Below, piece by piece: positions 1 through 64,000 of a stretch of 64,000 nt of DNA. A program made the translations under genes and the position numbers. Source of the stretch: Cryptosporidium bovis (lineage: Eukaryota; Apicomplexa; Conoidasida; Eucoccidiorida; Cryptosporidiidae); assembly GCA_009768925.2 (NCBI GenBank), contig VHIT02000054.1:124001-188000 (forward strand). The letters are read 5' to 3'. Numbering within the stretch: the first letter of the stretch is position 1; each line of letters starts with the position of its first letter. The notes beneath the pieces were generated by a model. That model worked only from the letters and a program-made list of their open reading frames with translations. It ran no database searches and had not been told where the DNA came from.

Positions 1-204
1 GAAAAAACACAAGAAACTAACACATTATTCAAAAACCTTTCCATTAAAAACCGCAAAATTAATATTGAACATGTCGATAATAACAATAACAGTCTTTTAT
101 CGGATAAAGTGATTGATAATAAACAGAAACAGTCATCAAATTGTGAATTCAAGCCAATTAAGGAATTGGAAGGTATTGGTTCTTTAATTGACCTTGATTT
201 CTAA
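1..204 (+). CDS. C-terminal end of a protein with a clathrin-box-like tail (partial)
   Basis: Frame 1 is open from the first base of the window and stops at a TAA at 202-204, giving the last 67 residues of a protein whose start lies outside. The visible part is hydrophilic, rich in Asn/Lys and probably disordered. It ends IGSLIDLDF. LIDLD fits the clathrin-box pattern (Leu, hydrophobic, any, hydrophobic, acidic), and clathrin boxes at the very C-terminus are known in epsin- and AP180-type endocytic adaptors. Function is therefore an inference from one short motif. Without the N-terminal domain the family cannot be named. Confidence 0.75.
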   Translation, partial: EKTQETNTLFKNLSIKNRKINIEHVDNNNNSLLSDKVIDNKQKQSSNCEFKPIKELEGIGSLIDLDF

Positions 205-536
205 ACATTAAACTACAATTCTGTTAGTTTTACCTCACATTTTTTAAATTAAATTATCTAGGTGCAATTCCCTTGTGCACTGAGTAAATTTGGCGCCGAC
301 CTAATAATATTTAGTTCATTTGCTGTATTTTTTCTCTCACAAACGCCCTGCCTGTTTTCAAGCACTTCTTGGGAATTAATTTACAATTTAAGTATTTATA
401 CAACACACTTTGGAGTGTTATATATATGTGAGCTTTCTAAGTAACAGACCACAACGCTGCGCAGCCCTCGATTTTGTGGTTTAGAGATTGAGAAATATTA
501 GCAAACATCTTCAAATAGAATTAATATGTATGAAAG
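205..536. other. intergenic region with one GGCGCC box
   Basis: This is AT-rich spacer between two + strand genes. It holds a TTTGGCGCC box at 289-297. A 60-codon open frame here (262-444) has no family signal or coding-like composition and was not accepted as a gene. Confidence 0.6.
289..297. promoter_or_regulatory. E2F-like TTTGGCGCC box
   Basis: The palindromic core GGCGCC lies at 292-297, about 240 bp upstream of the ATG at 537. E2F/DP-type boxes are known to be enriched upstream of Cryptosporidium genes. The assignment is by motif only. Confidence 0.45.
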
Positions 537-1253
537 ATGGAGAGTTATGTTCCAGCGAAAAACAAGAACAAAATTGCAGAAATAGTAAGAATTCAGGAAG
601 AGGTAAAAGATGAAATATTAGATTGTATAAGAGAAAGGGAAAGAATGATGTTAGAGCTGCAAAAAACTACCGAGAGTATAGGAAACAATATGATTGAAGA
701 AACAACAATGAAGGTTTTGCACAGAATAGAACTAATTATGAATACATTGGAAGGCATATTGTGTAGGTGCGAGTTGGTAGAAGCAAAGTTTACAAATACA
801 AAAAATAACTCAACAGATAATATCCACATTAAACAAATAAATCATTTAAATGCGGAATTCGAAAAAATTAAGCAAGAGTTAAGAAGCTACTATATTACCA
901 TTGAGAAAGTAACAAACATATTTATAAACGCAAATCAGATAAACAACTCTACAATTAAGAATATAAACGATAAAATATCAAAACTTTCGAGCAGTAAAAG
1001 TCATTTTGGTTTGCATGAGAGAATCAAAGAATTCAGCAATAATTTTGAGAACAACTCAAGAATTAACTTATTCAACCCACACAATCAATTTAACAATTTT
1101 GTTACACAAGAATTTAAGAGCATAAGGAATGCCATCAACTCCACCTCAAAGTCAAGACAAGAGGCGGACGATAGCATTGCTAATGCAATGAAAGAGTTTA
1201 CTGAAACGCTTCAAAACGGCTTAAAAATTGCAGTTAACAATTCAAAGTTCTAA
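537..1253 (+). CDS. coiled-coil protein of unknown function
   Basis: The frame encodes 238 residues from an ATG at 537 to a TAA at 1251-1253. I do not recognise a family. It is almost entirely charged and heptad-like, with Glu/Lys/Ile/Leu-rich helices over roughly residues 10-50, 55-150 and 195-235, so a long coiled coil is likely. There is no signal peptide or membrane segment. It could be a structural or tethering component, but nothing in the sequence says which. The gene is in tandem with the ACBP gene downstream and has an E2F-like box upstream. An antisense open frame inside it (593-829) is a shadow. Confidence 0.75.
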   Translation: MESYVPAKNKNKIAEIVRIQEEVKDEILDCIRERERMMLELQKTTESIGNNMIEETTMKVLHRIELIMNTLEGILCRCELVEAKFTNTKNNSTDNIHIKQINHLNAEFEKIKQELRSYYITIEKVTNIFINANQINNSTIKNINDKISKLSSSKSHFGLHERIKEFSNNFENNSRINLFNPHNQFNNFVTQEFKSIRNAINSTSKSRQEADDSIANAMKEFTETLQNGLKIAVNNSKF

Positions 1254-1310
1254 TTTGTTTGTGCATTTGTTTTATGCCAATGCTCGCAACATTGTAAATA
1301 ATTCATATCA

Positions 1311-1317
1311 GGCGCCA
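1311..1317. promoter_or_regulatory. E2F-like GGCGCCA box
   Basis: The GGCGCC palindrome at 1311-1316 lies 58 bp after the upstream stop and about 420 bp before the ACBP ATG. Its distance from the start makes a promoter role less certain than for the closer boxes. Confidence 0.3.
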
Positions 1318-1510
1318 CATTGGCAGTGCTACAATTATTAATGAGGTACTTATCAGTAATTAGTTTGTATTAAGGCTAAATATGTATATAGCGACAGTAG
1401 TTGTTGTTTAATGTTGGTTTTATGTGTTTAATTATGTCTTTGATTGTTCACCGAACCATTTGTCAGATTCACAGACCTTTTTTTAATTTTGCATTTAATT
1501 GGAACAGTGA

Positions 1511-1528
1511 GGGGTTGGGTGGGGGCGG
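1511..1528 (+). promoter_or_regulatory. G-rich tract, G-box-like
   Basis: The + strand carries runs of four, three and five G plus a GG pair within 18 bases in otherwise AT-rich DNA, about 200 bp before the ACBP ATG. G-box elements are described in apicomplexan promoters. The tract could also form an imperfect quadruplex, because only three runs reach three G. Confidence 0.3.
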
Positions 1529-1731
1529 CAGATTTGTATTGCTAAAAATGTAAATACGTGAAGTGCTTATTTAAATTCAGTTTGTAGAAGAATAACATAT
1601 TTTTGGATTGAAGTTTATTTAATTATCTATTATTAAAATACGGAAAAAGTAAGCTTTTCCCTGCCTTTGCTTTAGAACAAGCTAACGTTTTTTTTACATC
1701 AGATATATAGTGTGGCAAGCAACTCTCGGGG

Positions 1732-2553
1732 ATGACGGACATATTGGAGAAGAATACTAAATTCGCAAGTGCAGCGAAATATTGTGCAGACAATGTGAGC
1801 TCTTTTAGCAACGATGAATTGCTGGAATTGTATGGATACTATAAGCAGGCAACAGTGGGCGATTCTCCAAATTCCGGTTCCTCTGTTTTTTCAGTATTTA
1901 GTCTTAAAGACAAGGCCAAAGCTAAATCATGGGCTGAGAAAAAGGGTATTAGTCCGGAGGATGCAGCTGAAAAATATATTGAACTTATTATTAAGAAAAA
2001 TCCCGACTGGGAAACGACTATTGGTAAGGATATACGAGAAATTTCATTATCAAATTCAACTTCTATCCCAGTTATGACTTCTCCAGATGACAAGGGGATA
2101 GAAGAGATTGATATTGAGAGTAAAGGTATTATTAATAATGCCTTATTAAATCCAATTTTTAATGAGAGTAACTGTTCTAACATTGTTTTTGATGCATTTT
2201 GTTCTCAGGTAAATAATAATAATATAGACTATATAAAAGGTATTCTAGACAAATTTCAGTTCCTTTCAAGATCGACTAGTTCTGAAGGTTCGACTGCTCT
2301 TCACTATGCCTGTGATAAAGGTTACATAGAGCTTTCTGCACTGTTGCTTAAATACGGGGCCGATCCGAACGGTAAGGACAAATTTGGAGACACCCCTCTT
2401 CACATCTCAGCCACCTGTGACAATTTAGAGTGCGTCAAACTTCTAACTAGTTACGGTGCCGATCCTCTTATAGTTAACGATGATGGTCTTAAACCACAAG
2501 AAACTGCTGACAACACTGAAATCATTTCATTTCTGGCTAACTTAAAACAATGA
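1732..2553 (+). CDS. ACBP1: long-type acyl-CoA-binding protein with ankyrin repeats
   Basis: This 273-residue protein binds long-chain acyl-CoA esters. The N-terminal ACBP domain covers about residues 5-95 and carries the family signature YGYYKQATVGD (34-44) and the KAKAKSWAEKKGISPEDA helix. A linker follows, then two to three ankyrin repeats over about residues 185-265, with TALHYA and TPLHIS cores and GADP turns. The ACBP-plus-ankyrin order is the long type described for Cryptosporidium ACBP1, which has been reported at the parasitophorous vacuole membrane. There is no signal peptide or membrane segment, so membrane association would have to come from ankyrin partners. The start is the first ATG of the frame. 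Cryptosporidium lacks fatty-acid synthesis in a plastid and depends on scavenged lipids, which fits an acyl-CoA carrier role. Confidence 0.93.
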   Translation: MTDILEKNTKFASAAKYCADNVSSFSNDELLELYGYYKQATVGDSPNSGSSVFSVFSLKDKAKAKSWAEKKGISPEDAAEKYIELIIKKNPDWETTIGKDIREISLSNSTSIPVMTSPDDKGIEEIDIESKGIINNALLNPIFNESNCSNIVFDAFCSQVNNNNIDYIKGILDKFQFLSRSTSSEGSTALHYACDKGYIELSALLLKYGADPNGKDKFGDTPLHISATCDNLECVKLLTSYGADPLIVNDDGLKPQETADNTEIISFLANLKQ

Positions 2554-2628
2554 TATCAACAATGATAGCATCGATATTGTTCTGTTGTAAACACCTATTT
2601 TATGAGTAACATTATACCATTATTCGAA

Positions 2629-3111
2629 TTATAGAGACAAACATGAGCAGCAACCCTGACATAAACAATAGGAATTAAGTTCACTTCTGTTAAGTATTAT
2701 CTGGTTTCTTTGCTTTGCACAATGACAGCAATGCTGCACTGTCCGTACGTTATCTGGTTGTTGAACTAGTACTTTCCCATTGCTATTATTATTATTATTA
2801 CATTGTGTACCATATTTGTACCCTCCTTGCAGTATTAATTTATGTAAGCATCCATTACAGTTAATACACTCACTTCTGTTATAGGTGTTGCCACCTAGTA
2901 TCACCCTGTTGTTTCTCCTAATCAAACCACCATAACCACCAATTCTACATACATGTCTATCGACATTTTGACATATAGGTCCGCTTATTCCAATGCCATT
3001 CTGGAGTATTATGCTGCAAATGCAGTTCCTTATGCAGGGACAATTTATCTGTTTCCTATTACACACGTAACTTACATTACTATTGTCTAATATATTGTTC
3101 CTGGTACACAT
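2629..3111 (-). CDS. orphan cysteine-rich protein (candidate gene)
   Basis: The minus-strand frame runs from an ATG (complement of 3109-3111) to a TAA (2629-2631) and encodes 160 residues, of which 20 are Cys. Cysteines occur as clusters: CPCIRNCIC near residue 25-32, CINCNGC near 90, CCHC near 125 and CLCQGCCSC at the C-terminus. The frame coincides with a clear rise in GC relative to the very AT-rich DNA on both sides, which argues for coding. There is no signal peptide, zinc-finger consensus or known metallothionein spacing that I can identify. The gene would converge on the ACBP gene, with 75 bp between the two stops. No function is proposed, and the frame could still be fortuitous. Confidence 0.45.
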   Translation of the reverse strand: MCTRNNILDNSNVSYVCNRKQINCPCIRNCICSIILQNGIGISGPICQNVDRHVCRIGGYGGLIRRNNRVILGGNTYNRSECINCNGCLHKLILQGGYKYGTQCNNNNNSNGKVLVQQPDNVRTVQHCCHCAKQRNQIILNRSELNSYCLCQGCCSCLSL

Positions 3112-3274
3112 TTCTCTTTTTGTACTTTATACTAATAACCTAATGTGATAATATATCTATTTGTTTAATCAATTTATATATTATTTATATATGATACATT
3201 ACGTTATATTGTGTTTTACAATTTTTGGTACTTGTTTGACCTTTATCGTTTTTTCTTTCTATTTTTCTACAGGT

Positions 3275-3301
3275 CTGGTCTAGTCTAGCCTAGTCTAGTC
3301 C
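3275..3301 (+). repeat. short TAGTC/TAGCC tandem repeat
   Basis: About five copies of a 5-bp TAGTC unit, one of them TAGCC, run in tandem after a pyrimidine-rich stretch. It is a microsatellite-scale repeat with no evident function. Confidence 0.6.
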
Positions 3302-3822
3302 ATTGTTTGCATTAACATCGAGAGCACTACATAATCGTTTAAATATATGTAAATTTTTTCAACATTTGATTTCTTATTACCAAGACACAGTAAATGACTT
3401 ATTTTATATATATAAGGCATTAACTCCCGTTGTATATTTTTAAATTTACTTATTTTATAGTTATACTGGTGTAAATACCGGGTTTGGAATACTCACCTTA
3501 ACCCTTGTTGAATGCAAGCAATTTTTCCATTTTAAGGTAATCTATTGCACTGAATATAATTTAATGTGGCTGAAATAAGCATTACAAATTAAAATCAAGA
3601 TATTTAAGTGCCACGTCTCGTTTTATTATTTCACTTATGTCCATATTAATATTTGCTAACAATCTATTTTCAACTACGTATTCAATGTATGTATATTTAC
3701 TTTTGTATAGTATTTTACTATATTTTCCGTTAATCCACTTTCTAAAATCGTCAAATATTATAAAATTAAAATGATAGGCATTTTGTTACTCCATGAAAAA
3801 TGCTAATTACCGGCAATTTTTA

Positions 3823-3840
3823 TGCATGCATGTATGCATG
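3823..3840. promoter_or_regulatory. TGCATGCA cluster (ApiAP2-type boxes)
   Basis: TGCATGCA and a second TGCATG, separated by TGTA, lie about 200 bp upstream of the ATG at 4036. GCATGC cores are bound by ApiAP2 factors in apicomplexans. The link to this gene is by position only. Confidence 0.4.
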
Positions 3841-4035
3841 TACTTTTGTCCACACATAAGGTAAAATAGTAGTTTACTTATTCACTTTAGTGTTCATAAT
3901 AGGTTTGTGATTAAATATTTAAAAATGAATTGATAAACAAATACAAATATGTAAACAAAATAAGGTAGACCTGAATATTGTTACTTTATTGATGTCTTAA
4001 CGGCATTTATTAGATTTAAATCTAATTAGCAATTA

Positions 4036-4992
4036 ATGATGAAAGGCAAACGTAATGGAATGAAAAATTTTTTTAATTTGTTGATTCTATTAGTGTTAAT
4101 ACTCAACATCATATTAATTCATGATTTTGTAAGATGTACAGAAGAAAAAACGGAAAGTGATACTTTTTTGGAAGACATTAAAGTGTTGTTACAAAGTATA
4201 TGTGAGAAAATCAGTAAAAGCAATTGGGAAAAGCATAAGAGCTTAAAAGAATGTTATAGTTCTTCTATATACATAAACGAATATCTTTGGTTAATATCTT
4301 CATTTATTGTTGCTCAAGAATTGAATAAGGAATTTAATTCAATTATGGTACTACCTAACCATGCAAATATAAATGAATGTACAAAATTAAATGAAAAACA
4401 ATGTATAACAAAGGTGAATATAAAAAAAGAGAATAACAAAATATCAATTGATTATAACAACATAAACGAAATAATTTCACCTATTATAAATGAATGTAAA
4501 GTTACCAATCCACACATTCGTTCTAGTTTGAATATATTATGGTTAGAATCAAATAGTAAATTATCAGAGATAAGTAAGTACCAAAGCCTATTGGTAGGTA
4601 AAGGGTATACAGAATTAATGGAATTTGAGGATTTATTTGACGATTTGTCAACATTAATTTGTTCTGATATAAAAAAATATATTTACTCTGATAAGTATAG
4701 ATCTGAAATCAGGAATACTATTCTGAATATAATTAACAATGGCCAAAATAATGATCACATTCAAGATCCTATATATGTTAGAATTCCAATGAAATACGAC
4801 TTTGGAACGGAAATTGATGAGAGTTTGTGTCGTGAAATTAAAGATAAAATACCTATATTAGATAAATATAGTAGAGTGGAACTATTTATTGAAAAAAATG
4901 ATAAATATGTCATCCTTAATAATATTGACAATATTAAAATAGAATGTGAACCAAATGAAAATAAAAGAGTAGTTACATGGAGAATCTATTGA
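4036..4992 (+). CDS. secreted protein of unknown function
   Basis: The 318-residue product starts with two adjacent Met codons, followed by a basic stretch and a strongly hydrophobic segment (about residues 11-30, FFNLLILLVLILNIILIHDF). This is a typical signal peptide or, less likely, a signal anchor. The mature part has about ten Cys spread along the chain (for example NEC, KQC, LIC, SLC, IEC), which suits a disulphide-bonded secreted protein. It is otherwise Asn/Ile/Lys-rich and alpha-helical. No domain is recognised and there is no C-terminal membrane segment or GPI signal. It is probably a lineage-specific secreted protein of the parasite. A GCATGC cluster lies 200 bp upstream. Confidence 0.8.
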   Translation: MMKGKRNGMKNFFNLLILLVLILNIILIHDFVRCTEEKTESDTFLEDIKVLLQSICEKISKSNWEKHKSLKECYSSSIYINEYLWLISSFIVAQELNKEFNSIMVLPNHANINECTKLNEKQCITKVNIKKENNKISIDYNNINEIISPIINECKVTNPHIRSSLNILWLESNSKLSEISKYQSLLVGKGYTELMEFEDLFDDLSTLICSDIKKYIYSDKYRSEIRNTILNIINNGQNNDHIQDPIYVRIPMKYDFGTEIDESLCREIKDKIPILDKYSRVELFIEKNDKYVILNNIDNIKIECEPNENKRVVTWRIY

Positions 4993-5055
4993 ATTATCCC
5001 GTTAGTGGAAATAATAATTAAATATAGGTATGTATTAATCAAATTTTTAACACTA

Positions 5056-6195
5056 TTATGTATCTAACAACTGAGACATTTTTTTGGTTAATAGACCTTT
5101 TTTTGAAGCATGTTTTAATAATGTGAGAACAAATGGAAGGAAGTCATGTCTTCTCCTCACATTTTCTCTTTTCCATTCACTACGAATACACTTTTCAGCA
5201 TCTAAAATGGACAAGTTGCCGTTGATTTCTTGATTTATACTACTTATTTTGTTCTTTATTTTTTCTACATTGTCTGGTATCTCTGTAATAAGCGATTCTA
5301 TTTCACCATCACCACAAAGTGAGTCTTCATCATCGCAATCATCATTGTCATACCCCATTTCAGGAATATATTCATCACTTAAGCTCATTAGTTTTGCAAT
5401 GTATATTTGTTTAGTTCTATTCAATTCCTTTATTTTTTTATTTAAATTATATATTTTATCAGGAACAACTGCCATTAAACTAAATCTAATCTCACCTTTA
5501 TTATCATCACTTTTATAAAGTCCCATCCTTCTTTTAACTTCATTTATTGCAATATCTACCCATATCTTTGGGTTTGCGTATAGTTTATCAATTCCACTGT
5601 TATTATTGTCATCAATAACAGTTGGTTTTCCAAGTTTGACCACACCAGATGCAAGGCCATCTAATTCATAAACATTATCGCCAAATGGAATATAACAAAC
5701 GTAATGAAATGCATCACCTTTTGTACTTTTTATTTCCGGATCGGATATCTCTAAAGATGATATGGGATAAAACGAGTTGTGAGCTGTTCTTAATACTTCG
5801 CTATTTCCTATTACAAGTCCTTTTGAAGTAGCATCAAATTCCGCTGAAAACTTTTTTAATTCAGATAGATGAGGGCCTATATTTATATCTTCTCGGTTTA
5901 ATAATATAGAAAGTATTGCTTGTGTTGCACAAGCATTATTTATTACTTGACGCGCATAAAACATTCCAAATGGTGCTTCCATTGGGATATTTATATATGT
6001 ATCTTTCGTTCTCTCCACAAACTTAAAAAGAAATATTATCCCATATATATTACCAAATTCGCTTATTATATTAATTATCCCATCATCACTATAGTCATAT
6101 ATCTCTGTAAATTGTGCACCCTTAACTCCGTACTTCTCAATTAATTCTGTAAAAACTCCGGGATCACTTTCTATTGTACACCAATCGTTTGACAT
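5056..6195 (-). CDS. UCHL5: ubiquitin C-terminal hydrolase, UCH37/UCHL5 type
   Basis: This 379-residue cysteine protease of peptidase family C12 removes ubiquitin (in apicomplexan relatives also NEDD8) from conjugates. Its usual partners are the 19S proteasome and INO80. The N-terminus WCTIESDPGVFTELI (residues 5-19) and the block QVINNACATQA (83-93) are highly conserved. Catalytic residues are visible: oxyanion Gln83, nucleophile Cys89, His164 in DAFHYV and Asp179 in YELDGL. The long C-terminal tail ends with a UCH37-type ULD region (RRRHDFLPFVLTLLK, about residues 348-362) that in the animal enzyme binds the proteasome receptor. An acidic loop (about 275-300) interrupts the coiled-coil arm. 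The gene is downstream of RAD54 in the same direction, and a TGGCGCCA box lies 176 bp upstream. Confidence 0.95.
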   Translation of the reverse strand: MSNDWCTIESDPGVFTELIEKYGVKGAQFTEIYDYSDDGIINIISEFGNIYGIIFLFKFVERTKDTYINIPMEAPFGMFYARQVINNACATQAILSILLNREDINIGPHLSELKKFSAEFDATSKGLVIGNSEVLRTAHNSFYPISSLEISDPEIKSTKGDAFHYVCYIPFGDNVYELDGLASGVVKLGKPTVIDDNNNSGIDKLYANPKIWVDIAINEVKRRMGLYKSDDNKGEIRFSLMAVVPDKIYNLNKKIKELNRTKQIYIAKLMSLSDEYIPEMGYDNDDCDDEDSLCGDGEIESLITEIPDNVEKIKNKISSINQEINGNLSILDAEKCIRSEWKRENVRRRHDFLPFVLTLLKHASKKGLLTKKMSQLLDT

Positions 6196-6370
6196 TATCT
6201 CTCAATAAAAATTTAAAGCACCAATATCATATATCCCACTGTTATAATTAAAAAATATTATTATTTTCTTTCCCTGTTCACAGTTTTTCACCTTGGAACA
6301 CCCTTTTTATCATTATCTAGTTTACCTGGCGGAAAAATAAAACAAATGCAAACTATTTTATTAAAGTGAA

Positions 6371-6378
6371 TGGCGCCA
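6371..6378. promoter_or_regulatory. E2F-like TGGCGCCA box
   Basis: The perfect 8-bp palindrome sits in the 198-bp gap between the RAD54 stop and the UCH37 ATG, 176 bp upstream of the latter. Its position fits the UCH37 promoter. Confidence 0.5.
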
Positions 6379-6393
6379 AAGAGTAGCAATAAA

Positions 6394-9072
6394 TTAATCG
6401 CACATTTCACTGTTTGATGAATCGCAATCAACTTCCATTTTGTCATATTCTTCTGAATTAAATTCACTTTCATCTTCTTCAGCACACTCTTCTGAGTCAC
6501 TTTGGTCGTTCATTTTGCATTGATTATCATTTGCTTTTCTTTTTTTTGTTTCAGTATCCGAAGGTACCTCTTCGCCAAATATATTTATAACAGTGTTATT
6601 TGAGTCGCACTTGCGACCCATAACATTATCAGTATTGCAAATGTTTTCTTTTCCCTCTTTTTCGTTTTCTCCATCCTGGCTTTGAAGCTCAATTCTACAG
6701 GCCATTACAAATGACACTGGTGAAAAATTGTGAGGTAATTCAAATGGATTGGACTTTGTTTTATGTAATTCACGGTTTTCTGTCTCATAGTTGTTACCTA
6801 AACACTCACTTAATGTGTTTGAAAGTATTTCATCGGGAATTCCATCAAATGAATAATAATGACCCCAAGTATTTAATTCGTCTTCTAGTCCTGTCGTTTG
6901 CGGAACCATGTCCAAAATATTACCTTGATCATCATAACAACGATTGCATTGAATCATATCATGTGTATCTGAAATGGTATTTTCCTTTAATGTAAATAAA
7001 TCTCTAACCAAATCAGCAGATATAGAATCTTTTAGTTCGTTGTTTCCTGTAGAAGTGACAAGCATCGCACTAAGACCATCTTTGCATAATTGTCTTTGAT
7101 ATATTTTTTCTTCGATTGTGCCTGTTGAAAATAATCTATAAATATAACAATTTTTTTTTTGACCATCTCTCCAAACTCTAGCCAATGCTTGTTTATCATT
7201 AGCAGGATTCCAATCAGGATCGAACATGACAAGTCTATTTGCTCCAATAAGATTAATTCCACATCCACCTGCCTTAGAAGATAACAAAAAGGCAAAACTA
7301 TTTGAATTTGGATCATTAAATGTCTTAACTAAATTGTGTCTTCTAGTTATACTTGTTGAACCATCTAAACGAACACAAGGCACTTGAAGATCCCTACATA
7401 GTGATTCGAATAAATCCAAGGTTTGAGTATAATTGCTAACCAAAACAACTCTATCCTTAGTACTGCTTTTTATGTGGAATAAAAGTCTTGATAAAAGGTA
7501 AAATTTACCACTTAGATTTGGTTTTGAATTGAATCCAGATCTTGAATTTCTTAAATTTGTCGAGAGTGTAGCATTTTTCCTGTTGTCACAATATTCACGA
7601 GTATATTCATTAGTTGAGTTGCAATTTTTTCCATGCATCATCTCAAAATATTTTTCGCATCCTTCAAATCCTTTGCCAAAACCACCATTGTTCTTAGGCC
7701 TAATTAACAAAGGATGATTGCATAATTTCATTAATGATTGTATCGAAGATAATACTTGTCCAGTTATTCCAGATGAATTATTATTGTTGCTCAAATTATT
7801 TTCAGAATCAAGAATTTTTTTACATGTTGATGATCTTAAAAACTTCTTATATAAATAACTTTGTATTGGTGTCAAATTACAGAAAATATTTAAAATTATT
7901 TTAGGTGGTAATACTTTTGCCAACAATGTATTGGCACGTCTAAGAATAAAGTGGTTAGTTATATTTGACAATTCCATTAATCTTTTCGCCGCTAATTCCT
8001 GTTGGCATTCTGTTGCATCTGGCTCTCTTCCCTCCAATATTGGATTCGCATATAACTTTTTAAATTGAGTTACATCACCTAGTACTTGAGGATTAGCAAG
8101 TGAAACTAATGAGTAAAACTCAACCAAGTCATTTTGTATTGGTGTACCACTTAGTAATAATCTTTTCTTCGCTGGAAGATTGTTTATTGATATTGCAGTT
8201 TTTGTTCTATCATTTTTCAATCTATGTGCCTCATCACAAATAACCAAGTCAATTGGCACATTATCTAATTGTTCAACATGCATTCTAAATGTTTCATATG
8301 AAGCTATTAGTATTCTTGAATTCATATCATACTTAAATCCGGCAAAAGAGGATATTACCTTCTCTCTATCCCTTTCAGCTACTGCTGTGCACTTGCATTT
8401 TCCTTGTAACCATTTATCTATTTCAGATGCCCAATTTTTTACTAATGATGCCGGGCACACAACTACAGCCTTTCTTACTGAAGGCTTGCCATCGAATCCC
8501 TGATTTAATAATGTCCATAGTATTGTTATAGACTGAAGCGTTTTCCCAAGTCCCATATCGTCTGCTAATATGCAACCATTACCATTAAAGTCTCTTAACC
8601 CCATTAAGCATTCAAAAATAAACATTACACCCTGTCTTTGATGTTCTCTTAACCACTTCGTTAGCATTGGATCCACCTCTATTTTTCTGTTAACGTTTCC
8701 ATTCTCATCTTGAGAACTCCAAAGAACCAATGGATTAATATTAATCTTCTCGCACAAATTATCGTTCTTAATTATATTCTCTTCAAGTTTGTGTGTCAAC
8801 TTAAAGCTAGTTTGCTTTAATGTATTGCAAAAAGTTGAATCTCTCGGAATTCTGCAACCGAGTGTCATCTTCCTACTTTCTTCACTCACACCTGGAACAT
8901 GGCCCAGCATTGGTGACACAAATGATTTAAAATGTAATGGCTTGCCGGAATCTACAGACAGCATTGACATTATTGGTGTTCTAATTAACACTATTCCCGT
9001 ACTCTTCCCAGATGATTCATGTTCTAAATTTTCACTAGTCAACCCTTTTTTGCTGTCATAAACCTTCATCAT
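6394..9072 (-). CDS. RAD54: RAD54-type SNF2 helicase
   Basis: This 892-residue dsDNA translocase acts with RAD51 in homologous recombination in the nucleus. The frame opens upstream at a GTG, so I take the first ATG at 9070-9072. A second Met follows directly. SNF2 motifs are all present: I DDMGLGKT (171-178), Ia VCPASL, II DEAH (280-283), III SGTPIQND (308-315), then the C-terminal lobe with LDGST, SSKAGGCGINL and the arginine motif ALARVWRDGQ. The HQRQGVMFIFECL block and the sequence after motif VI (IEEKIYQRQLCKDGLS, then ADLVRDLF) are RAD54 hallmarks rather than CHD or SWI2. The tail is acidic and Ser/Glu-rich with a likely KKRK nuclear signal. The N-terminal RAD51-binding part is shorter than in vertebrates. 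Confidence 0.93.
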   Translation of the reverse strand: MMKVYDSKKGLTSENLEHESSGKSTGIVLIRTPIMSMLSVDSGKPLHFKSFVSPMLGHVPGVSEESRKMTLGCRIPRDSTFCNTLKQTSFKLTHKLEENIIKNDNLCEKININPLVLWSSQDENGNVNRKIEVDPMLTKWLREHQRQGVMFIFECLMGLRDFNGNGCILADDMGLGKTLQSITILWTLLNQGFDGKPSVRKAVVVCPASLVKNWASEIDKWLQGKCKCTAVAERDREKVISSFAGFKYDMNSRILIASYETFRMHVEQLDNVPIDLVICDEAHRLKNDRTKTAISINNLPAKKRLLLSGTPIQNDLVEFYSLVSLANPQVLGDVTQFKKLYANPILEGREPDATECQQELAAKRLMELSNITNHFILRRANTLLAKVLPPKIILNIFCNLTPIQSYLYKKFLRSSTCKKILDSENNLSNNNNSSGITGQVLSSIQSLMKLCNHPLLIRPKNNGGFGKGFEGCEKYFEMMHGKNCNSTNEYTREYCDNRKNATLSTNLRNSRSGFNSKPNLSGKFYLLSRLLFHIKSSTKDRVVLVSNYTQTLDLFESLCRDLQVPCVRLDGSTSITRRHNLVKTFNDPNSNSFAFLLSSKAGGCGINLIGANRLVMFDPDWNPANDKQALARVWRDGQKKNCYIYRLFSTGTIEEKIYQRQLCKDGLSAMLVTSTGNNELKDSISADLVRDLFTLKENTISDTHDMIQCNRCYDDQGNILDMVPQTTGLEDELNTWGHYYSFDGIPDEILSNTLSECLGNNYETENRELHKTKSNPFELPHNFSPVSFVMACRIELQSQDGENEKEGKENICNTDNVMGRKCDSNNTVINIFGEEVPSDTETKKRKANDNQCKMNDQSDSEECAEEDESEFNSEEYDKMEVDCDSSNSEMCD

Positions 9073-9505
9073 CTTTTTACAAAATATTAACACTGTAAAA
9101 ACTCTGTCGTTGCATTAATTTTGATTATTTTTTCCCTCAATTTAGTTATATTAAATACTTCAATTTCTACTTTACATTTACCTTGAACATATATCTTTGT
9201 ATTACTGCGTTCTCTTTGACTTCACCTAATTTAAACTCTGATGATGGTTAATACTTTTTTTAATTTTATACTTTTTACATGTCCGCCAATGATATGGGGA
9301 GAAAAAGTATAGGGTGCAGATGGTAAAGCACGATAATACTGGACAGTACAGATAAAATAAAAACAAAGCTATAAAACAATCTTGTTTACATTAACCTACT
9401 TTCTTCTGAATACAAATGTTAAACCTATTTAATTTTTTTTCTACACATGCACTTTCTTTCCACAAGAAACACATTTATTTTAACAACGGTACGCAAATTT
9501 ACAAT

Positions 9506-9513
9506 TGCATGCA
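9506..9513. promoter_or_regulatory. TGCATGCA box
   Basis: An ApiAP2-type GCATGC palindrome about 430 bp upstream of the RAD54 start and 600 bp upstream of the opposite gene. The assignment is by motif only. Confidence 0.35.
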
Positions 9514-9790
9514 AAAACACGTTATAATTAAAAGTTAAAAAAATAAAAAATGAAAGTTACACTAGTGGTGGCATGGATAGCTGGCTAAACTAAGATAGCA
9601 TCTATATGTTACATACTTCAATATAAACGCATGTGCGCATGTATATGTTACATTGGTAAATCTATACAACATTGATAATGCACAACTAGCTTTGATATTG
9701 CGATAATATGTATGCCTTCCATTTCTACCTTAAATAAATTGATTTTTCGGCTGCGGCATAAATGGAATTCAGGTAATAAATAAATGTATC

Positions 9791-9798
9791 TGGCGCCA
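9791..9798. promoter_or_regulatory. E2F-like TGGCGCCA box
   Basis: A perfect palindrome about 320 bp upstream of the ATG at 10119. A GGTGCCAGA immediately after it looks like a degenerate second copy. Confidence 0.4.
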
Positions 9799-10022
9799 CG
9801 GTGCCAGATATATTGGGTATCTTGAAATATTATTAACAGATTAAATGTAAATCAAACGATAAATATAAGGCTCACAAATAAGCGCACAATAGAATTTAAA
9901 CCGTTGGCGAGTGGTTGGTATTCATATTGACCATCTCACATTCTAGCTATTTCTTCTTTTTACTCTTGTTGATTTATAGTTAGAAATTTATGCAGAAAGA
10001 GTTAATCACAGATTAAAGGTCA

Positions 10023-10030
10023 TTGGCGCC
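10023..10030. promoter_or_regulatory. E2F-like TTGGCGCC box
   Basis: The box is 89 bp upstream of the ATG at 10119, a distance typical of the better-placed boxes in this window. Confidence 0.5.
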
Positions 10031-10118
10031 TTTAAGTGGTATTTCAGGCAAATAGATGAAAAAGCGAGGTAATAAATAGATATATATTCAAATTGATGTA
10101 TAAATAGAAAAAATTGAG

Positions 10119-11381
10119 ATGAAAATTGAAGCCAATTCAATAAAAACAGGCAGTGTTACAGACAGAAATGATGAATATATAAGTGAGTTTGAATTAAGTA
10201 AGGTACGAAAGGCGCAAAATAGTGCAAAAGATACCGGTTACTCAAAGATAAACAGATGCTATTCCAGAAGGAAGGCATTAGGAAGAGCAAATAACTTCAG
10301 CCATGGAATCAATTGTTTGAAAAAGGTTCGTGATTTGTCTTCCTCTAGCTCCGCTTCTTTTTCACCTTTTCTTTCCTCTTCTATAACATTGCCATCAATA
10401 AAAAATAAAAAATGTAATAACAAAAGATTATTATTACTGTCATCTTCGTCACAACTATCTTCTCCAAATTCAGAATCTAATTCGAACTCAAATTCACTCA
10501 CTTCACCAACTTTAATTTCGAGCTCCGAGGATATAAAGTTAGAGTTTGGAAAGTACGTGAAAAAAACAGTAAATATAGGTAATGCTGACACTCAAATAGA
10601 CAAAAAAAACGATTCTGGTCTCAAGAATGAAGAAATAAATGACAATAATAATTTATCAGTTGTTTCCTCACTCGAGAGTATTGAATGGTCCCCGGAAGAG
10701 AGAGTTATAATCACAGATACAAACGTTCCAATATCAAAAAGTTGTTTCTGCTCTAATTGGAAACGAACAATAAATTATCAAGAAAGTCCGAGAACACCTC
10801 AGTTTAGATATAGAGATAACTACTCACAATTTGATTTACCTTTTATTGGAGTTTCCAGCGACTCGGAGACAAGTAGCATAGGAAGCGGTGGCTATTCGTA
10901 TAAATACAATTCCATTGACTCTTTTTCGAACTTGTGTGATAATAATAATGCTGAACTTATTATTGGTATTACTCCACATTTATATCAATCTTCATCATTC
11001 TCTTCAGCTTTTTCCCTTTCATCTTCAAGAGAATACAATAACGCAAACAACCATTATTATACCGAAACATTCAGAGATATAACGCATAACAACGGGGCTA
11101 AGATCGATAATGGTGTTTCCGAGTTAAATATAGCCGGAGATTCGCCATTTATACCTATTCAAAGCAATATGATATGGAGAAAAACACTAGACTTACTTCT
11201 TTCTCAATGGACCGAGTATTTCTCAAGAAGACATCCGTTTGATTCGAATGACGTAGAAAATGCCATCCAGTTTTTTATAGGCCTAGATAATTCAACTTTG
11301 AATTCAATTACAAGTTCTCTAATTTATGTGAGTCACTGTGCCAGATATTCACAGATAAGAAAATTAAATGGCAATTTGTAA
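10119..11381 (+). CDS. serine-rich protein of unknown function
   Basis: The 420-residue product starts at an ATG (10119) and ends at TAA (11379-11381). The first 340 residues are low-complexity Ser/Asn-rich and probably disordered, with a basic stretch (about residues 45-70). The last 75 residues look folded: IWRKTLDLLLSQWTEYF, then HPFDSNDVENAIQFFIGL and SLIYVSHCARYSQI, consistent with several helices. I recognise no family. There is no signal peptide, so it is probably a nuclear or cytoplasmic protein, perhaps regulatory, with the disordered part carrying phosphosites such as SSESSPR-like and TP motifs. Two GGCGCC boxes lie upstream. Confidence 0.75.
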   Translation: MKIEANSIKTGSVTDRNDEYISEFELSKVRKAQNSAKDTGYSKINRCYSRRKALGRANNFSHGINCLKKVRDLSSSSSASFSPFLSSSITLPSIKNKKCNNKRLLLLSSSSQLSSPNSESNSNSNSLTSPTLISSSEDIKLEFGKYVKKTVNIGNADTQIDKKNDSGLKNEEINDNNNLSVVSSLESIEWSPEERVIITDTNVPISKSCFCSNWKRTINYQESPRTPQFRYRDNYSQFDLPFIGVSSDSETSSIGSGGYSYKYNSIDSFSNLCDNNNAELIIGITPHLYQSSSFSSAFSLSSSREYNNANNHYYTETFRDITHNNGAKIDNGVSELNIAGDSPFIPIQSNMIWRKTLDLLLSQWTEYFSRRHPFDSNDVENAIQFFIGLDNSTLNSITSSLIYVSHCARYSQIRKLNGNL

Positions 11382-11735
11382 TTTGCTTTGAATACACAGA
11401 TCTTGGATTTTAAGTAAATGAGAACTTGAATATTTTTCTCTGTAAATGTTATATTAGATGAAATTGACAGGAGATAAAGAAGATAAATTCGGAGATATTA
11501 ATTAAATTATTTACTTTGTTCGTATTTAGAGTAAATACTGTAGCAAACATAATATAAAACTATAACTAATTAATTTGTTATTGTGCCAATTATTATTTTT
11601 TTGTTGATTTTTTGGTGTCACCTTATTATATGTTTTGTCAACCAATTTTTTTACCTAAAAAGAATATTTTATCTTTCAATCAAAATTATAAATTAACCTT
11701 GCTGTTTTCAATTAATATTACTGTATGTATATATT
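11382..11735. other. convergent intergenic region
   Basis: An AT-rich 354-bp gap between two convergent genes, expected to hold both 3' UTRs. I see no gene or repeat in it. Confidence 0.6.
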
Positions 11736-13436
11736 TTATCGTTCAATAACTGCATTTTTTGGAATATTAATTTTATTGTCATAGAAGGATTGGACATATT
11801 TTTGTCCAGGTGCAATTTTGACTTGAATATTTTTGTTCTTAGGAGAGATATGTGATAATGGAGGTAGTGCATTACTTATTACCGATTTAACATGTCTACA
11901 ATTCTTCTCCTGGACAAGTATTGCCTGATTGTATTCCTTAATGCTGTTTTTGTTAGATGCGTTCTTTCTGTTGTTTTCGTTATCATTTTGTATTATGGAT
12001 TTGTATTGCCAGTTATCGTATTCTTTTTTAATGCTATTTATAAGACGTTCACCTGCACTTTTCCCGAAAAATGCCTTTGAACGTTTAATTACCTCATTTG
12101 TTAAAAATCTAGCCTCAATACTACTCCCTAATAGGGGCGGAAATACCGTTGATTCTTTTTCTTTCGCGTCTTCCCGTTTAAAGTTATTATTGTATTCATT
12201 TATACTTGAAAGTCTGTTCCTAACTCTGTTTGCAAGAATTGAAGTAGCAAGTGGTTTTAAAAACGAATTTAAAAGAGGAATATGTTGTGATAAGGAATTT
12301 AGTGTATAGTTCCACTCAAATATGTCGTGGTCAAACATAAAGTTTTTGGATGATAGTTGCGAGAACATGTTTGGATTATCAAATACAAAGGACATATGAA
12401 GATAATACTGTAAATACTCTGAGTTGCATCTCCACGCAGAACCTCCTATTGCTTTTAATATATAGTACATTGAATTAAGTAATTTAGAATTAATATCCAA
12501 AAGATGCATTCCAACGAGCTTGTTCCTTCTTATTCTATTTACTAATCTTCTAGCATCACCTGGATCTTTCGGATTTAACTCTTCTCCTGTTTCAAGCACA
12601 TTGGGATACTCATCAAACAATAATTTCATTGTTGCCATGTAAAACAATGGATTTTTTAACTTGTTAAATATCAAACCCCCTTCCCTTTCCTTCTTAAATC
12701 TTTTATACGTAATTGGATAATTTACAATCAAGTATAAAATTATTTTTGCCAAATTTGATACATTGCTGGACACACGCTCTAATCTATGCAACCATTCGTC
12801 ATCTTGTACCCTCCTTCTTAATAAGTCAATTATACACTTTTCCGAAATCAACTCCTCTGGTGTAGAATTGTATGGAAACTGAAACACATAAGACTTTGTT
12901 ACTGGTTCCTTGTAACCTATTAATTCCAAATACTCTCTAGGGGGTATTAGTTGCTCCTCCTCATAGCTATTCTGTCCCTCTCTCTTCTCTTCTTTATTTT
13001 TGTCTCTTTTGAGAGTTTTGTTATTGTATTTCTCGTTCAATCCTTTATGCTCAAGTGGCAGCAATGTAAAACCTTTTTTCTCAGTATTTATTACCCTAAA
13101 ACTTAAATTTATGTTCCCTTCCCTTTTCTCACTTAAATGAGTATAAATATCACATTCTAATTCATGAAGTTTATCAAGAGCTGTCCCTGAACACAGTATT
13201 GATTCTAGTAAATTCTCAAACAAATATACACCAAATGTCAATATACTCCTATTTTCAAAGTCTACTTGGTTAAAATCACAAAAGTTTCCCAGTGATAACT
13301 GAAACTCTCTGAATCGGCACCTTGCAAGTAGTTGATGATGTTCTGGCAAAACCGATATTTTTGGGTTGTAAGGTATATGTGATTCGTTCCTGACACCTAT
13401 CTTATTATTCCTTTTAACTGCATTTTCTGTACGCAT
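11736..13436 (-). CDS. conserved-looking protein of unknown function
   Basis: The 566-residue product starts at an ATG (complement of 13434-13436). Folded, mostly helical segments flank a charged linker (about residues 140-165, Lys/Glu-rich). A Leu/Ile-rich middle (LAKIILYLIVNYPITYKRF, MATMKLLFDEYPNVL, about 230-285) and an Arg-rich stretch RRLVNRIRRNKLVGMHLL (about 295-312) stand out. No signal peptide, transmembrane segment or motif of a known family is visible. A TGCATGCA box lies 109 bp upstream and a GGCGGG half-box 156 bp upstream. I propose no function. Confidence 0.75.
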   Translation of the reverse strand: MRTENAVKRNNKIGVRNESHIPYNPKISVLPEHHQLLARCRFREFQLSLGNFCDFNQVDFENRSILTFGVYLFENLLESILCSGTALDKLHELECDIYTHLSEKREGNINLSFRVINTEKKGFTLLPLEHKGLNEKYNNKTLKRDKNKEEKREGQNSYEEEQLIPPREYLELIGYKEPVTKSYVFQFPYNSTPEELISEKCIIDLLRRRVQDDEWLHRLERVSSNVSNLAKIILYLIVNYPITYKRFKKEREGGLIFNKLKNPLFYMATMKLLFDEYPNVLETGEELNPKDPGDARRLVNRIRRNKLVGMHLLDINSKLLNSMYYILKAIGGSAWRCNSEYLQYYLHMSFVFDNPNMFSQLSSKNFMFDHDIFEWNYTLNSLSQHIPLLNSFLKPLATSILANRVRNRLSSINEYNNNFKREDAKEKESTVFPPLLGSSIEARFLTNEVIKRSKAFFGKSAGERLINSIKKEYDNWQYKSIIQNDNENNRKNASNKNSIKEYNQAILVQEKNCRHVKSVISNALPPLSHISPKNKNIQVKIAPGQKYVQSFYDNKINIPKNAVIER

Positions 13437-14353
13437 TTTCCTTCCTGTTTACTGCATTTATTTGTTCTGTACTCTTTATTCTTTCTTTTTACAAAGAATA
13501 AACTGTGCAAATTTCTTACTTAGAGGTATTTACCCAACATAAATTGCATGCACTTTTTTCTCTCTTTAAATTTATTTAATAAAATGCATTAGGCGGGCTT
13601 TATCGGTACCATAAATATTGTGTGTATATTTAATATAAATAAATTAAAGAAAATGTGTGATCTGTGTGTGACACCAGCCAAAAAAAGAGATGTTAATAGT
13701 GTATAAGTATTAAGCAGTTAATTTACAAATAAACATGAAATATTACATAAAGTGCAAGGTAAAAAAGAACAATAATATTAATATTATTATCTATAGAACC
13801 AGTACAAAAGATAATATATAGTATTAAAAGGGGTTTTCTAAGAGTGCCGGATAGAGAGAAAAAGCAGATTGGGGGGGTATAATAAAGGATTGAAATAAAT
13901 AAATTGTACAGATAGATTAATTGAGGCAATTAAGTAGTAATACAATAAAAATACAAGGATACTTTACAACTTGGTACATTGAATCGCTGATTTTTGTCAT
14001 CAGACTAGTTGGTGACAAAGCCAGAATATAAACGCAATAAAAGGGGCATTGCCGAGTATATTTAGAGATTTTACAAAGCAAAACTGCATTTGGCAAAATA
14101 AACTAAAATTACAATATTACTAAAATACACTTCGTCTTCTGGTGACAGAAGGGTGGTTTTGTGTCTGATCTGAAAACTTGCTTCTTTTTGGCATACTATT
14201 TCAGAGTAGATACAAAAAAGAGATGGAGTATTGGTCTTTTCAGTAAATTTTGAGGGAATAATAAACAGTAAACACAAAAATTAAATAATAAAAAATTGTG
14301 CATGTTACGTACAGATATAAACTCATGTTTTTTTCGAATACAATAAAAAACAA
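13437..14353. other. divergent intergenic region upstream of the kinase
   Basis: This 917-bp region holds TGCATGCA (13545-13552), a GGCGGG half-box (13592-13597) and a run of seven G near 13873. Several minus-strand open frames here (for example 13723-13929) are AT-rich and lack any family signal, so I did not accept them. Confidence 0.55.
13545..13552. promoter_or_regulatory. TGCATGCA box
   Basis: An ApiAP2-type palindrome 109 bp upstream of the leftward gene that starts at 13436. The assignment is by motif and position. Confidence 0.4.
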
Positions 14354-17152
14354 ATGAGTACAGAAAGATCAACAATATCATATATATCTAAAAGAAAAGT
14401 GGAGGGTAAGGAGCTTAATTCAACATGTACAGGGACTGGAAAAAGGAGTATGAGCATAGATAACATAGAGAGTAATGAAATCTTGAAAAGCAGAGACTTT
14501 AATAACGCTATTTTGAGAAAAATATCTGGTATAAGACAAAGCGCAGGAACGAGCAATACATTCGGAAGATCAGAAAAGTTATTGTCAACGAGTGTATCAA
14601 ATGGAGTTTCTGGAAGTGGTGGAAGGACAAAGGCTAACGGAGTTTCTGAAGTTGGAATGAACAAAACATCTTCCTCTACGAGAAGTTATTCACACACGAA
14701 CTTAAAGACTGTGGAGTCTTTAAAAAGTAAAAATAAGACATTAACTGGAAAAGAAAAGGAGTCAACAACAAAACCTGCGCTTTCTACGTCAAAGCTATCG
14801 TTGAATTCTCTTTGTTCTGATAGAACAGAAGGAAGAATATGCAAAAAATTGAGTGAAAAAGAAGAAAGAAGGTATAATTACTGCCAGCTTTGTAAAGGAA
14901 GCGAGTCTATAAAGGAAGAACGGATTCCAGATGGTAACGTTAGTTCTGCATCAAAAGAGAGGACGACCAGTTGTTCAAGTAATAGCAATACAGTCACTAG
15001 TTGCAATTACAACACCGAGTCAAAGGTTAAAATTGAAGAAAGTGAGAGATCTAACTCTGTTGAATTTCACAGAAAGATATTTTCCACCAGAAAAAACGTA
15101 TCTTTGGACGATTTTCATACTGTTGCAATAATAGGTCAGGGCGGATATTCAATAGTAAGGCTGGTATTTGATCTATATACAGGATACGAATACGCACTTA
15201 AACAAGCAAAAAAAAGTCAAATAATAACGAGAATGATATCCTCATCACTGAGTGAAACAGAGAACTTGTCTGAAATCGGCATAAACTACAGTAAAACTGG
15301 AACTTTTATTGGCAAAGGAGCAGGAGTTGTTGGAAACATCAGCAATATGAGCTCTGGTTTAACAAATAGTGAAAATAAAGGTTTTTCTGGTTCTCAGTGT
15401 TTAACTGGCAAAAATGAGAGTTCACTTAACACAGGAATGATGCTCAACACAGAGATATCTCTTATGTATAGCTCAGACAGTCCGTGGATAAACAAATTGT
15501 ACTATTACTGGGAAGACTCCCACTTTTATTATATGTTGATGGAGTATATGCCTGGTGGTGATTTAATGAGGCACTTAATGGAACTCCACATATTTGAGGA
15601 GAAAATAGCAAAGTTTTACATAGCTGAGCTTTTGTTGGCCCTTGAATACCTAAATAATACAAGGGAATACATACACAGAGACATTAAACCTGACAACATT
15701 TTGTTAGATTCAAATGGACATATAAAATTGATAGACTTTGGGCTTTCTAAACAAATTAGGAGCAATGAAAAACAACTACCATTTGTTTCAAATGTTGTTC
15801 AAAACATCAATATCAAAACAACTGAAAATATTAATTACTTAAGTAACCATAATAAAAACGATGGCATTAATGGTGCAGAAATACATAACATACTTATACA
15901 TGACCCAAATTTTCACGCTGGAACTCCAGATTATATGGCACCTGAAATTCACAGAGGAGAGGCATATACTCTATCTGTTGACCTTTGGAGTGTTGGAATA
16001 ATTCTCTATGAAATGTTGTTCGGGGGTCCTCCTCTTTCAGATCCAGGACAAAATTCGTTAATTACGAGAAACAAAGTCATGAATTGGGAGAAGCACTTTT
16101 ATCTTCCTTCGGAACATCATAAATATTCACATGAAGCTATTGATCTAATTTGCTGCCTTATTTCAGAGCCTAATCAAAGAATGAAAACCGTAAAGGATGT
16201 CATGAAACATCCTTTTTTCAAAGACATAAATTTTAAAAATTTAAGACAGCAAAAACCACCAATTGTTCCAACAGTTAAACACAAACTGGACCACTCTAAT
16301 TTTGATAAATTCTCGATACAAGTTTTAATTAACTTTTACAACTCCGTAAATGCTGTCCCTAATATCCCAATTCCGTGTATTGCTGATGATATTCATTTTT
16401 CTCTCTCACAAATAAATAAAGCCTGTGTAGTGAATAAAAACAACGCTCTTGAAGCTAATGGTGCAGATATTGGAATCATTGGAAACAACTATATCAAAAA
16501 CCCTGGCATCTGCAACTCCACTAATGGAAGTAACAATGATACCCATAATGATTGTTCTGGTGGAAAGCCATTCAATTCGCACAATATTCTAGATGTCTCT
16601 CCAAAACTTAATTGTTCAAACAAATTATTTAATTCTATTTGTACTCCAAAGAGATCCTATCTACCATCTTTATTTTCGCCATCCTCGAACTCGACCTCCG
16701 CCTCCTCCTGGAAATACCATATCAACAACTACAATTCGCCTTTGTTACACACACACAGAAATCCCTCACCTATTCCAACTTATGTAAACAGTAATAATCA
16801 TGGAAATGGTAATATTATCATCAACCCTCCAACTCCCAATAAATCCCTCTCAAACTTCAACACAAAGGGACTCAATAATAATCACAACAACATTAATGGT
16901 TCTAACAGCTATTTACCTGAATCACTATGTAATGGACTCAAATCTCCAAATATTTTCGTTTCCAACACAAAAAGTAACTCCAAATCTAACGAAAACACCG
17001 TGTATAAAGCAAATTGTTATAGTAATATTTCTAGAAGCAACATTAACTCCGAAAACGTCTCTGCTAAACAAAAACTATCTATATTGGCTAATTCAACAAT
17101 ATCTAGAAATAATCAAAATATCATAAAACTGCTAAAAAAGGGTGTAGTATAA
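14354..17152 (+). CDS. NDR/LATS-like AGC protein kinase
   Basis: This 932-residue Ser/Thr kinase has a disordered N-terminus (1-245), a kinase core (about 250-640) and an Asn/Ser-rich tail. The core shows a glycine loop GQGGYSIV, ALKQAKK (catalytic Lys near 281), HRDIKPDN (near 440), DFG (near 460) and GTPDYMAPEI (near 522). The gap of about 55 residues between DFG and GTPDY and the post-core SNFDKF match the NDR/LATS branch of AGC kinases, which act with MOB proteins in morphogenesis and cytokinesis. Oddities: about 80 extra residues sit between the catalytic Lys and the helix-C Glu, the activation-loop positions before GTPDY are Phe-His rather than Ser-Thr, and I see no FxxF/Y-T hydrophobic motif. 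It could be a divergent AGC kinase of another branch. Confidence 0.82.
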   Translation: MSTERSTISYISKRKVEGKELNSTCTGTGKRSMSIDNIESNEILKSRDFNNAILRKISGIRQSAGTSNTFGRSEKLLSTSVSNGVSGSGGRTKANGVSEVGMNKTSSSTRSYSHTNLKTVESLKSKNKTLTGKEKESTTKPALSTSKLSLNSLCSDRTEGRICKKLSEKEERRYNYCQLCKGSESIKEERIPDGNVSSASKERTTSCSSNSNTVTSCNYNTESKVKIEESERSNSVEFHRKIFSTRKNVSLDDFHTVAIIGQGGYSIVRLVFDLYTGYEYALKQAKKSQIITRMISSSLSETENLSEIGINYSKTGTFIGKGAGVVGNISNMSSGLTNSENKGFSGSQCLTGKNESSLNTGMMLNTEISLMYSSDSPWINKLYYYWEDSHFYYMLMEYMPGGDLMRHLMELHIFEEKIAKFYIAELLLALEYLNNTREYIHRDIKPDNILLDSNGHIKLIDFGLSKQIRSNEKQLPFVSNVVQNINIKTTENINYLSNHNKNDGINGAEIHNILIHDPNFHAGTPDYMAPEIHRGEAYTLSVDLWSVGIILYEMLFGGPPLSDPGQNSLITRNKVMNWEKHFYLPSEHHKYSHEAIDLICCLISEPNQRMKTVKDVMKHPFFKDINFKNLRQQKPPIVPTVKHKLDHSNFDKFSIQVLINFYNSVNAVPNIPIPCIADDIHFSLSQINKACVVNKNNALEANGADIGIIGNNYIKNPGICNSTNGSNNDTHNDCSGGKPFNSHNILDVSPKLNCSNKLFNSICTPKRSYLPSLFSPSSNSTSASSWKYHINNYNSPLLHTHRNPSPIPTYVNSNNHGNGNIIINPPTPNKSLSNFNTKGLNNNHNNINGSNSYLPESLCNGLKSPNIFVSNTKSNSKSNENTVYKANCYSNISRSNINSENVSAKQKLSILANSTISRNNQNIIKLLKKGVV

Positions 17153-17452
17153 CTATTTAATTTCTCAAGTTTATTTTATAACTGTTTTTTGTATTCAATA
17201 CCTATTTTATAAACTCACTGTTGTGCGACTCCATGTATGTGATTACACATCCCAAATTTATTGTTTATTCTTCTCTTTGCACCACAAATATCATCTCTCC
17301 CCAGTTTGATTCTTACTCCGGTTCAGTACCACTTTTATTTGTTCACTGCTGTATAGAAACTGCTCCAACTAAGCCATAATAATGGCATAAACTAAATTGG
17401 TATCTTTTTTATGAGTTAAAAGTCAAATTTAAAGTTCTAAACTTATTCTATT
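17153..17452. other. convergent intergenic region
   Basis: A 300-bp spacer between the kinase stop and the stop of the leftward secreted protein. No gene or notable repeat is seen. Confidence 0.6.
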
Positions 17453-20400
17453 TCAGCATAGTGAGAAAAATGATTCCAACTTTTGACCATTAGTCACACC
17501 TATACAATTTTGAGAGGGGCCTATGTTTTTGAGAAACAAATACAGTTTATCTACAATCAAATCAATATCCTTAATTTCATCCTCCATTTTGAACGCCTTC
17601 GTAAGTCCTATTATCTGTTTTGGATTCATCATCTTTAACACCGTATCTTTAAGTGAACCGAAGCCTCTTCTTATTCTACCGACGTAAAATTCACCAATCA
17701 ACTTCTCAACTGCATTCCTTCTCAGCGCTTCACTCACTTTTAATATGGAGTTATCTTGTATGTAAAATTCTTCGTCTCTTCCCGGCTTCTTGTATACATC
17801 TATACCCAACAGTACCTTTCTCAATATATCTAATTCAGCATCGTACCTAAAATGATTAAATGCTGTTAATAGTAACGTATTTAATGTTGATAAAACAATT
17901 GACAATTTATATGTACTTTTTTTTATATCCTTAATGAAGTTTTTTACCCTTGTTCCCAGTGCTTTATGGGTTGAATGCTTCATTCTATAAAATCTTTGAT
18001 ACCCTTCCTTCCTTGTTTTAGGCAACAAATTCACTGCAAATTCATTTAGAGCTATTATTATTAATGTCTGCCTTACTGCTTTTTTTAGTGAGTCCGATAA
18101 CATATCGTATCCTGTCACTCTTATATCAGTATTTCTTATTTGAAACAATAAATCAACGAATAACTGCAATAAGTCGCCCATTTTACTTCCTCTAATCCTA
18201 CACCTGCATAGAGAAAACGAAGAAGAATCACGTCCCACAACTACAAAATGCGAATCACCACTTCTTATATATGGCTTTTTTTTGTTTTGTGATACATTTA
18301 CCCTAAACTGATCGCTAAATACGTTATTTTCTTCTTTTCTATAATTCTCAAAGTTGTCTAGAGTTCCCTCATTTTTGTTCTTTTCGTCAGCCTTATTACC
18401 TAATTCATCGCTTCTAATATCACTTTCTCCATATGATTCCCCATCCTCCAGTTCTGCCTCCAACTCACCCCTATGCATATTAGAATCGGAATCTATCAAA
18501 GCATTCAACTCTTTTATGTTTTCAGGGCTTATTGGAAAGTCTTCTTTTAATATCTGTGTATATGAACCGTAATATTCACTTATTATTTTTGATGTATGCT
18601 TCGAATATTTCTTCTTATAACTATTTGTTATTGTTTTTGAATTCAAAAATACAAAATCTCCGCTTTTTAGTACTTTAATATCATTTGATTCCATCATTAA
18701 AACATTATATTGTATCTCCTGCAACTCCGGTCTCAAATCTAATCTCACATTATCCAAAGAAGCTGTATACGAATAAAAAGCTTTTCTGAGCAACGCTCTT
18801 GATCCACTCAACTTTCTTCTTCTTTTTGAATGGCTATACCAGTGATTTATTGAAAAAGATAACGAACTACCTACTTCTGACAAGAAGTGACCTCTTCTAC
18901 TGCCTTTTATATCCCTTGCTATCTCGCGAAATTCATGTAATATTTGTGATTGAGATATTTTAGTTAATTTGTGATTTATTTGTTCCATTGCCTTTGTATT
19001 CGCTATTTTTCTTATTGCTGAATTAAACAAACTTGAATGATCATTAACCATGTCACATATTTTTATAGTTTCTCTTATATAATAGTTTATCTTGTCGCTA
19101 TTACTTATTAAACATGATTTATCTGGATCTACATATAACATCGTCTTTGAACTATCATTGCTTTCTCTGAAAATTCCATTTGACTCTTCATAATCAATGC
19201 GATTATCGTCCTGCAAATGATTGTTACTTGGTAATATTGTTACTATACTCGAATCCACTAACATTGGTATTAACAGTCTATTTATTGATATTAGTCTTTT
19301 ATTCGTATAACTTATATCATTAGATAATGCCTTTATTTTTGAACACATTCTTGATGCTAATTGTGTTCTTTTTAAAGATAAAATTGAACTTAAAGCCCTT
19401 ATTTGAGTGCCTAATTCATTTAATTCATTATTTTCATTCAATATTATGTTGTTATTGATCAAGTCTAATGTTGATGGACAGTTATTTTGCAACAATCTCT
19501 GCAAATTTGTATCCGAACTATTATCTATAAAAAAGTTTCCTATCAAATCTAACAGAGTGGTTGATACTTCCTCATATATTTCATTCTCTGTCAGGTTCTC
19601 AGCAGACAATATTTTCTTGTCGCTGCTAAAAATGCATAAATTTGAATGAATATCCACTGCTTTTCTTGAATTTTCATATATTTTAGATAGTCTAGTTTTT
19701 ATTTTGTCCTTATCGTCTGTAAATAACTTATACATCGATAATAACTCCGTTGGTATATCGCTACTATTATTTTCATCATTATCTGCATATCTATTATAAG
19801 AAGTACAGAATTGCTCTAATGAGTCCATATATATTTTTGTTTCCGTTAATATAACCAATTTTTCTATTTTTTTTGACTCATAATATCTATCTATTTCAAC
19901 TGTTAACTCTTTTATACCAGAAATTAACTCTTCACATATTGTTTTTATCGGAGACTTGTTATTCCCAAACCAGCTTTTCACATTGTTCTTTTTTTCTATG
20001 TCCCAATCTTTATTTACTATATCTAATAGGGTTCTTAGTGGATTTAATATTTTTATATATGGAATTTCGGGACACAAATCCACAAAATAATCAAACACAT
20101 TTTTCATATTTAATAAGTTATATAAAAACTTTTCACTATTAATTACTGGATATAACCTTATATTACCACCTTTGTCAGATCTTTTTCTGTTTAACAAATA
20201 CTTTATCTTGTTTAATAATTCTTCCAAATAATTCACCCTCAATGATATTTCCATACCAACAAAATCTACCTCTTTGTTCTTTTGTATCTCGTTAATTATT
20301 TGATCCTTTAGTAATAATATAAATTCATTTATCTTTGATACACAACTATCGTCACTTTTTGTTTGAATTAAACAATATATTATTTGTGATATATATTCTC

Positions 20401-20806
20401 CGAATTGCTCTAAATCAATATTAACATCATCAAACTCAAAAACGTTGTCCGTTAACAAGATGTACATTTGATTCATTAAATATAGAAACACCAATGCACC
20501 TTCGTTCTTTTGTTCTATTTTTATTTTTTCATAAATCGACGTCCATATCAACGATAATGATTCAAACGGAGTCACTATTGGGAACTGAGATGAAATCTGT
20601 AACATATTATTACTGAAAATATATACGTCGTTCTTTAACCGTTTCTTTTCATTGTTATCTATTTCTCCCACCCCAATTAAAACATTATTTAGATCTGCAT
20701 TGTCTAAGCTTTGTGAGCGAGAAAGATTTACCAATATTATTAACACCAGGATACACACTGTACTTAGTCCCCATTTTTTACTCATCTTACATATCCTAGC
20801 ATTCAT
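17453..20806 (-). CDS. large secreted protein of unknown function
   Basis: The product is 1117 residues from the first ATG at 20804-20806 (the open frame extends upstream only to a TTG). A later Met at 20785 is also possible. Residues about 13-30 (WGLSTVCILVLIILVNLS) form a signal peptide in either case. The rest is helical, Asn/Ile/Lys-rich, with an acidic segment (about 765-830) followed by a more basic, better-conserved-looking C-terminal 280 residues containing CRCRIRGSKMGDLL and KRRRKL-type patches. The chain ends FFSLC. There is no second membrane segment and no known domain. It is probably exported to a secretory organelle, the host interface or the vacuole, which I infer from the signal peptide alone. 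Confidence 0.8.
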   Translation of the reverse strand: MNARICKMSKKWGLSTVCILVLIILVNLSRSQSLDNADLNNVLIGVGEIDNNEKKRLKNDVYIFSNNMLQISSQFPIVTPFESLSLIWTSIYEKIKIEQKNEGALVFLYLMNQMYILLTDNVFEFDDVNIDLEQFGEYISQIIYCLIQTKSDDSCVSKINEFILLLKDQIINEIQKNKEVDFVGMEISLRVNYLEELLNKIKYLLNRKRSDKGGNIRLYPVINSEKFLYNLLNMKNVFDYFVDLCPEIPYIKILNPLRTLLDIVNKDWDIEKKNNVKSWFGNNKSPIKTICEELISGIKELTVEIDRYYESKKIEKLVILTETKIYMDSLEQFCTSYNRYADNDENNSSDIPTELLSMYKLFTDDKDKIKTRLSKIYENSRKAVDIHSNLCIFSSDKKILSAENLTENEIYEEVSTTLLDLIGNFFIDNSSDTNLQRLLQNNCPSTLDLINNNIILNENNELNELGTQIRALSSILSLKRTQLASRMCSKIKALSNDISYTNKRLISINRLLIPMLVDSSIVTILPSNNHLQDDNRIDYEESNGIFRESNDSSKTMLYVDPDKSCLISNSDKINYYIRETIKICDMVNDHSSLFNSAIRKIANTKAMEQINHKLTKISQSQILHEFREIARDIKGSRRGHFLSEVGSSLSFSINHWYSHSKRRRKLSGSRALLRKAFYSYTASLDNVRLDLRPELQEIQYNVLMMESNDIKVLKSGDFVFLNSKTITNSYKKKYSKHTSKIISEYYGSYTQILKEDFPISPENIKELNALIDSDSNMHRGELEAELEDGESYGESDIRSDELGNKADEKNKNEGTLDNFENYRKEENNVFSDQFRVNVSQNKKKPYIRSGDSHFVVVGRDSSSFSLCRCRIRGSKMGDLLQLFVDLLFQIRNTDIRVTGYDMLSDSLKKAVRQTLIIIALNEFAVNLLPKTRKEGYQRFYRMKHSTHKALGTRVKNFIKDIKKSTYKLSIVLSTLNTLLLTAFNHFRYDAELDILRKVLLGIDVYKKPGRDEEFYIQDNSILKVSEALRRNAVEKLIGEFYVGRIRRGFGSLKDTVLKMMNPKQIIGLTKAFKMEDEIKDIDLIVDKLYLFLKNIGPSQNCIGVTNGQKLESFFSLC

Positions 20807-21338
20807 ACAAATTACTTCACACCTCAATTCTCTTATTCTTTCCTGTTTTAATTCAATCTTTTTGGATGCATTGCACGTCTGGTGTCTACAATTTATTATT
20901 TTATGATGTATATATTTCTAACAATATGATCTGACTAATATTTTTTAGGAAAAAATGACGTTGGCTATTTATTAATTTATTTAGATATAGTTTTTCTCGC
21001 CCTGTAGTTTGTTAAAGCCCTGTAGATTTGGTTTCCCTTTGTCAAATATTAAAAAAATAAGTAATCTCTAATATTATCACCAAGACAGCAGCAACAATGA
21101 AGACCAAATGAATATTTATTCGAATTAACGGCCTTTTTTCACTAAGTTAAATTGTATTTGTATAAGCGATCATGTATTTGCAATGAGTGGGAAAAAACTT
21201 ACAATTAATGGCTTTTATTTGACAAAATAAAAAGTTGGACAGAAAGTCGATGTCAGAAAATAAGAATTAATCATTCATTCATTGAAAAGAATGAATTAAA
21301 CTAATATATAATAGTACTAGAGTACTTTTTAGGTCAAC
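20807..21338. other. intergenic region between two leftward genes
   Basis: An AT-rich 532-bp spacer. It contains an 8-bp inverted repeat, ATTCATTC (21273-21280) and GAATGAAT (21289-21296) with an 8-base loop, just beyond the stop of the CRAL-TRIO gene. Nothing else is recognised. Confidence 0.55.
21273..21296. repeat. short inverted repeat, 8-bp arms
   Basis: Perfect 8-bp arms flank an 8-base loop within ATTC repeats, 43 bp beyond the stop of the CRAL-TRIO gene. It could be part of its 3' end or simple chance in repetitive DNA. Confidence 0.4.
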
Positions 21339-22757
21339 TTATGATTTATTTTCAAGAATTGAAGTAGTGTTTAGAATATCATCTAGATTAATAACAGGTC
21401 TGATTTTAGAGCCGATTATCGTGGAAAGCTTTTTTGCTGTATCTTTTGTAAAATTCATATTTGGCAAGCTTTTAATCCAAGGAAGCTTTTCACAATCAAA
21501 TTTTGGTGGTATTTCTAAAGATAACCCCATAATGTATTCGACTGGTATAATAGAATGGATGTTGGGAAATGCTTCATCCTCTTTGTTCATAGGGTAGAAC
21601 CTAAAAGGATAGAAATTTTCATTTATTTCCGGACATGTACCACCATATATTGTTTCTAATTGTTCAGGTGGGATTAAACCTGTCATTTCTTCAGAAAAAG
21701 GTTCATCGATAAATCTGACTTTTCTGGTTGTGGACCCTGGAATAGCAGCAAGAAGAGCGGAGCTCACAACATTTATCAATTTTGGACAATTTACTATAAA
21801 CATTCTATAGAGTCGCATTTTATATCTTGTGTTTACTAATGAAAGTACCGATTTTAATACTTGAATTGGAAGATCTGTAATGCCCTTCCCATATAAATCA
21901 ATAATAACATCCCAATTTTCAATCCTCCCAGCAACCTGAAGATATTTTAGAAAAAATTCCAAACAAAAACAAAGGAGCTTTTGAATCCTTTCTATATCGC
22001 CCTCGAAAACATCTAACTTTTCCAGCTTTACAATTAAAATAGGTCTATATTTACTATCTCTTCCGTGCCAATAAATTGCACCCAGATTGAGATCGTCAAA
22101 TACATCTTTTTCGTGAATGGGAAGTTCATTCAATCTAAATGAATGATTATTTTTCATCGTATCCAGTGTAGTTTGAACATGAAATTGCGTAGAAGATAGA
22201 AATCTAAGTGCTTGAATCCATATTAAATGTGGAAATTTAACGCCATTATTTTTGGCATATCTTCTTAATTTCGCGAGATACAACTGTTCGTTATCAGAAA
22301 GAATGCTGTTTAGGTAGATATATCTTATTTCATTCTCAATTATATCCTCCTCCTTGGGTTCGTACAGTAGACAACTTATTGTCAATGTAAAAGGATTCAA
22401 AGGGGAAACTATTTCAACACCATCTAACTTATTGTTATTGGTTCTTAACCTTGCCTCGTTATTTCTAAGAGATGGACTTTTTAATGGTTGTGGTTGAAAA
22501 CTCTTTTCTGGAATCTGTGGAAGACTATTTGCCTTTTTTACTCCTTTTTTTAGAATTTCTGAAGAAATGTCTGAGTCCTCCGTAAGGTCCATATCGGATT
22601 CTTCTATTGCAGAAGTGAAAGATATACTCTCAGACTCAGACTGGGGTTTTTCTACTACTGCAACCACTTTCAATGCATCTACTATTTCTGAAATTTTGGC
22701 CTCATCTCGAGTATTAAGCTTCGATATTTCTCCCAAATCAAAACTAGTGTTATGCAT
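21339..22757 (-). CDS. CRAL-TRIO (Sec14-like) lipid-binding protein
   Basis: This 472-residue protein starts at an ATG (complement of 22755-22757). After an acidic, disordered N-terminus (1-115) comes a CRAL-TRIO_N-like helix region (LRRYAKNNGVKFPHLIWIQALRF, about 165-187), then the lipid-binding fold: IYWHGRDSKYRPILIVKLEKLD, WDVIIDLYGKGI, then RYKMRLYRMFIVNCPKLINVV and RFIDEP, ending with LIPPEQLETIYGGTCPE, the classic terminal turn of the domain. Such proteins carry phosphatidylinositol, phosphatidylcholine or similar ligands between membranes. The ligand here cannot be read from the sequence. No membrane segment is present. A GGCGCC box lies about 140 bp upstream. Confidence 0.9.
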   Translation of the reverse strand: MHNTSFDLGEISKLNTRDEAKISEIVDALKVVAVVEKPQSESESISFTSAIEESDMDLTEDSDISSEILKKGVKKANSLPQIPEKSFQPQPLKSPSLRNNEARLRTNNNKLDGVEIVSPLNPFTLTISCLLYEPKEEDIIENEIRYIYLNSILSDNEQLYLAKLRRYAKNNGVKFPHLIWIQALRFLSSTQFHVQTTLDTMKNNHSFRLNELPIHEKDVFDDLNLGAIYWHGRDSKYRPILIVKLEKLDVFEGDIERIQKLLCFCLEFFLKYLQVAGRIENWDVIIDLYGKGITDLPIQVLKSVLSLVNTRYKMRLYRMFIVNCPKLINVVSSALLAAIPGSTTRKVRFIDEPFSEEMTGLIPPEQLETIYGGTCPEINENFYPFRFYPMNKEDEAFPNIHSIIPVEYIMGLSLEIPPKFDCEKLPWIKSLPNMNFTKDTAKKLSTIIGSKIRPVINLDDILNTTSILENKS

Positions 22758-23649
22758 TTTAACGTCTCCAGAGATAAAATATTCGGGAAACTCTCAGTCT
22801 CTAAAGGCAAGTTTTATTTACTTGTTCCCTCTTTTCTATTTATTTTTCTTCTAGAGTAGGTGTGAGCACTCATAAGGCTTTTTCATAATAGATTTGGCGC
22901 CTCAATAAATGTCACAAATACTTGTTTTTTTAAATCCGATATTGTATCACATAAAATGGTTATTTACGCTTAATTTTATAATTTAAAGGCATAGATGCAC
23001 GATTTATAATTTTATTAATGTGAAATAGTTCCAACTTTGAAGAATTAGTCATCTTTTCCCAGCTCCCTTTCAAAGCTAGTTTGTATGATATATCAAACTC
23101 CAACGGGCGGGTAAGTCCTGGATCTAAATTTAGTTTATTAAAATAAATTTAAAGAAAAAGATAGAAAATCGTTTCATTATTATTTGTTGTAATTATAAAA
23201 CCACGAACAAAAATATTTGTCAAAAGGGGGAACCGTTTGTTAGAGGAGATAGTTCAGTACTGGAAACAAGTTATAGGGGTGTGAATAAAGCGAAATATAT
23301 AGTTACTGTGTGTTAATTAACTTAAAAGAATTCTTTTGATTATTAATTTTTTTTCTGTCACTGATATGAAGAATTCATGGGAAAATATAAACTTAATATA
23401 TTAGTGGTAACTAATAATTAAAAACTGGTTCTAACTTCTCTTATTAAAAACAACTATAAACGTTTAATTAACATATAAAGATTCATATTAATTTGGCATC
23501 GCAATTCACATTACACTCCACGGATTGGTGCTGAATTGTTAAGATTATAGAAGAAAGGAGGAGGTTTTTTTGGCCGAATAAAACTATATTTGTGGGAAAC
23601 CCCTTTTAAATCCTCCAATATTAATATCCGAGTATAATAAGGAGTGAAA
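22758..23649. other. divergent intergenic region
   Basis: Between the CRAL-TRIO gene and the giant secreted protein. It holds TTTGGCGCC (22894-22901) close to the former and a GGCGGG half-box (23106-23111). The rest is AT-rich without a supported gene. Confidence 0.55.
22894..22901. promoter_or_regulatory. E2F-like TTGGCGCC box
   Basis: The box (TTTGGCGCC including the preceding T) is about 140 bp upstream of the CRAL-TRIO start codon on the minus strand. Confidence 0.5.
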
Positions 23650-26600
23650 ATGGGTAAAATAAAAGAAAAGAAATTTACGAGTCTAAAAAAGAGGAAAATA
23701 TTGTTATCACCACTTTTAATTATCAATGGTATAATAATAATAATAACACTAACCTCTATTAAAAAATGTAAGTACTTATTGGCAATACACTCTCAAATAC
23801 CTAAAAGTAATGAATACGCGTGGGGAAATGTAAAAGTATCGTTTTTTGAGTCAAAAGGAATTCCCAGCCCTAAATCCTACCTATCAGAAACCGAATATAG
23901 CAACTCCAATACAAGTGGTACTATGGAATCGGAGAGTGGCCAACGCGAAAATACACAATATTCACCTTCAGTACCTACATTTTCGTTGCCACAGACTTCA
24001 TTATCTGGAAACTCCAAACTACCTTTGCCATCACCTGAAGCGACGGATTATGGTAGTGATGGTCCGGTCTCCGGTTTTTCGGGTCAGAGATATCAAAAAT
24101 CAGGACTTCCTCTCCAGGACATTTCACATCTGGGATTTGAATCTTTATCATCACCGGATAATAAACAAGAGGAGGATTATGTGAATAGTTTAATGAGAAT
24201 AAATATGATTTATAATGTTAAAGAAAACAAATTTGAAAAAGATGAGCAGAAGATAGCATATGGATTTGGAGGAAAAGATGGGACTAAAGATCCGAAGAAT
24301 TATCTAATAAAGAAAGTTATACCTCAGGATGGAATCACGAAAAGACCACCACTCGAGTTAATTCATAGCGATGAGAAAAAGCATGAAATAGAGGATAGAA
24401 AAGAAGAGGAAAGTGTGGAGGAGGATGTGGAATTCATTCCACTTCAAATAGGACCGAAAATACCAGGTACTGAGACGGGTATAGAAGGTTTATCGCACAA
24501 AATATCATTAGATAAAGCTCCAAGGAGTCCACAAAAAAGGCAAGAAGAGTGGGAGTGTATTGTTTCGCAGATAGAAAGAGATAAAGTCGGTTGGAAAGTA
24601 GAAAGGGGTAGAATGAGATATAATTACATTCCAGGATTTTCTGACGTAGATCCATCTTTGTTTCCATTATGTGGTGATGCGAAAACACTGTACCAAAACT
24701 GTGTATTATCTTTAAAGCAACTAGAAGATAAATCCATAATAACACCTCCTTCAGGAGATGAAACGGAGGCAAATTTTTTGCGTGCAACCTTTTGTATATC
24801 CGCTTCAGTTTACTGTTATGCAGAATCAGCAATAGGAGATCCAGATTTACAACTATATTGGAACAGAGAGGTTAGAAGTATAACTGATCTTCTTGTATCA
24901 AAAGACCCAAATTTGGAGCTTCTTCAAATAGTGGGAGAGAGTCTCTCAAAGCAAAGCTCTTCGAAAAGTTTTGGAGGTCAAAAGGGAATGCTGGGAAAAC
25001 TTCCAAAATTTCTTCCAAACAAGCTTCCAAATCACAGCTTTGCTTTTGCGTCCACGAAGCTGGAGGTGTGCCCGAAAGGAGGTATTTCCGGAAGGTCTAA
25101 TACCGACTTCGAGTACGAAGGTGGGATAGACGCAATATTGGCAACAAGAGTTCACTCAATAGTTGTTGACGACTCGGAAATATGGACTATGTGGAGAGCT
25201 ATAGTTACACAAAAGGAAAGAGATCTGAACATGAATTTAAAAAGGTTTAAGGTATTCTCAAACTCATTTCCACTTAAATTTAACTCAGCTGTTAAACCGA
25301 CAAAGTTATCGGAGCTCAGAAACGTGTGTATAGAATTAATCAGAGATGGGATGAATGAGACTCCCCCTAGATACGAATTATTGCCACTAGCCAAACCAAA
25401 TACGGAAAAAGTCTTACATGAGTTTTGCAACTATGCTGCAGACTTTTATTTTGGAAATAGGCAATGGGAGGTTATATACCAAAAGTCAATGTTTTTGTCG
25501 AACATGGTTGAAGGTTTGCCGGAGCCGAGACCATATTCACCATTTAGATATTATGCAGGAGAAACATTTAATGATATGAGAAAGAATTGCTGTTCAGTAA
25601 TATTCGACTTGATACAAAGCAAGGTATTTCCGTATTTGTCAACTGGTCATTTCAGATATAAATCTAACAATTTTGATGGATCAAAATTAGAAAAATTCTG
25701 TCATATGGCAGCTAATGCTTACTTTAAAAGAGCCGAAGATCCAAATGACCAAACTAACATAAAGAATACTGGTTACTTTGACTTTACCCCAAACAAGTCA
25801 AAAGTTACCAATTATAAGACTTCTCCGCATCTATCTTTGGTTTATGAGGGAATGCAAGACTTGGAGAATATTCCCGGGCAATTTTCAGTTGGAAGCATAG
25901 ACGGAAGTTATAGCTATACTCCAAGATTTCCAAATTTGAAGCCTTCTTTGGTTTGTTGGGTCCAGTGGAGAGCTATATTAGACCAAAACAGGGAGGATCT
26001 AAATAAAAATATTGAAACTCCAACACATCTTCCGGAAGAGTTGCCTAAAGAGTGGAACATGCCTCAGTTTTCGAGATCCACCTTTATTATTGCGTGCTTT
26101 AGAATTATAAGAAAGTTGTATGGGGTCGGAAGTGTATCTTTCAGGTCAAAATCGTTGAATTCTAATGAAAGCGTGGATGACAAAAGTGAGAAAATCCTTT
26201 CTGATTTTTGCAAGGCAGCTTCAGGGCGTTATTTCGAGGGTATTTTTGATGAATACTCCCTAGAGAATCAGCTTAAAATACAGACAGATTCTGATTCTCA
26301 GTGGAATACAATCGTTGAAGTTATCATGCGTCAAGGAGAAAAACAGAAAAATAACAACATATTTTGGGTTTATCCAGTTCATCCTAGTAACTTTGAGAGA
26401 AGCAATACTAGGTTTGATGTGTATGGTGACAAGGAGGATGACAAGGATGAGATCAAGGAATTGGGATTCGAAAGCAGATGCCTGGAAGGACTTAGGACTT
26501 ACTATTCTACTCCTGAAAATGAGTTACCTAAAATGGAAGTAAACACTGAAGACGATTCATTGATTGATCTTGAGTTTAGGAAAGTTTGTAAAGAAGCAGG

Positions 26601-29600
26601 TGACTACTTTTTTGGAGCAATTGAATGGATTAGAATGTACAGGGCTTCAACTAATATTAATGATGCCTTTGGAAATTTACAGCAAGATCTAAATACTGCA
26701 CCAATAGTTACCGGATTACCCAGAAAGAGACCTATTAAGCCACTTAAATACAAGGGAGCTGGTAGGATAACACTGTTTAGGGATTACTGCTTTGCCTATA
26801 TTTGGAACCTTTGGAGGAGTGGAAACGAAAACAATCTAAGGATTTCAGGCAAACTTTTTTCTTCAAATATGACTGATAAGGAAGACAAAAAGGCTTTACT
26901 TGAACACTGGTGCACATCCGTTGCAAATGAGGCTTATAATATTAACTACAAACTTCCGATTGAAGAAAAGAAAAGACTTGGAATTACTGATTTGCATCCA
27001 AGAATGGATCCTCAAACATCTCTTTCAGTAGTTGAGAGTGAGGAGGAAAGAGAGAACGGTGAATTGCACGAGCCAGAACTCGGAGAAAGAATCCACTTCT
27101 CATTTGGGGATGCAACCTCTCAATGGAATATGATTCTGAGCCAACTAGAAGTAGATAAAAGAAGAAGCATCAAGAGAATCATCTGGCTTCCGGAGTATCC
27201 CGAAATAAAGAATATATTTCCTGGTCCTGTAGAGAGAAGAGACTTTGTGAGAGCTTGTGTAAAAATTATAGACAAACTCAATGAAAAGAGTTTGGTTGAG
27301 TGGGGAATAGTTTCGCCAGAATACCAAGGAGTGGTAATGAGAGAGTTTTGTTCTGACGCTTTTTACAATGGTTATGAACTTTCAGAAGATAGAAGAAATG
27401 TTATTTCGGCGAAAAGCAGCGAAAGAGAGGTGAATAGAGGCTTACTTATTGAATTCTTAAAGTATATGCATGTCAATCAAATGGACGTAAGAAAATGGGT
27501 ACTTTTTTACTTAAATGAGAACATAAACTTAAATTATGCAATAAGTTGGGCCTTAAACGAAGACAACTGGTCTTTTTTAGAAAGTTATTTCCATCAGTCT
27601 CAACTAAACGAGCCGGAGAACTTTGAAAATTTGTTTGAGGAAGTTAGGGAGAGAGTAAGGCAAATGGGTGGGTTTTTGAGTCCGGGAGAGGAGAGTGGAT
27701 TCTTTTCAGATTCAAATTCCTCACTAGCAAGGGAGAAACTTTGGAAAGCAATTTATAATCAGATGTACATGGACATTTTGATGGGAAGGCAACAGAGAAT
27801 TGTGAATCTCCCACTAAAACCTCCGGATTTTTGGTTAGGTTCTAAGAATGAAGACGAATTTCCCTTGGATTGTGAGAGAGTAATAACTAGATTGTTGTTT
27901 CAAAGTGGAGAAGAAAATAAAGGTTGGGATACAAATTCGGAAAAAAGAGAAGTAAAAAGTCTAAAAGACATCCTATTGGCTACGAGATTAATATCAAATC
28001 AGGACCAAACAGATAAAGATATTATCAAATCTTATTGTGAGGATGTATTGTTAGAAATAAGCAACAAAAGAGGGTATTCCATATTTAAGGGAACTGGATT
28101 TAGCTATCCAGGATCAATATTAGAGTTTGAGAGAAACAGGCAATGGAATATAATATCAAATTTGGGAAAATATTCGAAATACCAATTAAGAGATTCAAAA
28201 GGAGGTATAGGAGCAATTTCTAAAATAGATAATATACCTGGGTTCGTCAGATATACACTGTTCCGTGGAAGTTATGATCCAGAGGAATTTGTAACCCAAT
28301 GCGAGATAGCACTGGAGTTTCTTTATAGTGATCCAAGTATCCCAACACATAAAAGAATAACATTTCCAGGTTCAATTGATGACAATGATATTATGAAAAA
28401 AGGAGAAGAGTCAGACAATAAAAAAAAAATAATAACTGAATACTGCGAGATAGCCTCAACATACGTATTTCAAGAGAATCCAGAGGATGAGTTGTTGGAC
28501 GAGGATTCATTAGAAGAGATTTCAATAATGAACGACCTAGACACTGTGAGCAGAAAGTTCAGGTTAAAAAATCCTTTGGGATTGGACTATAATAAAAGGT
28601 GGAATCACATAATAGAACTTGCTAAAAAGAGAATATCAGAGGAAAAATATTTGAGAATGAACAGGGTAATGAAAATAGACTCAAATTGGCTTAAAAATAC
28701 ATATCCAAAAATAGCAGGGGAAGATCTCAAAAGAGCATTTAACTCTAAAGAGAATAATCACTTAGCTAGTTTTGTATTGGTCTCATATGAACTTTTTTCT
28801 GCAATAATGATGGGAAAAGAGGGGTTATCTGAAGGATCAAACAAGGATAAGTTTGAATTCTTTTCCAGAAATTCACTATTACAGTTTTGCAGGGATGTTT
28901 GTTACAAGTACTTTACAGATGAAGCAAAAGGAGACGTCGAATACGAGAATGACAATAAATCTGCCACAGAAAATGCCTTAATATATGACTTAATTGCAAC
29001 AAGGCCAAGAATGGGCCCAAATCCTAAAGATCCACTATATGAATTGTATCCAGAACAAGGAGAAGAGGTACCAGAGTTAAATAGTTTTAACATGGATCAG
29101 TATATTACATCAAAATGGGAGATAATAAATAAAAATATTGGCGAAAATGATTCTATTAGGGAAAGTTTAAGAAAGGAAATAATGGATGATCTTTTTGCTG
29201 CAGAAACTAACTTAATTAACTTCCAAGATGACGATAAAAACAAAAACATTCTTTGGGCCCCAGCTAAAGAATATCCTTGGAAACACCATGATATACGAAA
29301 AGCTAATGATATGGAATCTATCTTAAATAAACTTCATCCACTAAACAAGGACAAAGATATGGTTTTATCTGGGGATACATTAAAACATATGAAGGCTATA
29401 TTTGGAGATAATATTGCCGACATTGCAAAAACAACTATAATACCCGAGATTCCAACTGTAAAACCTGATAGAGAGAAAATTATGGAAAAACGTACCTTAG
29501 GAAATGCAAACTTGTCTGAGGATGATTTGCATTTGGGTGAAAGATTACTTCCTCTGGGTAACTTCGGAGAGGGTGCTCAAGTTAAGAGAATTAACGTTGG

Positions 29601-31131
29601 TGGTAAATCTGCAACAACACCAAAAGGGTCAAGTAGAACAAAATCCACATCTTTTTCACGTCTGTCCCCTGGAGAATTTGAAAGATTTAAAAAGGCAAAT
29701 GAGGACTTCAAAAGTTTAGTTGAGGGAAAAGTTATCAATGTAGGAAGAAGTGCAGATACTATTGAAGAATCTGTCTCTACAACGTCTTTGCCTGAGGAAG
29801 TATATATAAGAAAGGGAATGAAACCAAGAGATAAGACTGAAAAGAAAGGTGTCAAAAAAAAACCAGTCTTGTTTGACTACAAGAATGAGGAAAAAGAAGA
29901 AAGCTCGTTGAAATCTGGAAAAGAGTCTGAGACAGATAAATATGAAGATGATAAACTTGCAGATAGGGAGTGGACTGTCATATCTCAACTAATAAAACTG
30001 GTAGGTGAGAGTGAAGGAGGAAAGTTTGTGGTAAATATTCCAATAGAAAGACCAAGAAAGCTGTATCCAAAGGCTATGGGAAATATGAGAGGAATGAGCG
30101 AAGGATGTATTAGGGTATTGTTGAATTCAAGGTATAGATCTGAGACAGGAGCAAGAATTGTTGGAAAAACAAGAGAAGAGAGGAAAGTAAATGCAACAAT
30201 CTACTGTAGAAAGGCAGCAGAAGTGTTCTATGAGTCAACAACTAGGGGTGGACTGGGAGGTGAGTTTGTTCCACCAAAGGAATTTATTGGTCTTCCTGGT
30301 TTTCAAAGCTCAATAAGATACATTGGTGGCTCTAAGGCAACTAGAGGAAGAGGTAACAAAGTTTTTATTGGGGAGAGTTCTTCAAATCCACTAGGGAAAG
30401 AACTGGGCCTAAGGCCTATAAACAAAGAATCTGCAAGACTAAGGAAAGCAGTTGGTGGGGTTAGAGGTGCATTTGGAGTCAAAGCCAATATGGACTATAA
30501 TCCTTTTACAGGGAAAGGAGGTGTTTCTAGTCCACAACTTCAAGGAGAACAAATTTCAGGTGCAGGATTCTCAGTTAAAGTTAAATCATCTCTACTTGAA
30601 AGAAAATTTGCAGAAACACCAGGTTATATGGGGTATCCAGGCACTAAAGGTATAACAGAAACTGGATTATTGTACCCGGGAGATGATATTATTACTGAAC
30701 CGAATTACTATTATGAGGAAAGAGGAGGAAAAGACGGGGCTCTTGCCCCTTATTCTGATTTAAATAAGTATGTTAATATGAAACCTCATAGTGGCCCGGG
30801 ATCTGGTGACCCTAAAATAGGGGAGCCTCCCAAACTAAATAAAGCAGGAATTCCTATTATTAAACATATACCCACTACCTTTGATGATAAAGAGGAATCA
30901 AATATCAAAAAACAATTCTTAAATAGAGCAAGTAGTTATTCAAGAGAACGAGATTCGTTATCAAGTAGTACGATTCACTACAATGAAGAATTTATTGGTC
31001 AATATACAGGACGAGGTAGAGATTTAGAAAGGAAAGAGGATAGAAAAGAAAGGAAAAGGGAAAGAAGGAAGGTAGAAAGAAGTAGTAGCAATAGTAGGGG
31101 TGATAAAGATAGAATACAAAAACGAAATTAA
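23650..31131 (+). CDS. giant secreted protein with twelve W...C...C repeats
   Basis: The product is 2493 residues from the first ATG (23650). The frame opens two codons earlier at a GTG. A basic start and a hydrophobic stretch (about residues 17-38) form a signal peptide or signal anchor. A Ser/Pro-rich region (60-290) precedes a long array of divergent repeats of 90-285 residues. Each begins with a Trp-x2-Ile motif (Trp at about 301, 515, 606, 773, 885, 993, 1159, 1365, 1499, 1651, 1823 and 2108), has a Pro-rich middle, a first Cys in a helix and a second Cys in a closing [FYW]-C-x-x-A-x4-[YF] block. Ten of twelve copies keep both Cys. The C-terminus is Gly/Lys-rich and ends in a very basic tail. 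I know no family of this kind. A disulphide per repeat and an extracellular or vacuolar location are inferred. Confidence 0.88.
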   Translation: MGKIKEKKFTSLKKRKILLSPLLIINGIIIIITLTSIKKCKYLLAIHSQIPKSNEYAWGNVKVSFFESKGIPSPKSYLSETEYSNSNTSGTMESESGQRENTQYSPSVPTFSLPQTSLSGNSKLPLPSPEATDYGSDGPVSGFSGQRYQKSGLPLQDISHLGFESLSSPDNKQEEDYVNSLMRINMIYNVKENKFEKDEQKIAYGFGGKDGTKDPKNYLIKKVIPQDGITKRPPLELIHSDEKKHEIEDRKEEESVEEDVEFIPLQIGPKIPGTETGIEGLSHKISLDKAPRSPQKRQEEWECIVSQIERDKVGWKVERGRMRYNYIPGFSDVDPSLFPLCGDAKTLYQNCVLSLKQLEDKSIITPPSGDETEANFLRATFCISASVYCYAESAIGDPDLQLYWNREVRSITDLLVSKDPNLELLQIVGESLSKQSSSKSFGGQKGMLGKLPKFLPNKLPNHSFAFASTKLEVCPKGGISGRSNTDFEYEGGIDAILATRVHSIVVDDSEIWTMWRAIVTQKERDLNMNLKRFKVFSNSFPLKFNSAVKPTKLSELRNVCIELIRDGMNETPPRYELLPLAKPNTEKVLHEFCNYAADFYFGNRQWEVIYQKSMFLSNMVEGLPEPRPYSPFRYYAGETFNDMRKNCCSVIFDLIQSKVFPYLSTGHFRYKSNNFDGSKLEKFCHMAANAYFKRAEDPNDQTNIKNTGYFDFTPNKSKVTNYKTSPHLSLVYEGMQDLENIPGQFSVGSIDGSYSYTPRFPNLKPSLVCWVQWRAILDQNREDLNKNIETPTHLPEELPKEWNMPQFSRSTFIIACFRIIRKLYGVGSVSFRSKSLNSNESVDDKSEKILSDFCKAASGRYFEGIFDEYSLENQLKIQTDSDSQWNTIVEVIMRQGEKQKNNNIFWVYPVHPSNFERSNTRFDVYGDKEDDKDEIKELGFESRCLEGLRTYYSTPENELPKMEVNTEDDSLIDLEFRKVCKEAGDYFFGAIEWIRMYRASTNINDAFGNLQQDLNTAPIVTGLPRKRPIKPLKYKGAGRITLFRDYCFAYIWNLWRSGNENNLRISGKLFSSNMTDKEDKKALLEHWCTSVANEAYNINYKLPIEEKKRLGITDLHPRMDPQTSLSVVESEEERENGELHEPELGERIHFSFGDATSQWNMILSQLEVDKRRSIKRIIWLPEYPEIKNIFPGPVERRDFVRACVKIIDKLNEKSLVEWGIVSPEYQGVVMREFCSDAFYNGYELSEDRRNVISAKSSEREVNRGLLIEFLKYMHVNQMDVRKWVLFYLNENINLNYAISWALNEDNWSFLESYFHQSQLNEPENFENLFEEVRERVRQMGGFLSPGEESGFFSDSNSSLAREKLWKAIYNQMYMDILMGRQQRIVNLPLKPPDFWLGSKNEDEFPLDCERVITRLLFQSGEENKGWDTNSEKREVKSLKDILLATRLISNQDQTDKDIIKSYCEDVLLEISNKRGYSIFKGTGFSYPGSILEFERNRQWNIISNLGKYSKYQLRDSKGGIGAISKIDNIPGFVRYTLFRGSYDPEEFVTQCEIALEFLYSDPSIPTHKRITFPGSIDDNDIMKKGEESDNKKKIITEYCEIASTYVFQENPEDELLDEDSLEEISIMNDLDTVSRKFRLKNPLGLDYNKRWNHIIELAKKRISEEKYLRMNRVMKIDSNWLKNTYPKIAGEDLKRAFNSKENNHLASFVLVSYELFSAIMMGKEGLSEGSNKDKFEFFSRNSLLQFCRDVCYKYFTDEAKGDVEYENDNKSATENALIYDLIATRPRMGPNPKDPLYELYPEQGEEVPELNSFNMDQYITSKWEIINKNIGENDSIRESLRKEIMDDLFAAETNLINFQDDDKNKNILWAPAKEYPWKHHDIRKANDMESILNKLHPLNKDKDMVLSGDTLKHMKAIFGDNIADIAKTTIIPEIPTVKPDREKIMEKRTLGNANLSEDDLHLGERLLPLGNFGEGAQVKRINVGGKSATTPKGSSRTKSTSFSRLSPGEFERFKKANEDFKSLVEGKVINVGRSADTIEESVSTTSLPEEVYIRKGMKPRDKTEKKGVKKKPVLFDYKNEEKEESSLKSGKESETDKYEDDKLADREWTVISQLIKLVGESEGGKFVVNIPIERPRKLYPKAMGNMRGMSEGCIRVLLNSRYRSETGARIVGKTREERKVNATIYCRKAAEVFYESTTRGGLGGEFVPPKEFIGLPGFQSSIRYIGGSKATRGRGNKVFIGESSSNPLGKELGLRPINKESARLRKAVGGVRGAFGVKANMDYNPFTGKGGVSSPQLQGEQISGAGFSVKVKSSLLERKFAETPGYMGYPGTKGITETGLLYPGDDIITEPNYYYEERGGKDGALAPYSDLNKYVNMKPHSGPGSGDPKIGEPPKLNKAGIPIIKHIPTTFDDKEESNIKKQFLNRASSYSRERDSLSSSTIHYNEEFIGQYTGRGRDLERKEDRKERKRERRKVERSSSNSRGDKDRIQKRN
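24550..30237 (+). repeat. twelve-copy divergent protein repeat (W-x2-I ... C ... C)
   Basis: The repeat starts, given as the first base of the Trp codon, are 24550, 25192, 25465, 25966, 26302, 26626, 27124, 27742, 28144, 28600, 29116 and 29971. Closing blocks read for instance FCNYAADFYF, FCHMAANAYF, FCKAASGRYF, YCEIASTYVF and YCRKAAEVFY. The first Cys lies in a helix such as NVCIELIRDG, RACVKIIDKL or EGCIRVLLNS. The tenth copy lacks the first Cys and the eleventh lacks both. The copies are too divergent to show as DNA repeats. Confidence 0.75.
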
Positions 31132-31283
31132 CATACAAGAGTACGCTAAAAATCAAGGGGAATTCGAACAAATTACTTGTGTTGAATGAAAAATAATAAT
31201 TTAATAACTTCTGGAACATATTCATTGAGTTTAGGTAGAATACAAGTTATTTATTTAATGACAATTAAAAATAAATTCAGTGT

Positions 31284-32824
31284 CTATGGGCCATCATTAC
31301 AGGTAATTACAAGAAACATTCGAGTTGCCTGGATAGGCATTCCTTTCATTTGATAAATAATTGATATTGTGCCATCACATCTGGAAAGGATAATATTGGA
31401 TAGTTCATTATTTAGAGTACGAGGAAAAGCCTCAGCCACTCCAATCTCTTGGCCATATTTAACACGTCTATTTCTACCTATAGTTTTAGAGAAATGTACG
31501 ATTATAGGTTCTGCTGCGAAATAAGCAGCAAATACGGAAGTTTTGATATTTAATGGCACATAAGTGTTCGTATCGAAACGACCATAACCATTTCCATTTT
31601 GCATATAAGGTCCAGAAAACTGGTTCGAGTATAAATTAGGAACTTGGTTTCCACTATAATTAGGCCCATTATAACCATTATCAAACTCGTTTACATTTGT
31701 ATGCTCTCTCAAATTGAACAATCTTCTTTCACTTTTCACTGAAGAAACAGAAATGACTGTTCTACCTTCCTTATTCTTGTTTTCAGGTGAAATATTATAA
31801 TCAACGATTAAGTTTCTAACTCTTTCATTTTCATCTAGACTTGGTGACACTTTGTTACCAGATCCATAGAATAGGTATTCAAAATTATTTTGCTCATTAT
31901 CTAAAGGAATCGATTTACTATGGCCATTCTCTTTATTATTGCTACTTTTTTTCTTTTTTTGTCTGTCAAAGTATTTGCTCCACCAGTGTTTATGAATTTT
32001 TTTATACTTTCCACTTTCATTATCTAATACTAAATCGACATCTTTATTTTCCTTGTTTTTTGAATTATTCTTTAGATATCCTTTTTTTTCCTTTTCAAAA
32101 TCGTGATTCTCTTTTTCCTTGATTTTTTTTGAATTCTGATGTTTTCTACTTGCATATTGATGAATTCCAAATCTAGCAATATGGCTTGCTAATCTTGCAG
32201 AAGAGGTTATGATGAAATCCTTATTATCAAATGGATCAACTGGCTCCGAGTTCAAAGCAGCGGCATGTAAATTTAAATATTCATCATCAGATGCCTCAAA
32301 TACTCCTATTTACATAATTCAGTCAGTTAAATGATTATTTTGTTAAATTTATATTGTTGTCATTCAATTTATTTAGTATTTTCCAGCATAAATTGATGTC
32401 AAAATCACAATTATTGCTTAAATCTATAGTTTATATACGCAATCCTTGAAGAAATACACTATTGCCATTTTTTCGCTGGAAAAAGTAAATTTTTAAAAAA
32501 ATATGTACTTACCTTTCCCCCATAAATTACTATTACGTACACTTTTAGGTATTCTTAATCCCGAACAATACAATTCCTCACAAATCCAATCTGAGAGCGC
32601 AGGCCAATTCCTCTGTATAACTTCTAAAGAACTTTCTTCTCCACATGCCTTGTTCTAATTTTTGATATTAGACAGAAATATTCAAGTTTGGAAATATTGA
32701 AGAGTTAAGTGATTTTGAATTAAAAGTTTTACATGCATTTTATCATTATTTCATGCATGTTAGAGCCTATAGTCATTACCTCTTGTAAAACAAAAAATAA
32801 CATAAGTGACAAAATTGACACCAT
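31284..32824 (-). CDS. secreted protein encoded by three exons
   Basis: Exons are the complements of 32780-32824, 32513-32654 and 31284-32305, giving 402 residues. The last exon opens only at a TTG, so splicing is needed. Exon 1 encodes MVSILSLMLFFVLQE, a signal peptide, with an in-frame stop just upstream. Exon 2 ends AAAG before a consensus GTAAGT, and exon 3 follows a TAG acceptor. The frame is continuous across both junctions. The mature protein has a Cys/Trp-containing start (NKACGEESSLEV, then NWPALSDWICEELYC), a conserved-looking block (HAAALNSEPVDPFDNKDFI), a Lys-rich linker, a Tyr/Asn/Gly-rich middle and a hydrophobic C-terminal domain. No family is recognised. It lies tail to tail with the giant repeat protein, whose stop is 152 bp away. 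Confidence 0.75.
32306..32512 (-). other. intron 2 of the three-exon secreted protein gene
   Basis: The 207-nt intron starts with GTAAGT and ends with TAG. A TTAACTGAC element 18-26 nt before the acceptor could serve as branch point. It interrupts a Gly codon after its first base. Confidence 0.75.
32655..32779 (-). other. intron 1 of the three-exon secreted protein gene
   Basis: The 125-nt intron starts with GTAATG and ends ATTAG. It falls between codons (phase 0), just after the signal-peptide exon. Two ATGCAT boxes lie inside it. Confidence 0.65.
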
Positions 32825-33426
32825 ATGGTCAAAAAATTACTTGATTAACCTGACTTTTGTTTGCTAAAAAATTATTGTGTTAATTTACAATTAATGTGAT
32901 GATGTCAAAATATATATACCGATCTTTATTTATTTCCAGCAATTAATGTTTGCCGGAAAAAAATTATCCTTTAATAATATTTTGTATTCCAAAATGGGTA
33001 TATTTATTTAATTTGATTTAAATATTAAAATACTAAAAAGTATTTAAATAACAAACAAGTAGCTGCCTTGTTCTTACATCATAATTTTTTCTTTTCCAAA
33101 AATTTTTGTCCAAACCAATCCTCTTTTGCATTGAACATTTCCGGGATACATGCATTTATTAGTCAAAAAAATGGCTACCCGCAAATTTTGTCTTGTTTTT
33201 TGCGGGAATCCCCAAAAAATTTAAGTGGCAAGAAATACATGAAAAAGTTTAATAGGAAAAAAAAATAAGACAAGTAAAAAATAGCATTGCTAATAAATAA
33301 ACTAAGTAAAAACAGAATAACATTTACAACTCTTTGATTTTTTAACACAGCTGACATAAATAGGCAAAATACACATTTTTTTACACAGTTGAATGCAATT
33401 CTATAATTTTGAATGAGATAGTGAAG
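32825..33426. other. divergent intergenic region
   Basis: An AT-rich 602-bp region between the secreted protein gene and the PPPDE gene. A 66-codon frame at 33068-33268 opens at TTG and has no support. No strong motif is seen. Confidence 0.55.
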
Positions 33427-34650
33427 ATGGCGAATGAACAAGGTGAGAAGGTTGAGTTACAAGTCTACGACTTAAGTGCTGGAATGGCATCTCAGTTGTC
33501 TCCGATGTTATTAGGTAGGACAATAGAGGCAATTTATCACACAGGTGTGTTAGTATATGGTTACGAATATTTTTACGGGGGAGGAATAGTTTGTGTGAAG
33601 CCTGAAGAAATAACAAGGTTATATGGAATGAAGCCAATAAAAACGCTGACATTAGGTTTTACAAATAAAACACAAATTGAGTTAAACGCGCATTTAGAGT
33701 CAATTTCGACCAAATTTACAAGTGAAAATTATGATTTGTTAAATCACAACTGTAACCATTTTTCAGATAATGTCGTTAACTTTTTACTGGGTAATGGGAT
33801 TCCCTCTTATATCTTGGATCTTCCCAATGAGGTTATGAGAACTCCGTTTGGTTCGATGTTATTACCTATGCTACAAAAGGCTCAGAAAAGCCAAGCAGTG
33901 CGTTCAGTTGCTAACGTTTGGAATACAAATGGCATAAGCCCATCTAATGTCATAAATAGAACTGCAGGTGAGATTAATAATTTGAGTAACAGTTTAAGTC
34001 CTGGTTCAAGATCGAAAAGCTTTTCTACTGACTCTTCCCAACTAAGTATAAAATTAGGCCATATTACTAGAAAATATGGTTGGAAATCTCAAAGAACTCT
34101 TGAAACGTTGGAGACTATTTTAGAAAATATAATTAGAAACCCTAATGAATTGAGATACAGAAGTATAAAAGCGTCAAGCAATACTTTAAAGAGCGTTCTG
34201 AAGGGGTTAGATGAAGGACTTGATTTGCTATTTACTTTAGGTTTTCAAGAAAAAAGAGTTGAGGGTCAGGAAAGATATGAAATTCAACTAAACCAACCAA
34301 TTACTTCTCAAGAAAGGGAAAACATAGAGAACCAAATAAAAGTCATAAGGCATTATTTATCAAATTTAAGAATTCAAGATGAAGAACAAAAACAATCTAC
34401 TCCTGAGACATCAAACACTGCAAACAACTCAGGGAGCTCCTCTTCTAATAGTTTTGTGAACGGAGATTCTCATATTTCTTCAGGAAATGATACTGGAAGT
34501 GAAGTGAGTAATGATGTCAATATAAATTACATTGAGTTATTAGAGCAAGTAAAAAGTATGGGCTTTAATAACAATCAAAAAATATTAAAGGCGTTGCATA
34601 TATCAAAGGGTGACGTTTCTCAAGCGATAGACATATTGATAAGTCAATAA
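33427..34650 (+). CDS. PPPDE/DeSI-type peptidase with PUB and UBA domains
   Basis: The 407-residue product starts at the first ATG (33427). The frame opens at an upstream TTG. Residues 8-145 form a PPPDE (DUF862) thiol peptidase fold, as in DeSI desumoylating or deubiquitinating isopeptidases, with His38 in IYHTGVLVYGYEYFYGGG and Cys109 in LLNHNCNHFSDNV as the catalytic pair. Residues about 215-315 resemble a PUB domain (TLETLETILENIIRNPNE, then YRSIKASSNTLKSVL and LLFTLGF), which in PNGase and UBXD1 binds the C-terminus of p97/Cdc48. Residues about 368-407 form a UBA domain (LLEQVKSMGF, ALHISKGDVSQAIDIL). The combination suggests a ubiquitin- or SUMO-directed isopeptidase recruited to p97. 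The substrate is unknown. Confidence 0.85.
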   Translation: MANEQGEKVELQVYDLSAGMASQLSPMLLGRTIEAIYHTGVLVYGYEYFYGGGIVCVKPEEITRLYGMKPIKTLTLGFTNKTQIELNAHLESISTKFTSENYDLLNHNCNHFSDNVVNFLLGNGIPSYILDLPNEVMRTPFGSMLLPMLQKAQKSQAVRSVANVWNTNGISPSNVINRTAGEINNLSNSLSPGSRSKSFSTDSSQLSIKLGHITRKYGWKSQRTLETLETILENIIRNPNELRYRSIKASSNTLKSVLKGLDEGLDLLFTLGFQEKRVEGQERYEIQLNQPITSQERENIENQIKVIRHYLSNLRIQDEEQKQSTPETSNTANNSGSSSSNSFVNGDSHISSGNDTGSEVSNDVNINYIELLEQVKSMGFNNNQKILKALHISKGDVSQAIDILISQ

Positions 34651-35119
34651 GGTTAACTCTTTGAAAATCAAAAGTTAATAGATCTAGTTTTAAAAGGCGG
34701 GTATATTTTGTAGTCTATGATGCGAGAAATGACAAATTGATAATAAAAATTAAATACAAAAAAGATCAATCATGAAATAAACAAATAAAGTCGAACCATG
34801 TGCCGTTTCAACAATAATAAGGTCGAATCAATGCAAAAACAGACTATGTTACTACAACTTTTATAAAAAATAGGAAATTTCGGCACGACCAAATATAAAA
34901 GTAAACTTTTCAAAGTGGGCGGCAAAGCACTAACGGAACAAAATTATTTGGCTTTGGGCGTAAAAGGGGCTTTGTATTGGGCGCCAAGTAGACATGCCCC
35001 GAGAGATAGTGTTTAAACAATGCTGTGGCTAAAGTTTCAAACAATAGTAAAGGCCACTTAAATACGTCTAATTGCATATAATAAGTGAATATTTGTATGA
35101 TATTTGGAAGCAATACAAA
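34651..35119. other. intergenic region upstream of the KH protein gene
   Basis: The 469-bp spacer holds a GGCGGG half-box (34696-34701), a GGGCGGC near 34917 and a palindromic TTGGGCGCCAA-like box (34977-34986). No gene was recognised. Confidence 0.55.
34977..34986. promoter_or_regulatory. E2F-like GGGCGCCA box
   Basis: The GGCGCC core at 34980-34985 is 135 bp upstream of the KH protein ATG. Confidence 0.45.
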
Positions 35120-36619
35120 ATGTTGAACATTCTCAAGGTTGGAGACAATCAGACCATAGCTCAGATAGAATCGGCAGATGCTTCTTTCATTGTAGGCACT
35201 GGAGGAAGAACAAGAAGAAAGTTAGCAGCGGTCTCTGGCACGTCTATAACAATAATTCAGGATGAAAGTAAGACAGCTAGAGTTGAAATAAACGGAGATT
35301 CGTCAAGCAGAGACAAGGCATGTTTATACTTGAAGTATCTGGTACAACAAAAACATGGGCCTGTTACTATTGACGTGACTCCGGAGTCGAGGGACGACCT
35401 AACGGTATTGAATGTTCCTGCACTGTGCGTAGGTTATATAACTGGGAAGAAAGGTTTGGGATTGAGGGCGATAGAAGAGGATTCAGGGACACTAATGTTC
35501 TTTAGTAAACCGGACAACAAATGTTTGTCTGACAATTCTCAAAATAATGATAATTTAATATCTGGAACAACAAATGTGAACAATGTCGATAATAAAAGTG
35601 ATAACTCGTCATCTCAACAGTATTACATTTTGGCTATATTTGGTATTCCCAGGAATCGTCGTGCCGCAGAGTTGCGTGTTATGTGTTATATTGAACAAAA
35701 GGTAAATGGTCATTTTACTAAGGACTTGAAAAATGAGTCACATGATCACATTGATGATTTGGCTACAGATATTGTTTACATAGATACTGAGGACTTAAGC
35801 TATGCTGTAGGAAAGGAGGGTAATACAAGGAGGCGTCTTTGTGCTTCAAGTGGTGCAATAATAGAATATGTAGGTAATTATGCCTTTATTCATGGAGATC
35901 TAGGTGAAAGAAAAAGAGCGAGAGAATATTTAGCTTGGTTGATAGCTCAGAGAACATCGACGGTCTCTGTTGATACAAGGACTAGAGAGGATGTAACAGT
36001 TGTATCAATACCACAAAATGTAATAGGGTATGTAACTGGTGCGAAAGGGAGTTTTCTACGTCGAGTAGAAGATGAGACTGGAACTTTCATTTTTATTGAT
36101 GAGAATAAAGGTAGTGTTTTAGAGAGAGTCTTAATATTCTCTAGATCTGCCTTTGGAAGACAAAAAGCAAGAGATTTTATTGAACGTAGAATGTATGAAA
36201 AGTTATGTGGTTATGCTGATAGTAAGAATTTTCAATTGAATAGTGGAAACAATCTTATTGGAAGGGGGATGAATAGTATTCGCAAATCTGGTGATATTGG
36301 GATAAACCCTCGCTTTGATAACTACCAAAATAGAGGGGCTGGTTCCTATGCATTTAACGGAATTAATTCTAATGGATTTTTTAACCAACATGGTATATCT
36401 GGTATGAGTTCTACAAGCCCAAATCTTCATTTTGGTGGTAGACGTTTACAAAAATCAAGAGGTGGACCGGGTAATTCAGGAGTAAACATTGGAGGAAATA
36501 TGGTATCTACATCGAATGGAATTATCGAATCACATGTTTCCGATAAGCATTCCAAAGGTCCAGGGTTTTATGGAAGCGGCCTAGTCCCATTTGGTCTGAA
36601 TAGTGCGGGTCTTTTTTGA
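35120..36619 (+). CDS. multi-KH-domain RNA-binding protein
   Basis: The product is 499 residues from the first ATG at 35120 (the frame opens at an upstream TTG). Four GxxG-type KH elements are visible: VGTGGRTRRKLAAVSG (about 27-42), ITGKKGLGLRAIEEDSG (about 112-128), AVGKEGNTRRRLCASSG (about 230-246) and VTGAKGSFLRRVEDETG (about 302-318). Elements 1 and 3, and 2 and 4, resemble each other, so the protein looks like a duplicated KH pair. The C-terminal 130 residues are Gly/Asn/Ser-rich and disordered. Such proteins bind single-stranded RNA in splicing, stability or translation control. The target is unknown. The TGA stop is followed directly by an in-frame ATG and 67 more codons. Confidence 0.85.
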   Translation: MLNILKVGDNQTIAQIESADASFIVGTGGRTRRKLAAVSGTSITIIQDESKTARVEINGDSSSRDKACLYLKYLVQQKHGPVTIDVTPESRDDLTVLNVPALCVGYITGKKGLGLRAIEEDSGTLMFFSKPDNKCLSDNSQNNDNLISGTTNVNNVDNKSDNSSSQQYYILAIFGIPRNRRAAELRVMCYIEQKVNGHFTKDLKNESHDHIDDLATDIVYIDTEDLSYAVGKEGNTRRRLCASSGAIIEYVGNYAFIHGDLGERKRAREYLAWLIAQRTSTVSVDTRTREDVTVVSIPQNVIGYVTGAKGSFLRRVEDETGTFIFIDENKGSVLERVLIFSRSAFGRQKARDFIERRMYEKLCGYADSKNFQLNSGNNLIGRGMNSIRKSGDIGINPRFDNYQNRGAGSYAFNGINSNGFFNQHGISGMSSTSPNLHFGGRRLQKSRGGPGNSGVNIGGNMVSTSNGIIESHVSDKHSKGPGFYGSGLVPFGLNSAGLF

Positions 36620-37314
36620 ATGGTCATACAGGCCCCCGTGACGGCGCCAGACAGGGTATATGCTGGCGGATTGAGGGGTAAGTTGGCCATTAGAAAGGTA
36701 ATAATCCGGTGTAATAGAGAAAGGGAAATAGGACCTGAAATAGTATTACTTCGTTATATTATGAAAGTTTTTTCTTCTTTTTTCAATTTTATCGTCCTCC
36801 GTCTGAATACAGGTGCGGAGTGATAGGTAATGCAAAGGAAAATCGGTGTGGTGTTATTTGAGCTGTCTAGATATAACATCGATTGAGAAAAACGAACTTT
36901 GAAAAAATAAAGGCAGGAGCAATAGGTCATTTTTTGTTTTTTAAGTATATTCGAAAGAAAGAGAGGAAGGAAATAGGTAGTAGCTTGTTGTTGTCACTGG
37001 TGATATTGATTTGTGATCGACGCAATAAGTGAGAGACGACAAACATAAGTTTTTTTATTTAAAAGGAGAAAACAGTTATATAGTAATAGGAAAGAAGGGT
37101 GAGCTTTCTATCTCTTCTTATATCCGTTACTTTTATTTCACTTATTTCATTTTTCCGTCAAGTTTGACTTGCAAAAGGATAACAAAGATACCTGACAAAT
37201 TCAGTAAGAACTGTTGTATAAAGAAGTATTTTTTTAAAGACTAATATTTAATAGCCTAAAAGATTTTAACTTGTTTTGTTTTTAAATCTGTTTGAGTGAT
37301 AAAATAGGAATAAT
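36620..37314. other. intergenic region after the KH protein gene
   Basis: The first 60 bp are unusually GC-rich and contain GGCGCC (36643-36648) and a consensus-like GTAAGT donor (36678-36683). A 67-codon frame (36620-36823) follows the KH stop in frame. Its coding status is unclear and I do not call it a gene. The rest is AT-rich. Confidence 0.5.
36643..36648. promoter_or_regulatory. GGCGCC box
   Basis: A palindromic core 24 bp after the KH stop and about 670 bp before the next ATG. A promoter role is doubtful at this distance. Confidence 0.25.
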
Positions 37315-38250
37315 ATGAATTCATCAAAGGTCAGAACAATAGCTGCTATAACCGGTGGTTTCGCAGTTGTTGGTGCTTTACTTTATTTCTTATTTAGAGA
37401 AGATAAATCCGACGAAGAAAATAAAAGAGAGGAGCCATATGAATTGGGTAGAGATACTACTTGCAACAAAGGTATATTTGGTAGTTCTGTTTCAGTGAGG
37501 AGTGTGGAGGAGGCAAAGAAAGAGATAAAAGAGGATAATAACGGTAACATTGGAATCACTGCAGATGATCATAATGTAAATACGGAGAACGCAGAAAAAT
37601 CACTGGAAAGTTATACAAAAGAAGACATGTTGCATATATTGGACGAAATACTGGAGAGTCAGGATTGCTTAAGGGGTGTAATGAAGAGACTGACGAGTGA
37701 ATTTATTGCAAATCCTCCGAGAAACTTTCAGGAATGTTATGACAAAGTAAAGAATGCTTCTCCACAGGATCCTTTGGACAAGAGAAAAATTTCGCTTTCC
37801 GAGTTTGATAAATTAGTTGAAAGGTTCTATACTGATGATAAAGTAAGTAGTACCATTGAGAAGATTATGGGAATAAATGGTTCTATGAGCTCCGATAATG
37901 ACAATGTTCAAACTATGAAAAAAATTGAGAATATAGACAATAAGCAATTAATTAATATTAATGGATTTATGTTAGAGGAATTAAAAGAATTTGTTGGTCA
38001 GTATTCAAATGTCAGTAATAAACATATATATGATGTCAAAACATTAACTATTGCTGCACAGGTATGGGTTGGATCCAAAGTTGAAAAACGATTTAGTCTT
38101 AATTCTGACGATATTGAAACTGCCATGTTAATTCGTTCTCAATCTCTTAAAGATGATCCTGAATTTGGGCGTATTAGTTTACAAATGCAAGCCACAATGG
38201 AGCAACTTATTGGTTCTCCAGCGCCTTCAAATCTTCCCTTCTCTATTTAA
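37315..38250 (+). CDS. N-terminally membrane-anchored protein of unknown function
   Basis: The 311-residue product begins MNSSKVRTIAAITGGFAVVGALLYFLFRED. A hydrophobic, Gly/Ala-rich helix at about residues 9-27 is followed by a charged region, which looks like a signal anchor with most of the chain on the cytosolic side. It could also be a mitosomal or ER tail-out arrangement. The remainder is acidic and helical, with a short Cys pair (DCLRGV, ECYDKV) and a conserved-looking C-terminus (DDIETAMLIRSQSLKDD, then QATMEQLIGSPAPSN). No family is recognised. Confidence 0.75.
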   Translation: MNSSKVRTIAAITGGFAVVGALLYFLFREDKSDEENKREEPYELGRDTTCNKGIFGSSVSVRSVEEAKKEIKEDNNGNIGITADDHNVNTENAEKSLESYTKEDMLHILDEILESQDCLRGVMKRLTSEFIANPPRNFQECYDKVKNASPQDPLDKRKISLSEFDKLVERFYTDDKVSSTIEKIMGINGSMSSDNDNVQTMKKIENIDNKQLININGFMLEELKEFVGQYSNVSNKHIYDVKTLTIAAQVWVGSKVEKRFSLNSDDIETAMLIRSQSLKDDPEFGRISLQMQATMEQLIGSPAPSNLPFSI

Positions 38251-38691
38251 TAAATAATAAATACTATTACTATTAGAAGTTTTATTATTTATTCGACATA
38301 TATAATATTCCTATTAAAAGATTTATTTATGTGTGTTTATTATATATGAATTGTTTGGTCTTTGTTCCAGATAAAGAGACTAGTTTATTTTTTAGATTTT
38401 TAATTTACTTTCATAATTTGAGCATTTATGAGCAGCACTTGTTCTGTTTGTCTTTAATTGTTTGTTTTGTTCCAATTTGTTCTTTTTCAAAGATCTGCAG
38501 GTACTGGGAGAGATGTATGTTGCATTCATATCTGAAGGAGTACGGGGAAAATACTTGTCATCGATTTATTACCAAACCGAATATTTGTGTTGAAAATCAA
38601 GCTCATGTACAAGCAATGCTCAAAAGTTGGATTTCAATTAGAATGAATGTAGGCAGATAAAGAAATGGTTCAAGATAAATATTTAAACTAA
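38251..38691. other. intergenic region with one possible small exon
   Basis: The 441 bp lie between a rightward and a leftward stop. The first 240 bp are AT-rich. The last 160 bp are richer in GC and hold the candidate exon described separately. Confidence 0.5.
38501..38660 (+). CDS. possible small gene or terminal exon (uncertain)
   Basis: After a pyrimidine-rich stretch ending in CTGCAG, the + strand frame encodes about 52 residues, YWERCMLHSYLKEYGENTCH and onward to a TAA at 38658-38660. Composition is more coding-like than the AT-rich DNA before it, and residues such as paired Trp, His and Cys are not typical of random AT-rich frames. The same frame extends upstream to an ATG near 38346, but that part looks non-coding, so a spliced first exon is possible. 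I could not place it and recognise no family. Confidence 0.25.
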
Positions 38692-41600
38692 TTAATTTCT
38701 TGAGTTTAAACCTAAATCATTATGTTTTTTAATGACTTCAATCATGAGATTTGAAAAATCACGGGCAAACTTTTCACCATTGCACAAATTTGAGTTAATA
38801 AGAGTTTTTCTAAGACTAAAACGTAGAAAAGAGAGTTTTCCTGTATTTTTCGCGAGATTGGTAGCAACACTTACAAACTGGTCTTTTGAGTAAGTAATTA
38901 GTTCTGTGAGATTTAGGTTATATAGTATTGACTTTCCAACATTTTGAGAATGAAAAGAAATAATTTCAGTATTTAACTCTGGATTATCACAGTTACTATA
39001 GATTATATTCGGGTTAATATTATCATTTAAACAAAATGTAACTAAAGGAACTCCCATAAAGATACATTCAAATGTAGTTGTAGTGCCAGAATAAGGAAAC
39101 GTGTCTAATGATATGTCAATTTTGTTATATAAATCCAAATGTGAGTAATAAGTATCACTTAATGGTAAAAAAATTAATCTTTCTTTTTCAATTCCGTATC
39201 TTTCGCCAAAAATATTCATGTAGAATGAATGACATTTAGGTGAAGTGAAAGCTTTAGACTTTAATATGAGACGACTATTATTTACCTTTTTCAGCACTCT
39301 ACCCCATAAATCAATAGTTATGGGATGTAATTTAGTTAATCTGTTGAACGATCCAAATGTGATGTAACCATTTCTATTAAAGGGTAAGTCACCTATATTT
39401 GGGTATTCAGTATGTGGGACTGAGAAACACAAAAAACTCTCCGGAAGATAAATAAGTTGTTCAGAATATTTTTGTTTTGTACTCGTTGGATCAGAAATAC
39501 TATCCGTGATTCTATAATCAATATTCCTTAAACCAGTAGTATTTGGATAACCTATCCAGGAAATCTGTATTGGTGAGTTTCTTAATGCAAAAACCTCAAG
39601 ACTATTATTTACTGTATGGCCACTTAGATCAAATAATATATGGATTCCATCTTCTCTAATTAGTTTTGAAATTGAAACAACGTCTTTTCCACGTATATTC
39701 CTCCAATTTTCAGGTTTTACAAGTTTTTTAAAACTGTCAGAAAGATAATCATGATGGGGTGAATTATCGTAAATATAAACAATGAATTTAACACTGCCGT
39801 TGCCTTTACTGTCAGCCTGATTTATCTCTGAAATATACTTTAATGGAGAATAAATAAAAAATCCCACTGCATGGTGGAAAAATTCAGCTCCGACGAAACC
39901 AAGTTTAATTTCACATGAGGAATTATTGCTTTCGTCAATATTTGGAACAGTTGCTATTGGAATAATTTTATCAAGATTTTCTTTTGTTTCTTTATATATT
40001 TGTGTCAAGTAATCGCCCCATTCCAGAGAAATACTTATCATATCTTCGTAATGAATATAGTATTCTGTATTTAGAAGCCAGCGAGCATCTGGGGGAAAAT
40101 ATGCATTGTCCTTGGCATTTTCAGATACAATTAAGGATTTTGGATTGTCACAAATTTTCAAGCAAAGCTCACCATTAACAACAATATCTTTTGAATAATC
40201 TTTAGATTTATTTTTAATTGAATCAATGTTAATTGGAATGAAGTAGTTTAATATATAAACTAGATTTTGATAGGCAAGAATATTGTTTTTGTTTAAGTTA
40301 ATCGCAATTAAAAAACAATTTTTTGCAAAAACAAAATTACCAACGTCCCTGTAAAGAACTCCAAGGTTGTTGAATACATCCGAATTATTGGAGTCGATTT
40401 GAATACATTTACTGAAGTATTCAAAGGCTAAGTCAATTTTTCCAGTTGTATTATAAAGTGCAGCAATAATATTCAGAGAATTAATGCATTTCGGATTAAT
40501 GTTAACTATTTTCTCGTAACATAATATAGATTCTTTAACATGACCTATTTTTCTCAAAAATATTCCAAAATTATTATAAGTGTTCACATTTAATGGATTT
40601 AAATTTATGGACAATTCAAAACACCAAATTGCCTTATTTTTTTTCCCCAATTCATTATAAACAATAGCAAGGTCATTATAAACATCAGAAGAATTCGGGA
40701 TGTACATTATGGCCTTCTTTAATAATGACTTGGCTTGGACCAAATTATTATGATTAACTTGAATTGCTTTGTTGCACAATAATTTGGCATAATATATCCT
40801 ATAATTATCGTTAAATGGTGATTTATCAACAATTCTTTCCATCATTTCCATGCTTGTATCAATATTATTTTCAATTTCAAAGTAGAGTCTCAAAAGTGAA
40901 TACTCCAACTCAAAGTTCGTACATACTCCACCAGACTCGAAACAACTCTTTAAAATTGAAATGCATTCGTTATAGGTATCTTGATTCTTCAACTTAAATT
41001 TACCATTGCTTGTTTCCTTGTCTGTTTTGGTAAGTATGCTTTCGTTTGGAGAACAGTTGAGATTGACTCCATACAGAGTTAATATTGATCTCACAAAACA
41101 ATTAATTATGTGTGAATAATATGGAAACAATGTTGAGTAATGTTTATGGATGTCTAAATCACTTTGGTTATCTATGTCCTTATTTTTGTCGTCACATAAA
41201 CTACTTTTATTTGGGATTTCATTAATAGACATCCTGAGGCTTTTTAAAAGCAGTTCAACATTTGGGTACTTCTTCCCAACATAATCTAATACAGTGAAGG
41301 AGTAATCGTAATTTTCAAGTAATATTTGAATCATTACAAAAGACATAATGAGAGAAACATATTCAATCAAATCACCTGTGTAATATGAGTTGAGATCACT
41401 TAATTCACAATAGTCTTCACTTGATTCAAATTCCAGTTGCTTTGTAAAAATATAGTGTTTCACTATTTCAAGCAATAGTGAAACAAGTTTGTTGTTTTTG
41501 ATGGAGTTAAGTTCATGATATATAAAAATCATTTTAACAATTATTTTTCCCAAAAATAATGAATCGCTTTTAATATTTAAATCCATCAGTTTTGCTATTC

Positions 41601-41844
41601 TGTTTGAATTGTCAATGCACTTTTCACAGCAATATAAGCCAACTAATTCAGAATAAATGTCCATTAACTCTTTAACGTCTTTCACTATTTCTATCGATGC
41701 CAAGCAAAATAACATAATTTTAGAGTTGTCCACTTTTTCATTAATTACATTTCTATTTGTTATTAGTTGCATGGTTGTATTAGGGTTTGGAGTGCTATAA
41801 TTGGCACCTTCCTCGTAATCACAAAAACATAGTGATTCTTTCAT
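38692..41844 (-). CDS. SPY: SPINDLY-type protein O-fucosyltransferase (TPR-GT41)
   Basis: The 1050-residue protein has a poorly conserved N-terminus (1-270), tandem tetratricopeptide repeats (about 300-530, for example SSDVYNDLAIVYNELGKKNK and SDVFNNLGVLYRDVGNF) and a GT41 catalytic half (about 640-1045). Visible catalytic features include FVGAEFFHHAVGFFIYSPL, WIGYPNTTGL, FGSFNRLTKLHP and DTFPYSGTTTTFE. GT41 covers O-GlcNAc transferase and SPINDLY. The end LCNGEKFARDF resembles plant SPINDLY, and the Toxoplasma orthologue is an O-fucosyltransferase that modifies Ser-rich nuclear-pore-associated proteins, so I prefer SPY. About 30 extra residues interrupt the C-terminal catalytic lobe after GVPLVTF. 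The acting place is the cytosol and nucleus. Confidence 0.9.
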   Translation of the reverse strand: MKESLCFCDYEEGANYSTPNPNTTMQLITNRNVINEKVDNSKIMLFCLASIEIVKDVKELMDIYSELVGLYCCEKCIDNSNRIAKLMDLNIKSDSLFLGKIIVKMIFIYHELNSIKNNKLVSLLLEIVKHYIFTKQLEFESSEDYCELSDLNSYYTGDLIEYVSLIMSFVMIQILLENYDYSFTVLDYVGKKYPNVELLLKSLRMSINEIPNKSSLCDDKNKDIDNQSDLDIHKHYSTLFPYYSHIINCFVRSILTLYGVNLNCSPNESILTKTDKETSNGKFKLKNQDTYNECISILKSCFESGGVCTNFELEYSLLRLYFEIENNIDTSMEMMERIVDKSPFNDNYRIYYAKLLCNKAIQVNHNNLVQAKSLLKKAIMYIPNSSDVYNDLAIVYNELGKKNKAIWCFELSINLNPLNVNTYNNFGIFLRKIGHVKESILCYEKIVNINPKCINSLNIIAALYNTTGKIDLAFEYFSKCIQIDSNNSDVFNNLGVLYRDVGNFVFAKNCFLIAINLNKNNILAYQNLVYILNYFIPINIDSIKNKSKDYSKDIVVNGELCLKICDNPKSLIVSENAKDNAYFPPDARWLLNTEYYIHYEDMISISLEWGDYLTQIYKETKENLDKIIPIATVPNIDESNNSSCEIKLGFVGAEFFHHAVGFFIYSPLKYISEINQADSKGNGSVKFIVYIYDNSPHHDYLSDSFKKLVKPENWRNIRGKDVVSISKLIREDGIHILFDLSGHTVNNSLEVFALRNSPIQISWIGYPNTTGLRNIDYRITDSISDPTSTKQKYSEQLIYLPESFLCFSVPHTEYPNIGDLPFNRNGYITFGSFNRLTKLHPITIDLWGRVLKKVNNSRLILKSKAFTSPKCHSFYMNIFGERYGIEKERLIFLPLSDTYYSHLDLYNKIDISLDTFPYSGTTTTFECIFMGVPLVTFCLNDNINPNIIYSNCDNPELNTEIISFHSQNVGKSILYNLNLTELITYSKDQFVSVATNLAKNTGKLSFLRFSLRKTLINSNLCNGEKFARDFSNLMIEVIKKHNDLGLNSRN

Positions 41845-42720
41845 TTCTTAATAGTTATTGATATGTTTTGGAAATGAAAAATGTTGACAAAACAGCAGTA
41901 CTTATTTTTTATTGATTAAAAATCTTCAAAAATAATATTTTTTGTTGCTTCTAGTGGTGAAATACGAATGTTAAAAATTCAATTGAAATAATAAAAATTA
42001 ATATTACTAATTCATTACTAAATGTTTAAAAATAAAGAGATGTATCATTAATTTTTATATGTATCCATATAAATTAATATTGTCAACAGAAATAGAATTT
42101 TTATGCGTTAATTAATTATTTGTATGTGTTAAAAATCATAACCAATAAGTGTTAGTAGAAGACCGCACAAGTAATTTACAAATAATCATATTTTACTATT
42201 GAACTAGTAATTGTTTGAGTCAAAAAAAGGAATAGTGGAAGAAAACAACTCAGTCAGACTGGAAATAATTGTTTATTGTATTAATCTTGTACACTTAAAT
42301 CCTGCTTGCTTTAATTGAATACAAATTTATGCAGATGAGAATAATATAATCATGTAGTTCAGAGTTTATTGGTGTCACAACGATTATATGTGTATTCACC
42401 CATAGAAATCGATAATAATCGCAAAAATTTGGATTTTCATTTCAACAACCAATTGACAACTATATTTATACTCAAGTATTTCTATATACTTGATAGTTCA
42501 TTTGAATATTTGTGCTTAAATTGTACATGGCTTTTTTATATAAAATAGACATTTGGCGCCGATGTTTAATTTACTTTAGAGAAAACAATATATGAGATAT
42601 TAAAATAATCAACATAATCGCAATAATTTATTTTATTACTTGAAATAGCTACAAAATAGAACGTGCACATAACAAATATAGATTATTTTTGATTTCTAGG
42701 TGTTAAACCTATAATATAAG
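41845..42720. other. divergent intergenic region (SPY / CstF-64)
   Basis: An 876-bp AT-rich region with one TTTGGCGCC box (42553-42560). I see no gene or RNA in it. Confidence 0.6.
42553..42560. promoter_or_regulatory. E2F-like TTGGCGCC box
   Basis: The box lies about 160 bp upstream of the CstF-64 ATG and 710 bp from the SPY start, so it more likely serves CstF-64. Confidence 0.5.
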
Positions 42721-43826
42721 ATGCACTCGTCTGGTGGAAACCAAGTTTGGGGTAAGTTTGAAGCAACTATGTATATTTCGGTATTATTACTAATGTAATA
42801 ATAATACATCTCACGATAAAACTTGAAATAACAACTAAAATATGAATAATTACTAACTTTTTTCATTTAACAATCCATTTATAATCGAAATTTATAGTTG
42901 GAAATGTTCCCTTTGACGCGACAGAAGATGAATTGAGAGAAGTAATGAATACAGCAGGTCAGGTACTATCTATAAGAATAGTTCATGATAAAGACACAGG
43001 ACTCAGCAGAGGATTCTCATTTTGTGAATATAGAGATATAGAAACATGTATTATAGCAATAAAGAGTTTGAATGGATATGAACTCAGAGGAAGAGCAATC
43101 AGAGTGGATTGGGCAAGTCAGGATATGAGAAGTAGGTATAACCATTTGGTAGTTAATAATACAAATACCAATATGGCACCAGTAGGAGGTGCGACTCAGG
43201 CAGGAATCGGTAACATTGCTCAGCAAAATGCTGAAGTCAATACCGGAATACACCATCAAATATCCATGAATGCGCCTATACATACTCATGGACACAACCA
43301 GCAAGCTCAGGATGAAGTGGCTTCGATTCCAACTATTCAAACAACTAATGCAGCAAACTACGACTCGATTTCGTCAGAAATAATACAATTAATACAAGGA
43401 ATGTCAGTGTCTCAATTATTTTATTTAATGGGGCATATGCAAAAACTCGTAGTACAAAATCCAGAAACAGCGAGAAGTATATTATTAGACAACCCACAGT
43501 TTTGCTATGCACTACTACATGCTCAGTTCATTTTGGGAATGGTAAATGAACCATTTACACCTTTAAATAAAGAGCAACTGAACAAGGCAAATAACATAAG
43601 AACACAAGTACTTAATGCTAGGAATAGTGGGAGTAGTAACATTAACTTTAAAAACTTTGGTGATATTTCTACTCTTGTTGAAGAAATTATAAATAATCCG
43701 AATCCTGCATTAATAAATGCACTTTCTTCAATACAGCCTAATTCAGTACCTCAATGGACAGATGAAGAAAGGTCTAAAATATTTGCCATTCAGCAGGCAT
43801 TAAGAAGCAGAGGACTAATAAGTTGA
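42721..43826 (+). CDS. CSTF2: cleavage stimulation factor subunit 2 (CstF-64/Rna15)
   Basis: Exons 42721-42751 and 42898-43826 join to 319 residues. The second exon alone opens only at a TTG. Exon 1 encodes MHSSGGNQVW and the first base of a Val codon before GTAAGT. Splicing restores RNP2 (VWVGNVPF, residues 9-16) of an N-terminal RRM whose RNP1 is RGFSFCEY (48-55). A CstF-64 hinge follows (IIQLIQGMSVSQLFYLMGHM, then ARSILLDNPQFCYALLHAQ, about 150-205), which binds CstF-77, and a short C-terminal helical domain (WTDEERSKIFAIQQAL) ends the chain. The protein recognises the U/GU-rich element downstream of poly(A) sites in the nucleus. It lacks the long Gly/Pro and MEARA regions of animals. Confidence 0.93.
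42752..42897 (+). other. intron of the CstF-64 gene
   Basis: The 146-nt intron begins GTAAGT and ends TTTATAG. It contains TACTAAC at about 42851-42857, identical to the optimal yeast branch site, 40 nt before the acceptor. It splits a Val codon in RNP2 after its first base. Confidence 0.9.
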
Positions 43827-44173
43827 ATACAAAAAAAAGTCGTAATGGTATTGTGTTCATTTTAGATAACGTTTATTCATATATCTAATTTTTTTAATTA
43901 TCATTTATCCATGTTAAATGATTTCGCTGTGTATATATTTAGACAAATTTTCTGTAAAGAGACTCATATATGCTGCTTTTTTACTAAACTACAACTAATA
44001 ATTCTATTTTTAAATCCTCAAAAATGTATGGGCTTAGTACTCGGCGGTTACCTTTTCAACTATTTAGAAAAGCACATACTGGGTGAAGAACCACTGAAGA
44101 GAGGTGACAAAGATACATATGAGTACAACTGTAAAAATTATAGGTCATTGTTATGATAAACTAATAGTAATCT
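43827..44173. other. intergenic region with a possible micro-gene
   Basis: The 347-bp gap between CstF-64 and CHMP1 is AT-rich except for about 130 bp that hold the small candidate ORF at 44028-44156. Confidence 0.5.
44028..44156 (+). CDS. possible 42-residue micro-protein
   Basis: The frame MGLVLGGYLFNYLEKHILGE and onward reaches a TGA at 44154-44156. It has a hydrophobic N-terminal half and a charged C-terminal half with DTYEYNCKNYRSLL. GC is clearly higher than in the DNA before it, as expected for coding sequence. The same frame is open upstream to an ATG at 43911, but that part looks non-coding. Possible roles include a small membrane or mitosomal subunit. No family is recognised. It ends 17 bp before the CHMP1 ATG, so it could alternatively be a leader ORF on that transcript. 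Confidence 0.35.
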   Translation: MGLVLGGYLFNYLEKHILGEEPLKRGDKDTYEYNCKNYRSLL

Positions 44174-44815
44174 ATGGGAAATAAAATATCTATAGACGAT
44201 TCAATATTTGAACTAAAGCTAAGAAAAAAGGAAATAGAAAGACAATATCAAAAAAAAGAAAGAGACTCAAAGTGTGAGAGAAAAAAGGCTAAAGATGCAT
44301 TAATATCTGGAAGAAGTGATCTATCTAAGTAAGTTGACTTTTACCTTAAATTTCACTAAAATAAAATAACAAAAAACAGGATTTATGCTGAAAATTCCCT
44401 AAATCTGCAAGAGGAGTCAAAAGAACTATTGTTAATGGCATCTAAACTGGATAGACTCTGTTCAAAATTAGAAAAAGCTTCAAACAGAGAAAAAATATCA
44501 TCTGAATTACTTGAAATTGTGCCAAAATTGCAAAAGCAACTATCTGACCAAGGTGTTATGGGTCTCAATAATGCCAGTAAAGTTAAAGAGATAAACCAAC
44601 TGCTGAATCAATTTGAAAATATACAACCAGAAAAATTAATAGTTGAAAGTAAATCTGGGAAACAAGAGTGCACTCACACAAATGGAAACAACAATGTGGA
44701 TAAGTTGTTACAAGAACTTTTAGATGAACATCTCGTTGAAATAGACCAGGCAATATTATCTAGAAGCGAAAATGTGGATAGTTTTATATCTGAGCTATCT
44801 AAAGACAAAACATAA
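44174..44815 (+). CDS. ESCRT-III subunit, CHMP1/Did2-like
   Basis: Exons 44174-44328 and 44380-44815 join to 196 residues. Exon 1 encodes MGNKISIDDSIFELKLRKKE and a basic, charged helix. Exon 2 continues IYAENSLNLQEESKELLLMAS. The IYAEN box at the exon junction and the following helix pattern are those of CHMP1 (Did2/Vps46), which recruits Vps4 and spastin-like ATPases in multivesicular body formation and cytokinesis. The C-terminus has a helix like a MIM1 motif (VDKLLQELLDEHLVEI). MGN at the start would allow N-myristoylation, which is known for CHMP6 rather than CHMP1. The orthology is therefore CHMP1-like by the body of the protein, with a CHMP6-like start. A 51-nt intron interrupts a Lys codon. 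Confidence 0.82.
44329..44379 (+). other. short intron of the CHMP1-like gene
   Basis: The 51-nt intron runs from GTAAGT to AACAG. Without splicing an in-frame TAA follows the exon directly. It is phase 2 and rejoins a Lys codon. Confidence 0.88.
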
Positions 44816-45332
44816 GGCGAAAAAACCAGGTGTATTTACCTATTTTTGACATAAGTTCTCACCTGTTTTATATGTATAAATATTCAATATCGTTATTTTT
44901 CGTTTTGCAACTGCTTGTACTGTGTTTTCGCCATTTTTAAACTTATTTCAGATTTTTTTGTTTGTTTAATTTAATTAAATAATGTGTGTGTATACAAATA
45001 TTTCGGTTATACAAGGTTATTTTTTTGAAGTATAATTTTATTTATTTTTTATGTTAAACATTTGTTATTACTTACTTTGGGGTGGGTGTGCCGGCATTAA
45101 AGAAATGGTTAAAATGTAGGTTTTCCGCTTAAATACTAATAAATTCATTTGAAATACAGAGGCATTTCCTCATCATATTGTGATGCCACATAAATAATAA
45201 GTAATATTCGAATTAGGTGACTTTTTTTTGTTGAAAGTCAAGTTGATATAAATAAAGCTGGGTTCAAGTCTCGTTAATTGAGTGTTATCAAGCAAATAAT
45301 TACTTATTACTATTAATATTAATGAAATTAAT
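44816..45332. other. intergenic region
   Basis: An AT-rich 517-bp spacer before the Fun30-like gene. I examined a GTTCAAGTC element near 45252 for a tRNA and found no matching stems. Nothing else is supported. Confidence 0.55.
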
Positions 45333-47891
45333 ATGAATAAATTATTTCCAGTGACAAAAATTGAAAATAATAATAGTGATATTGATGCATCAATTGAGAA
45401 CAAAGGAAATATAGCAAACCTGAAGAAAATGAATCTAGACTTGGACAAATATTCATATTTAGATGATAAAGATGCAAGTATAAATGGAATAAAAAGCAAC
45501 AAAAAAGATGATGATTATAATTTGGAGGAGGAAAATGACGAATATAATAGTGGATTTAGGAGACTGGTTAAAAGAAAGAGATTTGTGAGAAATCTTTCTG
45601 ACAGTTCTTCATCTTCATTAGAAATAATAGAAAAGAGCAGCAATTCAGATTTGTCAGTGAATACTTGGAAAAGGAAAGCAGATGATGATAGTGAAAATAG
45701 TGATGAGGATCTTGATGAAAATGGTGTAGAGAGATACTTAAGAGAGAAAGAGAAAAGAAAGCACGAAGAAAAAATATCAAGGGAAGACGATGCGTTAGTA
45801 TATTGCTTGGATATTTCACAAAGAATGAAAAAAGGTATTGTAGAGTTTTTCATAGGTAATGAGGATATGTGTAAAGAGGATGGGGTAAAATTCGAACATG
45901 AATACATAAAAAACGGTCACTGTAACATGAATAAATTGACAGAAAATTTAAGAAAAAGCGAATTTTCCGAGTATTTGAGTAAGCTCGAAGAAAATAGACT
46001 TAAAGACTACCAAATAGTTGGTGTTTCTTGGTTATTAGCCTTGCACAAGAATTCATATAATGGTATATTAGCAGATGAAATGGGTTTAGGTAAAACAGCT
46101 CAGACATGCATTTGGTTGCAATATTTATTTGAGACAAAAAAACTATTCAAACCTGTAATAATAACATGTCCAGCATCACTACTGGATAATTGGACTAAGG
46201 AAGTATCTTTATGGGCACCCAGATTAAGAGCAGTTAAATACCACGGTTCTCAAAAAGAAAGAAGAAATATAGCGGACAACATGATACAAGATTATGAAAG
46301 TGGCAATTTGGATGTGATAATAACAACTTTTCAGATGTTAAGTAGCAAGACTGACATAAATATTGCTTTTAAATATTTTGAATTTTCATATATGATTGTA
46401 GATGAAGCTCATAATATAAAAAATTCAGCTTCACAAAGGTACAAGTCTTTAAGTAGAAAGATTGTATCGGAAAGAAAACTTTTACTTACAGGAACACCCA
46501 TATCTAATTCAATATCCGAGTTGAGTAATATGTTGATATTTCTGATGCCGAGGATCTTTAGTTCTTCATTATTGGAGGACGCCTACAATGGTTACAAAAG
46601 AAAGAAGCAATTTGACGACAATAAAAAAATAAATTCTGAGGTGTTATTTTTACAGGAAATTATTTCTCCCTTTGTACTAAGAAGATCTAAGCAAGACGTT
46701 CTTTCTTGCTTGCCTAAAAAAAACACCTTTATTGAATTTTGTGAGTTAACCCAATTACAAATGAATCAATATTTAAGGGAAATAGGGTTTGTTAAAAAAT
46801 ACGAGAAATATAAGAAAGAGAATAATGTCGAGGATGAAGAAGAGAGAAATGACGATAATATTGAAGATAAAAATAATAGTTTCAATAATGCTATTGCTTT
46901 GGTTGACAAAAGCCTGTTGAACGCAGTTAGTAAAAAGATACAAGAGAAGGTAGAAAAGCATTTTTCAAGCGATCTTTCTTCAGAAAAAGAAAATAAGGAG
47001 GTGGAAGAAGAGGAGGAGGGGATTGATATATCTACAGAGAAAGAGGAATTAGACAATGATTCTTCTCCCTATGCGGTTGGCAACAACAATACCAATCATC
47101 ACTACGATCCGAAATATGTGAATTCTATAATATTCAGAATGAGAAGAATATGCAACCATTCACTACTACATCAAGGTTACTATGAAAGCAAGGAAATTGG
47201 GGAATTGGCAAATTACCTGTGCAAAAAGGTTCCAGAATACATGGAATATTCAAGAAACAGAGTAGAGCAATATGTGACACAACTATGTGATTATGAAATA
47301 CATCAACTTGTGAAAAGACACATTTTTCAGTTAAACGAGCTAAATAAAAAAAAGGATATTCCTTTTTTGGAAAAATACCTAATCAGGGACGATTCTATTT
47401 TATATGGAGGTTGTAAATTACTAAAAATGGATGATATTATCAAAAAAATTGTTTTTCAGAATAAAGAGAAATGTCTCATTTTTTGTCATCATACAATGTT
47501 ACTAGATATAATCGAAGAATATATAAGAATTAAATACAAATCAGAAAACCTTTATCTAAGAATAGACGGCACTACACCTATTTTTGACAGACAAATTATC
47601 ATTGAAAAGTACCAAAACACAGATATTCCCTTATTTCTACTGTCTACAAAGGCTGCTGGACAGGGAATCAATCTTACAATCGCCTCTTCCGTTATCATGA
47701 TGGATTTAGATTACAATCCACAAATTGAAAAACAAGCTGAAGACAGAGTTCACAGAATTGGACAAAATAAACAAGTTAAGATATTTAAACTTGTATGCAA
47801 AAACACTGTTGAAGAAAACATATTCAATTGCTGTCAATCTAAACTTTCTTTGGACGATGCTTTTGGTGGTAAGAATCAGAAACTAGACTAG
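45333..47891 (+). CDS. SNF2 remodeller of the Fun30/SMARCAD1/ETL1 type
   Basis: The 852-residue nuclear ATPase has an acidic, Ser-rich N-terminus (1-165), an ATPase lobe with LADEMGLGKT (about 248-257), CPASLLDNW, DEAH and LTGTPISNS, and a C-terminal lobe with LRIDGTTP, STKAAGQGINL and AEDRVHRIGQ. The pattern SWLLALHKNSYNGILADEMG and PFVLRRSKQDVL is that of the Fun30/SMARCAD1 group, which moves nucleosomes at silent chromatin and at DNA ends during resection. The lobes are separated by a long acidic insert (about 490-590). I see no CUE domain in the N-terminus. With RAD54 it is one of two SNF2 proteins in the window. INO80/SWR1 membership was considered and fits less well. Confidence 0.82.
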   Translation: MNKLFPVTKIENNNSDIDASIENKGNIANLKKMNLDLDKYSYLDDKDASINGIKSNKKDDDYNLEEENDEYNSGFRRLVKRKRFVRNLSDSSSSSLEIIEKSSNSDLSVNTWKRKADDDSENSDEDLDENGVERYLREKEKRKHEEKISREDDALVYCLDISQRMKKGIVEFFIGNEDMCKEDGVKFEHEYIKNGHCNMNKLTENLRKSEFSEYLSKLEENRLKDYQIVGVSWLLALHKNSYNGILADEMGLGKTAQTCIWLQYLFETKKLFKPVIITCPASLLDNWTKEVSLWAPRLRAVKYHGSQKERRNIADNMIQDYESGNLDVIITTFQMLSSKTDINIAFKYFEFSYMIVDEAHNIKNSASQRYKSLSRKIVSERKLLLTGTPISNSISELSNMLIFLMPRIFSSSLLEDAYNGYKRKKQFDDNKKINSEVLFLQEIISPFVLRRSKQDVLSCLPKKNTFIEFCELTQLQMNQYLREIGFVKKYEKYKKENNVEDEEERNDDNIEDKNNSFNNAIALVDKSLLNAVSKKIQEKVEKHFSSDLSSEKENKEVEEEEEGIDISTEKEELDNDSSPYAVGNNNTNHHYDPKYVNSIIFRMRRICNHSLLHQGYYESKEIGELANYLCKKVPEYMEYSRNRVEQYVTQLCDYEIHQLVKRHIFQLNELNKKKDIPFLEKYLIRDDSILYGGCKLLKMDDIIKKIVFQNKEKCLIFCHHTMLLDIIEEYIRIKYKSENLYLRIDGTTPIFDRQIIIEKYQNTDIPLFLLSTKAAGQGINLTIASSVIMMDLDYNPQIEKQAEDRVHRIGQNKQVKIFKLVCKNTVEENIFNCCQSKLSLDDAFGGKNQKLD

Positions 47892-48001
47892 TTGTCGCAT
47901 TTGTCAACAACATATATTTTATTAATTAACCTATTTTGTTTTATCGAATAAAAATCTTTGAATTCATAAACTTATTGTATTTGATTACAGTTCACAATTG
48001 T

Positions 48002-51000
48002 TTACTGTGTTTCACTATTTTGATATTCATTTGCAAGATCGTTGTTACTTACATTGTCATTGTTTTTCTCATCTACATTGTAAACACTACAGTCGTGATC
48101 TGTGGTATTATTGACGTTGTAACTAGTACCATCCTCATACTTATTGTCAATGTTACCTCCATCATCGTGATAAATGGCTTCAACTCCAATATTTAAGTTT
48201 TCATCACTAAAATCATGTATATATTCATAATCTACATCCTTTAGCTCATTAACTTGAACATTAATTGAATTCAGTATATCGGATTTAGTTTTTGATGATA
48301 ACACAAAGTTATTTTCAATAAATCTTCTTACTTGCGGAAATTTTCGCCTCAATATACCTATCATTTCAATTAGAATCATATAATCATTGTCTTTCTCGTT
48401 GTAAGTGTTTTTATCTATCAATATATCTTTTTTTCCAAATATAATATCTCTGCTTTCTATATATGCTTTTACAAGCACATCTATTTCCTCTTGTTTCTTT
48501 TTTATTAAATTACTAAAATATTCTCTTTCTTGGTACATTTTCTCATTCAAATATATACAGTTCATACAACACCCATCTACCTCTTCTCCCAACATCACTC
48601 TTTCCTCTCTTCCTTCAACCAAATCGTTTAAAGATGGCAAATCAATATCACCAATATTACCACTAATATTGCTATTACTGCGATTGTAGATAATTTTGTT
48701 ATTAATATTATTACCATATTTACCGAAATTACTGTCTCTTGGATAGAATATTTTGTTGTTTAACTTGCTTAGTGACTGTATTATACATGAATACGATTTT
48801 TTTAAAAACACCATTTTATTATTATAAATACCTGTCCCAAGTCTTTTGATTATTTGAGTAATTAAATTTGAATTTTTCATTATACCTGTATTATAAAATA
48901 TAATGCTAACCAAATCTGTAACTAAACAAAAGTTATTGTGTTTATCTCTGTTTATCATCATTCCTTTTATTTTTTCATTTAGTTTTTTTAACTCTTTTAA
49001 CATCTTTTCTGGTATTTCCAATTCAGAATCGCTCTTAATATTTACTATTATCAACGATATTAAACTCTGAACTAGAGTGGTTAATGAATTAAAGTTGTAC
49101 TTAGTATCGTTATCAGTACAATCTTTTGGTTCTCTTATACAGTAACTATTTATAAAATCAATTAATACTGAGTTATTACTATTTTCATTGGATATATCAA
49201 TTTTTTCCAAGGAATTGTGTATATCATTTACCATATATTTTGTTATTTCCAAGGCATTATTGAACACTTCCTTAGGAAATTCATCACTTAAACCACAGTA
49301 GCTTCCGCTTCTCAAATTGTTTATTGAATTAGGATTCCAAATGTCATTTGTTAAATCTTCTATTGTTTTTGGATGTCCAAAACCACCAATCAGAAAGTCT
49401 GGTGAATCCTCACAATCCAAAATCATCATTTGAAGTCCCTGCAATGTTCTAAATATTCTGTAGTGATACTTTAAAGTCAGATGTATCTTTTGTTCATCTT
49501 TATTGCCACAATTATCATTTATTTTCCCATCAAGATATAACAGTTGATCTTCAAATTCTGAAAAAAATGAATCTTTGCTTAAACGATGAAACTCCAGTAC
49601 AGGAAACCAGAAGCACAACGAAATATAATTTGTGAAGAAATCGCTTCTCAGTAAACCCTTGTTATTTGGAACTATACTTGACAACTCAAAATTACTTGTT
49701 AAATTGGCACTATTTAATAGTAAGTCATAAATCCATTCATCCCTATTTATTACCTTTGTCATATCACTTTTTGATATTATCATTTTGTCTAACCAATACA
49801 ATATACTCGTCTCCATTTGAGACACATACTTTATTCTTAATTCTTCTATTTGTTTCATATGTTGTTCGTTATCCGATAACTTATTTTCAGCTATATATTT
49901 TATTGTTGGTGTATAGTCCATTATTATCTTATTAAATCCATACCAAATACTTGGTGTTACTCCAGATGATAATTCTAATAGTATCCATCTTACATTTCCT
50001 GTCATCTTGATATTATTAATCATAAATATATTTAACAAATCCTTTATTTTATCTATAATGCCATATTTAATATAATCTATATTCAATATTGTGTACAATA
50101 TTATTTCTTGAATTCTTTCAAGTGATTTATCGTCATATTTTTTTAATTGACTACAATACAAAATTAGTATATCAAGTATTTTCACTAAAATTGAATAAAA
50201 TATTAAATCATCCTTTTCACTTTTTATTCTTTCAACTTCTGACCTATTTTCACCAACATTAAATTTGTTCCAATCAAACTTAAATGAATTGTGTTCCATT
50301 AGCAATGTATAATACCCAAGTAATTTTTCCAATAAAACAATTAATTTGTTATTTTCATTGTATTGCGACTCTATAATATAATTTAAACAATTGCTTGATT
50401 GAGAAATGTGATATAATATTTCTATTGATAGTTCAATAATCTTAATGTTTGAATAATCACATGATTTTAAATCAACTATTCCAATAAATGAATTAAATAT
50501 TTTATCAGATGATGAGAAATCTATTAAATTATCATTATTTACATTTTTTAACATGATTTCCAATTCTTCTGACACAATATTTATTATCCTTTGTGCAGAA
50601 CCATTGTATGTTATTATTTTTTGAACTTCGGAATTTTTTTTTGTCAGTAACATCAGCAACTCTAGCGTATTTTGTAAATATGAGCTATAATCCTTAAGTC
50701 CATCAGATAGCAATTCTAATAACATTCCTATTGTATCTCCCTGTGACAGTATTATCTCATCTAATTTATACCTACCCAATTCGCTTCTCTGAATGATACA
50801 TAATATTTTAACAATATCATATTTTATATATATATCTGTCTCGTCATAGTTCAAATTTTTCAATACTTGTATTAACAAGGTTCCTCCTTTACTTATTTCA
50901 ACTATTTCTTCAATCATTTTATAATTCATTTTTTTCTCAACAATAACGTCATTTTCACTGTTGAATAGTGCCCATACAAATGGATTACAACATTTAATCC

Positions 51001-51328
51001 CCATACACTCTGTATCTGTCTCATTTTGTATCATTTTAATTATTAATTGAAGTATTTTACCGAATATGCCCACATTTACATCCGTTCCCATCCATTTTAT
51101 AACTTGGAATACAACTTCCACCCACTCTCTCTGTAGTATCAATGCATTGGCATTCTCCTCACTAAAATTTAACAAAGATTCAATCCCACTTTCTATCTTG
51201 TCTGCATTCCCACTTGTTATTGAATTTCTAATATTAGCAATGGAATAGTCTACATCCAAAGAAGCGTCAAGTAAAGAAACCGAACTTAAAACCTTTTCAT
51301 TGACCTTCTTGAAAAGAGAAAAAGCCAT
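48002..51328 (-). CDS. USO1: p115/Uso1-type vesicle-tethering protein
   Basis: The 1108-residue protein starts MAFSLFKKVNEKV at an ATG (complement of 51326-51328). The first 650 residues are armadillo-like helices. TLELLMLLTKKNSEVQKIIT with the following INIVSEE matches the p115 head pattern, and further arm-like helices follow. The rest carries shorter coiled coil (about 925-1000) and an acidic, Asn-rich end (1040-1108), as in p115, which has an acidic tail binding GM130 and giantin. p115/Uso1 tethers COPII vesicles at the Golgi with Rab1. The coiled coil is much shorter than in animals and yeast. A GGCGCC box lies 132 bp upstream. Confidence 0.78.
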   Translation of the reverse strand: MAFSLFKKVNEKVLSSVSLLDASLDVDYSIANIRNSITSGNADKIESGIESLLNFSEENANALILQREWVEVVFQVIKWMGTDVNVGIFGKILQLIIKMIQNETDTECMGIKCCNPFVWALFNSENDVIVEKKMNYKMIEEIVEISKGGTLLIQVLKNLNYDETDIYIKYDIVKILCIIQRSELGRYKLDEIILSQGDTIGMLLELLSDGLKDYSSYLQNTLELLMLLTKKNSEVQKIITYNGSAQRIINIVSEELEIMLKNVNNDNLIDFSSSDKIFNSFIGIVDLKSCDYSNIKIIELSIEILYHISQSSNCLNYIIESQYNENNKLIVLLEKLLGYYTLLMEHNSFKFDWNKFNVGENRSEVERIKSEKDDLIFYSILVKILDILILYCSQLKKYDDKSLERIQEIILYTILNIDYIKYGIIDKIKDLLNIFMINNIKMTGNVRWILLELSSGVTPSIWYGFNKIIMDYTPTIKYIAENKLSDNEQHMKQIEELRIKYVSQMETSILYWLDKMIISKSDMTKVINRDEWIYDLLLNSANLTSNFELSSIVPNNKGLLRSDFFTNYISLCFWFPVLEFHRLSKDSFFSEFEDQLLYLDGKINDNCGNKDEQKIHLTLKYHYRIFRTLQGLQMMILDCEDSPDFLIGGFGHPKTIEDLTNDIWNPNSINNLRSGSYCGLSDEFPKEVFNNALEITKYMVNDIHNSLEKIDISNENSNNSVLIDFINSYCIREPKDCTDNDTKYNFNSLTTLVQSLISLIIVNIKSDSELEIPEKMLKELKKLNEKIKGMMINRDKHNNFCLVTDLVSIIFYNTGIMKNSNLITQIIKRLGTGIYNNKMVFLKKSYSCIIQSLSKLNNKIFYPRDSNFGKYGNNINNKIIYNRSNSNISGNIGDIDLPSLNDLVEGREERVMLGEEVDGCCMNCIYLNEKMYQEREYFSNLIKKKQEEIDVLVKAYIESRDIIFGKKDILIDKNTYNEKDNDYMILIEMIGILRRKFPQVRRFIENNFVLSSKTKSDILNSINVQVNELKDVDYEYIHDFSDENLNIGVEAIYHDDGGNIDNKYEDGTSYNVNNTTDHDCSVYNVDEKNNDNVSNNDLANEYQNSETQ

Positions 51329-51820
51329 CTTATAAAGATTTATGTGCTATTTATGTATTTATTTGTGTATCAATCCTCACACTTCGTAGTTACTCTTTCA
51401 TTTCGATTTAGAGCCAAAAAAAATACATAAATAATCAAATGCTGAAAAATTAAACCATTGGCGCCTATCATTATTTTGTTTCAGTTTATATTGCTACTGT
51501 ATTAAAGCAAATTTGTTTATTATGAAATATATTCGATGTAATTGAACAATTTTCCATGATTATATTTATCATATGTAAGATCACAAATTTAAATATTTGA
51601 GACTATAATGGATGATAACGCCTTTTTTATTAATTAACGAAAATTTATCTTTCAAAGTATATATTATTTTTTACCATGTGTTATGCTGAATTACGAATAA
51701 GAAGGGATTCAAATAAAATCTGAATATTTATAATATATTAGTTTGATTATTCAAATCTCTATTTTCCTAAATTTTAATTTGACCCTTAATTTCCGTTTTT
51801 TATCTTGATATTTAATAACT
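51329..51820. other. divergent intergenic region (p115 / ATM1)
   Basis: A 492-bp AT-rich region with a TTGGCGCC box (51458-51465). No gene is seen. Confidence 0.6.
51458..51465. promoter_or_regulatory. E2F-like TTGGCGCC box
   Basis: The box lies 132 bp upstream of the p115 ATG and 355 bp upstream of the ATM1 ATG. Confidence 0.5.
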
Positions 51821-54115
51821 ATGTGGGGTGTTTCGAAAGGAGTCCAAATTGGCATTAAATCATCAAAAAAAAAAATATATTTATTATTAAATACAAAAAA
51901 TATGTTGAATTTAACATTTAAGAAAGGGATCTATCCAATATTGTTCTATCCACAGTATGGATGTAACTTTGCGCATGTAAGAAGGATGATGAAATATAAG
52001 AGTGATTATAACCACATGGAAAAAAACAATTTAATTGAAATATTAAAGAAAAGTAGGATGATAAGCGAGAATAATGCTAATAATTTGCACATAGTAACTA
52101 AATATTTATGGCCTAAAAATACAGAGTACAGAAAAAGAATAGTATTATCGTTATTAAGTTTAGGAATTGGAAAAATGGCAACAATTCAAGCTCCCTTATT
52201 GCTCTCCAAATTAATTAATAATTTGGGAGTTATTGGTTCTGCAGGTAATTTGAATTCAATAAGAAGTTCACTAAATGCATTGTTTTTAATAGGATCTTAC
52301 GGAGTAGCGAAAATATCTTCTTCCGGATTTAGCGAACTTAGAAATGCATTATTTTCTTCAGTAAGCCAGTCGGCGTGTAGAGATGTATCTCTAAAAGCCT
52401 TTCATCACTTTCATAATCTAAGTAGTTTGGACTTCATTCAAAGTCATAGAGCCGGCGAGTTAATTACAATCATTACGAGAGGTTCCAAATCTGTTTCCCA
52501 GCTATTAAATATCATGATCTTTCAAATAGTACCGACAACTGCAGAATTTATCTTGGTACTTATGCTTCTTCTTAAAAAAGTTGGTTATGAGGTAACATTA
52601 GTAACATTAGTTACAATGTTTGGCTATATGGATTTTACAAGAAGAATTACTCACAAAAGAACCTTGTATAGAAGAGATATGAACAATTCTGAACAAAAGT
52701 CTAATGGATTATTAGGCGATTCACTAATGAATATTGAGACACTAAAATACTTAAACTGCGAGAAACAATTATATGATATTTATTCAAATTACCAAAAAGT
52801 ATATATGAACTCCAATATTAAAGTTCAAACGTCGTTGGCTTTTTTGAATTTTGGCCAGAATTTAATATTTACTGGTGGATTGCTTTCAACAATGTTACTG
52901 ACAACAAAAAAAATATTATCTGGGGCTATTCCAATTGGTTCAATGGTTTTAGTTACATCATTACTATTCCAACTGGCAATTCCATTAAATTTTATAGGTA
53001 TGATATACAGAGAAACAAAACTGACAATGATAGACTTAAAAAAGTTAAATGAATATATGTCTATATTTCCAAATAATTATTACCTGATTGAAAACAGAAA
53101 ATGTACTCAAGATAATCATAACGCAAGTTTAACTGTTTCTGAAGTTAGTAATAATCACCAAAAACCTCTAGAACTTTATAGAGATATGAATGATAAGGGC
53201 AACTATTCCTCGATAAAATTCGAAGGTGTTTCTTTTGGGTACAAAAAAGAATCGCATAATGACAGTAAAGACACAAATAAAGTGGTAATTAGTAATCTTT
53301 CTTTGGATATTCCATTGGGAAAAAGAATGGGACTTGTTGGATCTTCTGGAAGTGGAAAGACCACGCTTTCAAAGTTAATATTTAGGATATTTGAACCATA
53401 TGGTGGTGAAATTAAGATATTTAATCAGAATATCAGAGACTTTAACATAGAAGAATATAGGAAATGCTTATCTATTCTTCCACAAGATGTGTTACTCTTA
53501 AATATGAGTGTTGCTGATAACTTGAAACTTGCAAATAGTAACGCTTCTTTAGAAGACATTAAAGCAGCATGCAAGTTAGCAGGAATTCATGAAAGTATCG
53601 TTAAAATGGACAAAGGATATGATTCAATAGTTGGTGAAAGGGGTTCTAGTTTGTCAGGTGGCGAAAAACAAAGGCTTGGATTTGCAAGGCTTTTGTTAAA
53701 AAAGTCTCCCATTTGGATTTTAGATGAGCCTACGAGTTCCTTAGATTTAATTAATCACAATTTTATTGTAAAAATGTTGACAATGCTACACAAACATTCT
53801 AATACATTAAATGAGGGTGATTTACGCAATATTGATAGTACTAATAAATACAAAGATATTCTTGATACCATTAAGTGCTCACATGAGGATCCAGAAGTCA
53901 AAGATATAATAAGGTTAATAGAAGACGTCGTTAAATACCCACTTACCATTATTGTTATTGCTCATAGGCTTTCCACTGTTAGGGACTTTGAAAAAATAGC
54001 ATATATGGATAATGGAAATATAAAAGAAGTAGGAAGCCATGATGATCTAATCAGAAACAAAATGCACTATTATCAACTTTGGAATAAACAACACATTGAG
54101 AGTATACTTCAATAG
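51821..54115 (+). CDS. ATM1: ATM1/ABCB7-type ABC half-transporter
   Basis: The 764-residue half-transporter has a basic N-terminus (1-100) that could act as a mitochondrial or mitosomal presequence, a six-helix membrane domain (about 105-415) and one nucleotide-binding domain. Walker A is GSSGSGKTT (near 505), the signature LSGGEKQRLGFARLLL (near 612), Walker B plus D-loop IWILDEPTSSLD (near 630) and the H-loop IAHRLSTV (near 710). ATM1/ABCB7 exports a sulphur compound from mitochondria for cytosolic Fe-S assembly and is expected even in reduced organelles such as the Cryptosporidium mitosome. About 70 charged residues separate the D-loop and H-loop, more than usual. HMT-type vacuolar ABCB6 is the alternative. 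Confidence 0.88.
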   Translation: MWGVSKGVQIGIKSSKKKIYLLLNTKNMLNLTFKKGIYPILFYPQYGCNFAHVRRMMKYKSDYNHMEKNNLIEILKKSRMISENNANNLHIVTKYLWPKNTEYRKRIVLSLLSLGIGKMATIQAPLLLSKLINNLGVIGSAGNLNSIRSSLNALFLIGSYGVAKISSSGFSELRNALFSSVSQSACRDVSLKAFHHFHNLSSLDFIQSHRAGELITIITRGSKSVSQLLNIMIFQIVPTTAEFILVLMLLLKKVGYEVTLVTLVTMFGYMDFTRRITHKRTLYRRDMNNSEQKSNGLLGDSLMNIETLKYLNCEKQLYDIYSNYQKVYMNSNIKVQTSLAFLNFGQNLIFTGGLLSTMLLTTKKILSGAIPIGSMVLVTSLLFQLAIPLNFIGMIYRETKLTMIDLKKLNEYMSIFPNNYYLIENRKCTQDNHNASLTVSEVSNNHQKPLELYRDMNDKGNYSSIKFEGVSFGYKKESHNDSKDTNKVVISNLSLDIPLGKRMGLVGSSGSGKTTLSKLIFRIFEPYGGEIKIFNQNIRDFNIEEYRKCLSILPQDVLLLNMSVADNLKLANSNASLEDIKAACKLAGIHESIVKMDKGYDSIVGERGSSLSGGEKQRLGFARLLLKKSPIWILDEPTSSLDLINHNFIVKMLTMLHKHSNTLNEGDLRNIDSTNKYKDILDTIKCSHEDPEVKDIIRLIEDVVKYPLTIIVIAHRLSTVRDFEKIAYMDNGNIKEVGSHDDLIRNKMHYYQLWNKQHIESILQ

Positions 54116-54169
54116 ATTTAATTTCCGATACTTGAATTTGACATTTAACATACTTTAATATTTTATTCG

Positions 54170-54667
54170 TCATTGCGTGAATAATTTATCTAAACTTTTT
54201 AAAATATTTTTTTTACTCGACACGCTAAATATAGACATTACTTTCGGAAATATATTTCTTTCATTTTTGTTTTCGTCTATTACTCTATTCTGCTTCGACT
54301 TCCAAATTTCGTTCTTATCTTTATTGATCACTTTAATCAAGGGAGATTTGAATGGTTTACTTGACCTTGAAATTGAAGTGTTAGCTATTAACAGTTTATT
54401 TACCTCAACTTCATTAGGCTCCGTGTTATTTTGTTCATCAACTATCTCCAACAAATGATTTGGAAACTTAATTTTACTAACCGTTAGATCTTTTATATAA
54501 GTTGAATAACACTCAATTAATTCACCCTTATTCCCACTATCATCCACTTTATATAGTGAAACTTTGTTTGTACCTCTAAAATGGTCTATTACAACTATCC
54601 CATCATGCCATGTTTTGGATTTTTGCGTTTTTTGACGAGTATAAAGGACATTAATCTCACGTTTCAT
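54170..54667 (-). CDS. DUF2439 (ZGRF1 N-terminus-like) protein
   Basis: The 165-residue product begins MKREINVLYTRQKTQKSKTW and then HDGIVVID. The YTRQKTQKSKTWHDG pattern and the later LYKVDDSGN strand are those of DUF2439, the small domain at the N-terminus of the ZGRF1 helicase and of fungal telomere and recombination factors. The C-terminal half is basic and Lys/Ser-rich, suiting a nuclear DNA-associated protein. There is no helicase in the frame. It converges on ATM1, with 54 bp between the stops. A link to recombination is inferred from the domain only. Confidence 0.72.
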   Translation of the reverse strand: MKREINVLYTRQKTQKSKTWHDGIVVIDHFRGTNKVSLYKVDDSGNKGELIECYSTYIKDLTVSKIKFPNHLLEIVDEQNNTEPNEVEVNKLLIANTSISRSSKPFKSPLIKVINKDKNEIWKSKQNRVIDENKNERNIFPKVMSIFSVSSKKNILKSLDKLFTQ

Positions 54668-54823
54668 TATCTTCAGATTAAAACGTCTGATATTTGAAAT
54701 ATATTTGGTTTGTGATATATGATATAAATTATTAACTTTTCACTTCTAAATTACTATTATCACTATTTTTTACATTAGGTCCCACACTTTCATATAATTG
54801 CATGTCCTTATTTACCGCTATAC

Positions 54824-54851
54824 ATATTCACCTAAAATTTTAGGTGAATAT
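54824..54851. repeat. perfect 28-bp palindrome
   Basis: The sequence reads identically on both strands, with a centre at AAAATTTT and outer arms ATATTCACCT/AGGTGAATAT and no spacer. It is 157 bp upstream of the DUF2439 start. It could bind a dimeric factor or form a hairpin in RNA. Confidence 0.85.
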
Positions 54852-54854
54852 ACT

Positions 54855-54864
54855 ACATGCATGT
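54855..54864. promoter_or_regulatory. ACATGCATGT box
   Basis: A 10-bp palindrome with an ATGCAT core lies three bases after the 28-bp palindrome and about 190 bp upstream of the DUF2439 ATG, as expected for an ApiAP2-type site. Confidence 0.4.
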
Positions 54865-55341
54865 AATTTCACTTGTATTAGATTCATAGAGTCGAATTGT
54901 AATTCCTATTACTTATATCTACAAACTTTTCATATGTTACTTTCAAATGAGGTCAGTTTTTTATTTGTAACTTAATAGTTATGCTAAAGAATAAAGGCTA
55001 GAAGTAATTATGTTTCCTATTAAACGAGAAAATTACGTTAAACAAGTCGTTTTATAAATTGAAATAGAGTTATTTAAACAATAATTATACATCAAATGTG
55101 ACTAAATAGAATTATTATATAACAATAAAAAGATAATAAATACATTTTCAATGGTATTAAAATATTTAAAGCATGTTGATAAGAATAGTTCAAACTAATA
55201 TTTACATTGTTAAATGTTTTTATAATATAAAAACTAGAATTGCAATGTCAATATAATGAATTAAATAGTTTTAATCCCTAACAATAATTATTAAATTTAC
55301 TTCTACTTTATCTACTTTTATTAATCCTACCACAATTTTTT

Positions 55342-56097
55342 TCATTCAAACTGTAGCTGCAGATTTAATTTATTATCTAGCTCCAAATGTGCAACTACAT
55401 CTCTAAATTCATCATAAGATATTAGTCCATCCCCATCTCTATCCGTTTGAATAATGCATCTATCAACCAATTGTTGTAACTTTAATAAGCAAAAAAAAAT
55501 ATAAACATTAATTTACGTAAGGGTGAAGTTATTAAAGCAATATCATCAAAAATTGAAAGAAAAAAGTCAAACTTACTTGTTGATCCTCCAAATTATCACC
55601 AACCATCATTTTCATAACCTTAAAAAGTTCTCCATTCGAAATCCACCCATCTCCATTAACATCATAAATATCAAAAGCAAATTTCATCTTTTCTTCAGGA
55701 TCTGTTCCTACTGCCAATCTTGCTAGGCCTATAATAAATTCAACAAACGAAACCTTACCATCTTTGTTTGTATCAAAAACTGAGATTACTCTCTTTACTA
55801 ATGGATTATCTGCTATTTCAGGCATTTCAAACAATTCATGTGGGTCTAACTCCCCATTATGATTTGTATCTAGGGCTTTAAATCTTGAGTATATTTGTAT
55901 AAGATCTCTTCTTGTAAAGTTTGCAGCTTGTATAAGATCTAGCCTTTCTTGTTCACTAATGTTACCTGTGTTATTTCTATAATTTAAAGTCAATTTTTTT
56001 CAGTTTAACAAACGATGGTTTTAATTTATTTATGAAAAAAGAAGTTAAAGTAATTTTTCGCTAAGAAATATTTTGAATGTTAAAAAACATACCCCAT
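55342..56097 (-). CDS. CNB: calcineurin B regulatory subunit
   Basis: Exons are the complements of 56093-56097, 55577-55976 and 55342-55479, giving 180 residues. The 5-nt first coding exon ATGGG joins an A to make MGNNTGNISEQ, so a Gly2 myristoylation site is restored by splicing. Four EF-hand loops are visible: DTNHNGELDPHE, DTNKDGKVSFVE, DVNGDGWISNGE and DRDGDGLISYDE. SNGELFKVMKMMVGDNL and the exon junction QLQQLVDR align closely with the calcineurin B subunit and not with calmodulin. The subunit activates the catalytic phosphatase, which controls invasion and attachment in related parasites. The N-terminal helix and the LQLQFE end are lineage-specific in detail. An E2F-like GCGCCCGC element lies about 260 bp upstream. 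Confidence 0.93.
55480..55576 (-). other. intron 2 of the calcineurin B gene
   Basis: The 97-nt intron starts GTAAGT and ends TTAAAG, in phase 0. Splicing restores the conserved QLQQLVDR segment before the fourth EF hand. Confidence 0.9.
55977..56092 (-). other. intron 1 of the calcineurin B gene
   Basis: The 116-nt intron starts GTATGT and ends TTATAG. It interrupts the Gly2 codon after its second base, leaving only five coding bases in the first exon. Confidence 0.8.
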
Positions 56098-56688
56098 TTT
56101 CAAAACCTAAAAAGGTCAAAAAGAAGGCTTCAAGCCTCTAGTTTTTGCTCTCACTTAAACCACCAACACTTTGTTGATAAAGCTTTATGAATAAGATAGT
56201 TATTTTGAATTTCATGGTTGTCTTCATTTTTAATTATTCGAGCCTTTAACTTACCACATAAATCTAGTATTGCACTATTTTTTTTTCATTACACCTATTT
56301 TTTCAAGGATAAATTAAGCTCTTTTTTCGCATAAATTTCGAAAACAATGAATCTGCGCCCGCTCTTACATGCAGATAATTTAAACTAAAAATTGCCTGCT
56401 AGTAGTTGTCTTGCAGAAGATCTGGAAGATCTCGATATTGAATTTTTTCCACTAAATAGGTCAGTTAAACATTTTTTTCGTTTCGATACAGTTATGTTAG
56501 TAACATGATTTCAACATAAAAATAAAGCAGACATTGTTACATTTAATTTCGATTGCATGTTTAAGTAAACGAAAGTTAGAGTACATTAACAAATAGTGAA
56601 AGGAAACACACACAAAGGTCTATATAAATATATATTTATATATAAATTTGCTATAAATAGTGTTCAGTTCAACTAAAATCCTAAAACA
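56098..56688. other. intergenic region between DHHC and calcineurin B
   Basis: The 591 bp contain a GC-rich GCGCCCGC element (56355-56362), a duplicated AGATCT pair (about 56417-56431) and several GT..AG-like sites on both strands. A short exon may exist near 56400-56460, but three frames compete and I could not decide, so none is called. A CDS is not supported. Confidence 0.45.
56355..56362. promoter_or_regulatory. GC-rich GCGCCCGC element
   Basis: A GC-only octamer in AT-rich DNA, related to the E2F half-sites of this window, about 260 bp upstream of the calcineurin B ATG. The assignment is tentative. Confidence 0.3.
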
Positions 56689-57777
56689 TTATTTTGAATT
56701 TAAAAGCACACTTGTTTCATTAGGAGACGAACTTGGTTTGCAATTTACAACATTTGAACTCAAATCACATGTTGTTCGTGAATCTGTTCTTGAATTCTTG
56801 AAATCAATAGATGAACTTGGGAGAATAAATTTATCCTTTTCATAAATATCACTTCCATCGCTTTTATTCAAATCATCTGCCTTTATATGTGAGTGTTCAA
56901 AGTTTACTCCGTCTCCTATTTGATTTCCTATTGGAATTATCCAAAGGAAAGGATTTGCACCAAAAACTTGTTTAAATGAATGCATATATCCCTTGAACCA
57001 TATATTATGTGTTTGATTTCTCCCAGATTTCTCACAAAACTCTATAGTCGTCATGGAATTGAATACTAGCCACATGTGGAATATAAAAAATGAAAATAAT
57101 ACAACTACTAGGAAAACCAACAATATTTCTGCTAACAACAACGCAACCATGTCACCAAACTGTATAGTTGTTTGATTTAATGCTTTACTTAATGTTGGAG
57201 CTAATGTTGCTGCCATAAAGGATGTTGTAATTCCAGAGTAAAGAATAAGAAGTAAAAGGTATTTGTGATTTCCCCAACCAACACAATTACTTATCCATGG
57301 ACAATGATGATCCATTTTTAGTACACATTTCCTGCATACTCTACAATGATGTGTTCTGTCTGGTTTGTATTTTGCGCACCATTTGCAGTACCTTCTCTCT
57401 CCATTACTTTTTAACTCCTTTGAAACTATAACCTTGCGTTGTAATTCATCTAACTCATTCGCTACATCTATTTTCTGGCCTTCACTTCTTTCCTCAGCCT
57501 TTTCTGAGTTTAAATTCCACTCCGATGTATCTGGTATCGTCCCTGGTTGAGTAAAAATGCTCAAAACAAAACAGATAAGCGTTACTATAACCAAGAAGTT
57601 AAATACAAAAATTTCTGCTATACCTGACTCTTTTTTTTCGCTCAACAAGGGGATTAGGTGATAGTAGGTATATATTACATATAAATTAATTATAGTTACA
57701 ATTACAAAAACAACAGGGAGGATTCTTAACGCCTTTCTTCTACATTTGTTGTAGTTATCTGTACTATCTAAGACCAT
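56689..57777 (-). CDS. DHHC-type protein S-palmitoyltransferase
   Basis: The 362-residue membrane enzyme transfers palmitate to cysteines of cytosolic-side proteins. Two membrane segments lie at about 18-40 and 50-75. The Cys-rich domain follows (CKWCAKYKPDRTHHCRVC, then KCVLKMDHHCPWISNCVGWGNHKY), with the catalytic DHHC at residues 156-159, and two more hydrophobic segments (about 175-205 and 215-245). The TTxE motif is present as MTTIEFCE, and NPF-like FGANPFLWIIP resembles the PaCCT region. It has the typical four-TM topology with both ends in the cytosol. The short C-terminus is Ser-rich. A paralogue cannot be named from the sequence alone. Confidence 0.95.
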   Translation of the reverse strand: MVLDSTDNYNKCRRKALRILPVVFVIVTIINLYVIYTYYHLIPLLSEKKESGIAEIFVFNFLVIVTLICFVLSIFTQPGTIPDTSEWNLNSEKAEERSEGQKIDVANELDELQRKVIVSKELKSNGERRYCKWCAKYKPDRTHHCRVCRKCVLKMDHHCPWISNCVGWGNHKYLLLLILYSGITTSFMAATLAPTLSKALNQTTIQFGDMVALLLAEILLVFLVVVLFSFFIFHMWLVFNSMTTIEFCEKSGRNQTHNIWFKGYMHSFKQVFGANPFLWIIPIGNQIGDGVNFEHSHIKADDLNKSDGSDIYEKDKFILPSSSIDFKNSRTDSRTTCDLSSNVVNCKPSSSPNETSVLLNSK

Positions 57778-58037
57778 ATTTCTTATTTTTTGTTTGCACT
57801 TTTAAATATTACCAGATCTCCTGATTCCTTTGTGATTTCCAGGCATTACAACTTTATTGTAGTAGCACCCCTATTTTAACTATCTTGTTATCTTCAATAT
57901 TTGTTGTATTTTAATTGGATCTTTATTTTCCCTTTTTTTGCCACCCTTGCTTTTTTTTACATGTACTATTCTTAGATGGTAGACACAAAACACAGTTATT
58001 TATAATAAGGCTCTATAAATAAATGCACCCTAAGTTG

Positions 58038-58054
58038 CCGCCTGTTGCTGGCGG
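58038..58054 (+). other. GC-rich hairpin-forming stretch
   Basis: CCGCC and GGCGG flank a 7-base loop in an otherwise AT-rich spacer. It may be a promoter element of the GGCGGG type or part of an unannotated RNA. Confidence 0.3.
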
Positions 58055-58466
58055 GATCTACTGCTAAAGTGGGTGGTAAATATACCTCAAAAAACTTTGC
58101 AGATGAATTGTGGGAAACGGCTAAAACAGGCTCAAGGAAGCTTAAATGAATGGTTTAACATAAAGGAGAGTGTGTTCAATTAGTCTGGTTTGAGTTTTTA
58201 AATGACTATTTCTTAGAGACGTGACCGGTACTTTTGTGTTTACTCTTAAAACTTGCAACTTTAGTCCACTGTTTGAGGAAGATCGACAATTATATCTATA
58301 AAAGCTATTTTAATGTGTGTACACATGAAAAACAGAATTTTGTAGTGCAGGTTGAAATATGTATAATTAAGGCTCTATTTCCTTCTGCCCTGTGTTTTCT
58401 TAACAAAGAGAAAATACAAATAGCAACACATCAATACAAAAAGGCAGAAATTTTGGTTGTATATAC

Positions 58467-58472
58467 GGCGCC
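58467..58472. promoter_or_regulatory. GGCGCC box
   Basis: A palindromic core 37 bp upstream of the ATG at 58509, the closest box to a start in the window. It could lie in the 5' UTR. Confidence 0.4.
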
Positions 58473-58508
58473 CAATATATTATTTAAAATAAGTCAATAA
58501 TTTAGAAG

Positions 58509-60080
58509 ATGCCAATTAAGGACGGTTCTACTCTTTTAAAGATTCCTGATTATTGTATTGGAAGGAGGAAAAAAGTAAGTGGATTGACTGCCATAGAAGA
58601 AAGAGTGGTTGGTATTAAAAGTGAGAATAGACATGTAAATCAACAAAGTTCACAAATAACCAATAAAGTTTACGGCGATAATTTGTGGGATTCACCTAGA
58701 GTGACTCCTAACTTTGGCATAGTTGAAGTTGGTCCAAAGAGCGAGAGCAAGAAAAACGGAAATAATGTTTTAAATAGAATTCCCAGGATAAATTATGTCA
58801 GTGAAAATATAGAACAAAATTTTAGTGCAGGAGATAATGAAAATAGTGAATTAGATTTTGAAGAGCCATCTGGATTTGTAGGATGTAATGTCAAGTCAGA
58901 GCCTGTAACTTATCCAGGAACAGAACATTTAGACTATGGTTGCAGTGCACTTGGGAGCAGGGGCTGCGATGAAAACGACTTTAATTACAATGAAATTGAC
59001 GAATATGAGGACTTTGATATTCCTGCTCCTTTAGTTTCCTCTGCGCCAAGATTTAGACTTTATGATATTGAATGGGGCGAAAAATTACGATCTTCAAATA
59101 TATTTTCCGAGAGAATAGACCATTATCAAGATGAAGGCAAAGGTAACAAAGAAGGTAATCATAACTGTGATTTACTTTGTGGGGAACAAGAAATATTTCT
59201 AAATAAGAACCATATTTTAGATACGATTGGGATAAAAGGGCCTAAAGTATTTGAAACAGAAAATGGTGAAGTTACTATTTCTGAAGATGGTGATTTCAGT
59301 TTTGAGTTTTTTGGAAAAGAAAAGCTTTTTACAATTAAGGGAGGTGGCTGTTTTATTACCATAAAAAATGGAAAATACGATCAACCATACTCTGACAATA
59401 ATGAGGAAGCTGAACAGGTATTTCATATAAACGATTTAAAGGGAGGAGATCTAAGGAGATATACATATGGAGTAAGACTTTGTGAGACAATTAAATCGTT
59501 TATTCCAAAAGTAAAGCTGAAGATTGCAGGTGAAGGAATATATACTTTAATGTCAGACCATCCAAGTTATCCAAGCTTTCAAGCTGAATTTATATCTTTT
59601 CATGGCGTTGATAACTCAAATATTCTAAAGGTTAGCTTTCTTTCTGGGCAAGACCAAGTTGTGTTTATCCCTAGCCAAGGTATGAAAAAAGTTAAAGAAC
59701 CCAAAGTCATCATTGAACGCTCCCTTTTGGAGAAACTTGGGGTTTGTGGGGAGGCTGATCTTGAATTTGACGACCCTGAAAAAAACGAATACATAGTTGA
59801 AAAGACGCACCAAATATCCAGTTGCGGCCTGAAATGGTCAGCTATATTGAGAGCATGGAGGCTTTCCTTATCAAGGCTTTTGGAATGCAGACAATTAGAA
59901 TTAAAAGGATTAGAAAAATACTCCCGTTTACTCGACGGGTTACCTGAATACATTTTTGAAGATACCGACAATTTCACTACATCTACTGTCTCGTGGAAAA
60001 TGAGGAAAAAAACATATGAAGAAGTGTTTCCTATAATTGTTGAGAGGGAAATTGATAGATTAACGGAAGGGTTTGACTAG
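58509..60080 (+). CDS. cryptic-polo-box-like protein without a kinase domain
   Basis: The 523-residue product starts MPIKDGSTLLKIPDY at 58509. Residues 1-235 are acidic and probably disordered. From about 240 to the end the chain looks like the cryptic polo-box of PLK4: EVTISEDGDFSFEFF, the strand-helix RRYTYGVRLCETIKSFIPK (about 313-331) then GIYTLMSDHPSYPSFQAEFI, and the end VFPIIVEREID, where human PLK4 has an FPII(I) pattern after its last helix. I make this comparison from memory. There is no protein kinase core anywhere in the frame. If right, it would be a dimeric scaffold rather than an enzyme, perhaps at spindle poles. The alternative is an unrelated beta-rich orphan. The 3' end overlaps the convergent gene by 21 bp. 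Confidence 0.5.
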   Translation: MPIKDGSTLLKIPDYCIGRRKKVSGLTAIEERVVGIKSENRHVNQQSSQITNKVYGDNLWDSPRVTPNFGIVEVGPKSESKKNGNNVLNRIPRINYVSENIEQNFSAGDNENSELDFEEPSGFVGCNVKSEPVTYPGTEHLDYGCSALGSRGCDENDFNYNEIDEYEDFDIPAPLVSSAPRFRLYDIEWGEKLRSSNIFSERIDHYQDEGKGNKEGNHNCDLLCGEQEIFLNKNHILDTIGIKGPKVFETENGEVTISEDGDFSFEFFGKEKLFTIKGGGCFITIKNGKYDQPYSDNNEEAEQVFHINDLKGGDLRRYTYGVRLCETIKSFIPKVKLKIAGEGIYTLMSDHPSYPSFQAEFISFHGVDNSNILKVSFLSGQDQVVFIPSQGMKKVKEPKVIIERSLLEKLGVCGEADLEFDDPEKNEYIVEKTHQISSCGLKWSAILRAWRLSLSRLLECRQLELKGLEKYSRLLDGLPEYIFEDTDNFTTSTVSWKMRKKTYEEVFPIIVEREIDRLTEGFD

Positions 60081-62882
60081 ATTAGTGTTATACAGCCTTT
60101 CCAAACTCTTTACAGATCCAGTTATCTCCTCACTTTTTATCGAATGGATTGTTGGCCCAGATCCGAGAATACCATAGCGCAGTATTGAAAGCAAGCAACG
60201 ATTGGAAATGCACTCTTTTGCATATTCCTTTCTCCAATTTCCCTCCATTTGCACTGTCATCTTGTAAAATTCTGTCATCTTCTCCCTACCAAACATTTTT
60301 GCATATTTTTGAAGTTTTCTGTCCGAGAAACCCACTTTCAATTCGGCAAGACCCATATACTCCACTATTGCTGCGAAAACTGAGAACAGATCAATGTACT
60401 GATTTATGAATATACTTTTATCCTCGTAAAAGTTTAATAGTTTACTGAAGCAATCTTCTACCCTTTCTGCTTCCTCTCTGAATATTCTATATGCAATGCA
60501 GTGACTTTCCTTCCCCTCGTCGCTATCCCTATTTTCTTTTCCCTCCTCATCTTCTTCATCCGAGCTTTCGCCGCATCCAGAAATGTGAAAAAGCATGTCT
60601 CTTATCGAAAATACATAAAATAAGGTTATGACCCAATTACACATATATGCTTCTAAATCCACTCCAGGGAGTTTACGTTCTTTATCAGAGTCAAAGAGAG
60701 TTGTTATATCAATTAGATTTTTAAATAACTGACGAATGCTTTTTGCTATACCTTTGCTTTCAGCACCAACCGGCAGAAAAAGTAGAATGCATCTCAAATG
60801 ACTAAGACCTGCATAATCTTCGTATAAACCAATGCCATATCTTTCTTTATTTTTCGTTTGTTTTTGTTCATTTATCAAATCTATTTTTGAGTTATTTTGA
60901 ATTTTATCACCTTCTTTTGTCTCATCTTTCTCCATAATTGAAATAATTGACTTTCCAACTCTCTCAAACTTTTCTCCAAGGCACTTGACCGGTAAATCAG
61001 ATCCTATTTCAATCAAAGCATAGATGACGTTCAAAGTGCAAATAAAACAGTATGTCTGTCTGTTACTTAAAGTCGGCTTTTTAATAAACTCTAATAAAAG
61101 TGAATTATTTTCACAATACTTATTATTAGCGTTGCAATTACTACTTTTGCAACCTAAAGAATAATTTATCATAATGTAAAATAAAAGTTTAACGGATTCA
61201 CATAGCCAACTATCATCCACTAGATTACCATCCTCTGCCAAAATTCTAATTTTGCTCGTAATACAATATGCTGTGTAGTATAAAATATAGTTTTGTTCAT
61301 ATTTTGAACACCATGTCAGAAAATGAAAAAGAAATTTTCCCGCCCCCACTGTTCCTTTTGCAAATAAATACACGTCAAAAAGCAGTAAATATGTAAAACT
61401 TGGGACGTGAATTATTGGGAGCAGTTCGGAATTCATCTCCAAGAAAGAAGAAAGAGAATCTCCTTGTTCACAATATAGGAGGTTTACTCTTCTTATTGCG
61501 ACTTCAAAAAGTAATAAGACCTCTCTTATAAGAGAAATTCCGTATCTAATGCCAACGGAACAACATGTTTCACAAAGTACGGGGAACAAAAGTGAGAACC
61601 GAGAAAAGCTATTTTCTCGCAACTCAACACTGATATTATTTTCTTTATCCCTTTCTTGCATCTCAAGTACCTTGTGTAGATATTCAACAATTCTCTCTAG
61701 GCTCTTTTTAGATATAGAAAGCAATAATGGAACAATTGTAAAAAGTCTTTGTAATATAGTTAAATGGCCTCGTCCTCCTGAAAGAAGAACTTCTACATAA
61801 CATCCACTATTTGTCTCTAAAACCTCTCCATTAGTGAGTTTACTTTCAGAAGTAACCAAACCCAGGGTGTGATTAAGAATAATACTATCCACTAAATTAT
61901 CTACTTTTCCAGAACCTGCCATTTGATCAATTATCCTCCTATTTTTCGTTATTAGTTTAAGTATTGTGTAAGTGAATTCAATAACAAGATTTGATTTTGC
62001 TATTAAGTGTGTATTATCTTCATTTTCTTTAGTGCCATCTTTTTCACTTACTTTTTGTGCACAAAGTGACGAAAGTAGTTCTTTCAAAGAGAGTAGTTGT
62101 CCAACAAGCATATCTTCAAAAAGAATTATAATATCATTTGTACCTTCAGAGCAATTAGAAAAAATAACGTCTTCTGAGAACTCTACTATGGTTTTGACGA
62201 GTTCGTTGATTTTTTTGGGGCAAATTGACCTTATTATCTTTCTAAAAAACTTTATTTGTGACTCACCCAAGTTTTTTGCTGTTTCTGGACTTATACCCTG
62301 ACTAATAATTCTAAGAATTTCTTGCAAAAATGGAAGAACTATCCCAAATATATTATCATTCACTTCTTCAAATCTTAACACAATTTCTATATATAGATCA
62401 AATATTCTTGAAACCAAAATATGAGGAACCTGATTGTTGTATTTCTCGTCTGCTAATTTCTTCAATAGATCAACAAGGGCATCGGTGAACACTGAGAATT
62501 TATCCTCAGAGAGGTCACTCACTGTTACACTCCTAGAAGAGAAGATCAATATTAAAAATTCAATCAATAGTTCCATTTGATTACAGTAGTTTTCATTAAT
62601 AGATTCATATTTGTGCATTAGAATATCAATTAATACTAGAAAAGAAAGCTCAGAATATTTTTCTAGTGCTCTCCTTTTTCTAGCGTCCCCATTATCACTA
62701 TTTTCTTGAGAAATTGGCATCAATAGATTTTCACATTCAAATTCCAATTTTTTTTTAAACAAGCATCTATTCTTCCCACAAATACTCGAAAACCATTTCT
62801 CTAAGTAGCCAACTAAGGATGTGAATATATCACTTCCTACTCTATCATTGTAATTAAATATGAGATTCAATACTTTTTCCAT
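60060..62882 (-). CDS. large helical protein of unknown function
   Basis: The 940-residue product starts MEKVLNLIFNYNDRVGSDIF at an ATG (complement of 62880-62882). It is almost entirely alpha-helical and Leu/Ile-rich, in the style of HEAT/ARM solenoids, with an acidic Ser/Glu stretch (about 760-780, ESSDEEDEEGKENRDSDEG). No signal peptide or membrane segment and no definite family are visible, and it could be a nuclear transport or scaffold protein. Its last seven codons overlap the 3' end of the gene on the other strand (60060-60080). A GGCGCC box lies 66 bp upstream. Confidence 0.78.
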   Translation of the reverse strand: MEKVLNLIFNYNDRVGSDIFTSLVGYLEKWFSSICGKNRCLFKKKLEFECENLLMPISQENSDNGDARKRRALEKYSELSFLVLIDILMHKYESINENYCNQMELLIEFLILIFSSRSVTVSDLSEDKFSVFTDALVDLLKKLADEKYNNQVPHILVSRIFDLYIEIVLRFEEVNDNIFGIVLPFLQEILRIISQGISPETAKNLGESQIKFFRKIIRSICPKKINELVKTIVEFSEDVIFSNCSEGTNDIIILFEDMLVGQLLSLKELLSSLCAQKVSEKDGTKENEDNTHLIAKSNLVIEFTYTILKLITKNRRIIDQMAGSGKVDNLVDSIILNHTLGLVTSESKLTNGEVLETNSGCYVEVLLSGGRGHLTILQRLFTIVPLLLSISKKSLERIVEYLHKVLEMQERDKENNISVELRENSFSRFSLLFPVLCETCCSVGIRYGISLIREVLLLFEVAIRRVNLLYCEQGDSLSSFLEMNSELLPIIHVPSFTYLLLFDVYLFAKGTVGAGKFLFHFLTWCSKYEQNYILYYTAYCITSKIRILAEDGNLVDDSWLCESVKLLFYIMINYSLGCKSSNCNANNKYCENNSLLLEFIKKPTLSNRQTYCFICTLNVIYALIEIGSDLPVKCLGEKFERVGKSIISIMEKDETKEGDKIQNNSKIDLINEQKQTKNKERYGIGLYEDYAGLSHLRCILLFLPVGAESKGIAKSIRQLFKNLIDITTLFDSDKERKLPGVDLEAYMCNWVITLFYVFSIRDMLFHISGCGESSDEEDEEGKENRDSDEGKESHCIAYRIFREEAERVEDCFSKLLNFYEDKSIFINQYIDLFSVFAAIVEYMGLAELKVGFSDRKLQKYAKMFGREKMTEFYKMTVQMEGNWRKEYAKECISNRCLLSILRYGILGSGPTIHSIKSEEITGSVKSLERLYNTNLVKPFR

Positions 62883-63613
62883 GTTTTTAGGAAAAATCTT
62901 TTTCTTATTGAGGCTACAAATGGTTACTGTTATTGTGTGTTTGGGTGGGCGCCTTTGCTACTTTCTTTTCTCGAAATATTTCTACTGCTCACTAAAATTT
63001 CCCCTTGCATTATTCTTTAAAACCTTTAGTTACGCTCCTTTTTCGTATTTTTATGTAGCCTTACATTCACACTCATAAATATACTCCAACTTTTATACGC
63101 GTTTTTCATCTTAGTTATATAACATTATAATATTTTCCTTTTACCTTTCAGACGAACATATATTTCAATTTTTACAATGATTTATTCAAGGAAACACACT
63201 GGAAGTTGTAGCGATAGTACTAAGCCACAATTGCAATAAAAGGGTAAACAACACAAGACAGCTGAGTAAATGTCAATATCTCATCTTAAAAGTTTGACCC
63301 TTAGGTGAGGTTTGCTCTTATTTGGGTTCTGTTCTGTGCCGCTACGTTTACCCGGCCAAACGGAAAATGCGCCTATTAACCTAAAACGACTAGGATGAAA
63401 GCAAAGTTCACTTTTAGTTTAAAAAGTCAAACTATTGTCCTATATATACACTTTTCAGTAATAATCTGTTTATTTCCTTGGTTTTGTTAATAAATCTTGG
63501 AGCCTTCAAAACCAGAAATTCCTGAATTAGAATATTGAAAGTTAGCGACAACAGTGAAAGTTCAGAAGCAAGGCAGGTTAATGTGGTTCAAAAAGGCAAC
63601 TTTTTAAATTGGA
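62883..63613. other. divergent intergenic region
   Basis: The 731 bp between the helical orphan and the last gene hold a GGCGCC box near the former and an ATGCGCCT element near 63366. A 72-codon frame at 62860-63078 overlaps the start of the helical gene and is not supported. Confidence 0.55.
62946..62953. promoter_or_regulatory. E2F-like GGCGCC box
   Basis: The GGCGCC core at 62948-62953, within TGGGCGCC, is 66 bp upstream of the ATG of the leftward gene. Confidence 0.45.
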
Positions 63614-64000
63614 ATGTTCGAGGAAGGTGACAACTCTTTTAATGCATTGAATTTCTTAGGGGAATTGAGGTCCCAAATATCAACTAAAAGAAAGCGTTTT
63701 CGGGAAAAAGGTAACCAAAAGTGGTATCCCGATATATTTGCTGAGAAGAGGTCAAGGCTTCTAACGAAAAAGGACTCTGAATCTAGTGCAGATCAAGTAG
63801 ATATTAAAAGGATATTAAGGATAGCTTTCGATAAGCACTCCGTCGATGGAGAAAACTCCCCCTTAAGTCCCGGTTCAGACATAACTTCACCAAATGAAGA
63901 GGATTTAACGAGCTCTTCGGTTTACTTTGAATTGCCCACATTTGAATATCCATTTTATTTACCTAAGATTTGTTCTTGTGGAATTAAAGGTGAAAAACCG
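63614..64000 (+). CDS. N-terminal part of an unknown protein (partial)
   Basis: From an ATG at 63614-63616 the frame stays open to the window edge, giving 129 residues. The start MFEEGDNSFNALNFLGELRS is followed by a basic stretch TKRKRFREKGNQKW, which looks like a nuclear localisation signal, then an acidic Ser-rich region and a YFELPTFEYPFYLPKICSCG segment. No signal peptide is present. The family cannot be named without the rest. In-frame stops lie upstream of the ATG. Confidence 0.75.
   Translation, partial: MFEEGDNSFNALNFLGELRSQISTKRKRFREKGNQKWYPDIFAEKRSRLLTKKDSESSADQVDIKRILRIAFDKHSVDGENSPLSPGSDITSPNEEDLTSSSVYFELPTFEYPFYLPKICSCGIKGEKP

Follow-up and report, generated by a model that had tools for sequence, protein, structure and literature searches.

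The window analysed here is a stretch of 64,000 nucleotides from Cryptosporidium bovis (contig VHIT02000054.1, positions 124,001 to 188,000), and it contains, at 23650-31131 on the forward strand, one uninterrupted open reading frame of 2493 amino acids, as the original prediction had stated. A search of 5.8 billion proteins yielded 3067 candidates, of which eight were retained as relatives, the orthologue being listed once per Cryptosporidium species. Identities to the target were 94% in C. xiaoi, 79% in C. ryanae, 54% in both C. hominis and C. ubiquitum, 53% in C. canis and in one further relative, 52% in C. felis and 48-49% in C. muris. Residues 1-46 (23650..23787) form a hydrophobic stretch that, from its hydropathy, is likely a signal peptide or signal anchor, with a clear cleavage motif absent. 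It is followed by a variable, low-complexity N-terminal region (aa 47-298; 23788..24543), and only 4% of columns across aa 1-290 are invariant among the nine orthologous sequences. Similarly variable are a linker at aa 1946-2107 (29485..29970; 7% invariant) and the C-terminal tail at aa 2205-2493 (30262..31128; 11%), which has a basic end.

Three genes in the window tie the locus to chromosome 1 of C. parvum. The O-GlcNAc transferase cgd1_1300 (1032 amino acids; PMC9713705) corresponds to a 1050-residue TPR/glycosyltransferase frame at 38692-41844, the half ABC transporter cgd1_1350 (PMC3368497) to the frame at 51821-54115, and the kinase cgd1_1220 (PMC3227725) to a putative counterpart at 14354-17152 that was matched as a kinase only. 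Gene order agrees with the C. parvum numbering at all three, and when genes were counted as open reading frames of at least 120 amino acids, plus one spliced-looking minus-strand gene (31284-32309) and minus one antisense frame, each anchor gave the same position for the target. By this count the C. parvum orthologue should be cgd1_1250; a literature search for this tag, and for the locus tags of other species, found no mention of them. Six other frames in the window, of 311-1117 amino acids, had no Pfam match at E<=0.001 (4036-4989 +, 10119-11378 +, 11739-13436 -, 17456-20806 -, 37315-38247 + and 58509-60077 +).

The central part of the protein is built from repeats. Twelve units had been predicted, of which ten (units 1-9 and 12) were recovered by profile comparison and two (units 10 and 11) were not. 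Their starts, of the form W-x2-[I/V/L/M], lie at the places predicted. All ten lie on the forward strand: unit 1 (aa 301-396; 24550..24837), unit 2 (aa 515-605; 25192..25464), unit 4 (aa 773-866; 25966..26247), unit 7 (aa 1159-1245; 27124..27384), unit 8 (aa 1365-1475; 27742..28074) and unit 9 (aa 1499-1612; 28144..28485) are of A type, unit 3 (aa 606-697; 25465..25740), unit 6 (aa 993-1100; 26626..26949) and unit 12, the tenth supported unit (aa 2108-2200; 29971..30249), are of B type, and unit 5 (aa 885-992; 26302..26625) is the weakest of those supported. Profiles identified every unit, with additional evidence from the unit tree (units 3, 5, 6 and 12) and the structural models (units 2, 5 and 12). 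Of the predicted layout, the Trp and the two Cys (Cys1 and Cys2) are invariant over the ten units, and the Ile and Pro nearly so, while the remainder is a tendency only. The module is named WCC here, after its Trp-Cys1-Cys2 signature.

Support for the repeat came from several comparisons. One profile per claimed unit, built over the nine sequences, was compared with every other using hhalign, and units 1-9 and 12 were joined by significant links (probabilities up to 98, compared with at most 5 for reversed-profile controls). Many pairs scored below 30, so the units are linked as a network rather than all against all. Profiles from which one unit had been left out recovered nine of the ten units at 7.3-29.8 bits, while any stretch outside the units reached at most 0.3 bits, and the full unit profile never exceeded 3.8 bits on 200 shuffled copies of the target. 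Unit 5 scored only 0.9 bits when left out; it is accepted because it matches unit 6 (hhalign probability 97) and has a counterpart in a second giant gene on contig C42, described below, with whose fifth unit it clusters in the tree (support 92/78). Throughout the nine orthologous sequences, each of the 20 paired Cys and 10 unit Trp positions is unchanged, except that C. canis is gapped at C1203, and the claimed units contain 24-49% invariant columns overall. Unlike the other units, unit 1 carries two additional Cys (C303 within helix 1 and C389 where helix 3 ends); both are invariant in the nine sequences and may form a second disulphide.

Claimed units 10 (aa 1651-1760; 28600..28929) and 11 (aa 1823-1945; 29116..29484) gave no significant match to the unit profiles, scoring 16.7 against 15.2 for the reversed control (over the last 19 columns only) and 9.3 against 8.9, respectively, and the count is therefore ten rather than twelve. 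Claimed unit 10 nevertheless has a three-helix pattern in the AlphaFold model (helix pLDDT roughly 70-84), and could thus be a decayed unit, perhaps one that has taken on another role. It is also the most conserved of the claimed units (49% invariant) and keeps an FC..VC..YF ending, without Cys1. A helical insert between units 7 and 8 (aa 1246-1364; 27385..27741) likewise ranks among the more conserved stretches of the target (41% invariant); the unit profile found no match in it, and a gap of similar size occurs at the equivalent place in the C42 paralogue (114 versus 112 aa in the target).

Two AlphaFold models were built from nine-sequence alignments, covering aa 288-1110 (mean pLDDT 55.3, pTM 0.36) and aa 1145-2210 (45.0 and 0.25). 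An AlphaFold model had been proposed as a check on the repeat. When the helices are mapped onto the residue numbering, Trp, Cys1 and Cys2 fall in helices 1, 2 and 3, respectively, in all ten supported units; overall confidence is low, so that the arrangement of the domains cannot be read from either model. Confidence is good in units 1, 2, 3, 6 and 12, the last being the best modelled (blocks of about 73-86 pLDDT across most of the unit); units 4, 5, 8 and 9 are modelled poorly, with values mostly below 50-60. Helix 3 of unit 2 extends into helix 1 of unit 3 (aa 579-615), and a continuous helix also joins units 5 and 6 (aa 969-1001). At both junctions all nine sequences have a spacing of 13 residues between Cys2 and the Trp that follows, a value that recurs at the 2-3 junction of the C42 paralogue. 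Structural comparison returned nothing above noise.

The repeat is old, as had been predicted. In a tree of the ten units from nine sequences, nine of the ten formed single clades (support 96/94 or better), which indicates that the expansion predates the sampled genus; the exception, unit 3, was not separated from unit 6. When the units of the C42 paralogue were added, units of the same rank in the two proteins paired at six of ten positions (with starred support at two); the remaining four positions gave no resolved grouping, three of these falling in a well-supported B class (units 3, 6 and 12; 97/96). The C42 units form long branches, on whose placement the tree program issued a warning. 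Spacing between successive units also agrees, with gaps of 115, -2, 69, 13, -4, 53, 112, 19 and 490 in the target and 129, -6, 153, 20, 21, 78, 114, 16 and 354 in the paralogue. Together, the grouping by rank and the shared spacing suggest that a ten-unit protein preceded the gene duplication, and the layout appears to predate both that event and the sampled species of the genus. The duplication itself also seems to precede the divergence of C. muris from the other species, in which case a C42-type paralogue would be expected throughout the genus.

The original prediction held that the domain had expanded in one gene, a view that the rest of the C. bovis genome contradicts. The target protein and single units served as queries against the assembly (9.06 Mb, 43 contigs), and the stretches around the C42 match and two weaker ones were then examined using a profile trained solely on the target and its orthologues. 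Among 390 open reading frames, nine carried Trp, Cys1 and Cys2 in order under this profile; these nine, all family members, matched at E<=10, none of the other 381 did so, and none of the 390 reversed frames matched at that threshold. As the stretches were chosen around matches, nine is a lower bound for the family. The eight further genes comprise one collinear ten-unit paralogue, five clustered on contig C2 and two on other contigs. The second giant (C42 32797-38961 -, 2055 codons) matched the profile at E 3e-90 and, in the assembly search, the target protein in four collinear segments (best E 1.8e-26). The C2 cluster consists of 65551-69930 + (E 1.1e-19), 60288-65414 + (3.8e-14), 75738-79382 - (9.5e-12), 79614-84608 + (2.4e-6) and 70390-72159 + (1.3e-5), and the remaining two lie at C7 36927-41762 + (5.6e-12) and C43 207719-210085 + (9.2e-6). 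The C7 protein and that encoded at C2 79614 also resemble each other, sharing 25% identity across ~900 aligned aa (E about 1e-69).

An iterated profile found 43 units in the nine frames (10, 10, 5, 5, 4, 3, 3, 2 and 1 per frame). Cys1 is present in 42 of 43 units, Cys2 in all 43 and Trp in 39 of the 40 units in which that column is occupied, counts that are biased upward because the units were selected by a profile containing those columns; the sole unit without Cys1 has a Cys one position further on. Eight of the nine proteins have a 13-residue hydrophobic window of >=2.0 near the start Met and the ninth reaches 1.92, although this is a weak test, as 12 of 40 other frames of >=200 aa also pass. 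Two long frames adjoining the C2 cluster (L028:2-4936 -, 1645 aa, cut off by the edge of the stretch; L022:1733-3937 -, 734 aa) have starts resembling signal peptides and contain about 2% Cys, while the profile matched no unit in them; they are either secreted neighbours with no relation to the family or members too diverged to be recognised. The paralogues are known from one genome, that of C. bovis; the large protein database reported only orthologues of the target, in searches that required shared 5-letter words and similar length. With at least eight other genes carrying it, the WCC module looks like a little-noticed building block among the secreted proteins of this parasite.

The original prediction also knew of no named family with this layout, which holds for the curated libraries but not entirely for GenBank. 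Neither Pfam nor the PDB sequences yielded a match to the whole target protein at E<=1, the ten units scanned singly against Pfam at the same threshold gave only a chance match to PF24143 (one of ten units, E 0.1), and the nine whole orthologous proteins had none at E<=0.1. No curated family covers the module. However, the C. felis orthologue (P0007) is named 'putative Secreted Protein (CpLSP family)' in GenBank, which suggests that annotators may already have grouped some such genes. Literature searches found no use of 'CpLSP' with Cryptosporidium, and the sole match to 'large secreted protein' was a paper on heparin and EF1-alpha.

In the interpretation we favour, with moderate confidence, the nine or more large WCC proteins are disulphide-clamped helical scaffolds or adhesins that act in an oxidising compartment outside the host cytosol. 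Each module, of about 95-120 aa, would consist of a helix 1 bearing the Trp, which packs the core, a Pro-containing loop, a helix 2 with Cys1, a second loop and a helix 3 with Cys2. A Cys1-Cys2 disulphide formed in the ER would lock helix 2 to helix 3, and such a bond is the likeliest reason for both Cys being kept together (as seen in 42 of the 43 units of the nine genes). Tandem modules, joined by loops or by continuous helices (2-3 and 5-6), would form a rigid rod of many domains whose ends are disordered. After entering the secretory pathway, the proteins would remain in an oxidising compartment, passing from an apical or granule organelle to the vacuole, the parasite surface or the host-parasite interface, where the repeated modules, by analogy with tandem-domain adhesins and scaffolds of other parasite proteins, could provide multivalent binding to membrane, parasite proteins or the host surface. 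Placing them at the vacuole or interface is a guess. Both have been described as layered assemblies of granule proteins whose composition is incompletely defined (PMC13241007; PMC12782386). A search for localisation, expression and proteomic data on the target gene found none.

Delivery of WCC proteins into the host cytosol as effectors is one alternative, given that other secreted families have exported members, such as MEDLE2 (PMC8687662) and the MVP family (PMC7618952). However, Cys pairing this strict points to an oxidising site, and the target shows age and conservation (48-49% identity to C. muris). In addition, a 2026 preprint describes MEDLE2, ROP1 and most effectors studied as highly disordered, with folded reporter fusions impairing trafficking (PMC13419397). 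As the WCC proteins are likely secreted, folded, probably disulphide-braced, repetitive and old, a structural or adhesive role fits them better, and cytosolic delivery appears unlikely. The giants could also be constituents of the oocyst wall or another coat, where Cys-bearing repeats would be cross-linked or packed to make a protective layer, and they do combine predicted secretion, large size, repetition and a capacity for disulphides. Having exactly two Cys per unit, seemingly paired internally, does not resemble the Cys-rich oocyst wall proteins (COWPs). The C. parvum oocyst-wall proteome includes large uncharacterised proteins, but cgd1_1250 is absent among the top 20 of its table (PMC9508764), and we would assign only a small chance to a wall function.

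Least probable of all is that the two Cys bind metal, haem or lipid, or are catalytic, instead of bonding with each other: beyond the existence of two invariant Cys per unit nothing points to such a site, and apart from W, C1 and C2 no residue is invariant across the ten units, leaving no further His, Asp or Cys that a metal site might use. A different type of alternative is that WCC is simply the family that annotators already call CpLSP, with a domain definition held outside the libraries searched. The name on the C. felis orthologue favours this, while the label was not found in the literature on Cryptosporidium and has no Pfam model; we regard the equivalence as a tentative possibility, ahead of the other alternatives. 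In a further reading, speculative and rather improbable, WCC proteins form a superfamily of structural proteins evolved by Cryptosporidium for its unusual interface with the host (the feeder organelle, the dense band and the base of the vacuole). The two ancient ten-unit giants would then serve as long rods that cross-link, and the clustered members, which are shorter and evolve faster, would act as adaptors.

Cryptosporidium ranks among the leading causes of diarrhoea in children. What its vacuole and interface are made of has been described as poorly understood, and at least nine large, apparently secreted WCC proteins, including two ancient ten-unit giants, provide a concrete candidate set, with the unit profile as a means of finding the remaining members. 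Folded proteins of this type should lend themselves better to expression and mapping than do the disordered effectors that have been investigated to date, and even if their function proves ordinary, WCC gives a domain definition absent from curated libraries.

Short motifs give the WYLE, MEDLE, SKSR, FLGN and GGC families of Cryptosporidium their names. The WYLE, MEDLE, SKSR, FLGN, FGLN, NFDQ and GGC strings were found in none of the nine C. bovis WCC frames, and the eight orthologues of the target contain isolated strings (SKSR once in P0007, FGLN once each in P0004, P0006 and P0008, and NFDQ once in P0004). Like these secreted multigene families (Table 1 of PMC8687662), the WCC genes are genus-restricted, encode a predicted signal peptide and are partly clustered. 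In contrast to them, WCC proteins contain a module that is folded and repeated, and the gene analysed here is old, conserved and apparently present as a single orthologue per species. The CpLSP label sits on a direct orthologue of the target. We file WCC as an undescribed folded module in a genus-specific secreted multigene family.

Outside the genus, spectrin-type repeats are tandem three-helix units with a conserved Trp in the first helix and a continuous helix between neighbours. The low-confidence models suggest a similar pattern in WCC, with tandem three-helix units, a helix-1 Trp and a continuous linking helix at two junctions; WCC differs in its two invariant Cys per unit, long loops and linkers of 13-490 aa between most units; the spectrin repeat Pfam model had no match in the ten units or the nine whole proteins. 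Plasmodium DBL/CIDR domains, and the modules of other adhesins, are secreted, tandem, disulphide-braced and helical. Pfam reported no DBL-type domain in the target, its units or its orthologues. WCC resembles these Plasmodium modules in working principle, as a predicted case of secreted, tandem helical modules braced by disulphides.
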